Source: Antedon bifida (Eukaryota; Echinodermata; Crinoidea; Comatulida; Antedonidae). From it: a stretch of 64,000 nucleotides of DNA. The stretch's first letter is position 1. Every line of letters begins with the position of its first letter. The translations under genes and the position numbers were made by a program. The stretch is from contig OY727094.1 in the NCBI GenBank assembly GCA_963402885.1, forward strand, positions 11,162,501 through 11,226,500, in the 5' to 3' direction. Below are positions 1 through 64,000 of the stretch, piece by piece. The notes under the pieces are model-generated. The model searched no databases and was not told the origin of the DNA. It saw only the letters and a program-made list of their open reading frames with translations.

Positions 1-138
1 GGTTTATCCACCAATGACTAAACGAAGAGGGTTGAGTGTACAAGTTTCAACATGCAGCATTAACTAAATCAGTAACGTTATTTAAAATATTGTAATGAGA
101 TTTCTGATTTACATTCATATTGTTTCACTAGTATCTAT

Positions 139-471
139 TCAGTTGCTTTGGTCTTTTTTATTTTCTTTTTTGGTCTCCTCTTTAACTTCTCCTGGTGCCG
201 AGTCACCATTGACTTGTTCACTCGGCGTGGCATCGCCATTGAGCTTTTCGGCGGCAGCTTCACCAGCTTTATCTTCTTCGATGACCGAATTTCCGTTTGG
301 CAAAGATGTAGATGGTGTTTCTGACTCAGTTCGTTTTTTCTTGTTTACAAAATGGTGGCTAATCATTGCAGCACACATACCTATTTCACCACCTAACACT
401 GCAGCCAGGACGACCTCTGCAAATGCTTCTCTACTTTTCTCTTCCGGGAGGTCAATAATCTGAAGACATGC
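139..471 (-). CDS. HMGCR: HMG-CoA reductase homologue, terminal coding exon
   Basis: Acceptor tttttatag| then ACLQIIDLPEEKSREAFAEV, matching the family ACLQML...LARIV block, then GGEIGMCAAMISHHFV with the catalytic His. After NKKKR comes a 60-residue low-complexity tail rich in Glu, Lys, Gly and Asn with an internal near-repeat (NGDATPSEQ / NGDSAPGEV). Stop at 139-141. The tail is not part of the usual fold. Confidence 0.92.
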   Translation of the reverse strand, partial: ACLQIIDLPEEKSREAFAEVVLAAVLGGEIGMCAAMISHHFVNKKKRTESETPSTSLPNGNSVIEEDKAGEAAAEKLNGDATPSEQVNGDSAPGEVKEETKKENKKDQSN

Positions 472-3400
472 CTATAAAAAAATATTTTTTGTAATCGTTA
501 TGTTAATTCAGTGGAAGGTACTAGTTAAGTAGATAGTGGCGACCTCCTGTTTTTACGATATGCCATGCGACTACCATGCTATTTAATCGTCTAACATACA
601 TTTTGCGCATGCTCATAATGCTTCTGAGCGCCCACATGGTATTCTAACTGGACAGCTGCGTACTGTATTCGAGTGGCACGTCATGAAAAACACAAATTAA
701 CATTTTTGCATATTGCTGTGATAGCAAACAGTTTATATCCCCGCTACTAACTTTGCTGATATTGGTTTGATTTAGCCGTATTTCTAAAATATCGAATCCA
801 ACGAATAGCTGTTATTTCAAAATATGTTGTCCAAATATGAACCTCGTAACCTATAGGGAATCTGGTATATTATATATCGTATATTTTGCCAATGACTCAG
901 CAGTATCAATTCCAGCAGTTCAGGAAATGCATATAATATGAACGTCTTAAATCTTTACTATATAAATAACTTGATGGTTATTAATTATCTTCCTGGAATC
1001 TACTTTTCTGATTGTCCTTGGAAATTACTTCAAACGCCAAAGATTATGATATCTATGATTTGCATTAGTTAAAGAAGATCCAAGATTATAGCGTGACATT
1101 TAATATAGGCCACTGTATGTTGAAACATTTCAATAAATTAATTCTTTCTAGTGGAAAATTATTTTGTATTACAGGATTCTTTGCAGCATTAAAGCAGCCC
1201 TCGAATTCTCACGTTAAGATAAGTTTAGTATTACAGTACCACTAGTATACCAGAACGTACGTATCACGAATTCCACCAATCACAAACGAATGATCATCAA
1301 ACTGTCGCCTGTGATTGGCCAAATTACTTGGGTTGTGTGTACGTCATTGTTTTGCGTCTTAGGCGTGGATATCAATATGTTTTCCACTTTGTCTATTGAT
1401 GTTTTGGGAACAGTGTCCTCACGGCCCTTATTATGTACAGATGAAGCCCCCATTAATGGACAGGTTTTGGAAACAGTGTCCTCACGGCCCTTATTATGTA
1501 CAGATGAAGCCCCCATTAATGGACAGGTTTTCACTTTACCTGTTGATGTTTTGGGAACAGTGTCCTCACGGCCCTTATTATGTACAGATGAAGCCCCCAT
1601 TAATGGACAGGTTTTCTAAAAATGTATTCACTTTACCTGTTGGCTTGGTAGCTTGGTTCCTCCTCCAGTTGTCCCAATCATCAGCGATGGCAGAGTAACA
1701 ATAACTCGAAGGTCACCGTTCTTGGTTAGCTTCATATCAGAGATCCCGACGTGTGATTCAACTACGGCGGCCGCATCCAGTCCACTGGCAACCAGTATTG
1801 CTGCGATCACCCTGGCAGATTGGTATGTCGAGCCTTCGAGATGAATGTTTGAAGAAACTGTATGTGAGGGCGCTTTGGAAGATGAGAAGCCCAAAACTAA
1901 GAACCAACGTTAGTAATAGCTTTGCGGTAAAATGTTAGTAAAACGTAAACCACCAAAATAAATAAAATTGTAAAAATAAATTAAAGAAGCGGATTTTCCT
2001 ACATTTCCGTTTTTAAATTAGTAGCATTATTTCCCGATATAATGGACAAATACAGATAATTGTTGATTTTTCCGAATTGTAAAGGCACTATTACAATTTT
2101 AGATAGGCCTATGATGTATAATATTCAAAATGGTTAACCCTGAAATAAGTCGATCTGAATGTAAATGGCTGCCAACTAAGTTTAAGTATTGGTGTTCCAT
2201 TTGAAAGCCTGCTTATCTTCCAACGTATCAGGGACAAGGTAATACTACTGATGTATGCCTATCTCTCAAATCTTACATACGACAACATGTTTACTGTATC
2301 ATAGACCAATTCGGTAATACAGTATCTCATGTGTATCACATGTGGTGAGGTTAAGGATCAGTTTATGGCCTCTGATACTAGGCTACATGCTGTATTACAT
2401 ATTTTTTTTAATACTGCGAAATCTAGATATCGGATGGAATCCGCCACTTTAAAATTTATTCAGATTTGTTATTAGCAGCAAACATAAAAGTTGACAATAA
2501 ACAAAACTTTAGTTATTAATTGCAATGCAAATAAAATGTACTATCCTGTTAGATCATCTAAAATAGATCAAATATAATTTGTTAGTATTCCCAGCATCTA
2601 AAGTCAAGGTGTATGAATCACCTTTCATTTTTCACATAGTAACATCGTTATTCATCTTGTTGACATAAATATGATGGTTATAACATTTGGGACAATCGGA
2701 TACGAGTATAACTAATGACTCATATTACTCTGGATAATGCTAAATAAATTGAAAACTGTTGTTAACTAAATGTTATTGTATGTCATAATACCGAGGGAGA
2801 AAATTAAGAACGCACGATTTGCAAGAAAATCACGCTTTTCAAATAGACATCCTAATATAATATAAGTAAATCGATTTTAATATCCTACTAAGATAACATA
2901 CCTAGATGAGTTCATTGCGTTATTACGGACCTGAATAAGGTCACGTTTTCAATGACGGACCTAGATAAGGCCATGTTGATAATACTGGATCTAGATTGTT
3001 ACGCATAGTGTTATTTATTGACATGAATGTGCGAGTGGTGCTTGTGTTACGTTAAGTACTAAAACGCAGGGCGAGTAGGTGCACTGGCTATCATAATGCA
3101 CATTACTATATCGTACCTAGGCCTACCTTATTCTTCAGAAAGTCTTAATTCTGACGGAAGACATGTGGACAATCCAGTAAACAAAATAAACCCCTCCATT
3201 ACACCATTAACAAGATTTATATTAAATGTGGCGGTATAGTCACATTATAAATAGTACAAATTTCGGGTTTGTTAAACAGAGCATTTTTAATCGATATCTC
3301 TCGATGCAATACACCCATGTGACTCATTGTACCAGACGAAGGATTAAAAGTTTCAATCGGTTCAACGCCGCGGCAATTGGTTCAACGCGGCGGCCAATGA

Positions 3401-6400
3401 TCATCTTCTACAGAGATTAGTGTTTTATAACTTTATCAATTATTCCTGAGCCTATAAATATGTGCATAGACAGTGCATGAGTAATAAATCAGTTAAGTAA
3501 TAATGAAATCATACCACAGGGGAATTAAGAGGAAAGGAACCAAAACAAAGAGAAAGTCGGAATAGATAGCATGCGAAATTGCAGATCATGCTACATTGAT
3601 CATAATGTCATCATGTAAGAAAGATAAGTCTAGATTAAATAAATGGCATCAATGATTTAATAACATAATGATCCCATAGTAAACTAGTAATCTGACGGTA
3701 TAAAAAAGCCAATGAAATTATGCTAACTAAAGAGGGCGGTATACTTAGTAAACAGCTTATTTTATACTGCCGAACTTTGGATAAAATAATAGATTTCTTT
3801 CTGAGGTTAAAATAAGCGTCAGTCATACCATTAGCCCACCACCACTACCAATGACAAGATAAGACACTCGCTTATATCTGTATACCTATTTATTTATGAT
3901 ACTAAAATGAGTAGCCTAAATTTACGCCCCTGCACTATTAGAAAAAGTCGAATAACAAAAAAACCCGGATGCACTCACGGGAAGAAAGATGTATTCTTGA
4001 CATGAAATGGGCCAATGGTTGTCTAAAGGCATGACAATGCCAATGTATTATATTGTCAGTATAGAATCTTTGCCAATACGATTCGATTACGCATACGTTT
4101 GAATTAAACGGATTAAGTAATCAAACTCTTTGAAAGAAATTATTATAGAAAATCACATACCTGCGGTATGAGAGATTAGTTGCCATGTCCTCGACTCTCT
4201 TGAAAAAGACGCCAACTTCTCGGCTGCAATTGTAAAGATAACAACAATTGTATAAATGATTCAATCTATATTTCGATGAAAAATGGCTACCTAAACGCTG
4301 CCAAATTATTCTGCTGATTAGAATTGATTATGGCGCAATCAAGATCGTTTACAATAACGGAAGCCATTTTGAGTTTCATAATAAAATGCACGAACTTTCA
4401 ATAATTTGCGCCTCAAAGCTTGAATGCCCATTGCAATACACATGTAGAGCATAATAATAATTAGTTAACTCTTATAACTTTCTATGTTGAGATCTATTCA
4501 AAATGTTTAACTTGGTCTATGCCTAAGCTTCCAGTGCCCATGGAGCGCAATTACCGCAATATCTTTGTCCAGTATCATCAGCAAATTCTGTAAAACAGTG
4601 CATAACATGCGACGTCTGTATCATAGTCTACAGACGTAGCATAACATTACAATTGATATATGGACCTGCATGGTGACACTGCATTACATAATTTGGACAA
4701 AAGTATGCCATATGTGCAGGACTAAAGAAATCGAGTGTGTATTGAAGGTGTCTCAACATTTATAAATATATTATACAATAACCACAATGTAGATACTATT
4801 ACAGAGTACGAGGACTAACAAGTGTTCCCAGGGGTCGACTTCCATGCAAATAATATAATTTGCTTATAACTTCTTCACAGAAGTTAAATTGATGAAAATT
4901 ACAGTGTTTCCTGATGCAGCGATGACCTTCTCTTACGCAATTATATATGAACTGATAGAAAGAAAACTAATCTCATAGACTTGTTGCCATTTTAGTAAAC
5001 ACACTTAATAATGGGTTTTCTATTTCAAAATCGAAATAGAACGTCGACTTAATTGACATTTATTTTAAATGTCAAATACAAAATGATAAGTTATAATAAA
5101 CCATGCATAGGCGTAATGACCATTACATTTTGTTTATGTAACTTTTGGGTGACATAAGACAATCATAATCTCTTAATTTACTAAAATAATGTTAGTGCAG
5201 TACATGATATAAATATGTGTAATCACAAAGTTACAAACGTATGTAGGCCTACACAATAAGTGACAAATCATATAAAAATTCCGTAGTAAGAAATGTTGGA
5301 TAACAAATAATTACTTATTTGGTTTCACTTACCTGACACGTGTAGTATCTCTTCTACCTTCTCCTTTGGGCAAACGACTTCTCCAGTTACATATACACCA
5401 CGTCCGTCTATCATCAGACTAGTTGCCGCTTGTCTGTTCCTAGCAAGTCCGACGTCAAGGTCCCAGCTACTCGGTTGGACGGGTGCTTCTTTTAAGATTG
5501 ACTCCATAGCTTCCTTTGTAGCATAAGTAGAGATATTCTGACCAACTGCTTCTCCAGTATCGAAGTACCAACGAGAGTACACACAGTTGCCATGCACAGA
5601 GTGTTCGAGTTTGACCAGAACAGCCTCTTCAACAACGGCAATTGCATTGGTTTTGACAGACTCAAATGTGGCTGGTAGGCCTAGCCATTCATTAAACTTC
5701 ACAGCTAAACGAATACTTTCAAAGTGGAAGATCGGCGCACTCTGGACTTGTTTCTTGATGACTACTGACTCAACACCACCGCACATATTGATCAACTGAC
5801 ATCCTCTGTTGCAGGTTCCGACTAAAGACGTTTCTGTTGTTGCCAATGGGACTGTGTATTTTCCATTTGCATGACTACCGTTAACTTGTACCTGAACTGC
5901 CCCTACTGGAACTTTCACCGTGCCAATGTAATTTTCGATGTTACTTTTGAAGGTGTTGGAATCGTCTTTTTCGTTTAGAGCATCAAGATTGACTTTGCTC
6001 AGAATGGATGCTTCTATATATTCCTTCCGGGTCTCTACTTCAGATGGGGTCTGTGTTTGCCTAAAACAAATAATAGTAACTTTTATTTAACTTGTAGGTC
6101 TAAGTTCAAAGCTTATTTAAATAGCAATTATAAATACAAATTGTGTATAAGCATGTTCCGATTCACGTTTCTTAAATACACATGATATATTGGTTGTTTA
6201 ATTAATAATTGTACTTTTTTATCTTCCTTTACCGTCTACTGCATTAAAACTAACATCACTCCATCACGCAACCGATTCAACATCAAATCAATATTAGGAC
6301 GTCTTTCGCAGGACGAGAAAGGGTGTTACGTCTTAAAGGCCTACACCACTGTTATGGGATTACGAAGTGGTATGCCTAAATAACAGTTACGAATACGAAT

Positions 6401-9400
6401 AGAACTTTATTGCAATCAAACGAAAGATTGAAGTTTAACAAAAGCGTTTCACTCAGAAAAATAAAATGCAATATACAAATATAAAAGACATTCAGAAATG
6501 TAGAACATACAATCAAAACATTAAAACAAAATTACAATTAAAAATCACTTATTATAAAAACAATAAATATAAAATTCAAATTGAATTGTTCTACAACAAT
6601 ACACGATTGTACATAATTTCGTTTTTGGGGTTAACATAAAACAGTCGTGACCTGTCAAATCAAGCGCTTTCCCAGCAAAAATATAATGTATATTATTTAA
6701 TTCGATGTCTAGGCCTATTTAACAAGATGGCCGGCTCTAAATTTATAAAACTACAGGAACACATTTTATTACTGCACATGAACTCTATCACGATAAACAT
6801 TTCCTTTTAACAGTAACTGACATTTAGATTTTCTATATGCTTCCTTTACACATTCGGACTACTGTCGATGATAGGCCTACAGTAGACCATTCAAAATCAC
6901 GTGGTAGATATATTAGATCTACCACGTGATTTGGAAAGAATATGTGTTAACTTCTAATACTAGTTTCTTTTTATGTTTTCAAAATGACTGTAATTTGATT
7001 CTTCAGAAGTTAGTTTTACTTGTATACCTTTAGTTTGATTTGTACATTTGAATGTCATTGAATTAACTGCAAAATGTTAAAATGTGTACATTTTCACAGG
7101 TCCACGCTATACTATTTTATTGTAAATGGGTGAAAATGTCACTCGTTGTTTAGAGTGAAACTTTTGAATGATTTTAAAGAGTGGTATTAGAATCACTTTT
7201 GAAAGAGTGAAAACCACTCTTTGAAAACAGTTGAGCGATTCACTCTTTTCAAAGAGTGGTTTCAGTCTTTTAATAGTGGTCTTTACTATCACTCTTAAAA
7301 AGAGTGACTATAGTTACTCTAAAAGAGTGGGTTTCACTCCTTTACATTAAGAGAGTAGGAGTTCATGTGGGAGGGTTTCTTAGTGTGGTACCATGAGGCA
7401 TAGGAAAAAAGTTTTTCTTGACTTCGTCTCTTAGATATAACAAGAACTTATTGTTTGTTTATTGTTTGTTTGTTTATTTTTATACTGGGCGACCTCTTCA
7501 GTCAAAGACTGGTCGATAAAAAATAATTGAAATATGTTACGGCGCACCACTCGATCGACTACGCATCGAGTCGAGTGAAACGTCATCTGCGCAAGCTAAA
7601 CTGTTCAGTTACACGTGGCTACCATCAACAGCGATCACATCGGTTAGAGCCTAATGCCTATTTTGACAACTCTAAAAACAGGGTAAAGTGAACATTTCTC
7701 TATTTTGGCGCAATTCAAATATACTGTAGTTATAATATCATTTCGAGGTCCATTCGTTTTATTTATTTAGGCGTCAACGCCATGACTATATTAAATAAGA
7801 GTGGACTAAAAAATACATAAATATAATAAAATACAAATCTCAATACCAAGAAATCAGTTATTGATTTATTTCATTCAATTGAAATCAGGAAAACACCACA
7901 TAAGAGGGATACTTAAAATAGACTGTTAGATCTGTATGATACTGAATAGTATTGTACACATTTATATCACTATTCTTATTCTTGCATATAAATGCTTAAG
8001 TATAATCTATTTAAAATGTAAACTTAAATAAGAATCAAAACAATTAGGGCATTGTATTGAAGTGGTCCTCTACAACATACTCCTACATGTTAAGTCCCGC
8101 GCATCTGGCGTGATTCTTACACACCTAAAATCTGACGCTTTTTCATAATATAATCTCAAGTTTTTTGTTGTTTTTTTTTTCAAATTACTTGAAAACTTCA
8201 GAATCCTAGGCGATAACAACAACGTCAATAATGTTGACGAGTATGTACTGAATTAGGGAAATTTCACAGCAGGACGTTTTGACCCTGTCGGCCGGCACGA
8301 AACAATGATTATTGAGGGTTAGGGGCAAAGTCATAATTTGGAAATCTCAAGCCAGCAGCTACCTAGCCTCAAACTGTTGATATATGTATGCTGCATAAAC
8401 CTAAACTGAAACAATAACTTTAGTTACAAATAGTTCAATTATATCATTTTTAGTTTGTGAATGATGTGTATTTTTAAAATGTTTTGTGTATTGTCAATCA
8501 ATCATTATATGAAATCATTTATTTCGGAAACGTAAAGTAAATCACATCCTAGAATGACTGTACATCCTCATGAGGCAGGATTTATATAAATAGTATGTAG
8601 GTCTTTGCCTTCCGCATAATTGTGTACATTGTGTTTGTGTTATGGATGATACATTGCCCTTATGCTAACACTAATGACTACTGAATTGCTACTAAACGTT
8701 AAATATATTACCCCATGGGTAAGGTATTTCTTATCTATACCCTGAGAGTGTGAGGTCATTGTGATGGATGGTACACACACACCCTGACCTGAGGTGAAGA
8801 CAGTTATGATTGATTATCTTCTCTTCTAAAGTGTGCGAGGTCGTCATGGCGGATATGGTAAGCACAAACTGTGTCCTAATCTAACTCGATACTTTCCCGA
8901 AGTCTCTTTTTGATGCTGTTAGTATTACGAGCGCCACCAGTCAGCGTTTTGATTCTCGTCTGTAAACGCAATGTGTGCCAAAATGTTTACACTAGGCGAA
9001 TTTGTTTGCGTGAATCGAAAGCGTCGCCTTATATACGCATACGTATTCATGTTTCCACCTTCCAAATCCCTCTCTATGCGACGAATTCTAGGTCCTTGAA
9101 TTTTTCGCTTTAAATTGTTTCTACTTTTTGCGAAGCGGAAAATTGCGCAACCAATCAGAGCTCAGGAAATGAGCTATGACGCGTTTATGAGCACTCATGA
9201 ATGCGAATCTAAAGGCTATCTTTTCTGATTTTCAAGGAAAAAAATGTTTATTTTGATTTGATGAACATTGAAATCGCAGCTAATCGCTGTTGTGGAAAAG
9301 GGTTGCGCGATATTTATTTCTGCGAAGAAACGTTGGATTTGCGCGCGCGAACAAATTCGCCTAGTGTTCCTTTGTTTGAAGATGTTGCTCGATGGTGAGT

Positions 9401-12400
9401 GTGTGAGGTCATTAAGGATGGATGATCTACACATCCTGAATGTGTGTTATGATGAATGAACACACATAATTTACTTATTGTTGATGGTGTAGTATCGTCC
9501 ACTTTACTTGTTTAGGCATAATAATGCTTTACATGCCATACCTTTCGTCAAAACTTTTAAACGTGAAACATGGCTTTGAGGAAATTATTGTGGTTTAATG
9601 ATAGGCAATAAACTGTCACTCTCTATTGATAAAACTATAAACACATTTTAACTAGGTGAATAATTTCATAATCGTTTTAGGCACACTTTGCCCGCCATAG
9701 CTTCAGTTAAAACTTCAAAAGAAACATCGCTTTGAGGCAATAATTATCGTGTAAAGCATAGGCAATAAATTGTAACTATCTATTGATAAACTATAAACAC
9801 AATTGAATTAGCTGAATACTTTCATAATCGTTTAATACGTCGTATTATATAGAATCTCTATCCCTGTCATACTTGAAATTCCTCACCAGAATATTTTTAC
9901 AAGGTCAGTCACTGTCAAAAGGCACTCGTAGGAAATATAGTACAAAGGAATATAATACTACACCCACCCATCATCGCCTACATAACTGGATCATAAATCA
10001 ATAGAACTTACACACACTGTTATACCTACACAATTTGTTGGATTATCGATACTGGAATTTTTTGTTTCCATTTCTATAGTAAACATTCCATTAAAAGAAG
10101 TGATTATTATAAACAGTACAATGTCACATGGTAATTTGGTTCCAGTAGAAGAACCTTTTAACAGTTACGAACTCGAAAGTCAACGATTGATGATTGCCAA
10201 TTTGGGGCTCAAACTAAATCATTGTTTGTCCCAATACATCGGATTTTACAAACAAAACGAGTTCGTATGTCGTCAAAACTCCGATCTATCTTCACGTGTT
10301 TCAGAAATACATCCGCTACAACGTTATACCACAATGTTTGAATGTAAAAAGTTTGTTCTATCAATTGATAGCTACTGTATCGATAGATATCACAAATTGT
10401 TGCTATTCGAACAATGATACATTTTGAGAACCTATTTGGTATTGTTGCCACAGCTATTGATTGTATTTTTGGAAATGAAATAATACAATTAAAAAAAAAA
10501 GGTATTTAATTAAATTAATGTTATTTTTGTTACTGTAAATTGCGTCGGATTATGATCTGTATTCATCTGTTTATATTTAAGTACTGCAATGACATTGGTA
10601 TAAAGGTAGGCCTATAATAATTATGCAGATAATTACACACAATTAATAATGAGGAAAGGGCTTTTTTAACATTTGTTATTGTTAAGGAATTCTTTACCTT
10701 AATAAAGACTTTAATGCAAAATCGGCAATCTATTCATTGGACGAGAAATACTTTACTAGTTTTCTGGACTCAAGTAATTAATGCTAAATAAAATCTAAAC
10801 TAATATGATTATTTAGACCTAATGCGGTCTAGAAGCCACCTGTGGATGGGCCCCAATCGAATACTCACAGGAGAATACTGCACATTCCATTGATCGACGT
10901 TTTAATGGAAAGATCGTATGCATGACGGAATGTGGGTCATAAACATTCGCACATATTATATGAGCTAGAAAATTGACCCAGTATACTTGCGTGGTTCGTG
11001 GGGAAGAAATGAAATAACAAACACAACCTGTGTCCCCATAATAGTTCATAAAAAACTTAAAAAAAAAAAAATAATCGGTATAAACGCCAGGCTATTGATC
11101 TGTAGTTCCCCGGGTGTAGGTCCCACTCGAGAATTAGCCTACTTACGTATAAACAGGTGTATAAATACAAAATTACGCCAGAGTATAGATCTGACCAATT
11201 TTACTCAACTATTTTATACAAAGCTACTCCACAGTAATAAATTATTATACGAATAAAATATTTAGTTTATACAAAAAGTTTGGTTCTTATAATAAGTTTC
11301 GAATGATTCATTCTTCTTCATTTTTGTAATTATTTACATTACAAAGATTATTTAAGAAGACGACAATATCGTCATATAAATTGACAACAATTATATAGGT
11401 TACGTACGAAGATTGCTGAAAAAAGCATTGGAAATAGGGTGAATTTGGAGGACCATTTGATTTAAGCAAGGCTATCATTGCCTTGGTTCAAATAAACAAA
11501 AAATGATCAATGAAATAGATAGTATATATACCTAGCAATACCTTAATAGTTTTTACCTATAAATTATTTAAAATAATATCACAATATTCATAGACAGTTT
11601 CCAAACAGGCGTTTAATTCATTGAAATGGTTTAAGTTTTACGGAATTTAACATTTTTACTTAAAAGATAAGATTATGAAAACAATAATAACAATAATCAG
11701 TTAAAATGACAGGTACGACGGTAATAAAGCGCCTGTTATACTATATAATGCAATATGCCTCATATTAATACAGTACCTGAAGGTCATGTCATGCAGAAAT
11801 ATGACCCATGAAGCGCTCATTCATTGCACTTTAAATTATCTGAAAGACAACACGCCTCTGTATCATACCCCTGCTGAAGTATGCCCAGAACTCTACATTA
11901 AATACTTTATAACATATGACCTAATTTTCCCACGCTAAACTGGCCTTAGAGGAAAATACCGGAGCAGAAAGTGGTAATAAATATTCCAATGTTTAAACGT
12001 TCAACAAATAGTAGTTGATCAGGAGGTTTGATCAAGGAATTTGGAAAAGACCTTACAATTTAGATAAGATACTAAAAGGTAAGGCCTCTCGATATCAACA
12101 GGTTACCGTCCAGAAACATGCGGCGCACACAGTGCGCAAATAACTATAGTGTGTCAACAAACATTATGTAACGAAATTTTGTAATAAGGCCTCAATTTGT
12201 TCTCCAAGAATTTTCTCTTTTCTTAAAAATGTTTATGATTCATTATTTATGAAACACTCATCGGGTTATTTCATTAAAAGGGCATTGCTCCGTACAATAC
12301 AGGTCATGTGACTTTTTAAGATGATTAATTCGTCACAATCTTAAAATACATATGTAACAAAATCTTTTAGATTTTTTTTTTATACTTTTCTGTGTCACAA

Positions 12401-15400
12401 TTCACTAATTGAAGTAGATTTAACAGACGTCAAAGAGCTTCCGTGCACTCATCATCAATGTCAAATAGCGCCAGCCTATTAACATAAAAATATAACTATT
12501 TTGTCTTTGTTTTAACCCATATTAAAGTACTGTAGGCACAGAACAAAAACATATAAAGAGATATAAATATAAATATGATTAAGGCACAAAAACATAAATT
12601 AAAAACCAACAAAAATATAACGAAGAAGCCTGTTACGGGAAGTAATCAACAGGTCAAGTACCTCTAGAGCGGTCAGGACCCTCTTACAAAATTATAAGTT
12701 ATTTTTTGTATTTTAATGATAATATTTTTTTAATTGTGTATAACAAATTATTTTATTTATTACATTTGACGACATTTGGAACAACAGCAACAACTTAGTC
12801 ACGAACGAACAAGAAATTCGTATTCTAAAGTTCTTTCATAGGAAAGTACTAGACTACTGTAGCTAGATTTCTGTTTACGAGTGTAAAATAATAAAATACA
12901 TGGTTAAATTGGTGAATTCTAAACCCGATTGTAACGAATACATTTCAATCACAGATACTTAACAGTAGACATCAGTCATTTAACAATGTAATTTCCGAAT
13001 TCATTTCTTTTTTAATCTAATAGACCTTGCATTAACCAGTCGTCGAAAGACGGCTTTGGTGATGTTATAATTAATTACTTGTAAATTAATGTTATTTTGA
13101 TTGTTATGATTATTACCAATTATTAAGTAATGACGAAGTTCTATTTCTAAACTCATCTACCTTATTAGATCAGATGATTAGATGAATTATTTAAATAATT
13201 TATCCATGTTAATATAAAGTGACAGACTATTTATTTAAAATTATATAGGACTAAAGAAAAAACAACTATAGGGAGACATAAACCTTATTTTTAGAAATCG
13301 GAAGGTGACCCCCTTTTAGTTTCAAAATATTTATTAGTAGCTATAAAAGTAGCTTATAATAAATGAAAATTATGTTATGAGTTTATTTATTTTGTTTATT
13401 TTACTTGTGAGTTTCCCAATTGGTACATAAGTATATTTATTTATTATCAATACTGTATTTTTGTTTTCGGGGCATGGTCAATATTGGAATTAAAAAGTGC
13501 GTTTTTCGCGCGTATACACTGTTTGCGTACAATATTGCCTTCTTTTTGATACGAAAGACAGAGAAAATGGTCAATCTTACAATAATCGTTTCAGACTTGT
13601 TCAATGGTTTTAAGGGAGGGCTTCATTAAATATTTTGTGAGAATCTTTATAACTTAGTATAGATAAGTAGCAGTATAACGGCACCCTACTCAGGTGTGTG
13701 GGGTTAAAATTACATACAATTACATACAGTTTGTACACTTAATAAGGCGGCTACTTTTTGTGTATTTCTTTTCATTTAAATCAATTATGAGAAGGTCAAC
13801 ATATTATACTGTGGGTTGATTAGTGTCGGGAGGGAGGCGGGTAACATTCATCTATTTTTAGACCAGTCTTCAGAAAAAGAAGCCCTTGCGAAAAATAACA
13901 GAGAGTACTTTATAAACAAAAAATAACATGAAGCATAAATTAATTTGTTGGCTTCTTTCATGAAACCAACGTGTGCATACAAAAGTCAAACGATTTGTTT
14001 TTGGAAATTTCTACTCTTAGTCTAAACATAAAAACAGATTACTGAACTTGTATTTGTATGTATATGTAGGAAAAAAGGAATAATGGAATTAATAAAAATA
14101 ATAGAATCGTAGTAGGAAATTTGGAAAATACACAGGAAACATTCATTCCACTACACAGTAAGTGAATATTTTGAGGGTCTTGGAAATTTTACAGGAAGTT
14201 TAAAAAATCACAATAAAGTTCAGGTTGGCTGATGTAGACCTATATGCCGGATATCCTGGTTACAAGTGGCATTAGGTTAAGGTCTGTTGCAGACGACACC
14301 ATGTTCTTCTTCCGTTCTTGTTGATTTTATCTACTACTAAAACTTAAGGGCCTATTTCATAATGCTCTCATTCTCTCTTATTTTTAGTCGCATGCGTGCA
14401 ACGCGACTCTACGGCTCACTTGGTTGGTTGGTCGGATGGTCGGTCGGTCGGTAAACACTAACTCAAAATTGAGTACGCGACTGCAGCCATGTATGATGGC
14501 CTTGTTAAACTAAGAGCCTATGTAGGAGGATAAGCGAAAAGAGCTACGGTATAAACTATGCAGGTGGTAATAATCACCTACTCCCTCTTCTTTAAGTATA
14601 TAACAAAACGACACCGTCTTAAGTTCCGTGAAATGGAACTGGGGTTGTGAATGTACACTTAAAGCATATTAATATATCTATTGATGACATTGAACCGAAT
14701 TAAACTGATAATGATTTATCATTTATTGATAATATTCATCAAATGTATTGATCACGTGATTTTAATATTACAGACGTGCTGCACGTTGTTTTCATTGTCT
14801 CACTTGACGCAGTGACCCAGTTTCGTATAAAGCTAGAACGCAAAGCACACTCGATACTCGTACTGCGTTTTTCTCATCATAATTATTATTTAGATGGCGA
14901 TAAACAATCCCGCAGTATCGTGTCTCCTGCTAATAACCTTCGTCCCATAGCTTATCTTTTATGGGTCTCTCTCATCTTTATTCATTCATTAGTGTATGCA
15001 TATATTTTGGTTTACAATAATTTAATTTATAATAATAATTATTATATAATATAATAAAATTATAGATCAAGTTAAGGCAACACACTTCGTCCCATAGCTT
15101 CAGACATAGCCTACTCTACGATAATTGACAGTAGGTTCTAAAGCAAGAAATCGACGAGCAACGCATGTAACTTGACAAATCAAATCATAATCACTGATCC
15201 GACCTTCTGTATATAACCATATTATCCGAAAAAAATCTACTAACGCCCGCCAACTGTAACATTCGCGTATAATAGTCTGACGGCGTAATTAGCACATGAG
15301 TAAGCGAATAATACTGCTGTTAGAAATGATAGAGAATTAATTTAATTAAAAATATGACCCATTTGTAGAACTTATATCAAGTCGGACGTTTTCATGACAT

Positions 15401-17953
15401 CCATAGATTATGATAACAAGTTTGACAAACGATAGCGGAAACTGTTGTGCTGGCAATTCGCCATATTCAGTCGTAATGCATACGAGTTCGCATGAGTTTT
15501 TACAAGGAAATTGCAATAAACTTAATCATACGATACCTTATAAAACAATATCTAACAAGTTTAAAAACACTATGTATTTATTTTTAGGAAACGTAATACT
15601 GTAACGATATTACTTTAAACGTTCCGTATTTTTAGTTTTACATTTTGGTTTGTTACACACCTTATTGTTACTTTAATTTTAAAAAACCTTAATTAGAATA
15701 AAATAATCCTAATAATCATACAAATTGATATGCCATAATCAAGTGAAGGTGCAATAAACTACCCGGTAGAACAAACGTTGTCAATATAATAATAATAAAG
15801 TAGCATCATTTTTAAAGGGTTAATATAGTTAGTATAATGAAATAACTTATAAATAAGAGAGAAAAATCTCTCGTAGGATTCCAATGCAGGCAATACCTTT
15901 GTAAAGCTCTGTCTACACTATCAAACTAGTTTAACAAAAAAAGTTCGATGTGCCTAAAATGCCCATAACATCATCATGGCAATGGGAACATCACATTTGT
16001 TACCATATAAAATTTGATAGTGAGACAGAGCTTTAGTATTATATACTAATATGAATATTTTAAAAGCTGTGGAACGTTTCAAATAACTTTCGTTACAAAA
16101 GTACCAATAAGCGTAAGCGCTCATAGGGCCTACTTTGCGCGAATAAACGCTGCAGTTCGAATACAGCCACATACTGTCACTACTGCACTTGTTTAGATCA
16201 TTAATAGTATATAAGTGCTGGCAAAAGATTATGATAAAATATAACCAAACTTGAAACCTGGCTAATTAATACAATTCTATAAATAGAAATCGAAATCGAA
16301 TCTATCAAAAAAAATTATCCAATGCGTCTATGACGGAACAACGAACTCAAGGGAGAGCCGCGCAATAACCAGGAAGATGATGGTATCCGTGGGTAGAGAA
16401 AAGTCTGATATTATAGTAAATAAAGTAAAGTACTTAAGTATCGATATAAATGTATTGGTTTAATTTTAATAGAAACACACTTAATAAAACAATGAAAAGG
16501 TAAAGAAACCAATTTTAGTTAAAGTAAAAAAAAATTTTTTAATAATTGCCGTACAAAAAATACGACTACTGTAACTTGTTTGGGTTGTAAGTTAATTAAA
16601 TTAACAAAAATCAGCATTTTTAGCAATAAAAGTTACATACAAAATCAATCTAATTATTTCAAGCATGGAGGTATAAAATAATTATTTTATACCTCCATGT
16701 TTCAAGTAGCATGCAATTTGAAATTGTTTGAATTAAATGGTTTTGTTGTAGGCTTACTCATGTCATCGACATCAGTCTCACTCCTCACCACGTGTACCTA
16801 CATGTAGATTATAGTTTTGAAAATTAATCTTATGCACGCCACATATTAAATAACGTCAGATTAAACCGTAACGAAAGTTAACTTTTACTATAATAATATG
16901 ATAGATTACAAGAACACGCTTGAATTGTCCCTAATTCAACTATTAAGGTCATGGAACCACAACACAGATTAACAACAACAATATACAAACACGTAGGTGG
17001 CAAACATATTAAATTCTTTACATTTTGTGGTATAATAATTGTCAAAATGGAGGTATTTTGTTATTAACTTTTTATTTACGGCCTTCATATTATGGAATCC
17101 ATCGCAATATTCGATACTTGTCATAAGTTGTTTCAAGGCCGCGAATTTTGCTATTGGACATGACGTCATATGTAACGTAACTTTATCAAAATGTTGCAGA
17201 TGGGAAAAAAAGGAAATTTGACGCAACCAATATGTCAAATTGGTTTAAAAATCTGTGTTTACACTACCGTCTATTAATATATAAATCTACTGCAGACTAT
17301 CGCTACCCACCCATCATCTAGTTCCGATTACACTGGGTCTCAACAGGGTCAGGTCTATTATAACTGAGTCTAATGCCTATACGAATACGTTACATTGTTG
17401 AATGCACATTGAAATTGTGCTGATTTGTAAAACTCAAAAGCATACAAAAAATAATTTGCTGACAGGAAAAGTTTAACATTGCATGAGTAAAAGCTACACG
17501 AATTCAAATGTATAACAAATGGGCCTAATATCAGAGAAGATTACGTAATGTAATTTTAATGAATTATAATTAAGAACAGGGAGGGACAGTTATGCTGGTG
17601 GTTAGGGGAGAGGGTTGAACGCGAGGGAGCATCAACCGTTGGAGAAAATACAGCAACCACATAATGTTGGAACCACCTGGAATGTAATAAATTTTATTTT
17701 CATCACTACTTCTCGTGTCATCTTCATCACCGTCATACTCACGCCACCATTACGTAGGCCTAACAGTATATTGCATGTAGGATAGAAAGTATTATTTCTA
17801 TAGAGACGTAGAAGAAACTAAGGATGTTCGTTATTTAAAAGAAACATGATGAAGAACTTACGTTTCAGCAAGTGACGTCATACTACCTCTGTGCTTATCT
17901 TTATCCTTCTTCTTCTTCGGTCGTAACTTATTGATAAACTTTGACGACGGCAT
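139..17953 (-). CDS. HMGCR: Divergent soluble HMG-CoA reductase homologue (4 coding exons)
   Basis: Join of complement(17862..17953, 5333..6060, 1637..1896, 139..471); 1413 bp, 470 residues plus stop. All introns are GT-AG and junction phases are 2, 1 and 0, each matched by the next exon. Family signatures in order: ENYIG (res. 73-77, cf. ENVIG of class I enzymes), PLATTETSLVGTCNRGC (res. 102-118, with the catalytic Glu at 107), EAVGQN (NADP loop, usually DAMGMN), NRQAATSLMIDGRG (res. 239-252, cf. DKKPAAINWIEGRGK), GLDAAA (catalytic Asp 314), GTTGGGT (348-354), QQACLQ, and GGEIGMCAAMISHHF with His 399/400. The family enzyme converts HMG-CoA to mevalonate with NADPH. Human HMGCR is about 890 residues with an N-terminal sterol-sensing membrane domain; this model has only about 70 residues before the catalytic core, so it should be cytosolic. 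Oddities: Arg240 where the active-site Lys is expected, and a charged C-terminal extension. Activity is therefore uncertain; the family assignment is secure. Confidence 0.9.
472..1636 (-). other. HMGCR-homologue intron 3
   Basis: GT-AG intron of 1165 bp in phase 0. Apart from the tandem repeat at 1398-1612 I see only AT-rich sequence with no further exon-like signal. Confidence 0.8.
1398..1612. repeat. In-frame minisatellite in HMGCR-homologue intron 3
   Basis: Three copies of a unit beginning GTGTCCTCACGGCCC at 1413, 1476 and 1560. Spacings are 63 and 84 bp, both multiples of three, so the array stays open on both strands (plus reading contains TDEAPINGQV, minus reading ASSVHNKGRED). It starts about 25 bp beyond the exon 3 donor. 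Either a simple intronic minisatellite or derived from a coding repeat. Confidence 0.85.
1637..1896 (-). CDS. HMGCR: HMG-CoA reductase homologue, coding exon 3
   Basis: Acceptor ggttcttag| and donor CAACAG|gtaaag. Two bases complete a codon begun in exon 2 (Val274), then 86 codons to phase 0. Carries GLDAAA (catalytic Asp314), LPSLMIGTTGGGTKLPSQQ and the start of QQACLQ, which continues in exon 4. Against the human sequence recalled from memory, the stretch between EEILHV and GLDAAA is only about three residues short, so no intervening exon appears to be missing. The Lys expected in the NKNLVGS motif has only one weak counterpart (Lys281). Confidence 0.9.
4161..4223 (-). CDS. Candidate second coding exon, unidentified nested gene
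   Basis: 63 bp between acceptor tttacaattgcag| and donor CGCAG|gtatgt. In the phase dictated by the upstream exon it reads REVGVFFKRVEDMATNLSYR, an amphipathic helix-like stretch, and leaves two bases. It does not fit the phase of the HMG-CoA reductase exons, so it is not part of that gene. The next exon was not identified. Confidence 0.4.
4291..4367 (-). CDS. Candidate first coding exon, unidentified nested gene
   Basis: ATG at 4367 opens 25 codons (MASVIVNDLDCAIINSNQQN...) ending at a donor (GCGTTTAG|gtagcc) with two leftover bases. It joins in phase to the exon at 4161-4223. I do not recognise the protein. The composition is protein-like rather than AT-noise, but later exons were not found, so this could be a short or decayed gene inside intron 2 of the HMG-CoA reductase homologue, same strand. 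Confidence 0.4.
5333..6060 (-). CDS. HMGCR: HMG-CoA reductase homologue, coding exon 2
   Basis: Acceptor ttgttttag| at 6061 and donor TCAG|gtaagt at 5332. Encodes residues 31-273, the HMG-CoA and NADPH-binding part: dimer-type ENYIG, VPVGAV, ATTET with the catalytic Glu, CNRGC, the EAVGQN cofactor loop and IDGRG. The exon continues N-terminal of the long open stretch that ends at 5918, which matters because ENYIG lies there. Confidence 0.92.
6894..6932. repeat. Perfect hairpin with an E-box in each arm
   Basis: Two perfect 16-bp arms (AAATCACGTGGTAGAT at 6894-6909 and its reverse complement at 6917-6932) around a 7-bp loop. Each arm holds CACGTG, the core E-box for bHLH factors. It sits about 0.8 kb inside intron 1. 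Confidence 0.85.
7126..7350. repeat. AAAGAGTG / CACTCTTT inverted short-repeat tract
   Basis: More than ten occurrences of AGAGTG or CACTCT within about 220 bp, in alternating orientation, typically as CACTCTTT...AAAGAGTG pairs. Looks like a degenerate palindromic satellite or part of a MITE; no coding content. Confidence 0.6.
7445..7535 (-). mobile_element. Non-LTR retroelement 3' tail (fragment)
   Basis: On the minus strand GAAGAGGTCGCCCAG is followed by an A-rich AAACAAACAAACAAT tail, the usual layout of a SINE or LINE 3' end. No coding sequence is visible upstream of it, so only the tail survives or it is a SINE. Confidence 0.45.
8743..9441. repeat. Short GAGTGTGAGGTCATT-type repeats flanking a MITE
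   Basis: Copies at about 8743-8785, 8830-8873 and 9396-9441 share GTGTGAGGTCAT and GGATGG/GGATAT blocks. The MITE at 8989-9367 lies between the second and third copies, so the local duplication may be older than, or related to, the insertion. Confidence 0.55.
8989..9367. mobile_element. MITE with 22-bp terminal inverted repeats
   Basis: Left end ACACTAGGCGAATTTGTT at 8989 and its reverse complement ending at 9367; 21 of 22 terminal bases pair. The 379-bp interior is rich in further GCGAA/TTCGC motifs in both orientations and has no ORF. Target-site duplication is not clear, so the superfamily is unassigned. Confidence 0.8.
9520..9840. repeat. Two diverged tandem copies of about 170 bp
   Basis: Blocks around 9570-9680 and 9731-9832 share GCTTTGAGG, AGGCAATAAA, CTATTGATAAA, CTATAAACACA and TTTCATAATCGTTT in the same order. 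No coding potential. Confidence 0.7.
10080..10417 (+). CDS. Exon-like ORF, unidentified protein
   Basis: A strong acceptor (tttgtttccatttctatag|, ending 10079) is followed by an uninterrupted frame of 111 codons to a stop at 10415-10417. An internal ATG at 10121 has MSHGNLVPVEEPFNSYELES and a Leu/Glu/Gln-rich helical middle, ending in HKLLLFEQ. An A-rich run follows at 10490. I do not recognise the family. It lies on the strand opposite to the HMG-CoA reductase homologue, inside its first intron. It could be a terminal exon of a nested gene, a retroposed fragment, or chance. Confidence 0.35.
14388..14455. repeat. AGTCGC-hairpin plus GGTC/GGTT microsatellite
   Basis: A stem (AGTCGC...GCGACTCTA) followed by GGTTGGTTGGTCGG repeats. 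The same layout in reverse orientation occurs at about 38.80-38.94 and 48.80-48.92 kb, so this is one dispersed family. Confidence 0.6.
15904..16033. mobile_element. 130-bp MITE, TA target site
   Basis: Termini AAGCTCTGTCTACACTATCA and its near-perfect reverse complement (GATAGTGAGACAGAGCTT), flanked by TA at 15902-15903 and 16034-16035. The size and TA duplication fit a Tc1/mariner-type non-autonomous element. I recall very similar termini in echinoderm sequence, which I cannot verify here. Confidence 0.85.
16664..16699. repeat. Perfect 36-bp palindrome
   Basis: CATGGAGGTATAAAATAA followed immediately by its exact reverse complement, no loop. No poly-T run follows, so it does not read as a terminator; it may be a very short inverted-repeat element relic. 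Confidence 0.9.
17862..17953 (-). CDS. HMGCR: HMG-CoA reductase homologue, coding exon 1
   Basis: Start codon at 17953; encodes 30 codons plus two bases, ending at a consensus donor (GAAAC|gtaagt). The peptide is short and polybasic (MPSSKFINKLRPKKKKDKDK, res. 1-20) and has no hydrophobic segment. The two leftover bases join the first base of exon 2 to make Thr31. The start was chosen because it is the first ATG upstream of a donor in the required phase; a further non-coding 5' exon cannot be excluded. Confidence 0.75.
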
Positions 17954-19587
17954 GATTCACAACAAAATTGGTACAAATAACTCAATCAAAAACAATGTAA
18001 AATGGACTACTGAACCTGGCCTACAACTCAACTAAAGGAAAGAAGTGTTTAAACTTGGCCTCTTCGACGCACTAGTCACACCCCTTGAATGAAAGTTTTA
18101 CAAAAGTATACGCAATAATAATAGTGTTATCAGAAGAGTTCATTATTCAGCAGGGGTGTTGAATGAATAAAATGTTCAGTATAACAAGTTAGGTGAAGCA
18201 TGGGTAGTGTTACCGCCAATGTGTTTATTGGAAGCGTTCAGTTTTCGATTTATTGAACGTACGATCAGTAGAGAATGTAGAACAAGTTAGATCATGTCAT
18301 GTCTATAAAGTTTTTCAAAATATTACTGCCCTACATTGAGAAAGGGGCTTCATTCTACAAAAAGCTACTTTTGATTAATTGACCAAAACGTGATTTTGTT
18401 GTTCATTACAAAATGTCATGTAGTATTTAATTTTTCAAATATTTTAAAAGTACTATAATAAAAAAATATCTTAGGCCTATATGGTTTTCAATTATTATTT
18501 TGGGTTTTTTTGGGTTATTTTGTTTGATTTTTTTTTATCAAAATTTGCCAAAACATTTAGTAACTTTTTTAAATTATAAAATATAAATTAATAATTTAGA
18601 TCAGGTAAGTTGTAAAAAATGTACAAAATAAATGAAAGAAGCTTTTCTGCTGAGAGCATAAATATCTGCCTCATTATTCATCATACTGTTGATATCTGAT
18701 TAGTCAATGTCTATTAATGGCGTTGCTATTGGGAAGTAAAGCGAACAATTGCTGTAATAATTGTTAGTTGAGGCCTTATTTTTGGGGTGTCTGTAGGTAA
18801 GCCCAATAAGTATTATAAATGTCATATTTATAGACATATTTTGGGATAACTGGTCAATTCAAGAGATAGAATAATACCCCCAAGAGTCAAATAAGACACA
18901 AATCTAAATTAAACAAGGGTTATCCGCAACTAAGTTGCATAACATATATAGGTAAGACCTTTTCTCTAAGTAGGGCAGAATAACAATAATAGATACATAA
19001 TAGGCTTACAACTTCAAAAGGATAATTTAATCTCACTAGATTAAATAGTTAAATAAGGATTGGATCGCTTTGCCTTAACCAACTAAATATCTATACAAAT
19101 GAAGAAATATCATATAGACAATGCCTTACATCCTTTTTAATTCGAAAACAATTCAGCCAGGGCGTATTATTCTAGGTCTGTCTAGCATAAATTTGTTCGG
19201 GTAAACGACGGTAGAACGAAACCAACCTGTGACGTAAACTATGTTACCGTAATCCATTTGTGTTATTGTATTTCAAACGTACGAAACTTGAGTTTGTTTC
19301 TTAAAAATATTTTGGCACATATGGCGTGCCATACCTATAGTTGAGCTGAAATTGGTGGCGCTAAACTTGTAAATGAATACTTTGATACCGTTTATATTTC
19401 AAATATTTGAATGTTTAGAAACTTAAACATTTCTTAAAATATGTGTTACAGTGCATTAAATTGTATTAGGAAATTTAAAAAAAAAAACATTGTCTACCAG
19501 CTAATGAAATAGCACATTTTTCGCATAGCGGGAAACTTCACTGTTTTATTACACATTTGTTTTAGTACACATTTTGTCAGCATTATT

Positions 19588-21085
19588 AAGTAATGTTTAG
19601 CCCTGCTGCTCTGTCGTAATGTTTAGCCCTGTTGCTCTGTCGTAATGTTTAGCCCTGTTGCTCTGTCGTAATGTTTAGCCCTGTTGTTCTGTCATAATGT
19701 TTAGGCCGCGCTTCTTTGTCGTAATGTTTAGCCCTGTTGCTCTGTCGTAATGTTTAGGCCGCGCTTCTTTGTCGTAATGTTTAGCCCTGCTGCTCTGTTG
19801 TAATGTTTACTCCCTATTGCTCTGTCGTAATGTTTAGTCCTGCTGCTCTGTCGTTATGTTTAGCCCTGCTGCTCTGTCGTACAGTTTAGGCCTGCTGCTG
19901 CTCTGTCGTAATGTTTAGCCCTGCACTGCTCTACTCGTAATGTTTAGCCCTGCTGCTCTGTCGTAATGTTTAGCCCTGTTGCTCTGTCGTAATGGTTAGT
20001 CCTGCTGCTCTGTCGTTATGTTTAGCCCTGCTGCCCTGTCGTACAGTTTAGGCCTGCTGCTCTGTCGTAATGTTTAGCCCTGCGCTGCTCTGTCGTAATA
20101 TTTAGCCCTGCTTCTCTGTCGTAATGTTTAGCCCTGCTGCTCTGTCGTACTGTTTAGCCCTGTTGCTCTGTCATAATGTTTAGCCCTGCTGCTCTGTCGT
20201 AATGTTTAGCCCTGCTGCTCTGTCGTAATATTTAGCCCTGCTGCTCTGTCGTAATGTTCACCCTGCTGCTCTGTCATAATGTTTAGCCCTGTTGCTCTGT
20301 CATAATGTTTAGGCCGCGCTTCTTTGTCGTAATGTTTAGCCCTGCTGCTCTGTCGTACTGTTTAGCCTGCTGCTCTGTCGTAATATTTAGCGCTGCTGCT
20401 CTGTCGTAATGTTTAGCCCTGCTGCTCTGTCGTAATGTTTAGCCCTGCTGCTCTGTCGTAATATTTAGCCCTGCTGCTCTGTCGTAATGTTCACCCTGCT
20501 GCTCTGTCATAATGTTTAGCCCTGTTGCTCTGTCATAATGTTTAACCCTGCTGCTCTGTCGTAATGTTTAGCCCTGCTGCTCTGTCGTAATGTTTAACCC
20601 TGCTGCTCTGTCGTAATATTTAGCCCTGTTGCTCTGTCGTACTGTTTAGCCTGCTGTTCTGTCGTAATATTTAGCCCTGCTGCTCTGTCGTAATGTTTAA
20701 CCCTGCTGCTCTGTCGTAATGTTTAGCCCTGTTGCTCTGTCGTAATATTTAGCGCTGCTGCTCTGTCGTAATGTTTAACCCTGCTGCTCTGTCATAATGA
20801 GGCCGCGCTTCTTTGTCGTAATGTTTAGCCCTGCTGTTCTCTCATAATAATTTAGCCCTGTTGCTCTGTCGTACTGTTTAGCCTGCTGCTCTGTCGTAAT
20901 ATTTAGCCCTGCTGCTCTGTCGTAATGTTTAACCCTGTTGCTCTGTCGTAATGTTTAGCCTGCTGCTCTGTCGTAATATTTAGCCCTGCTGCTCTGTCGT
21001 AATGTTTAACCCTGTTGCTCTGTCGTAATGGTTAGCCCTGCTGCTCTGTCGTAATATTTAGCCCTGATGCTCTGTCGTAATGTTT
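19588..21085. repeat. 1.5-kb minisatellite, 26-bp unit
   Basis: Roughly 55-58 tandem copies of TGTTTAGCCCTGCTGCTCTG+TCGTAA with substitutions and occasional 1-3 bp indels. A minority unit type (GGCCGCGCTTCTTTGTCG) recurs at about 19.70, 19.76, 20.31 and 20.80 kb. The unit length is not a multiple of three and TAA recurs in each unit, so it is non-coding. Confidence 0.97.
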
Positions 21086-21139
21086 AGGCATTTCTGTCTA
21101 TAGTGTTAAGACAAGGGCATCTCCCTTTTAAATTAGTTA

Positions 21140-21620
21140 TATATCATACAACCAGCCTTTGGGAAACACCTTTAAAGGGGATACTTTCCTATACTCAGGG
21201 GACATCCCACTAAGCGGACATGGACACTTTTGGGTGTACCAAATGGTTGATTCAACCCCAATATTTTTCCCACCAAAACAAACAAAAAATACCAAATAAT
21301 TGTATTCATTTATATCGTTATTAATACAAAAATGAATATCATAATAATTATGATTATCCAGGTTTGAATTGGTGAAACATTGGCTGCTACATTTTCTATC
21401 TCAATTTCTTTAATCCAGATCATTATTGGATATTTGATTTGTTTTTTCCGCGAGAACTCGCATTAAGGGGACAATTTAGGTGTGGTTAGTGCCCTGATGT
21501 GTTTAACTCATTTTTGTATTTTTATGAACAAACGAAAATAATCATGTACTATTACTGTGTTTGACCATGACCACAAATAGTATGAAATTAAATGAAATTC
21601 CACCCACTGAATAGAGGTAC
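21140..21620. mobile_element. Putative DNA-transposon remnant
   Basis: The stretch has CCTTTAAAGGGGATAC, GGGGACATCCCACTAAGCGG and, further right, GGGGACAATTTAGG and GAATAGAGGTACC, the kind of ACAC/GGGG-rich ends typical of non-autonomous DNA elements. Ends and duplications could not be fixed; no transposase ORF. Confidence 0.4.
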
Positions 21621-21966
21621 CTTAGGAGGGGTTCTACTGTATTTTATATTTTGATATATTTAACATTGCATACAAAGTGGCAGTTAGTTCTATCAGCTAC
21701 CTTTTACGATAACAGTGTTCATACATACTTAATGTCAACGAGAAATATGATGGCGCAAGTTATTCTTCGATATGCATGATTAATTTTTAAGAATGATTAC
21801 GTATACGTATAAAATGCGTTGTAAAATATGACGTCGCATGGTACAGGGGATCGACATACGTATGTAAAAGCCATTGTTGTTATAAATAAAGTAAGAATGC
21901 ATTTAAATTAACTGTCGTTTCTTTGCACGTCGGTCCTCCTACAGAAACATAAAGAAAACAGTTTCA

Positions 21967-22007
21967 GACACTTCTATACACTCTGTGTGTAGGCCTATAG
22001 AAGTGTC
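21967..22007. repeat. 12-bp-arm hairpin upstream of GAL3ST
   Basis: GACACTTCTATA (21967-21978) and its exact reverse complement (21996-22007) with a 17-bp loop, about 240 bp upstream of the sulfotransferase start codon. No function can be assigned. Confidence 0.6.
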
Positions 22008-22245
22008 CATATTAGTACTTGTAGATGGATTCATAATTAAAGAGTAAAGATAATTCTACAGGATAGGCTACTCTAGAAGATTATAATAATGTGAATGTGA
22101 GCCCTCTATATAATGATTTATCCGGTTTAAAAGTTATATCGAGGGCGCGAGTCGTTTTAAGGAACTCAAATTAATAGATTACCGGTACAAAAAAAGTAGT
22201 CCTTCTGATTTAAAAGTAGCTTTTGTAATCAAAAACTAACGAGAT

Positions 22246-22373
22246 ATGTCAAAAGTGCGTTTGTGGAAAGTTATATCGTGCATCTTAGTGGTTTTGCTAT
22301 TTGAAAGCATTGTATATTACAGCGAATTTCCAAGTGGTAAAAACACACATGAGATTACAAACTATCTACAAAA
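22246..22373 (+). CDS. GAL3ST-family gene, exon 1
   Basis: ATG at 22246; 42 codons plus two bases to the donor CAAAA|gtaagt. Encodes the cytosolic tip and signal anchor. First ATG with a hydrophobic segment in the correct phase. Confidence 0.85.
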
Positions 22374-25085
22374 GTAAGTAACGAACTAATTTCTATAATA
22401 CTATTCAAAACAAGTCATTAGATTTGTTATATTATTATAGATTATTTTACAATAGGTAGGCCTACTTTTTTATATGTTTGTACAGTATTACTGTTGTCAC
22501 CGTCTCGACATCGAAAGTTTAATTAGGCCCAAAGCCTGATACCTTCTTTCCATTACACAACACAACAACTCCAACTTTATTGCGCATTCGTAGGATTCAG
22601 AAAAGCCCATATAAATGAATATGTAAACAAATCCTGCGATTAATACACTGGGAGACTAACGGCTATTGATTAACCTAGTTTGAGTTGCTGTTTCATGTGT
22701 GGGGCACATTTTAAGATAGACAATTATGTTATCATACTAACCTAAATTAAATATACCACAATGACTACAACACTTCAATCTTGCAATTTAATGAAAAATA
22801 TAAAAAAGTAATTATGTGTGTAAATAATTAAGGTAAACTTGGCGTATATTATAACACTGTCTCTCTAAATTAAGATTGCGCGATGTAGGCCTACTATGAC
22901 TAAAGCAAACTGTGATCGACCAGGCTTCCTAATCACGGCGACATTCACTTCATCCTCTAATTTAAAGCGTATTAATATTATTTCCTGTCTGTATCAACAA
23001 TGACGTATCCATCATAACCCGAAACTGACATTATATTACTATTTTTGTCAGTTGAGGCTGCAATGTTTGTATCGGTGACACAGTATTATGAATATCATTA
23101 GTTTAGTGTTTGAATTTTGAGTGTGAGTGACCTGTATAGAATGTGTGTTTCAATCAACCTTTAGGTTATATTTCCATATTTTGCAAGATTTTAATTAATG
23201 AAAGTTTATGACTAAATCCAATACTAAGCCTTTCATTTACAGAGCGAATGCTGTAATCGCGCGAATCAGAGTGTTGGTTTGTGCGCATGCGTATTCACAT
23301 TTCTGTGGAACATAAAAGAAATCCGTCAGTGATCAAGAATGTTCGATTGAAAAGGCTTACAAAGTGTAGCCTAGAATATTTTTGTGAACTAATTATTCAT
23401 TAATTCATTAATTTCCCTTAAATCGGATAGTACATCCATAATTATACAAAAACATACAAAACAAAACAAAAGATTTCACCAGGAAATTAACAATAGCATC
23501 TTACACAAAAACAATCTAAAATACCAATTTTCACCAACGCTCATGCAGGTTGGATTGTGCAAGTACATTTAACTAGTCAATTACCGTATTTATTCGAATA
23601 AACACCCCGCTTTGAATAAACGCTTCCCTCGGAAAAAAAACGCCAAAAAATAGAACATCATTTTCAATAAACACCCCTTCAAACAAACGCCTCGGGTCTT
23701 TATATTTTCCTTAATAAATGCCGCTCCACATGCATATACACACACAATTGTGTGTAACCCCACCCCTCTCCCCTTCTAAAAAAACCTCTCCCACAATAAA
23801 CGCCCGACGAATAAATACGGTAGTAAATATTTAATGATTCTTTTAATCTGTATAATATCGAATTTGTATTTTCAGCAGAAGTCACGGGATAAAAACTAGT
23901 TACGTCATTTCCAGTAATATAGAGCAGAAGAATGTCCGAAAACGTCTGGATGGCAATAGCAATTCGAAACAGGTTATGAAACATTTATTGAAGGATCCTA
24001 TTGAAGGTAGAGACACTATCAAACAATGCAAGACATCCACGCGAATTGTTTTCTTGAAGACTCACAAAACCGGAAGTTCTACAGTGGCATCTATTTTTCA
24101 AAGGTTTGGATTTTCGCACAATTTAAGTTTTGTTATTCCAAGACATGGTCATATGTTCAGCATTACTGAATTATTCAACAGGAGTTTTGCTGAACCTAAT
24201 CAGAAGTACGATATGCTGGTGAACCACGTTCGATACAATCGGAAAGAAATGGATACCGTGATGAAACCAGACACAAAGTACATCACCATTTTACGCGACC
24301 CGGCAACGCAAGCAGAATCAATGTTTGGTTATTTTAAAATATATAAATATCTTAATATGTCAACAAATTCAAACCCTTTTGCGAGGTTTTTACACAGACC
24401 TCAGCACTATATGAATGAATACAAGAGTTTCAAAATGCGGGAACATTTACAAAATCCAACATTATATGATTTAGGCTTTGAGACTTCTAAGTATTTAAAT
24501 CTTACTCAAATTCAGTACTTTATAGAAAATCTATCCCATGAATTTGATCTGGTACTCTTGCAAGAATATTTTAACGAGTCGCTTATCTTACTTAAAAAGC
24601 TTTTGTGTTGGGACATGGATGATATTGTATACATTAGTAAAGGAGTACGAATAAACAAATTGCGCTTTAGTCAATCAGATCGTCTGAAAAAGAAAGCACG
24701 TGACTGGAACTCCGCAGACACAATATTATACGATTATTTCAATAAAACATTTTGGAAAAAAGTTTCAGAGTACGGTTCAGATTTTGAAAAGGATTTAAAT
24801 TTGTTTGAAAGGAAATTGAATGAAACGTTTTACAATTGTATAATTTCAGACGAAAAGCGGAAAGTGTTTCATAGGTCGTATACATATGCATTAAAATCAG
24901 GATCAGGAATTAAGTGTGAAATGTTGTTATGGACAGATATAATGTTTACTGGAAAGATAAAGAACGCCAGTATGATAGACCACAGAGGCAGTTTGATGTC
25001 TGCAGGTTGTGACAACACAATCTGTTTATTAGTTAAAGTAGTTAATACCGCGTTCACATATCTTGGGTCGCTCTCGATCCGTTAA
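22246..25085 (+). CDS. Galactose-3-O-sulfotransferase family protein (2 exons)
   Basis: Join 22246..22373, 23876..25085; 445 residues, typical for the family. A Golgi type II membrane enzyme by homology: short cytosolic start, signal anchor at about residues 9-25 (VISCILVVLLFESIVYY), a stem, then the sulfotransferase fold. The PAPS 5'-phosphosulfate loop is FLKTHKTGSSTV (about res. 102-113). HVRYN and the 3'-phosphate motif TILRDPATQAESMFGYF (about res. 180-196) follow. Several N-glycosylation sequons (for example NMS, NLT, NET) fit a luminal protein. Family members transfer sulfate from PAPS to the 3-OH of galactose in glycolipids or glycans; the acceptor here cannot be told from sequence. 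Intron phase 2 matches. It is divergent from the HMG-CoA reductase homologue. Confidence 0.92.
22374..23875 (+). other. GAL3ST-family intron
   Basis: 1.5-kb phase-2 intron; contains a MITE at 23584-23820 ending about 55 bp before the acceptor. No other structure of note. Confidence 0.8.
23584..23820. mobile_element. MITE with CCGTATTTATTCG ends, TA target site
   Basis: CCGTATTTATTCG at 23584 and the reverse complement CGAATAAATACGG ending at 23820, flanked by TA on both sides. Subterminal AATAAACGCC-type motifs recur inside. Non-coding; lies directly upstream of the GAL3ST exon 2 acceptor. Confidence 0.8.
23876..25085 (+). CDS. GAL3ST-family gene, exon 2
   Basis: Begins after ttgtattttcag| at 23875. 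The tandem acceptor CAGCAG means exon start 23876 or 23879; both keep the frame, differing by one residue (Asn-Arg versus Lys). The frame is open well upstream of the internal ATG at 23976, which corresponds to residue 77, so translation should not begin there. All catalytic motifs lie in this exon. Stop TAA at 25083-25085. Confidence 0.92.
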
Positions 25086-26128
25086 TCGTCTCGCGAGCAG
25101 TTCCATCATGAAAACGGACGCCCATGTGCAGATCTATCAAAAGAGACACACGACATGACGCTCTCGATTGGCTCTCTTATCAAAGAATCGGCTTGCGATA
25201 TACCCAGAGTTTTTCGGAACTAGAGATAAATGTCATGTGTTGCGTCTGGTCAGATGAAAGGGGCTACCCGTACATGTATATTTGTTGTGCCACTTCACAA
25301 TAATTAAAAGATGAAGGTGTTAGCAAAATGACCAGGTTCAATTACTTTGGCATGGCATGGTGAAGGGATTCCAATGTACTGGTGTACATGTCTTGAGCTG
25401 TTTTTATGTTGCACATCATTTTGTTTTATGTTCCTCCTGTGCTTGGAGTATGACAGTTGTTGCTGAAGGATTCTGGTGGTCACCTACTGATTTTGATGTT
25501 AAAAGTGAATATTGGGATATTGGCATCGTTGTTTGGTCTAATAGTGCATCTATCTGTCTGACGGCTTAGTTTTATCAACTATGAACTTGTCTTGATAAAA
25601 CATAAGTAATAAAACTCGTCCTAAAAACCTAACCCTCTAAATAATCTCTCTCAAACTAAAAAAGAAATTAAAAGAATTAGAATTATTGCAACCCCCTGGG
25701 CAATACCGTCAATACAAGCCCACTGAGCCATCCAGCTCGTCGATTCAATCGGGTTTTACTTTGTATATAAATGAATAAAACATACGTAAGCATTTTAACC
25801 GACCAATCAGCATGATCATTTTGAACTTTGTTTGGGCGATATTTCCGAACATCCGAATGCTTCCGAAGACGTTGCTTCCGAAGACATGCCGAAGATGACG
25901 TTCTTTGTGACATCACAGGTACTTTAAAAAAACTAATAAAATTCATTTTGGCTCAGATATATACTGTTTCGTATGTTTTTCAGCATTTCTAACCCTCATG
26001 AAATCATTCTAATGCGTTCCATGCGATACAATGTCAAAATGTTGGCTACAACATACATATCTGGGACATTTTAGGTCATTTACCTGATTTCTCGTAAAGT
26101 ATTAAGTGTGTCCTGTGAAAGCTTTAGT

Positions 26129-26705
26129 CAGAGCCATATATAGAGAGAGTTACGGCATTGAATGGATTAGAAGCCGTGTTTGTGTCCAACTATTCCTATG
26201 TAGCGTATGAAGTTGAGTCATTTGCTTAAAAAATGTATAACATTCACAAGGCTTTAAATATCGAATTTAATATCAAAACAATCAATTTGATTAAAGGTTT
26301 TTGTTAAAATAATAAAAAAATTATAAAGTTACTGCGAACATGATTTAAAACAAAAAATAGCAATTTCCGAACGGCTCTGGTTGTGCGCTCCATGCACGCT
26401 CTACGCGTGCGCGTTTAGTTTGTACAGCGATTCTCTATAGTAATGCATTGTTTTTACATTTTGTTGTTTAAAATCATGTTCGCAGTAACTTTATGATTTC
26501 GAACAAAAACCTTAAAACAAATTGATTGTTTTGATATTAAATTCGATATTTAAAGCCTTGTGAATGTTATACATTTTTTAAGCAAATGACTCGACTCCAT
26601 ACGCTACATAGGCATAGTTGGACACAAACATGGCCGGCGTGCACACCACGTGACTTTCTGAAATCCGTGAACGCAAAGTCGTAACTCTCTCTATATATGG
26701 CTCTG
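26129..26705. mobile_element. Long-arm inverted-repeat MITE, first of two
   Basis: Starts CAGAGCCATATATAGAGAGA and ends with its reverse complement. Both arms extend over 200 bp (shared blocks include GTTACTGCGAACATG and its complement), so nearly the whole element folds on itself around a GCGTGCGCG-rich centre. Flanks GCTTTAGT (left) and GCTTTAGC (right) suggest an 8-bp target duplication. Confidence 0.85.
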
Positions 26706-26712
26706 GCTTTAG

Positions 26713-27301
26713 CAGAGCCATATATAGAGAGAGTTACGCCATTGAATGGATTAGAAGCCGTGTTTGTGTCCAACTATTCCTATGTAGCGTATGGAGTTGA
26801 GCCTTTTGTTTTGAAAATGTATAACGTTCAAAAGGCTTTAATTATCGAATTTAATATCAAAACAATCAATTTGATTAAAGGTTTTTGTTAAAATAATAAA
26901 ATAATTATAAAGTTACTGCGAACATGATTTAAAACAACAAAAATAGCAATTTCGGAACGGCTCTGGTTGTGCGCTCCATGCACGCTCTACGCGTGCGCGT
27001 TTAGTTTGTACAGCGATTCTCTATATTAATGCATTGTTTTTACATTTTGTTGTTTAAAATCATGTTCGCAGTAACTTTATGATTTCGTTATTATCTTAAC
27101 AAAAACATTTAAACAAATTGATTGTTTTGATATTAAATTCGATATTTAAAGCCTTGTGAATGTTATACATTTTTTAAGCAAATGACTTGACTCCATACGC
27201 TACATAGGCATAGTTGGACACAAACATGGCCGGCGTGCACACCACGTGACTTTCTAAAATCCGTGAACGCAATGCCGTAACTCTCTCTATATATGGCTCT
27301 G
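26713..27301. mobile_element. Long-arm inverted-repeat MITE, second of two
   Basis: Same family and orientation as 26129-26705, separated by the 7 bp GCTTTAG. It ends GGCTCTG at 27301, followed by a third GCTTTAGT at 27303. The two copies differ by small indels and substitutions, for example AAAGTC versus AATGCC near the right ends. Confidence 0.85.
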
Positions 27302-27839
27302 GGCTTTAGTAGTGTACAGCGCCACCTATCGTGATATTGCGTCTAGGCCTAATAATAATGGTTTTAAATTATGTTTTATAATAAGTTATACTTTATCTTG
27401 TATCTTCAGAATATAGTATATTCAAGGCAGTCAAAACAGACTTTGACGAATTCATACGCCATAGGCCTACGTTGAATTGTTTTTATTGCTATTTCATTGT
27501 ATGTTGGTACTTTAAAACGTCTGTGTCTGATTTTTTACGAATATGAAGATTAAATGTTGCAAATGTTTTGATCGAAGTAGACACAGTATTTCGGATTTAA
27601 CAGTCATTTAATTTATTTTTTCATTTTTTCCCGTGAATTAAAAATTATGTTTACCGTTAACCTTCATGTTGACATTAAAATGCATAAAATCAAAAGATGT
27701 TTATACTCACTTTATTGTTATGTTTCCCCAAAAAAGTGCCTCTCATATACATACAGTACCTTAATATACACATTGATTAATTTATATTAATGGTGGGTAT
27801 GGTTTTGGATTAAAGTAGGGCTATTAATAAGAGGGTCTA

Positions 27840-28190
27840 GGACAACTACCCCCTGGACAACTACCACCCGGACAACTACCACCCGGACAATTACCACCTT
27901 GGCAATTACCCTGCTAGGACAACTACCACCCGGACAACTACCCTCTTAGGACAATTACCCCCTAGGACAACAACCCTCTAGGATAACTACCCTCTAGGAC
28001 AACTACCCCCTAGGACAACTACCCCCTAGGACAACTACCCCCTAGGACAACTACCCCTAGGACAATTATGCTCTAGGACAATTACCCTCTAGAACAACTA
28101 CCTCCTAGAACAACTATCCATATTCTAACTACCTTCTAGGACAGCTACTCCCTAGGACAACTACCCCTAGTACTACTACCCCTGGGTAGG
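27840..28190. repeat. GGACAACTACCC minisatellite, forward arm
   Basis: About 20 variable copies of a 14-18 bp unit (CTAGGACAACTACCCC). The reverse complement of the same unit forms an array at 29298-29580, making a very large inverted repeat. Confidence 0.95.
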
Positions 28191-28654
28191 TAACAGTCAA
28201 ACCAATATTCCATATTTACTGGACTTGCAGTAAACGCATAATGTCATTAAACAGCATGACATAAGCTCTTAGGTCTATGGAAAAGAAAAAAAATGAACAA
28301 ATCCAGGTCAATTGTATCGATAGTAAGGGGCTGTTAAAATAAATGTTTATATGATTTTCGATGACTGGTGCAACTTAGTAAACTGTGTTCCTAGATTTCT
28401 ATATGGCATCTTCATGTCAATTTATTATTATAAAAAAAAGCAAAATAAATGAAATTAAATGAAAAGACTAAGGTGTATGTGTCATGAGATTAGTTATTCT
28501 AGTTGTCCATAGTGTGTTGTTGAGAGGGGTAGTTTTCCAAGGGGAATATTCAATTCAATTTATTTCGGATTTTACTGGGGGACTCATCGCTTTCCCAAAT
28601 TTACAAATTTAATATAAATAAATAGAATGGTTAAGACCAAACATTGGTTATTTC

Positions 28655-29121
28655 AAACTCATATAAGATCCACGATAGATACATAACTCGTACTAGAAAA
28701 CATGAACACATCACACCAGTACTTCGGAACTTGCATTGGCTGCCCGTTCAATTCCGTATTAAATTCAAACTTCTTCTCATTACATACAAAGCTCTAAATG
28801 GACTTGCACCTCAGTATGTTGCTGATCTTCTTGTTCTTTACACTTCGTCTCGTTCACTGCGTTCATCTAATAAACTTCTCCTTCATGTTCCTAAATGGAA
28901 ACTTCAGACATATGGCCATCGTGCATTTCCCTGTGCAGCACCCATTTTGTGGAATAAACTGCCAATCGACATAAAGACATCTGAAAACATCAACACTTTT
29001 AAAACACGACTAAAAACCCATTTTTACACAGAGGCATTTCCTGCTTAAACTTTGTCAAGCGCACTTGAACATTATTATGGATACTGGCGCTATATAAATC
29101 TGATTGATTGATTGATTGATA
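28655..29121 (+). pseudogene. L2/CR1-like LINE, 3' fragment
   Basis: An open frame (stop at 29046-29048) contains HITPVLRNLHWLPVQFRIKF, YKALNGLAPQYVADLL and PILWNKLPIDIK...TFKTRLKTHFY, the conserved C-terminal part of LINE reverse-transcriptase polyproteins. It is followed by GCGCTATATAAATCTG and a (TGAT)n tail, the usual L2-type 3' end. The catalytic RT domain is missing: a 5'-truncated copy. It lies between the two inverted minisatellite arms. Confidence 0.85.
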
Positions 29122-29297
29122 ACTGAATAATATAAAATAAAAGATAAGCAACACTAACACTAACATTTTCTTTCGTAGAAAACACTGTTTAAGTTTAATA
29201 GAAAACATTTTAACATCAAGTAGGTCTACGCACATGTCCTGGACATCTGAAGAATTAAGTCCCAGATCCGAGGGAATCTAAATAAAATAGAAGTTCT

Positions 29298-29580
29298 CCT
29301 AGAGGGTAGTTGTCCTAGAGGGTAGTTGTCATAAAGGGTAGTTGTCCGGGTGGTAGTTGTCCTAGGGGTAGTTGTCCGGGTGGTAGTTGTCCTAAGGGGG
29401 TAGTTGTCCTAGAGGGTAGTTGTCCTAGGGCGTAATTGTCCGGGTGGTAGTTGTCCTAAGGGGGTAGTTGTCCTAGAGGGTAGTTATCCTAGAGGGTAAA
29501 TGTCCGGGTGGTAGTTGTCTTATGGGGGTTATTGTCCGGGTGGTAGTTGTCCGGGTGGTAATTGTCCAGGGGGTAGATGT
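29298..29580. repeat. GGGTAGTTGTCC minisatellite, reverse arm
   Basis: About 17 copies of TAGGGGGTAGTTGTCC variants, including a CCGGGTGGTAGTTGT type also present (inverted) in the left arm. A few inverted degenerate units also occur near 28.5 kb. Confidence 0.95.
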
Positions 29581-29589
29581 AGTTATATA

Positions 29590-30670
29590 GCGCCCTCTAT
29601 AATGTTCCCTATTATGTCATAATTATTCATGAATTATTCATGATTTCTGCCCACGTTCGTCCTGGAAAAAAAAATTACGCGTCCGGATACGCAATAAGTG
29701 TATGGACTATGGATGGTACCATTTTGGTACCCACTGGTGTCTGCTACAAAACATTTGAGGAAACTAATTGGCCAATCGAAAATCAGTCAAGCGTTTAGGG
29801 GCGGAGACTGATCGTTTCGAAACTAGAGGTAAAATCCTTTGATCTGACCGAGCTCAGCGTACTGTTGATAGATTCTCCTAATTTAAGTCATTTCTTTACA
29901 TTTTCATTTCTTCATCCTAAGGAGGACTTATTTGATAAATATTGTTATTGTTGTAAAACATGACATGATAAGGCAAAATATAATCGTAACACTGTGTTCA
30001 TTCATGCATGAAATAATTCCAACATTTTCATCTTATGACAAAACTTGCTGCCCTCTGGTGTTCGAACGTGCAAAGTGGACTGCAGTATTACCCTAAGAAC
30101 ATACACATATATAAGTTTTTTGTTGTTGTTTTTATTAGCTTAACCAAAAGTATTTATATATTTGAATATAAGCAAGATTAATAAAACAAGATAATTCTAA
30201 CATTCTGTAGACGCATTATTAACGAATACTACCAAACTCGGTCGTAAACAAATCGTTCCAGTCAACTCGGTCACGCCAACTATTAGGTCCTATGCTAACC
30301 AGTCCTATGTCAACTTTTTTCAATTCCCAGTCAGCCAAATGCTGTTTCTTTCTTTCTGCCAATGCTACAAACTCTACTCGTCTTAATCAAATAGGCAAAC
30401 TCCGTCAGTATGAGCTACTTCTCTGATATCGATATAAACTATGTGTGACCCAAATTGTAAGTAAACATGTACAATTAAGGATAGAACTTGTCCTTTGTGG
30501 TAGAGGATGAATGTTTTACTTTGACAATGGCTTTCATTAGGTAAATATGCATTTGGTATTTTCTAAAGTATGCGGAAACATATCTAAAATATATATGCAC
30601 CATTAGGCTATGATGTATTAATTCATTTTCCTCAGTCGACCCACAACCCAAATTACACAGTCGGGTGCAG
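29590..30670. other. Intergenic, no supported feature
   Basis: AT-rich sequence without splice-flanked ORFs. Only short low-complexity runs are visible. Confidence 0.5.
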
Positions 30671-30673
30671 AGG

Positions 30674-31640
30674 AATGCGTTAGCATTGTATTCGATACCA
30701 CACGTTTCTCCTGTTCACACAAAAGCATTGCTCAAAACAAACATGCGTAGGTTGTTCAATATCAATAGATAGATGGTTATCGTTATACTATATTTTTTAA
30801 ACAAAACCAATATTCACAATTCAATTTTTGCAAATCAGACAAACTGGTTCGCTATTTTCATTTTCAATCAAAATCAATCCCAGGCACAAAAAGTAGGTTT
30901 CTGAAATGCTAATACTAAGTGCAAATTAACTCCAAACATTCATTTTTTTCTCTATGGAAAACAAATTTCAAATTTGATATTATTATATACTGTTTTAACA
31001 TAATATGACGAAATAAAATAAAATAAAGTAAAACCAAAATTTTAAAAAAATAACCACATACATTTTTTTTATGAATTGTTTATAAGTATTACCGATACTA
31101 TACAAAGAAATTATGTTGGAATGGTATAATTTCTTTTGACGTTGGAAATGTAATTTAGATACTAGTTATAGGTAAACTGCAGGATTTAAATATTTAAATA
31201 ATTTTATTTTGTTATCAAAAGAATAGGAAAGAAAAAGTTGACGCATTAAAACATCATACCCTAGAAAATGGGAGAAAAGACACCTCACACTATTTGTATA
31301 AATTACTATTGTAAAATATTAGCGATTTCAAAAATTAGTTATTTCAGCATTTTAAAGGTACCTAAAAGGTAATAAAGGAAGGTAGATAAATTAATTTTTT
31401 AATTGATTTTTAAAAATAAAAAAGAAATTATATAAAGAAAAACCATGTGCATCAATTACGGTCAAGGTGGTCTAAAAATAGTAGTTTCAGATCACGTTTA
31501 ATATCTTTCTAAATTAAATGGTACAGGCGTCTGTATGACATTGGTTACGCCAAATGGAAATATTGACCAACATATTATTATTTAGATAACATAGGTCCAA
31601 AATCATTAACGTCAAATATATCAAAAGTTCTGAATAATAC
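30674..31640. repeat. Diverged third copy of part of the large duplicated unit
   Basis: Matches 35727-36630 and 45740-46640 in order (ATGCGTTAGCATTGTATTCG, AACATGCGTAGGTTGTTCA, CAAATCAGACAA, GACGTTGGAAATGTAATTT, GCATTAAAA), but with many more differences than those two have from each other. No coding content. Confidence 0.8.
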
Positions 31641-31734
31641 TCGTCGATAGCACAGTGATCACAAATAACAAAGTACTGTTCTGAATTTGTAGAAGGAGCA
31701 AGAGCTAATATAAAGGGTTGGGTGAATCTGTCAC

Positions 31735-31935
31735 AACGACCTCTGGTAAGTGACCACCTCTATTGAACGACCACCGTCTCTTTTAAGGGACCATTTATCG
31801 TAATCGACCACCTCTCGGAAGTGATCACCTCCTCTCATAAGGGACTGCTTTTCATAATCGACCTCCTCTTGTAAGCGACTATCTCTCTTAACGACCACAC
31901 CTCCCGTAAGTGACCACCTCTTTTAAATGACCACC
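31735..31935. repeat. GTAAGTGACCACCTC imperfect tandem repeat
   Basis: Roughly ten degenerate copies of a 20-bp unit (GACCACCTCT...TAAG). Non-coding. Confidence 0.8.
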
Positions 31936-32578
31936 CTATTTGTAAGCTTAATTATAAATCCTATTTTTCCAGCAGGTAGGCCTTCTTCTTAAGATTGATT
32001 AACGATTGATGGCTGGCTGATTTCTGCTCGAAACTGTCATTGATTAATTGTTTTACGTTGAAAAGGGTACAGGGGTTAAATACACTTTGTTCTTTTGGGG
32101 AATTAATTGGTTCTAATATTCTACAATGAATATTTTTAGGGTAGGCCTAAGTGTATTTTGAACTCTAGCCTATATTGGTCAAGTTGGTTTAAAGGTGAAT
32201 TTTATAACAGTGCAATTCAATTTTACACTGGGCCTCAACACTATTTTCACAATGCTACATGTCCAAAAGCCATATAGTTCACCGGGTCGACATAATAATT
32301 GCTTCTTGATGTCATCTCTGTCCACCTCCACTCATCTCGGGCAAGAGTCATCACCTGCCAAAAGTTGACAGGTTGAAAACTTACCAACCATACTGGTGAC
32401 TATGACCCTGAAGGTTCAGACATTGAATTACATAGCAATAACGCATTTATTATTTAACATCATATTTATACAGGATTTCACAATAAGGTATAAATGCATT
32501 TGTTTTATATTGTGGTCCTGTCTCCTGTCAAGTTTCAGTTTCATGAAAAGAAATGAGATCTGTAATTTAGAATCTATA

Positions 32579-32662
32579 TTCAATTCAATTCAATTTCATT
32601 TTATTTCGGAAATATCATCCATATAAATAAACTTATAAACCATAAAACTAAACTTAAGTATA
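32579..32662 (-). mobile_element. 84-bp retroelement tail, copy A only
   Basis: ATTCAATTCAATTCAATTTC followed by ATTTCGG-type sequence interrupts AATCTATA|TATAAATG, which is continuous in copy B at 43231. The (TTCAA)n tail is that of a short non-LTR insertion on the minus strand. Confidence 0.7.
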
Positions 32663-33443
32663 TATAAATGATGGTTAATTCTGACATAGGCGAGCACAAT
32701 GGAAAAACTTTGGAACAAATCTCTGCCTTGGATACCTACCTGAACTATCTCAGATGTACCGCGAAATGTAAATTTGATAACAGTTTTCACTATTACGATA
32801 TTGTTCCATATTTCTATTTTAGGAATATATTATCAACTCAATTTCAATTGTACGCGGTCAAAGTAATTTCCGGGTTCACGATGAGTTCACAGGTTCACCT
32901 TGCAACTACCGTACACAATTATACTATTTGTAATAGAACTCATCACACCCTTAACTACAATTTACCAAGCATTTGTTATTATTTTTTACCACTTTTCATA
33001 TCTATTAGAAGATTTTATTTGATTATAAATGTTACGATATTATTAAAACTAAAAATCCCTCGAATAAGCATCTCCCTCAAATGAACTTTGCCTCCGCCCT
33101 ATAAGGGCCCTACAAAACAATAAACACTATACTTTAAAATGTTATTAATCATCTAAGACACTGTGAAACAGAGTAGGTTTAGTTTTTCGAATGTCAAGCA
33201 TTTTCAATAATGGTAACCGACAGAAAACGTACAAAGAGAACGTCATTCTAAAACCTTTTTACCCGAGTCATTATCATTCCGAGAACCATCGTTTACACTC
33301 CTAGCCCACCCTCTAGTTAGACGTAATTGGTGTTGAATATTTGATATAAATTGGTAAGTTGTTCCATACTTTTGCAACTCCAACTTTGAACGATTAGTTA
33401 ATTTAAGAGTCATAGTGGGGTATTATATTATATCTGTTATATA

Positions 33444-34039
33444 TTCAATTCAATTCAATTCAATTTATTTTCATAAGATACATCATTGTGAAATAATATT
33501 ACAGTGTTTTTTTGTTTTTTTTTATAATTAGAATGCACTTATGCTGGAGAAACATAAATAAGCCCGGAGGGCTTTAAGGCTAGTTCCACCAGAAAAAAAA
33601 AATAATTCAAAAAGTATATATAATAAATGTTTCAGAAGTAGTCAATAAATAAATAAATGAAAATAAAATATGAATAAATAAATAACAAGAATAAAGAAAA
33701 AATAATAAACAATTTAAGCTACATACACAAGCACAACAAGACACAGGACAAAAACACGTGACAGAACGAGGACAGAAGGGACGAAGACGCTGGACAAGAG
33801 TTAAAAAACTGGGTTAGAGGATAACGACTGAATTCTTAGGGGAGATCGATTGAATACTTTGATACCAACGATGATTTGTAGCTAAACTTGAAGGATTCGA
33901 AAGAGCGGTTAGTTAGGGAGGTGTGAAAAGAATTCCATAAAATAGGGCCAGTGGATTTAATTGAGTTTCTTGCTGTGGAATGGTTATTGATTGGGATATA
34001 TTTATTAGAGTTGCGGGTGTTATAATTGTGAACTTCGTT
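33444..34039 (-). pseudogene. 5'-truncated LINE, copy A only
   Basis: Read on the minus strand it begins with a LINE C-terminal peptide (HNYNTRNSNKYIPIN, then GPILWNSFHTSL and SFESFKFSYKSSL), then an AT-rich 3' region and an (ATTCA)-type tail at 33444. Copy B has the uninterrupted site (TTATATA|GAGAAC at 44051). The RT catalytic motifs are absent. Confidence 0.85.
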
Positions 34040-34493
34040 GAGAACATTGACAACTTTAGACAGCCTTATATTTAGACAATCCTGTGAGAAGTGACAATTT
34101 TAGAAAATTGTGTACAAACAACAATTTATGCACACATATTTAAAAAAAAATATTTAAAGAATTTAATTTTTAGTGGCGGCCATTTTGAAATCCAAGACGG
34201 CCGACAGATTATCGCTTTACATAGTTAAGATTGTATAATGGGTACAGTAATACCATCAAAACAGACTTGTTCCACATTCATAATTTGTATTATTGGTGAT
34301 ATTTTGATTTTTAATAGGGTTATTTGAATGTTGGCGGCCATCTTGAATTTGGTCCTTTAAATGTCTTTTGAAAAAATGGCAACATATTTTTTTTCATTCC
34401 TTATGTTATCAAGATAAGAAATAAAGTCAAAGTTTGCTTTTAACAAAAAATATACACGACATTCATATAAACGACATACCAGCCTACACTTAT

Positions 34494-34830
34494 TGGAACT
34501 ATACGTACATATTACAGTAAGCCAACGAGTTAACAACCAAACACTACAAGTAGCAATGGTATATTTAACCTTGTAGTATCGTGTGCGCGCGCAGAAAACA
34601 TCGAACATCGACTTGGAACTATACGTACGTAATAGTAAGCCAACGAGTTAACAACTTCACACTACAAGCAACAATGATATACTATGGCCTTGATTTTGGA
34701 GTATCGTGCACGCGCGCAGCAAATAACAGATATCGTCTTGAACTATTACGTACATTAAACCAACGAGTTACATGCAAATATCGCGCGCACGAGCAGCAAA
34801 TGGTAATAATCCAACGCGTTAACTACTACC
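34494..34830. repeat. Three imperfect ~120-bp tandem units (also in copy B)
   Basis: Units share GGAACTATACGTAC, TAAGCCAACGAGTTAACAAC and a GCGCGCGCAG block. The corresponding array in copy B lies at about 44506-44843. Non-coding; the short ORFs across it shift frame between units. Confidence 0.75.
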
Positions 34831-35469
34831 GTAACAGTCGTATCGTGAATACAACAATTATTGAAACAACTCAATACAATGTACTATATAAATACATTAC
34901 CATTCACTTGATCCAATTTGTTTGGGTCTAGCAATAAATTTGATTTGAATTTTTTTACGCTGCTGCTCTAGCCCGCTACGTCCCATTAGGACTACTCAAT
35001 CAGAAGCTAAAGCAAGCAGCAGTTATAGTTCTATGGACGACAGTTTTGCGAAAATGGAAACTCCACTATAATTTATTGTTCCAGCTGGTATATTCACTGT
35101 CAGATATTCATTGAATTATTATCTAAACAGTCCATTAAAGTTTGTGTTTGTAATAGGATACTTCACACTTGAAATATCTAGGGTGATGAAGTGACCCCTA
35201 GACTTGACCTTAGCAATAAAATTAACTAAAGTGACAGAAATTGAGTATTCACTTCTGTAACAAAAAAATAATATTTATTCACATATAAAAAGAGAAAAGA
35301 AGCCCAAAAACCATTGTCTGACAGACAATTTAAGTACTTGTTGCTTTAAATTACATTTTTTCAGGTAAAATAGCTATTATGTAAAAAAAAATGACACATT
35401 CAAAAAAATTTGAAATAAAAAATATTTTTTAATAAGCGAGCAGCGTTTTTAGTAAGAAATATTTCTTGT

Positions 35470-35720
35470 TTACATTTGTGGGCGAAAAAGTCTCTCTTTT
35501 TTTACATTTGTGGGCGTTATCACATTTGTGGGCGATGATCGTTTTCACATTTGTGGGCGCTGTTTTCACATTTGTGGGTGATGCGTTTTTACATTTGTGG
35601 TTGTTTTCAAATTTGTGGGTGATACATTTTCACATTTGTGGTTGTTTTCACATTTGTGGGTGGTGCGTTTTCACATTTTTGGGCGTTTTCACATTTGGGG
35701 GCGTTTTCACATTTGTGGGT
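35470..35720. repeat. TTTTCACATTTGTGGGCG minisatellite (copy A)
   Basis: About a dozen copies of an 18-22 bp unit with GGGCG/GGGTG/GGTTG variants. An identical-looking array lies at 45483-45733. It translates to a repetitive His/Leu/Phe peptide, which I regard as non-coding. Confidence 0.93.
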
Positions 35721-37163
35721 TCAACAAGGGATGCGTTAGCATTGTATTCGATACCGCACGTTTCTCTGTTCACAAAAACATTGTGTTAAACAAACATGCG
35801 TAGGTTGTTCAGTATTAATAGATAGATAATTATCGTTATACTATTTTTCATCATTCATCATTCACAATTGAATTGTTGCAAATCAGACAACTGGTAAACT
35901 ATTTTCAATCACAATCAATGAAGGGCCAGGCACAAGTAGGTTTCTACAATGCTAATAAATTTGAGAACTCCAAAAAATAATTCATTTTTTCTCCATAGAA
36001 AACAAATTTCAAATTTGTTATATTATCAATATATAATTATTATATACTGTTTTAACATAATTTGACGAAATGAAATAAAATAAAACCACACATTTAAAAA
36101 CAAAATAACCACATACATTTTTTAACGAATTGTTCAAGGCATACCGGTACTCTACAATGTAATATTTTAGAATAGTAGATATTTTGCTTTTCTGTTTTTT
36201 ATTTTGACGTTGGAAATGTAATTTGAATAGTTCCGCAGAATTTAAATTATAATAATTATTTTTATTTTACTATCAAAAGGATTGAAAAGAAAAGGTTGAT
36301 GCATTAAAAAATACCCTAAAAACATGGGAGGAAAGACAACTCACAATATTTGGAAGAATTACTGTTGTAAATCACTCTAAAAATTAGATTTAGGCCTAAT
36401 TTAAGCCTTTTACAGGTGCCAAGAAAGGTAATAAAAGAGGTAGATACATTTAGTTCATTTGGGGAAAAAAAATTAAAAAGAAAAACCACGTGCGCCAATT
36501 ACTGTCAAGGTAGTCTAAAAATGTTTGGTTTTAGATCTCGGGTAATATCTTTCCAAATTGAATGACGCTAAAAGGAAAATTAACCAACATATATCATTTA
36601 GAAAAAAATAGGCCCAAAATTAAAAATTAGATAATATATATTAATGACAAAGATTTGTATCGGCGTTAATGAAAGAAAATTCCAACCCGCTACCTATGGC
36701 AATGGCAAAAATCAATGTCCCAATGCAATTTTTATTTTCAATTATATCACTTCGCAAATTGCTTTTTTTGTTTGACATTCTTTTTTTACATTATTTAGAA
36801 TAACTGGAAGGTAATATTATAAATCAAAATAATTTACATCAATTAAAACCATATACCGTATTTCAAAACATGGAAATCGGTTTGTTGAGAATCTGATCTT
36901 AGCAAATTCAACCTCACCTTTGTTAGCTAGTAACTTATCTGCTACCAATGAGCCAAACGATCGTACTTTTTCGTCCTCCTGACACACGTGAACTAATTAA
37001 AGAGCGATGACACTTGTTGCCGTATGTTAGATGCGCGTGCTCTGTGTGCGGAACCACCGCCAATTGTTTGATCATTCACTCGGTATTTTGTTTTGCGTTA
37101 AGTCACAAGCCCCGAAAAAATGCACACTTTGGGTGAGAAGGCAAATTCAATGCTTATTATAGC

Positions 37164-38636
37164 CAGGGGCGGACCCAGGGGTGTTTCCCTAGTGGCCCGG
37201 GCAACACCCTTAATCTCATACTAAATGTCGTATCTGCCACTAAATTAAAATTGAGTTCCATTTCATCGTATACAATATACATCCGGACCCGGAACTTGAT
37301 AGGCTTAGTCATAAAGTAGTTACAGAGTTTTAGGGCATTTTATCATTGATGAATGTTTATAGCTTAATTGTTAAAATTGGTAAAAGAAGTAATATAATGC
37401 TGACGCCAACGAATTTAACGACCTTCACAACCAAAATATTTCTTTGTAACAACATCTATTTAAAATGGAACGCTAAAAAATAATCCTCTGCTTCATCAGT
37501 GCATGAATACCTAATAACCAGACAAGAACGTATCTTTGTTACGTTTTACTATCAATCCATTTTCGTATCACGCAATCCATTTTTCAACAATATAGTAGTA
37601 TAATAATAACATTTTAATAGTGCGGGATTAGTTACAGTATTGACTTTGAATAAACCATTGGTAATTTACTGAAAATCCAAAATGAACTTGTGTTATAATA
37701 CAAACAAAATTATGCAATCAAAGAAAAGCTCTACTACACATGAGAAATATATGTCGGTCGATAAACTTCTGAAGACGACTAAAAAACGACAATCAGATAA
37801 ATTAATGCATTCTTGATTTTATTTCATTTCATGACACATTACCGGACTTCCCCCTTCTCTCGCAATGAACGGCAGTACAGATCTTCCCTATCTAGGCACG
37901 TGTATGTAGCCTACTACGTCAGTCACAAATTACCCACGAATACCAGTGTTACTATAGAGCCATCACAGATTACCTCTAATGGATCAAGCATTCACACATG
38001 AATTTAAAAATTCATCGACAAACGAAATATACCCTATATTCATTCCTTTTAAATATTAGGCATATTGGCAAGGCTAATAATAATAATAATAATAATTTGC
38101 CGGGGTTTTCCATAATCTAAGGCCAATTTTTAGGCCAAATCATACTTGTGCGTATAGTTTTGTATTTCCGATGCGTGTCGTACATTTGTTTTCATTTCCG
38201 TACGTCCGTAAATATTAGGCCGAATTATTTCCGTAGTAATTTATGGACGTTCCGAAATTTGAACCGTGTTATACCGGTAGCAGAGCAAAGTTTGCTTCTT
38301 TCTGCAAATGTCCTATCATTATTTTCTTTGTTTTATTTTTGGATTTAAAACAACACTTTTGTAAAGTGTTTATAGTGGATAAATAAAAATGATTTTTTTG
38401 GAAATTGTGGTTTTACCATCTGAATTTATTTAGCATAAAATTCAAAATAATACAATTTGACGTTTTGCTCAATATATTTATAGCAACAGTTTCATATTGT
38501 TTGTATAACTTATTAATTCAGTTATTTGTACCTTCATTGGGGTATTTATCATGAATTTTACGTGCGAGAGTACAATTTGCGGCCATCTAGGGGTGTCATT
38601 TAACACTTTGCTTCCTCAAATACTCGACCGCCCCTG
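37164..38636. mobile_element. 1473-bp non-autonomous DNA element, 5-bp duplication (copy A)
   Basis: Ends CAGGGGCGGACCC... and ...GACCGCCCCTG form a short inverted repeat (CAGGGGCGG), flanked on both sides by ATAGC (37159-37163 and 38637-38641). hAT-like termini are suggested, although hAT elements usually make 8-bp duplications. No transposase frame. The copy-B element is exactly the same length (47162-48634). Confidence 0.7.
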
Positions 38637-38799
38637 ATAGCTTTATCTATATTTATTTACAGCAATTTGTTGAGGAAACTAAATGTATCAATGTAAATAG
38701 ACGGTATTGATATAGTTGAGTAGGTCTACGTATCGGCTGGTGGTATAGAAACAAGGCCAACAGCCATTAAGTCGCGTGCTACAATGCATAGTGATACCG

Positions 38800-38940
38800 G
38801 ACCGACAAACAGACCGATAGACCGACAGACAGACAGACCGACAGACCGACAGACAGACCGACAGACAGACCGACAGACCGACCGACCGACCGACATAGTG
38901 AACTATAGAGTCGCTTCCACGCGACTAAAAATAATCGAAT
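38800..38940. repeat. GACAGACC microsatellite plus AGTCGC hairpin (copy A)
   Basis: (GACAGACC)n/(GACC)n at 38803-38894 followed by GTCGCTTCCACGCGACT, a short hairpin. The copy-B array (about 48801-48881) is some 12 bp shorter, the kind of length change expected of a microsatellite. Confidence 0.85.
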
Positions 38941-39044
38941 GCTATAATGTGAATTACTACAGTACATGATACCATAGATATTATAGTTTTGTAATATATT
39001 AAATACACTATAATCCTCTATACACACTATACTTCATAGCCACA

Positions 39045-39400
39045 CATAAATATTGTAAGTAACCGCAGCGTTCCATTTTTTGATGTACGTCGGAAGGCTA
39101 TGTATCATACTTTATGCATGCTGACTACCAGTGATCTAAACAATAGGTACGCGGTTGTCTAGCGGTGTCCTTTGTACGATTCGTTCGTGCCCAAGCTCAC
39201 GATACACACGTCAATGTCATGTTACATCCTGGGACCAAAAATTCGTATTATTTTTCAGGTGAAAATCGGCAACCAATTCATGTGTAACTCTTAGAAATTT
39301 ACAGACACGTATGGCTAGGCGTAGCCTACGGTCATACAGGAAATAAGGTATGAGTTATTCACGAACGAGTTTACGAATTTGTCAATTTAGCAATAACCTT
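39045..39400. repeat. Paralogous block shared with 49.03 and 52.65 kb
   Basis: GTAACCGCAGCGTTCCATTT, TTTATGCATGCTGACT, GGTACGC, TTTGTACGA and GAGTTTACGAATT occur in the same order at about 52648-52980 with many differences. Function unknown; possibly an old dispersed element. Confidence 0.7.
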
Positions 39401-39784
39401 TTGTACTGTGGGGCGCGTATTTGGAGGATTTTTAGAGATGAGGGTAAGGTATTGAAGATGTCGGGGATGTGGGTTTGCAGTCGGTTAAGGGTGGTTCACT
39501 GTAAAGTGGGGTTTCGCCCAAACCATATCTATAGTTATAAGTGTCTAGGTAACACTATAAATAAAAGGGCTTGTTGCTAAAGGTCTTACACGACTGTATT
39601 TCCTTAGAAGGCTTAATCATTTCCATGTTGATCCAATGATCAGAAGTTTTTTTATTCTTCCGTTGTTAAAAGTGCGATCCGTTTTGTTCTATTGTATGGT
39701 TTAGTAGTTTAAGAAAAACACGGATGTGGGAAAATTCCAGCAATTATTAATAAGGCCTGTCGTATTATTAAAGAAAGTATCTTA

Positions 39785-40128
39785 ATTTCATTCATTCATT
39801 TATTTATTTGATCAAAATTTCATAAAACAAGTAAAAAGGTTCATAAATAAAACAGTATTAAAAACAACATATAAAACAATGATAACATGTATATTTTAAA
39901 ATATCTAACCGTATAAAAACAAAGTTTAAAGAAGTAATTTCGATCAGGATCGTCCAAGAAAACCAATAACTCAGGTTTAATTCCATTGGAGTCCTAGAGG
40001 TAAAAAAAAGTTTTAAAAAGAAGTTAAAAATAAGTTTAGATGCTATGCCGTTTCGATGCGAGATTGTTTTTAACTGATTTTCTAAATACATTTACACTCT
40101 CAGTACTTTTTATCGTACTTGGTAATTT
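39785..40128 (-). pseudogene. Older LINE 3' end (copy A), split by later insertion
   Basis: Minus-strand frame reads KLPSTIKSTESVNVFRKSVK then NNLASKRHSI and stop, a typical LINE C-terminus, followed by a (TGAA)/(TAAA)-rich tail. Its upstream part (AWAIKEWN) lies beyond the insertion, at 42221-42250. In copy B the two parts are contiguous and in frame. Confidence 0.85.
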
Positions 40129-40188
40129 ACTTGTTTACTTGTTTCCCGTACACTTTCGTCTACGGGATCGAGGCGAAGCACTCAGTGC

Positions 40189-41308
40189 TTAAAAGCCCCT
40201 CTTAGCAATAAAATCATATTCAATATAGGGTGAAAACTTCAGCGGGTGGTTAGACCATGCGACGTTAAGTTTTGCTTTGAACGAGTTCACCGTAGCACAT
40301 GAAACTACATCCGTAGGCAGAACATTCCATAAGAGAATAACTCTCCTGGAGAAGGTGTCCCTCCTAATATTAAGACGAGAGCTTTTAAACTTGAGTTTAT
40401 ATGTGTGTCCACGGGTCCGAGATTCTAGATCAAATTCAAAAAATGTGTTGATCGAGATACGATCGAAACCCTTAACAATCCTAAAAACTTGGATAATATC
40501 CGCTCTCTGCCTTCGATATCTCATAGTAGGAAGACCAAGAATTCTCAAACGTTGTTCATAAGGGATATTTCGGTACCTAGGAATCAATCTTGTTGCTCTT
40601 TGCTGGACCTTCTCTATTTCATCCTGATCTCGTTTTCTAATAGGATTATAAACAGTGTTACAATATTCAAGCGTTGGCCTGACAATAGACTTATACAGCT
40701 TCAAAAATCCATCTTTATTCAAGAATTTAAAAGATCTATAAATCATTCCTAGTTTCTTATTAGCCCTTTTACAGATATCCGCTACATGCAAATTAAAGAT
40801 TAAACTAGGATCAAAGGTAACACCCAGATCTTTCTCCTGCTTTACCTCATGTAGTAAATTACCAGCCATTGAATACAAGAACTTAAGATTATCACGACCA
40901 TAATGAAATACCTTACACTTAGTGTCATTAAATGGCAATTGCCAAACATTAGACCAATGGGAAGCACTGTCAATGTCTCTCTGAAATAAATCCGCATCAT
41001 CAATGTTATTGACCACTCTATACAACTTAGTGTCGTCTGCAAATAAACGTATACTAGATTCGACAACATCAGGTAAATCGTTAATGAAGATTGAAAATAA
41101 GATTGGGCCCACAACGCTACCCTGTGGAATTCCACTTAATACTGGAGCCTGTGATGATAATTGACCATTGACACTAACTCGTTGCGTTCTATTTGACAAA
41201 TAATTAGAGAACCAACCTAGTAGATTTCCCGTAATACCAAAACCTTTCAATTTGACTAGAAGCCTTTGGTGTGGCACACTATCAAAAGCCTTTTTATAGT
41301 CTAGCCTA
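40189..41308 (-). pseudogene. LINE reverse transcriptase, N-terminally truncated
   Basis: Begins inside RT motif A (LDYKKAFDSVPHQRLL, 41310-41257). Motif B follows (GIPQGSVVGPILFSIFIND), then the catalytic FADDTKLY, the thumb LGVTFDPSL and the C-terminal ILLWNVLPTDVV block; stop at 40189. Jockey/CR1-like by motif style. Endonuclease and fingers are missing, replaced directly by the tandem monomers, so it could not act alone. Confidence 0.9.
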
Positions 41309-42217
41309 GGCCTAGCTTATTTCTTAGCGAATGGAGCCTAGGCAGAGGCCTAGCAAAGACAATCCAAAAAAAGAAAAATCTCACCAGTCCTAGAAACACT
41401 AAGAGTTCCAGTCAAAATTTGAATCAATAATATAGGAATGATATGAAAGTAAAAGATCGTAAAAAAACTTTACCAACTCCGCCAGTAAAAATAAAGAAAT
41501 TTCCAACTTCAGAAACACGTCCCACTACCGTAAAGAGCGCACAATAAACTAGGGGGCCTAGGCCTAGCTTATTTCTTATCGAATGGAGCCTAGGCAGAGG
41601 CCTAGCAAAGACAATCCAATAAAAAAGAAAAATCTCACCAGTCCAAGAAACACTAAGAGTTCAAGTCAAAATTTGAATCAATAATATTAGGAATGATATG
41701 AAAGTAAAAGATCGTAAAAAACTTTACCAACTCCGCCAGTAAAAATAAAGAAATTTCCAACTTCAGAAACACGTCCCACACCGTAAAGAGCGCACAACAA
41801 ACTAGGGGGCCTAGGCCTAGCCTATTTCTTAGCGTATGGTGCCCAGGCAGAAGCCTGGAATAATCTACAGCTAAGGCAAGTAAAATTGAATCAAAAGAAG
41901 AGTAAAGGGAGTTTTATATTATTTAAGAGACACCAAATCTATACAAAACAAGCAAACAAGATTCAAAGACTTTCCGATTACAGAAATTCGTCCAACCACA
42001 AACCCAGGCCTAGCAAGGCAATCTCAAAAAATCTCTCCAATCGAAAGATAAATCGAATAAAACAAGAGCTTAAGCTACATTTGTAGCAATAAGAAGAGTG
42101 ATGGAGACTTTATGTAAGTAAAAATCGTGAAAAAACTATACAAAACCAGCAAACAAGATTCAAAACTTTTACAACTTCAGAAACACGTCCAACCACCATG
42201 AAGCGCCCTCTACTTAG
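41305..42217. repeat. ~250-bp monomer array at the LINE 5' side
   Basis: Two near-identical units at 41305-41552 and 41553-41808 (AGGCCTAGCTTATTTCTTA...GTAAAGAGCGCACAA), then two shorter diverged units to 42217. On the element's strand each unit begins near a GCGCTCTTTACGG or GGGCGCTTCATGG block. Tandem 5' monomers are known as promoter units in some LINEs; that role here is inference. Confidence 0.85.
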
Positions 42218-42456
42218 TTTGTTCCATTCTTTAATTGCTCAAGCATAGCATTAGTCCAGGCAACCTATGAACAAAAAAGGGGGTAACCCAAAACCAATTG
42301 CAATAGTTTTCAAACTTTTTTTTATCTGATTCAGTACCTACCGAATAGGACACTTTATTTTCAAAATCTTTGGCTGCCAAAATGTATATAAAATGTATTC
42401 ATAATGGCTAGGAAATGTTCTTTCCCCACTTTTTGAAGTGGATATGCCATCCTCAA

Positions 42457-42884
42457 GCAGAATTAGTGTGCTTCTGTCCTTCCTTCGTTTTCTACTACTG
42501 TATCCATCAAACTTCCACAGACTGATCTGCGATCCAAACAAGCTTGTTCAGAAACAAATTGGCAAAAGTACTGCAATACCTCATTTCACCGCCAAATAAT
42601 CTCTATAAGAGTCCTCTTTTACTTTGATAAGTTTGTCACCTGTATTCACCGTCATATATATTTTTTGCCAATATTCATCTTTTTCTTAGGATCCCATATA
42701 GACAGTTTGCCTTCTACAAGACTTTTACTAATGCCTCAAACATTTTCTGTCCAATTTCATCATGCCATGGCCAACAAACACCTTTGTGCGAATTGCAGCA
42801 TTCTTCATTAATCGGGATATCATCTCTAAGATATTTGTGTCACTGGTTGTATAGGTAATACAAGTTCAGTTTCAACAGAAGCAA
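42457..42884 (-). other. Spacer between duplicated copies, degenerate coding-like sequence
   Basis: Unique 428 bp between copies A and B. On the minus strand, separate frames contain peptide-like pieces such as NEECCNSHKGVCWPWHDEIG, GKLSIWDPKKKMN and TVNTGDKLIKVKEDS, interrupted by stops and frameshifts. It looks like a decayed transposon-associated gene; family not assigned. Confidence 0.4.
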
Positions 42885-45482
42885 GGGCCTCAACACTATT
42901 TTCACAATGCTACATGTCCAAAAGCCATATAGTTCACCGGGTCGACATAATAATTGCTTCTTGATGTCATCTCTGTCCACCTCCACTCATCTCGGGCAAG
43001 AGTCATCACCTGCCAAAAGTTGACAGGTTGAAAACTTACCAACCATACTGGTGACTATGACCCTGAAGGTTCAGACATTGAATTACATAGCAATAACGCA
43101 TTTATTATTTAACATCATATTTATACAGGATTTCACAATAAGGTATAAATGCACTTGTTTTATATTGTGGTCCTGTCTCCTGTCAAGTTTCAGTTTCATG
43201 AAAAGAAATGAGATCTGTAATTTAGAATCTATATATAAATGATGGTTAATTCTGACATAGGCGAGCACAATGGAAAAACTTTGGAACAAATCTCTGCCTT
43301 GGATACCTACCTGAACTATCTCAGATGTACCGCGAAATGTAAATTTGATAACAGTTTTCACTATTACGATATTGTTCCATATTTCTATTTTAGGAATATA
43401 TTATAAAGAGTTTTAAGTTTCTGATTTCATCGGTAGATTTTCAACTCAATTTCAATTGTACGCGGTCAAAGTAATTTCCGGGTTCACGATGAGTTCACAG
43501 GTTCACCTTGCAACTACCGTACACAATTATACTATTTGTAATAGAACTCATCACACCATTAACTACAATTTACCAAGCATTTGTTATTATTTTTTACCAC
43601 TTTTCATATCTATTAGAAGATTTTATTTGATTATAAATGTTACGATATTATTAAAACTAAAAATCCCTCGAATAAGCATCTCCCTCAAATGAACTTTGCC
43701 TCCGCCCTATAAGGGCCCTACAAAACAATAAACACTATACTTTAAAATGTTATTAATCATCTAAGACACTGTGAAACAGAGTAGGTTTAGTTTTTCGAAT
43801 GTCAAGCATTTTCAATAATGGTAACCGACAGAAAACGTACAAAGAGAACGTCATTCTAAAACCTTTTTACCCGAGTCATTATCATTCCGAGAACCATCGT
43901 TTACACTCCTAGCCCACCCTCTAGTTAGACGTAATTGGTGTTGAATATTTGATATAAATTGGTAAGTTGTTCCATACTTTTGCAACTCCAACTTTGAACG
44001 ATTAGTTAATTTAAGAGTCATAGTGGGGTATTATATTATATCTGTTATATAGAGAACATTGACAACTTTAGACAGCCTTATATTTAGACAATCCTGTGAG
44101 AAGTGACAATTTTAGAACATTGTGTACAAACAACAATTTATGCACACATATTTAAAAAAAATTATTTAAAGAATTTAATTTTTAGTGGCGGCCATTTTGA
44201 AATCCAAGATGGCCGACAGATTATCGCTTTACATAGTTAAGATTGTATAATGGGTACAGTAATACCATCAAAACGGACTTGTTCCACATTCATAATTTGT
44301 ATTATTGGTGATATTCTGATTTTTAATAGGGTTATTTGAATGTTGGCGGCCATCTTGAATTTGGTCCTTTAAATGTCTTTTGAAAAAATGGCAACATATT
44401 TTTTTTCATTCCTTATGTTATCAAGATAAGAAATAAAGTCAAAGTTTGCTTTTAACAAAAAATATACACGACATTTATATAAACGACATACCAGCCTACA
44501 CTTATTGGAACTATACGTACATATTACAGTAAGCCAACGAGTTAACAACCAAACACTACAAGTAGCAATGGTATATTTAACCTTGTAGTATCGTGTGCGC
44601 GCGCAGAAAACATCGAACATCGACTTGGAACTATACGTACGTAATAGTAAGCCAACGAGTTAACAACTTCACACAACAAGCAACAATGATATACTATGGC
44701 CTTGATCTTGGAGTATCGTGCACGCGCGCAGCAAATAACAGATATCGTCTTGAACTATTACGTACATTTAAACCAACGAGTTACATGCAAATATCGCGCG
44801 CACGAGCAGCAAATGGTAATAATCCAACGCGTTAACGACGACCGTAACAGTCGTATCGTGAATACAACAATTATTGAAACAACTCAATACAATGTACTAT
44901 ATAAATACATTACCATTCACTTGATCCAATTTGTTTGGGTCTAGCAATAAATTTGATTTGAATTTTTTTACGCTGCTGCTCTAGCCCGCTACGTCCCATT
45001 AGGACTACTCAATCAGAAGCTAAAGCAAGCAGCAGTTATAGTTCTATGGACGACAGTTTTGCGAAAATGGAAACTCCACTATAATTTATTGTTCCAGCTG
45101 GTATATTCACTGTCAGTTATTCATTGAATTATTATCTAAACAGTCCATTAAAGTTTGTGTTTTTAATAGGATACTTCACACTTGAAATATCTAGGGTGAT
45201 GAAGTGACCCCTAGACTTGACCTTAGCAATAAAATTAACTAAAGTGACAGAAATTGAGTATTCACTTCTGTAACAAAAAAATAATATTTATTCACATATA
45301 AAAAGAGAAAAGAAGCCCAAAAAACATTGTCTGACAGACAATTTAAGTACTTGTTGCTTTAAATTACATTTTTTCAGGTAAAATAGCTATTATGTAAAAA
45401 AAAATGACACATTCAAAAAAATTTGAAATAAAAAATATTTTTTAATAAGCGAGCAGCGTTTTTAGTAAGAAATATTTCTTGT

Positions 45483-45733
45483 TTACATTTGTGGGCGAAA
45501 AAGTCTCTCTTTTTTTACATTTGTGGGCGTTATCACATTTGTGGGCGATGATCGTTTTCACATTTGTGGGCGCTGTTTTCACATTTGTGGGTGATGCGTT
45601 TTTACATTTGTGGTTGTTTTCAAATTTGTGGGTGATACATTTTCACATTTGTGGTTGTTTTCACATTTGTGGGTGGTGCGTTTTCACATTTTTGGGCGTT
45701 TTCACATTTGGGGGCGTTTTCACATTTGTGGGT
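45483..45733. repeat. TTTTCACATTTGTGGGCG minisatellite (copy B)
   Basis: Same array as at 35470-35720, with no unit-number difference that I can see. Confidence 0.93.
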
Positions 45734-47161
45734 TCAACAAGGGATGCGTTAGCATTGTATTCGATACCGCACGTTTCTCTGTTCACAAAAACATTGTGTT
45801 AAACAAACATGCGTAGGTTGTTCAGTATTAATAGATAGATAATTATCGTTATACTATTTTTCATCATTCATCATTCACAATTGAATTGTTGCAAATCAGA
45901 CAACTGGTAAACTATTTTCAATCACAATCAATGAAGGGCCAGGCACAAGTAGGTTTCTACAATGCTAATAAAAAACTCCAAAAAATAATTCATTTTTTCT
46001 CCATAGAAATTTCAAATTTGTTATATTATCAATATATATTATATACTGTTTTAACATAATTTGACGAAATGAAATAAAATAAAACCACACATTTAAAAAC
46101 AAAATAACCACATACATTTTTTAACGAATTGTTCAAGGCATACCGGTACTCTACAATGTAATATTTTAGAATAGTAGATATTTTGCTTTTCTGTTTTTTT
46201 ATTTTGACGTTGGAAATGTAATTTGAATAGTTCCGCAGAATTTAAATTATAATAATTATTTTTATTTTACTATCAAAAGGATTGAAAAGAAAAGGTTGAT
46301 GCATTAAAAAATACCCTAAAAACATGGGAGGAAAGACAACTCACAATATTTGGAAGAATTACTGTTGTAAATCACTCTAAAAATTAGATTTAGGCCTAAT
46401 TTAAGCCTTTTACAGGTGCCAAGAAAGGTAATAAAAGAGGTAGATACATTTAGTTCATTTGGGGAAAAAAAATTAAAAAGAAAAACCACGTGCGCCAATT
46501 ACTGTCAAGGTAGTCTAAAAATGTTTGGTTTTAGATCTCGGGTAATATCTTTCTAAATTGAATGACGCTAAAAGGAAAATTAACCAACATATATCATTTA
46601 GAAAAAAATAGGCCCAAAATTAAAAATTAGATAATATATATTAACGACAAAGATTTGTATCGGCGTTAATGAAAGAAAATTCCAACCCGCTACCTATGGC
46701 AATGGCAAAAATCAATGTCCCAATGCAATTTTTATTTTCAATTATATCACTTCGCAAATTGCTTTTTTTGTTTGACATTCTTTTTTTACATTATTTAGAA
46801 TAACTGGAAGGTAATATTATAAATCAAAATAATTTACATCAATTAAAACCATATACCGTATTTCAAAACATGGAAATCGGTTTGTTGAGAATCTGATCTT
46901 AGCAAATTCAACCTCACCTTTGTTAGCTAGTAACTTATCTGCTACCAATGAGCCAAACGATCGTACTTTTTCGTCCTCCTGACACCGTGAACTAATTAAA
47001 GAGCGATGACACTTGTTGCCGTATGTTAGATGCGCGTGCTCTGTGTGCGGAACCACCGCCAATTGTTTGATCATTCACTCGGTATTTTGTTTTGCGTTAA
47101 GTCACAAGCCCCGAAAAAATGCACACTTGGGTGAGAAGGCAAATTCAATGCTTATTATAGC

Positions 47162-48634
47162 CAGGGGCGGACCCAGGGGTGTTTCCCTAGTGGCCCGGGC
47201 AACACCCTTAATCTCATACTAAATGTCGTATCTGCCACTAAATTAAAATTGAGTTCCATTTCATCGTATACAATATACATCCGGACCCGGAACTTGATAG
47301 GCTTAGTCATAAAGTAGTTACAGAGTTTTAGGGCATTTTATCATTGATGAATGTTTATAGCTTAATTGTTAAAATTGGTAAAAGAAGTAATATAATGCTG
47401 ACGCCAACGAATTTAACGACCTTCACAACCAAAATATTTCTTTGTAACAACATCTATTTAAAATGGAACGCTAAAAAATAATCCTCTGCTTCATCAGTGC
47501 ATGAATACCTAATAACCAGACAAGAACGTATCTTTGTTACGTTTTACTATCAATCCATTTTCGTATCACGCAATCCATTTTTCAACAATATAGTAGTATA
47601 ATAATAACATTTTAATAGTGCGGGATTAGTTACAGTATTGACTTTGAATAAACCATTGGTAATTTACTGAAAATCCAAAATGAACTTGTGTTATAATACA
47701 AACAAAATTATGCAATCAAAGAAAAGCTCTACTACACATGAGAAATATATGTCGGTCGATAAACTTCTGAAGACGACTAAAAAACGACAATCAGATAAAT
47801 TAATGCATTCTTGATTTTATTTCATTTCATGACACATTACCGGACTTCCCCCTCCTCTCGCAATGAACGGCAGTACAGATCTTCCCTATCTAGGCACGTG
47901 TATGTAGCCTACTACGTCAGTCACAAATTACCCACGAATACCAGTGTTACTATAGAGCCATCACAGATTACCTCTAATGGATCAAGCATTCACACATGAA
48001 TTTAAAAATTCATCGACAAACGAAATATACCCTATATTCATTCCTTTTAAATATTAGGCATATTGGCAAGGCTAATAATAATAATAATAATAATTTGCCG
48101 GGGTTTTCCATAATCTAAGGCCAATTTTTAGGCCAAATCATACTTGTGCGTATAGTTTTGTATTTCCGATGCGTGTCGTACATTTGTTTTCATTTCCGTA
48201 CGTCCGTAAATATTAGGCCGAATTATTTCCGTAGTAATTTATGGACGTTCCGAAATTTGAACCGTGTTATACCGGTAGCAGAGCAAAGTTTGCTTCTTTC
48301 TGCAAATGTCCTATCATTATTTTCTTTGTTTTATTTTTGGATTTAAAACAACACTTTTGTAAAGTGTTTATAGTGGATAAATAAAAATGATTTTTTTGGA
48401 AATTGTGGTTTTACCATCTGAATTTATTTAGCATAAAATTCAAAATAATACAATTTGACGTTTTGCTCAATATATTTATAGCAACAGTTTCATATTGTTT
48501 GTATAACTTATTAATTCAGTTATTTGTACCTTCATTGGGGTATTTATCATGAATTTTACGTGCGAGAGTACAATTTGCGGCCATCTAGGGGTGTCATTTA
48601 ACACTTTGCTTCCTCAAATACTCGACCGCCCCTG
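47162..48634. mobile_element. 1473-bp non-autonomous DNA element (copy B)
   Basis: Same CAGGGGCGG termini and ATAGC flanks as at 37164-38636. Its presence in both copies dates the insertion before the copies separated. Confidence 0.7.
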
Positions 48635-49770
48635 ATAGCTTTATCTATATTTATTTACAGCAATTTGTTGAGGAAACTAAATGTATCAATGTAAATAGAC
48701 GGTATTGATATAGTTGAGTAGGTCTACGTATCGGCTGGTGGTATAGAAACAAGGCCAACAGCCATTAAGTCGCGTGCTACAATGCATAGTGATACCGGAC
48801 CGACAAACAGACCGATAGACCGACAGACAGACCGACAGACCGACAGACAGACCGTCAGACCGACAGACCGACCGACCGACATAGTGGATTATAGAGTCGC
48901 TTCCACGCGACTAAAAATAATCGAATGCTATAATGTGAATTACTACAGTACATGATACCATAGATATTATAGTTTTGTAATATATTAAATACACTATAAT
49001 CCTCTATACACGCTATACTTCATAGCCACACATAAATATTGTAAGTAACCGCAGCGTTCCATTTTTTGATGTACGTCGGAAGGCTATGTATAATACTTTA
49101 TGCATGCTGACTACCAGTGATCTAAACAATAGGTACGCGGTTGTCTAGCGGTGTCCTTTGTACGATTCGTTCGTGCCCAAGCTCACGATACACACGTCAA
49201 TGTCATGTTACATCCTGGGACCAAAAATTCGTATTATTTTTCAGGTGAAAATCGGCAACCAATTCATGTGTAACTCTTAGAAATTTACAGACACGTATGG
49301 CTAGGCGTAGCCTACGGTCATACAGGAAATAAGGTATGAGTTATTCACGAACGAGTTTACGAATTTGTCAATTTAGCAATAACCTTTTGTACTGTGGGGC
49401 GCGTATTTGGAGGATTTTTAGAGATGAGGGTAAGGTATTGAAGATGTCGGGGATGTGGGTTCGCAGTCGGTTAAGGGTGGTTCACTGTAAAGTGGGGTTT
49501 CGCCCAAACCATATCTATAGTTATAAGTGTCTAGGTAACACTATAAATAAAAGGGCTTGTTGCTAAAGGTCTTACACGACTGTATTTCCTTAGAAGGCTT
49601 AATCATTTCCATGTTGATCCAATGATCAGAAGTTTTTTTATTCTTCCGTTGTTAAAAGTGCGATCCTTTTTGTTCTATTGTATGGTTTAGTAGTTTAAGA
49701 AAAACACGGATGTGGGAAAATTCCAGCAATTATTAATAAGGCCTGTCGTATTATTAAAGAAAGTATCTTA

Positions 49771-50150
49771 ATTTCATTCATTCATTTATTTATTTGATCA
49801 AAATTTTATAAAACAAGTAAAAAGGTTCATAAATAAAACAGTATTAAAAACAACATATAAAACAATGATAACATGTATATTTTAAAATATCTAACCGTAT
49901 AAAAACAAAGTTTAGAGAAGTAATTTCGATCAGGATCGTCCAAGAAAACCAATAACTCAGGTTTATTTCCATTGGAGTCCTAGAGGTAAAAAAAAGTTTT
50001 AAAAAGAAGTTAAAAATAAGTTTAGATGCTATGCCGTTTCGATGCGAGATTGTTTTTAACTGATTTTCTAAATACATTTACACTCTCAGTACTTTTTATC
50101 GTACTTGGTAATTTGTTCCATTCTTTAATTGCCCAAGCATAGCATTAGTC
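49771..50150 (-). pseudogene. Older LINE 3' end (copy B, uninterrupted)
   Basis: Minus-strand frame YAWAIKEWNKLPSTIKSTES... to stop passes straight through the site where copy A carries the 2.1-kb LINE. Upstream of it an in-frame stop appears, so this is itself a decayed fragment. Confidence 0.85.
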
Positions 50151-50849
50151 CAGGCAACTTATGAACAAAAAAGGGGGTAACCCAAAACCAATTGCAATAG
50201 TTTTCAAACTTTTTTTTATCTGATTCAGTACCTACCGAATAGGACACTTTATTTTCAAAATCTTTGGCTGCCAAAATTTATATAAAATGTATTCATAATG
50301 GCTAGGAAATGTTCTTTCCCCACTTTTTGAAGTGGATATGCCATCCTCAACATGTATCTTTTAATTAAAATGTGAGTTCAAATGTCCTAAAAAATTCAAG
50401 ATGGCCACCAACATTTAAAATAGCTGCTAAAGTGACTTTAATTTTTTAATTTTAATTATTTTGTCTATTAAATTGCATTTCTAAAATTTTAAGATGGTTA
50501 TGTCATCCTCAGTCATGTCATCTTAAAATTAGCATGAGACTCAAAATCCAAAATGGCTGCCAAATTCCAAAATGGCCACCATATTCATGAATATAAAAAA
50601 GCGACTAACATTTCTTAATAAAGGTAGCATTTATTTAGGATTATCGAAGAAACTAACCCATTGAACATAAATATCGAAAAATGTTTAAAATATTGAGAAT
50701 TTGTAGTAGGGTCAGTCTAATCTGTTCAAGAAACCTTGATAACATGATAACATGACCACCCTATTAGTATTATAACTAATTATTGATAAGTTATAGTGAG
50801 ACAAATCGAGACAAATTTCGAAAACATGAGGGGTCCACCTAGCTAACAC

Positions 50850-51475
50850 AATGTTGAGAATTGTTAGTTGGAGGTCTCCATTTCAATTCAAGATTTATAA
50901 AAAAAAACAGAGACCACCATTTACAATACAATATTGTGTAGGGCTTTTACAATTTATAGCAGGCAAAGACGAGACCTCTCCCTCTAGAACACACTAGAAA
51001 ATATTAATGGCGTCTTTGCCTTCAAGAAATCTTAAGAGACAGACTACAGTATTCTACTGTAGGGTCTATGCTGGTTTCCCCTTTTGACCCCAGAGAAAAT
51101 GTCTGGGGAGAAAAACCAGTAGTAGATGTCCAGGTGAATCATTAACTGTGGAAAATGTCGATGGAAAAATGTGGAAGGAAAAATGTCTCTGGGAGAAACC
51201 AGCCTGTTCCTCGTACTGTACTAAATTTCTGACATACTATTGAAAGTTTATTGGGGTCTATGTTTTTAAGTAATATTGAAAACAAAAGGCTCCATCTACA
51301 ACACAATATTGAAAATGTTTAGTAGGAGTCTCTCTTTTCATAATTTCACAGTAACACCACTCTCTTGAACATAATAAATTATTGTGAACTTTTTCCAAAA
51401 CCCAAAACAGAGACCCAATATAGAATACAATATTAAGAAGAATTTTTAGTAGAGATCTCTGTTTAGTCAAATTAA
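50850..51475. repeat. Three GAGACC...ACAATATTG...GGTCTC hairpin-like repeats
   Basis: Around 50840-50955, 51285-51340 and 51405-51472, short blocks share AGAGACC, (C)ACAATATTG and TTTAGTAG-AGTCTCT/GATCTCT in inverted arrangement. Non-coding MITE-like relics. Confidence 0.55.
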
Positions 51476-51794
51476 CCTATAACAGTTGAGATATTCTCTC
51501 CTAAATTATTATTTTTTCCAAAAAAGTGTTAAAAATACAGTTTTTACTGCAAAAACATTCTTTAATCACATGTAAATGTGATATATTTGATATCATTGGG
51601 TTGATAATTGAAGTAGCTACCATGTGGTACCAAACACATAGTAGATAGGATATTAATCTTAGTTTATGTCGGTAAATCGTGTACCATGTGCATTTTGGTT
51701 CCCAGCCTTTATAAAATTATTACCAAGATAAGATGCTACATTTCTATACTGCATTTTGTGCATAGTGTTTAATTTTATTTGAGTCACCCTATCC

Positions 51795-52560
51795 TCAACA
51801 CACAATTATCCCTAAGCTATCTAGTTCTTTTTGTCCTACATGAAATCGAGGACCTTCATTAAGGATAAATCTCACAAATTTGTTTTGCATAATCTGCAGT
51901 TTATTTTTTAGTGTTTTTAGTGCTGCAGTGTACCACGATGAACATGCATAGTCAAAGTGGTTTTGAAGAATTTTTCGTTTGTTTTCTCTAAGAAAAGATG
52001 CTTGTCTATAGAGAACTTTAAAATCCCCGACCATTTTCATTTTATATTTGGTTCCAAATAACATGGCCTCAGTTTTTCCCATATGGAAGGACAACTTGTT
52101 GTCAAAGAGCCATTTATTACAGGCTGACAATTCTGACCTTAATCTAGAGGCTATTACACATGGGTTGTTTCCGGATACTAAAAGAACGCTGTCGTCAGCG
52201 CATTAAATCAACTTACAATTTACACTTATTTCCATATCGTTAACATACCATAGAAATAATAGAGGCCACAATATACTTCCAAGAGGCACACCAGGAGAAA
52301 TTTCAAGTTGCTTAAATTCTACCCTATTTGTATATACTAATTGTTGCCTATTCTTGAGATATGATTTGAACCAATCTATTGGTCCAATCCCAATTGCCTT
52401 TAGTTTTTCGATCAATATACCATAGTCAAAGTCAAATTTATATATAACATTGACATACTGTAACATATTTGTTTTTAATATTTGTATATATGTATTTCCT
52501 TGGAAACCTGCCCACAATCTCTGATTTTTGCAAGAGAGGTATAAATAAAAGTATGAAAAC
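51795..52560 (-). pseudogene. Degenerate LINE with internal deletion
   Basis: Minus strand: LIEKLKAIGIG and WFKSYLKNRQQLVYTN (RT), SPGVPLGSILWPLLFLWYVN (motif B), then a stop directly before CADDSVLL (motif C), then KWLFDNKLSFHMGKTE. The frame jumps from GDFKV straight to LYRQASFLRENKR and HFDYACSSWY, so several dozen thumb residues are deleted. It ends GQKELDSLGI. Non-functional. Confidence 0.85.
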
Positions 52561-52568
52561 CACCTCTC
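52408..52568. repeat. Local duplication, left member
   Basis: CGATCAATATACCATAGTCA through AACCACCTCTC is repeated at 53370-53568 almost exactly. A poly-C run (52571-52590) directly follows the left member. Confidence 0.9.
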
Positions 52569-52647
52569 ACCCCCTCCCCCCCCCCCCCCCGGTCGGGGAA
52601 AGCTGAAAAGAAAATAAAACCATATTAAGTGTACTACAATATATTTT

Positions 52648-53010
52648 AAGTAACTGCGGCATTCCATTTTTGACGTACGTCGGAGGGTTATACACTTTAT
52701 GCATGCTGACTGACAGCGAAGTAAACAGTATGTGGTACGCATTTGTCTGGCGGTGTCTCTTTGTACGAATCATTCATGCATGGCCCGGCCGGCTCACTGC
52801 GGTATACGCGTCGATATATCTGGGCTGTATCGTATTACATCCAGGGACCAAAATGTGGATTTTCTAGATTCCAGGCGAAAATCGTAACTTCATTTGCAAC
52901 TACGCATCGACGTACATTTATACAAGGATAAAGGTACGATTTATGTTCTCACGGTTGAGTTTACGAATTGTTTCAATTTACGAATAACCATTGGTGTACC
53001 GCGTAAATGT
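52648..53010. repeat. Diverged copy of the 39.05/49.03-kb block
   Basis: Shares GTAACTGCGGCATTCCATTT, TTTATGCATGCTGACT and GAGTTTACGAATT in order with 39045-39400. Contains short ORFs in different frames from the other copies, so not conserved as coding. Confidence 0.7.
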
Positions 53011-53369
53011 TCGCTGTCGATTAAGGGGGTTGGGTAGGGGTCTGGTGACATGGTCACGTTTCTTTCGCGCATAAAGATATGTTTTTTGGTACTACAAAAT
53101 TAATTGAAGAGAAATGATGACCTAACGTCTATGATATGTTTTTTTTTATAATAAAAATTATAGGTTGGTCAATATTGTTTCTATTGTTTGTCCCTAGGCA
53201 TACTTCGTGCATTTTCGAAACATCTCTTTGTTTAGTACTTTCAAGTCCTTAGGTAATTGGGATCATACATATTAGGGGCCTACATACCAAAAGGATGACA
53301 ACATCAAAAGATCAAATTACGCAACAGGCTTGGACATGCCAAGCTTCAGCTCAGTATCATTTCAGTATT

Positions 53370-53568
53370 ATTCGATCAATATACCATAGTCAAAGTCAAG
53401 TGCTTGACTTTACCGAATTTAGCCCTTACGTAAATTTATATATAACATTGACATACTGTAACATATTTGTTTTTAATATTTGTATATATGTATTTCCTTG
53501 GAAACCTGCCCACAATCTCTGATTTTTGCAAGAGAGATATAAATCCAAGTAGCAAAACCACCTCTCTT
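53370..53568. repeat. Local duplication, right member
   Basis: Same as 52408-52568 but with an insertion of about 35 bp (GTGCTTGACTTTACCG...) after CAAAGTCAA. It lies about 210 bp upstream of the Ly-6 gene start codon, so the duplication brought LINE-derived sequence next to its promoter. Confidence 0.9.
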
Positions 53569-53686
53569 GCTGAATAATAATTCCCATTACTCTCCTAAAA
53601 GCACGCCTTTTGTCTAGTACTTTTCAGTTGGCTAATTGTGCATTGTGACCTGAAACAAATCTACGCTTTAGTAGTTCTAGCTATAC

Positions 53687-53694
53687 TATATAAG
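53687..53694 (+). promoter_or_regulatory. TATA box, Ly-6 gene
   Basis: TATATAAG about 85-90 bp upstream of the ATG, consistent with a short 5' leader. Assigned by position and consensus only. Confidence 0.6.
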
Positions 53695-53777
53695 TGGCCA
53701 ACCTGCTTGGATCACCAGCATATCCATCGGTGTCATCAATCAATCAATTATCTCGGACGTCTTTGGAAAGAAGGATC

Positions 53778-53826
53778 ATGAAGTATTTGCTAGCCGTTTT
53801 TGCAGTTGCAATTTTTACTGCAGGAG
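53778..53826 (+). CDS. Ly-6 gene exon 1 (signal peptide)
   Basis: ATG at 53778 followed by 16 codons plus one base to donor GGAG|gtatgt. The upstream in-frame ATG at 53694 would disrupt the signal peptide's N-terminal position, so the inner ATG was preferred. Confidence 0.82.
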
Positions 53827-55552
53827 GTATGTTAACGAATATTGTAATGAATAACAATTTTTTAAGCAATCTTTTTAGTCATAAGTTGTACTTAACATTC
53901 TACTCATTTGCATAAAAACGTAGTTCAGCGAGCAATGGCGTTTAACGTGCTTGCTTGCATTAAAACAAATCATTGAACAGTAAGGGCCTAAAACTTGCAT
54001 ATTGGTGTTATAAAACAAATTATTGAAATGAACAATTCTTATTGTTTGGCTTAATTAAAAACATAAAAAAATCTATTAAATCAATCTGGTGCACAAGTAG
54101 CTGATGGAATATACGTGTTTCTACGTTGTTCACAAAACAAAACCAGAGCGTATCGTACTTGGTTATAAAAGTCCATCCGACCACTACATAAACTGAATAA
54201 ATAATTATTCAAATTTCAAATTATGAAAAAAATTATTTCAAAAAATAAATCCTCACTAATTAACATATTAAAAAAGTATGTTTATTCTTTTCGTATGAAC
54301 AATATTTAAACCATATTGCCCATTTACTCCTGCTACACCTATACCTGATGTTTTTATTTTGTATGTTACGCGTACACGCGCGCTAAAGAGACATTTTGAG
54401 TAAAAATAAGCATATTTTCAATCTATTATAGGTCTAGCTCCTCGGGATGGATGGATTGTGACACCTAATGTTTAAAATATATGATTTAAGCTGATGAGTT
54501 GTAGATATGAATGTATATAAAATTCATATGTTCATATGCCCACTTACATTTTTTTAAGGTTTCTCATTCGTGTATGTGAATTTTCGCGAATAACCTAACT
54601 CGTACGCAGTAACGAGCTCAAATCTAGGAGGCTTATACGCTATTTGTTTCTGCGTAAATGCTATTATTTATTGTTATTTATTATTAGGCCTATATTTTCT
54701 ATATATATTTTTTTGTTTTTACCAGCTTTAATAAAATAAACTAGCATGAAATGAATACTAAATATATGGACTATAACTGATAGTTATATAATAATTATAT
54801 TTCTGACAACCTTTTTAATACAGTATCGGGCATCCCAAGTGAAAATTAGCTACGACTTTTTTATGACTATTTTTTTTTTAACGTAGCTCATAATTGTGTA
54901 GTAATAACTTCCTCCCGGTATATGAGAGATTGTTTACGTCTATTACGATACTTATATTTTTAGCTGGTGCTATCAACTGTTATAACTGTGTAGATTGTGA
55001 TAAACCAAAAGACAGTATCGACTGCACATCTTTGTTTGACACGTGTATCTTGACCGTTGTAAATGGACGTGAGTGCTACACCTTTTAGATACAATTGTAT
55101 TCCAAATATATTTCTATTTGAAAAAACTGGATAATTATGTGATCGTGTGATAATTTAGGATTTTCCAGATTTTTTCTTTTACGTTTTTTTTTTGTATAGG
55201 GACAACAATTGTGTAACCACCCTATAGAAGATTTATTATTTGTTGTGTTAAATACAGTTGTAAATCAGTAGATAATATTATTATTGAATAAGCGTCTATG
55301 ATGTTGGTTACTCATTCTATACACACAGGCCGAAGCGTGAAATTTATACCACTTTTTTTTATAGAAAAAACCCGTACCTGCTCTACTGAAGATTTATGTG
55401 ATCTTCTGACACCAAAATGTGACGATGAAACACAAGATAACTGCTCTACATGTTGCGATACAGATAACTGCAACTCAGCTGGAATTGTAGGGATCAACTT
55501 CTTCGCTGTAGTCAGTGTTGTGTTGATCAGTTTGTTCTTTACGCAACAGTAG
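53778..55552 (+). CDS. Ly-6/uPAR (three-finger) domain protein, GPI-type, 3 exons
   Basis: Join 53778..53826, 54964..55068, 55365..55552; about 113 residues. Signal peptide MKYLLAVFAVAIFTAG (1-16). The mature domain starts INCYNCVDC with 12 cysteines, ending in the family signature CSTCCDTDNCN, then a spacer and hydrophobic tail (GINFFAVVSVVLISLFF) as for GPI attachment. Predicted small cell-surface protein; Ly-6 proteins are ligand-binding or modulators, and the target is unknown here. Introns are both phase 1, the family's usual phase, and signal peptide and domain halves are on separate exons as is typical. An alternative exon 3 acceptor at 55329 keeps the frame and would add 12 residues. 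No other Ly-6 gene is in the window. Confidence 0.88.
54964..55068 (+). CDS. Ly-6 gene exon 2
   Basis: Acceptor tatttttag| then GAINCYNCVDCDKPKDSIDC and later FDTCILTVVNG; donor GGAC|gtgagt leaves one base. Carries cysteines 1-5. Confidence 0.87.
55365..55552 (+). CDS. Ly-6 gene exon 3
   Basis: Acceptor cactttttttttatag| then KTRTCSTEDLCDLLTPKC, the CSTCCDTDNCN signature, the GPI tail and TAG at 55550-55552. Confidence 0.88.
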
Positions 55553-55656
55553 GATACAGGCCAAACGAATGTATCGATTAAAACAAAATATTAATGCTTT
55601 TACTTCATATATTTCGCTGTCGCATCGTATAAGGTGTGGTTTTAGTATGTGTATTT

Positions 55657-55662
55657 AATAAA
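55657..55662 (+). promoter_or_regulatory. Polyadenylation signal, Ly-6 gene
   Basis: AATAAA about 105 bp past the stop codon, in an AT-rich 3' region. Confidence 0.65.
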
Positions 55663-55669
55663 TATACAT

Positions 55670-56380
55670 GTATACATTATTTTATTATGGTATCTACTTT
55701 AGTTTAGAACATTTAAAGCATTTATTAAAACCAGGAAGTGGTTGCAAAATTTTTAGTTTTTATAAACTACTAATAATATTAATAGTACTAAAATAGGAAC
55801 ATGTACGGTAGGCACACGTCAGCTTTTCCCAATCAAGAATCTTGATTGTTTTTATATCAACTTTTTCACCTAATTTACATGATCTTATGCAAGTAAATAT
55901 CAGTAACATTAAAATGTATTGTTATTTCGATTTATTTTCTTTTATATTAAAACATGTTTAACCGATAGCGTATTGTTATTATCATTATTATTCTTTGTTT
56001 ATCGGTCGCAAAAATAACTAATTCACCAGGAGGTTATTATGGGATCGACTCTCGGAGCGTGATACTTATGTTCATAGCAATCCAGGACATTTTAACGTCA
56101 GATATTGCCAAAATTAGCTATTATACAAATAATTAATGTGTATGAGTGCAATTATTGTACAAATCATTTCATGAGGTGAAAATAGAACATTTTGGCTCTA
56201 GGTTATCACCTGGTTTACTCATGCAGGTTGTTTTTTTCAAATTAAATGAAATTAATTATAATAAGTAGGCCTACACACAAAATGTATAAATATTGCCGGC
56301 GTTCTACTCACATAAATATTGTATCTGAGTAAACTCAGATAGAAACTATATATATAACACCTAAATAAATTCATGTCATT
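55670..56380. other. Intergenic, nothing supported
   Basis: AT-rich; no splice-flanked ORF or clear repeat. Confidence 0.5.
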
Positions 56381-56381
56381 T

Positions 56382-56753
56382 GATTGGACGAATGTGGGTC
56401 ACATGGCGTGCAATAGTACGCACTATTAAATGATCGAATATTAGTTCTTTTTTTCGTGTACGAAAAAAAAAATTTTCGCGATTGGAAAATATTTTGTTTT
56501 ATACTGCTTTTGAACTACAACAGCGCCACCTATTTGTACTTTCGCGGCGATTGAATGTTATGATGACGATTGGACGAATGTGGGTCACATGGCGTGCAAT
56601 AGTACGCACTATTAAATGATCGATTATTAGTTCTTTTTTTCGTGTACGAAAAAAAAAATTTTTGCGATTGGAAAATATTTTGTTTTATACTGCTTTTGAA
56701 CTACAACAGCGCCACCTATTTGTACTTTCGCGGCGATTGAATGTTATGATGAC
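56382..56753. repeat. Two 186-bp tandem copies
   Basis: GATTGGACGAATGTGGGTCA starts at 56382 and 56568. The copies differ at only a few positions (for example CGAATATTAG versus CGATTATTAG). Each contains CGTGTACGAAAAAAAAA and ACAGCGCCACCTATT. Recent duplication; non-coding. Confidence 0.95.
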
Positions 56754-57238
56754 TGAAGTACATTTCTGGAGAGATATATGTACTAATTTAGATCAAAAAG
56801 GCATTTAAATTAGCTTTAGATAGTGTGTAAGATTTTTATTAATTAATGGGAACATCTCTAAAAGACGTAAAAACGTTAGAAAAACCATGATAAGTTCAAA
56901 TTGTGTGTCAAAGTTTTGCCTTTCAGCCAAGCTAGTACTAGGTTTAGCCTATATAGGCCTAGGCCTGTTACTATTAGGCTAGGCCTAGCCTAGTCGTTTT
57001 AGCCTTGCTATGCCTAGGATTGTTTTGTCATTTGTTGAAATAATTAACACTAAAATAGGTGTGTTTATAAAATCAATATAAATATAACATTTAATTTAAT
57101 ATTAATAAAAACCAAATGTTACTGTTTTAATCATTGTGAATTAAATTTAGGACTTGGCTAGGCCTACCTTTTATTTGATTCAAATGACAGGAATCTATTT
57201 AGATGTTATATAAAACAAATATTGAATGTATGTAATTC

Positions 57239-57348
57239 GTGTAATGGTACAAATAATGGCATTTGGTGAATGATGAAAGGTTAAATTGAATATCGTTGAT
57301 ATATAACCTTACATCATTCACCTCATGTCATTATTTGTACCATTACAC
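57239..57348. repeat. Hairpin element, ~45-bp arms
   Basis: GTGTAATGGTACAAATAATG at 57239 and its reverse complement ending at 57348; pairing continues through GGTGAATGATG-AAGGTT with a few mismatches and weaker pairing outside. A MITE or its relic. Confidence 0.8.
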
Positions 57349-57901
57349 TCATAAACATTCATTATTTGTATACTATACACTTTGAAATTAGCTAGAGGCT
57401 ATTAAAGGTGTTGTACTCACTTCTATACACAACAACCACAAATATAAATATTTAGAAATGTTTAAGTTAAGTTTTATCGGACTAAATTATAGACTAAATG
57501 TTTTTGACGTTACAAAGAACCTAAACTAAAATCCACACATAAATATTCATGATGTTGACAGAAACCCTGGAAAATATTTTTCACGCGGTAATCGCAAATG
57601 AATGAATGAAATGAATTATTCCTTATATAGACCTATACATGGAAAAATCTTTGGAACTGCTAATGCAAAAACAACAAAAATAAAAATAAAAACGTTCTAA
57701 TATATATGTTGAAATATTTATTTTTTTGACATCCAACTATTATGTACATATCAAATTAATTAATTAAACTCACACATAAGTTAAGAATAAATTGTGATTA
57801 TACAGGTTTAGGTATATCATAGCTATGCCTACATATTAACGGATTCTGCCAAAAGAAAGGACAATTAAATCAGCAATGCGACGTCAGACTAGACCTATAG
57901 C

Positions 57902-57924
57902 TAGCGTACGATGTTCGTACGCTA
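57902..57924. repeat. Short perfect hairpin
   Basis: TAGCGTACGA, loop TGT, then TCGTACGCTA. No terminator-like context. Confidence 0.7.
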
Positions 57925-58504
57925 CCGCTCTTTACCAGCTATAGGCCTAAAAAACTAAGCCCAACCAGCCCAACGAGAACTTTCGACGCGAGCTATTTAG
58001 GTAGTGAATTGTTTTCTATTTTTATCATTATTAACCTTAATAGAACGCACATTTAAGACAAGAAATGACCTGGTTTAATGTTTTTAAGGTTATATGCATT
58101 ATTTTTACGAAACGTCAAAAATTGCAGGTCCAGAGAAACATCGAGATATAAGAGAAAAAGAGTACAGTAATGCCGATCATCAGACAGTGACAATGTGTTT
58201 GCGAGTATGACGTCATGAGCTCAGGCATGCATCATGAATATTTCATAAAACATTCACGCCCTCTATAGTTTCTGCCTTAACCTAATAGGGAAAAAATAGT
58301 GCGTCCGGTTTCATTCTATAATCATCCTATGAATGAATAGTCATTTATTTATATTAACTGTAAACGTAAAGACTAACCGTAATCATATTGAATACAATAA
58401 AAACTAGATAATTATGTTGTGCTCAATAGAACATAAACCAAGTCAGAGGAATTGTGTGTCCTGTGAACTTTAACTCTAAACACTCTATGAATAATATTAT
58501 TGAC

Positions 58505-59973
58505 CCAGAGTTTTTCGAAACTAGAGATAGATGCCATGTGTTGCGTCTGAAAAAGGCTACCTATACATTTTATAGATGTTGTGCCGCTGTACAAGAATTA
58601 AAAGATGAAGGTGACCAGGTGCAATTACTTTGGTCACATGCAGTGCTTGTTGAAGGGATTTCAATCTACTGGTACATGTCTTGAACTGTTTTGATATACT
58701 TTTGTGCTATGTTCCTGTGCTTGGAGGATCACTGTAGTTGATGAAGGATTCTGGTGGTCAGAGGATGCATTACCCATACGGGGAATGTATCCTCTCACCT
58801 ACTGATATTGATGTTGGAAGTGAATGTTGGAATAGTGTCTGTACTCACATTGGTCATGTATGTGGCATCGTTGTTTAGTCTATTAGTGCATCTATCTGTA
58901 TGACGGCTTAATTTTATTAACTATGAATTTGTCTTGATGAAAAACATAATAGAGAGGTTTCGCAATCTTACGAATACGATAACGAAAACGGATACGTCAC
59001 GCGCATGTATTCGTTTTCGTAAGCCGGTAAAAATCTGTTTCGCATGGAAATGAAATATTGAGGGCGCCGTCCGAAATATGACCGCGGTAAATTTGAGCGA
59101 AGCGCAGGTACGTGTTGCTTGGTGCTTGGCTGCCTAGGCCTAGCGTAACATCAATGCGAGTGAGGACTTTAAAAACTGCTATTTATCAAAATTGACCTGG
59201 CATTTTAGTAAATTACTTTAGTAAATTACTTTCAATAAATCTATAATTATATTATAATCATGAATCATTCCTGATTCAAATGCAAAATGTGCAAAATAGA
59301 TCAAAAACTATACTCGTTTTGTAGTTACGAATATGACTGGTGATATTCGTCAACACGAATACGCTTTACGAATATGAAATGGGGATCAGCTCAAAAGTTT
59401 TACAAATGCGTGACGTATCCGTTTTCGTTATCGTATTCGTAAGGTTGCGAAACCTCCCTAATAAAACTCATCCTAAATATTAAAAACCTATAACCCTCTA
59501 ATAATCTCTCTCAAACTAAAAAAAAAATATTTTAAAAATTGTCAAGTAGAGAATCGATCCAGCAACTTTGTATATGAATGAATAAAACATACATTATACG
59601 TAAGCATTTTAACCGACCAATCAGTGAACAGGGTTGACATCTTTTCTTGAACTTCTAACTTTGTTTTTTTCGAGCATCCCAATGCTTCCGAAGACGTTGC
59701 TTCCGAAGAAATGCCGAAGATTAAGATGACGTTCTTTTTTGACGTCACAGGTTATTTAAATAAAATCATAAAATTCACCTTTTGGCTCAGATATATATTG
59801 TTTCGTTTGTTTTCAGCATTTCAAACTTTCTTGAAACCATTCTAAGGCGTTCCATCCGATACAATGTTGGCTACAACATACATATCTGGGGCATTTTAGG
59901 TCATTACCTGATTTCTCCCTACGAAAGTATTGAGTGCATTCCGTAAAAGATTTAGTCGTGTACAGCGCCACTT
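58505..59973. repeat. Dispersed repeat family, copy 2 (interrupted)
   Basis: Collinear with 25202-27322 (see the shared blocks listed there). It carries one nested element, 58952-59458, that copy 1 lacks. It also has an extra stretch around 58760-58855 containing the hairpin GGATGCATTACCC...GGGAATGTATCC. Confidence 0.85.
58952..59458. mobile_element. 507-bp inverted-repeat DNA element, TAATA duplication
   Basis: Ends GAGAGGTTTCGCAATCTTAC and the near-perfect reverse complement of it; about 50 bp pair, including AACGAAAACGGATACGTCAC. Flanked by TAATA at 58947-58951 and 59459-59463. Copy 1 of the host repeat has a single TAATA at this position (about 25606). No transposase ORF. Confidence 0.9.
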
Positions 59974-59999
59974 ACCGGTGGATCCGGGAACATTGGGTC

Positions 60000-60253
60000 A
60001 AGTTTGATTTTTCCCCAATTACTTGTTACTTGTTTGCATAGCTATCCCCATTGGTTCTCACATTTTAGTATTTTTTTAGACTGTTTAATTTTAACATTAT
60101 TTACTATTTTTAAGAAACTATGTATTATATATGTTTGTTGTAATGTTTTATGCTGGACCTTTTGAAAAACAACAATGTCCCTTTTGTGGAACAACGTTGA
60201 TATTGTTATCCAGTGGAAATATGTTTATAAATAAACATAAATAAATAAATAAA
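60000..60253 (+). mobile_element. Non-LTR retroelement 3' end (fragment)
   Basis: A 3'-UTR-like region (TTTTATGCTGGACC, CCAGTGGAAATATG) ending in AAATAAATAAATAAAA. No coding part is left. Probably a CR1/L2-type tail. Confidence 0.5.
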
Positions 60254-60959
60254 ATTGGGGACATTTCGCCGTCATTGACATTATGTTTGACATAGCACAA
60301 CAATGAGAGACATTAATTTTGATGAGAAGGTCATGGAACACTAATTAATTTTTTTTTTGTCTTGTGTGGGTTCGTCCTACTTTTATTATAGTTCTCTGAC
60401 AGTTATAAATATAATAATATATATATATGCACATTTATATATTTCTCTTATTTATAAGGTACGTTGCTAAAAAAATACATATCTTTTAAACTGTATATAC
60501 ATAGGCTAAGATTATTTTGATGTTAAAAAGAAACCACATTTACATTCATATACATTTTTAAAAATACAATTAGTTAAAATATGTCGATGGCAATAAAACA
60601 CTAATTTAGAACACTAATTAATTAAAAACTAAAAACCTAAGACCTGTAACCCTAGGTAGGGACCCTGACAGGTACTCTCCCTCCGGGTCAAAGGGAAACT
60701 CATCGGTGGGCAGGGGCGCTCATCTCCCTGTTCAGGACTATTCCTGATGATTACAAAGCCTATTTACATTAAAATTAAACACCAAGACATATCAAATAAT
60801 TAATTAACTTCATGACTACTGGACATGGTAGTCATTGCCTTCTATAGAAGATGCTGGAAGCACTTCCTTATATAATCTTCTCGGTCTAGTTGACTAGCGT
60901 TTATAGTTCTCTGGAGTATACTTGGGCTCGGTCTTCCTATTAATTTACTTTTTTGGTCA

Positions 60960-62700
60960 TACAATGTTAGAACTTTGCAGGGATCTTAGTTCTGTCTCCC
61001 AATACAATGTGAAATCCAGCTAGATTGCTGTTGTTGGAAGAATTCAAATACTGATATCGTGGTGGTTATTGCGTAGAGCCTCTGGTTATTGACAACGTAC
61101 CGCCAATCAGTTTCTTGTTGTTGTTCTTCTACCTCAGACTCTATTTCTTTCTCATCGTCTGATTGTGTATGTTCGTATGGTGGGTTGACGCGTCTGAAGC
61201 CATTTCTAATCATCCTCCTGAGGAATATGTTGTACGTTGTTGTTATTAGTCCGATTTCAGTGTTTGTTGGTCTCCACGCATGACAACAGTACATCAATCT
61301 GCTTCTAACCAATTCAGGAATTTGATTCTTGTTCTAAGGTTAATGATTTGATTTGTCAGGAGTTTCTTATGTTCAGCAAAGGCAGCCTTAGCACCTATTA
61401 TTCTATGATGAATTTCCTATTTTCCTATGTTGATGTTATCATAGGTCATCCAGACTCCTAGGTATTTAAATGTGTTTACATTATGCAGATTTGTGCCATT
61501 GATGTTGATAATAGAGGTTGGATATTCTCCATCATCTCTTTGCCAGTTATACATCATGGTCTCCGTTTTATATGGAGACCATATTTGTTGAAGACCAGAT
61601 GTATAAGATTTATCATAGATTGCAAATGTTCTAATGACCAGCTGTTAAGTACTAGATCATCAGCATATCCAGCAACAAGATCTGTATATGTGCCACACAT
61701 GATTGATGTTCTTTTTTTTTCCCAGTTGGTTGCTACAATTGCAACACGGTATTTGATTTCTAAACCTCTGGTAGTAGCATCTTGCTGGTACCGATGAGTA
61801 AACACTCTAAGGGCATAATCCATGTAGAGGTTGAACAGGTTGGGACTCTCGTTACCACCTTGTCGTACACCTGCTGATGTTGTAAATTGTGAGTCTGGGC
61901 CTTCTTCAGCTAGGTATGATTGTGTGCATCTATACAGGGACTCCAATATGTTTACATTAGTAGTTGGCTGTATAATGTATTCTGTTTTTTCAGCTCTGGA
62001 ACAGAAATTGTCTGTTAACCTGGTCATATGCTGCTGTGAGATCGATAAAGCATGAAAACAATTTTCGCTGTGTTCTATGTGCGATTTCTTAAAGTTGTCT
62101 ACACACATATAATGCCGTCACTGCATTCTTTTCCTGATCGGAAGCCAAACTAAGTGTGCATGAGTTGTTCCTCGTAGAATGGTGATAGACGATCAAGTAT
62201 GATGTTCATAGCAATCTTAGTCAATGTGGAACCAATCGATATACCTCTGTATTTGATAGGCGCCTTATAGCAGTTATAATTTCCTGGACTACTGTTGGCA
62301 TTTCGTTGTTTATTACCATGGTTTGGTTTTTAAGTTTTTTTAAATATGTTGGTGGATCTTTTATTTCTATCAGCATCTTGAGTGTGGATTGGTCTGGGTT
62401 AAAGTGATCTTTGAAATATTCTTGTATTCCAGGACATTATACTGTAGTCAATGACTTTTTTTGTTCGTCCGTCATTGCTGTGCCATGTTATTCTGTGTTT
62501 TAATGGAGGATCAAACCGAGTATTTAGGATGGATAATCTGTGTATAGAACAGAAGTCCAGGAGCATCTGTCCGTTTTCATAGGACCAGTCATTTCTTTTA
62601 TCTGGATAAGAAAAACCTTCAAAGCATGTTTTGCTGGTTGTTATTGTTGACGTAGCATTGAAATCGCCTAGAATCAATAACTTTCTTCCTTTTTCCACTT
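60960..62700 (-). pseudogene. Broken LINE: endonuclease, RT and C-terminal parts
   Basis: Minus strand, right to left. AP-endonuclease piece (KLLILGDFNATS, later ITWHSNDGRTKKVIDY; 62698-62399). A degenerate linker follows. Then the RT (TTSAGVRQGGNESPNLFNLY and catalytic GYADDLVL; 62108-61554), a thumb block (FKYLGVWMTYDN) and a C-terminal part (RSRLMYCCHAWRPTNTEIGL, ending SSWISHCIGRQN; 61312-60986). Stops and frameshifts separate the pieces, so it is dead although nearly full length. The VRQGGNESP motif differs from the CR1/L2 type of the other LINEs here; clade not assigned. Confidence 0.88.
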
Positions 62701-63510
62701 TACTAATTTTTTTGGAGTTTCTGATAATTGATCAATTATAGAAACCTGCATTATCTAAACTTCTCAGTGGTCTGGTTTAGTAGTATCTTAGAATCGATAG
62801 TGTGCAGTACTAAAGGCTCTATTAATCTAGTAATGTTTTGAAAGCAAAGGTCAATAGCAGAATAGCTCTTGTTTCCAGCAGATATTTTGTAGTATAGCAT
62901 TCATCTATTCGACACATAGTAATACAAAATTACTGACCTTTGATCCTAATTCTATAAACATTAGCCTTTCTTTAATAAGAAATCTGTTTTAACAAAATTA
63001 CATTTACATATCTCTCATTTATTTATTTTTTACCATATATAGACAATTATAGGAGATTAACTTGTTTTATTGTTTTTTTAACTTATGATCTTCACTTTAA
63101 AAGAACAAAAATTCTTCTCAATTATATGATTTATTGATGTAATTGTCAGATCTTTTTTTAACGTTTTTTTTTTACTGATTATAATAATTATTCTGTTTAT
63201 CTTCCTTCTATGGACAATTTACTTTTTTACACTTTTCTAACATGTCTTTAATTCTCAATAACAACTTTGTAGTCAAATAAAGATACCTGAAGTAACCTAA
63301 GCAAGCTCAATTATATTTTTAGTGGTTTATATCTACCTCTACCAATTCTATTGAGCACTGGAGTTTTACGTACGATCGATCAATATTATTACGCTTTATT
63401 AAGTCGATTATCGATTAGCCTTAACGATGCAATGGCCCTATTATTAAATCAATTGTCTATTTTTCAGATTATCAACAAGCGTTTTATTGTACTAGCTCGT
63501 TTGTTATCTA
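62701..63510. other. Intergenic, nothing supported
   Basis: AT-rich sequence upstream (by the element's orientation) of the LINE; no ORF with protein-like composition. Confidence 0.45.
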
Positions 63511-63514
63511 TATA

Positions 63515-63670
63515 TAAATTATGGTTAATTCTGACATAGGCGAGCACAATGGAAAAACTTCGGTATAAATCTCCGCCTTGGAGACCTACCTTATCTATCT
63601 TAGATGTACCGCGAAACGTAGATTTGATAAAATTAGTTTTCAGTACTACGCTATTGTTCCATTTTTGTCT
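63515..63670 (+). repeat. Diverged third copy of the 32.66/43.24-kb block
   Basis: GGTTAATTCTGACATAGGCG, AGCACAATGGAAAAACTT, TCTTAGATGTACCGCGAAA and TTTGATAA match both duplicated segments in order. One frame reads MEKLRYKSPPWRPTLSILDV here but is broken by a stop in the other copies, so I treat it as a repeat. Confidence 0.7.
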
Positions 63671-63827
63671 TTTACAACGACAAAATTTAGCGTTACCTAT
63701 CGAAATTTGTGGTTATCACAGGGTTATTTTTACACACTCGCGCTGCTGTTCAACTGGCTTCCGGGTCCGTCACTTCCGGCAAAATGGCCGTTGGTGGTGA
63801 CATTCAATATTAAATACAAAATATTTT

Positions 63828-64000
63828 AGTAGTTCAACGTATCGTGAACTAGGCCTACTGCAATTAATTTGTTTTAGATATTCAACTAATCAATTATATT
63901 GATTAAAGGCATTACTTTACGTCAACTACAATTTATTTTAGTAATTTAATTATTATTGAAGGCCTTTACTTTTACGTGAACTACAATGTGATTTTAGTGA
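63828..64000. repeat. Imperfect ~65-bp tandem repeat at the window edge
   Basis: TTACTTTACGTCAACTACAA and TTACTTTTACGTGAACTACA with TTTTAGT and GAAGGC/AAAGGC blocks recur; a third, weaker unit lies near 63835. It runs off the window. Confidence 0.6.

Follow-up and report, generated by a model that had tools for sequence, protein, structure and literature searches.

A soluble HMG-CoA reductase homologue of the crinoid Antedon bifida as a probable pseudoenzyme of an FcrA-type lineage

The gene in the window and the canonical HMGCR

The window analysed here is a stretch of 64,000 nucleotides of the Antedon bifida genome (C7:11162501-11226500), and the genome searched is the 315.6-Mb assembly in 27 contigs. 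Contig C27 of this assembly (15,844 bases, 26.9% GC) is mitochondrial: its cox1 match has six TGA codons as its sole in-frame stops, nad1, nad2 and nad6 are encoded on the other strand from cox1, and a putative nad4L was placed between nad4 and nad5, the gene names being assigned from the translations. Some crinoids, including Antedon, have lost the cox1-to-nad6 gene block retained in the four remaining echinoderm classes (PMC7947835), and a mitogenome of 15,872 bp with approximately 72% A+T has been described from a crinoid (PMC9176372); these features point to a crinoid. The window carries W7, a minus-strand gene (139-17953) whose five coding exons are spliced into 478 codons with zero stops and whose product was identified by profile search as a homologue of HMG-CoA reductase (HMGR), with a PF00368 match of 261 bits (cut-off 27) over residues 39-410. 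All splice sites of the gene are intact, and its exons are given below; named active-site residues here and throughout are numbered as in human HMGCR, for which 5 of 5 reference positions agree.

W7 exon 1, 17862-17953, minus strand: 92 nt, opening with the start codon and closing at a phase-2 donor; its 30 codons plus 2 nt encode a lysine-rich N terminus; assignment tentative
W7 exon 2, 5333-6060, minus strand: 728 nt with a PF00368 match, encoding the greater part of the catalytic core
W7 exon 3, 4161-4223, minus strand: 63-nt micro-exon with AG/GT splice sites
W7 exon 4, 1637-1857, minus strand: 221 nt, PF00368 match, region of Asp767 (kept) and region of His752 and Asn755 (changed)
W7 exon 5, 139-471, minus strand: 333 nt, encoding the last catalytic helix, in which Lys stands in place of His866; stop codon at 139-141

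Exon 2 holds the TTE motif (with Glu559), the cofactor loop EAVGQN and an altered DKK site (N-R-Q), and its phase-2 acceptor and phase-1 donor are common to all four paralogues of W7, as is a micro-exon, 60 or 63 nt long, in the corresponding position and flanked by phase 1 on both sides. Beyond the last catalytic helix, exon 5 encodes a charged C-terminal tail of approximately 65 residues. A preliminary description of this locus had proposed a soluble HMG-CoA reductase homologue of 470 residues, built from four exons with agreeing phases. The homology is borne out by the profile score, and the intron phases (2, 1, 1 and 0) indeed agree, being those of all five genes of the family, but the 63-nt exon at 4161-4223 had been missed, so that the corrected model has five exons and 478 residues. 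On our reconstruction, the earlier length would follow if the micro-exon was skipped (-21) and the fourth exon was extended by 39 nt through an acceptor lying further upstream (+13).

Exon 1, which lies 11.8 kb upstream, is the weakest part of the model: no paralogue has a similar first exon, and its tentative assignment is based on an open frame and a donor. The exon begins with an ATG, has an in-frame TGA two codons upstream and ends in a GTAAGT donor whose phase fits; ATG-to-donor open reading frames of this quality number one on the antisense strand of the 64 kb (exon 1 itself) and two on the sense strand. Two repeats lie within or close to the gene. The intron that separates exon 4 from exon 5 holds, at 1401-1619, a repeated 63-base unit that is open in several frames (repeat search gave 2.1 copies, at 1401-1531, and inspection by eye one more), and a minisatellite at 19590-21087 (26-base unit, 57 copies) is located approximately 1.6 kb upstream of exon 1. 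Elsewhere in the window the following features were observed:

23856-25085, plus strand: Galactose-3-O-sulfotransferase open reading frame, a single open stretch (PF06990, 222 bits)
40189-41316, minus strand: reverse transcriptase open reading frame (PF00078, 76 bits)
34040-40128 and 44052-50114: direct repeat of approximately 6 kb, same orientation, 10 kb apart, 99.1% identity; either a recent duplication or an assembly artefact
32826-33443 and 43434-44051: further repeated piece of 618 bases, 99.5% identity

No membrane-domain exon, and hence no upstream exon for membrane spans of the kind considered in the preliminary description, was found in the window when searched with five pieces (not the whole) of the animal's own HMGCR membrane domain (best E = 0.084), while all five pieces were recovered in their source locus as a positive control (E = 5.1e-15 or better). 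A genome-wide scan for the sterol-sensing domain likewise returned nothing near the window, a weak result since the scan also missed the split domain of the canonical gene on contig C15. Additionally, the strongest 19-residue hydrophobic stretch of W7 is a core helix common to the paralogues. W7 is a real gene, and these results support a soluble product, in which no membrane domain was found.

The canonical HMGCR, for which a genome search had been suggested, was located at C15:21.304-21.313 Mb. It consists of many exons, carries the motif DAMGMNM and possesses sterol-sensing-domain exons, the joined membrane-exon pieces matching that domain with 34.7 bits (cut-off 22.3). The PF00368 catalytic fold is common to W7 and the canonical animal enzyme, which belongs to class I and bears a sterol-sensing domain, whereas W7 differs in having no detectable membrane domain, no DAMGMN, other introns and a place in a separate clade; none of the three C15 catalytic-domain introns examined coincides with the three introns that follow exon 2 in the W7 family. 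The profiles of class II HMGR indicate that W7 is not of that class, as it scored 233.4 bits with TIGR00533 (NADPH type, cut-off 441.8) and 32.1 bits with TIGR00532 (degradative type, cut-off 259.95).

Five related genes, their first exons and constraint on W7

PF00368 gave 20 exon-level matches in the genome, which correspond to the many-exon C15 gene and to five few-exon genes, the latter forming the family to which W7 belongs:

W7: contig C7, in the window, minus strand
C10a and C10b: near C10:3.44 and 3.45 Mb, in tandem
C8a: C8:24.43 Mb
C8b: C8:6.59 Mb (6.588-6.592)

Identity to C10a amounts to 64% for C10b, 46% for C8a, 69% for C8b and 42% for W7. The first exons of C10a, C10b, C8b and C8a have phase-2 ends, and the N termini that they encode contain 5 to 7 Arg/Lys and at most one acidic residue among the first 30 positions (counted, for C10b and C8b, from an internal Met of our choosing), and with moderate confidence they are predicted to be mitochondrial presequences. 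Amphipathicity exceeded that of shuffled sequences in two of the four (C8a, 0.023; C10b, 0.008), the values for C10a and C8b being 0.71 and 0.23, while likeness above noise was confined to the pair C10a-C8b (score 77, versus 14-32 for the other pairs and 39-42 for unrelated open reading frames of the window); the donor of the C8a first exon is weak (score 0.9). The first 30 residues of W7 include 10 Arg/Lys and 3 acidic residues.

These first exons bear on the possibility, which we regard as rather unlikely, that exon 1 of W7 was mis-assigned and a presequence exon missed, in which case W7 would be an inactive partner subunit of mitochondrial paralogues. Such a role would accord with the presequence-like first exons of four of the five genes and with the lack of a counterpart to W7 exon 1, and, because the active sites of HMGR form between subunits, mixed oligomers are conceivable. 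Nevertheless, no presequence-like exon stood out on the antisense strand upstream of W7 exon 2 (best score 42, versus 39 in the sense-strand control), and in a scan for ATG-to-donor frames that reached approximately 25 kb, exon 1 took the top rank. The reading that we prefer is that of a W7 protein with no recognisable presequence, which would probably reside in the cytosol or nucleus.

The comparison of W7 with C10a over 386 codons yielded identities of 0.565, 0.702 and 0.298 at codon positions 1, 2 and 3, respectively, a pattern that suggests constraint at the protein level and argues against a plain pseudogene, although, as two paralogues are compared, part of the signal belongs to the C10a lineage. 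Neutral simulations (200 each) produced at least 9 stops at full divergence and at least 2 at half, and W7 has none. A decaying, unexpressed duplicate would be in keeping with the lost catalytic residues and the long branch of W7 (both described below) and with the similar decay seen in C8b, which has kept its presequence-like exon, lacks Lys691/692, has a GC splice donor, appears to be frame-shifted locally in its cofactor loop, and would represent a second inactive-looking copy beside W7. This explanation for W7 is nonetheless very unlikely in view of 478 stop-free codons, splice sites that are all intact and the constraint across codon positions.

Bacterial relatives and descent

Relatives were collected by scanning one genome per species, which gave 143, of which the best 80 were kept and 20 of those were used in a smaller tree. 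The hosts among these best 80 of 143 are cyanobacteria, proteobacteria, planctomycetes, verrucomicrobia and others. All 80 have Gln at human position 657, within a loop of the type GDA(A/S)GQN, where the canonical enzymes aligned have Met. Viral relatives were absent from 73 pattern matches, and the 36 plasmid records with relatives are uninformative on origin. By BLASTP, each of the five animal genes scored higher with all 80 kept bacterial relatives than with the C15 gene or human HMGCR: C8a reached 261-309 bits with the bacteria, versus 213 (C15) and 188 (human), and W7 reached 184-239 bits, versus 156 and 137, respectively. With the archaeal enzyme, however, W7 scored 191, more than with the weakest of its bacterial matches (184).

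The tree of 88 rows unites the five animal genes in one clade (100/99) and splits the GQN-bearing set from archaeal, human and C15 HMGR (100/100); in the 28-row tree both the five-gene clade and the split from canonical HMGR received 100/100. Forcing the five genes together with animal HMGCR, which was represented by the C15 and human sequences alone, cost 44 log units in the 28-row set and was rejected (p-AU 0.0045). The preliminary description had regarded the gene as a paralogue of animal HMGCR, a view that does not hold, given that W7 lies in a clade on the bacterial side. W7 forms the longest end branch in both trees, and such long branches make its exact place unsure. The bacterial row nearest the animal clade (L060) joins it weakly (84/47, 28-row tree). 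The placement of the animal genes relative to the bacterial rows is tentative in these trees, whose eukaryotic members are the crinoid genes and human HMGCR, and the family may stem from transfer or from old inheritance.

Among 21 hosts hand-picked from the 80, an HMG-CoA synthase domain was found in 3 and DXR in 17, from which most of the hosts searched seem not to use the protein for mevalonate; the host of L060 possesses the synthase and gave no DXR match, and the protein may have a mevalonate role there. Downstream of the bacterial gene, PPDK-type genes were counted at 53 of 80 loci, DUF3419/BtaA-type genes at 30 and UbiA-type genes at 20, by crude calling of open reading frames in up to 4 kb of flank and single-linkage clustering, the Pfam names being taken from example proteins of three loci (L045, L033 and L059). 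At L045:3827-8710 and similar loci, the HMGR-like gene is followed by UbiA-type, PPDK_N/PEP-utilizer and DUF3419 (BtaA-type) genes, and a UbiA-type partner was present in 6 of 16 genomes searched, these 16 of the 80 having been chosen mostly for their apparent lack of such a neighbour. This array may be considered a candidate lipid operon, for which our literature search found no published name. The animal genome gave no match to DUF3419 or PPDK_N, and a UbiA search of it, run without a positive control in an animal, was empty. As the partner domains were not found, the bacterial neighbourhood was rejected as a guide to animal function, and the crinoid genes are not accounted for by the operon.

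Active-site residues and probable function

The catalytic tetrad (Glu559, Lys691, Asp767 and His866) is present, together with Lys692, Arg590, His752 and Asn755, in all 80 of the kept bacterial relatives. It is intact in C8a, C10a and C10b, reads E, R, D, K in W7, and is not retained in C8b. The changes in W7 extend through the catalytic and substrate sites (Arg590Ser, Asp690Asn, Lys691Arg, Lys692Gln, His752Gln, Asn755Arg and His866Lys) and the cofactor site (Ser626Val, Arg627Glu and Asp653Glu), while Glu559, Asp767, Arg568, Gly656 and Asn658 are kept, as is the Gly-Gln-Asn of the cofactor loop. Some of these changes also occur in tetrad-intact copies, since C8a carries Arg692 and Gln752 despite its intact tetrad. 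Furthermore, the cofactor site of C10a and C10b carries Asn at positions 627 and 653, which would cloud their activity, and the changes in these three genes mean that even the tetrad-intact copies are not textbook enzymes.

Three further positions distinguish the family from canonical HMGR. Ser684 is replaced by Glu or Asp in 80 of 80 bacteria and by Asp or Glu in four of the five animal copies (Asn in C8b), Leu862 by Phe in all 80 bacteria and all five animal copies, and Lys735, in a gapped stretch, mostly by Met or Val in the bacteria, with a replacement in 5 of 5 animal copies as well; W7 has Asp, Phe and, within that gapped stretch, Glu at 684, 862 and 735, respectively. By sequence, the best solved relative of C10a is the soluble class I HMGR of PDB entry 6hr7 (208 bits, versus 177 for 2q1l/1dq8, presumably human HMGR structures), which we take to be an archaeal HMGR that makes mevalonate and which differs from the family in keeping DAMGMNM, Ser684, Lys735 and Leu862.

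Without Lys691 and His866, HMG-CoA reduction by W7 is unlikely. The preliminary description had envisaged a cytosolic enzyme beyond the reach of sterol-triggered degradation, which as an HMG-CoA reductase would make mevalonate; the HMGR fold, the failure to find a sterol-sensing domain and the retention of Glu559 and Asp767 would suit such an enzyme. It is, however, highly improbable, as it is confronted by Lys691Arg, His866Lys, Arg590Ser and Asn755Arg, by the FcrA-type pocket residues at 684 and 862, by the AU test against an origin from animal HMGCR, and by the separate canonical HMGCR on C15. What survives of that description is its other suggestion, namely that the protein has a different job. 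Annotation by homology would probably label these genes HMG-CoA reductase, and the inferences on mevalonate and statins that such a label invites are contradicted by the residues.

PMC11948995 describes FcrA as a class I HMGR homologue that, in assays, uses NADPH to convert fatty acyl-CoA of at least 14 carbons to the alcohol; HMG-CoA is not reduced, and 10 uM simvastatin did not inhibit the enzyme. FcrA is marked there by changes at Ser684, at Leu862 and at a third position, a lysine that is given in print as Lys795; as human position 795 is Cys in the fragment aligned here, Lys735 was taken to be the lysine meant (PMC11948995). The changes at 684, 735 and 862 had been tabulated in this study before that residue list was known. 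FcrA and the crinoid family accordingly have in common the fold, an acidic residue at 684, a bulky residue at 862 and a replaced Lys735, and the hosts of FcrA, like the bacterial hosts surveyed here, are mostly without mevalonate genes (PMC11948995). Since the trees contain no characterised FcrA sequence and place the five genes on the same side as the 80 (or 20) bacterial relatives, membership of the FcrA branch rests on the diagnostic residues and on that description. W7 differs from FcrA in being an animal gene with introns, in the loss of Lys691 and His866, and in its N terminus, which is rich in lysine, and its charged tail. Eukaryotic members of the FcrA branch are not new as such, and the available text of PMC11948995 neither names nor characterises them. 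A search of the literature on soluble or mitochondrial HMGR and on HMGR in echinoderms or crinoids found no account of such a family.

On balance, the sequence evidence makes it reasonably probable that W7 is a pseudoenzyme of the FcrA lineage, a branch represented in this crinoid by five intron-bearing genes. By descent W7 would fall in the FcrA-type branch (that of bacterial fatty acyl-CoA reductase) of the class I HMGR homologues. C8a, C10a and C10b, with their intact tetrad, would be imported into mitochondria and there convert acyl-CoA thioesters to alcohols with NADPH, and among the five genes they are the likeliest to encode a functional acyl-CoA reductase. W7 would have been kept by selection as a pseudoenzyme that acts by binding, be it of a CoA or acyl-CoA ligand or of a protein partner, rather than by reduction; that it binds a ligand is a guess. 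Alternatively, W7 may still be an enzyme with altered chemistry, with Arg691 or Lys866 acting as substitutes or with acyl-CoA hydrolysed or otherwise handled without reduction. The conserved core, the retained Glu559, Asp767 and Gly-Gln-Asn of the cofactor loop, and the constraint described above speak for this, but seven changed residues in the catalytic and substrate sites, three more in the cofactor site and the longest branch of the family render it unlikely. If the tetrad-intact paralogues are active, W7 offers a natural test of the role of the HMGR fold after the loss of Lys691 and His866.

A broader scenario, put forward with considerable doubt, is that the crinoid took up a bacterial-type FcrA gene, added introns and mitochondrial presequences and expanded it into a family producing fatty alcohols in mitochondria, of which W7 would be a dead member, re-targeted so as to sense acyl-CoA outside them. 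The reaction proposed for the tetrad-intact paralogues is that of the animal fatty acyl-CoA reductase FAR (Sterile domain), whose fold is unrelated to that of HMGR. Were the intact paralogues active, the animal could make fatty alcohols by a second route, perhaps mitochondrial and unrelated to that of the known FAR enzymes. One Sterile-domain (FAR-type) locus was found in the animal genome (C12:22.19 Mb), as was one locus with a WS/DGAT domain of the wax ester synthase type (C1:14631607-14631948, plus strand, 43.8 bits, cut-off 23.6), and with both types present a use for fatty alcohols is possible.
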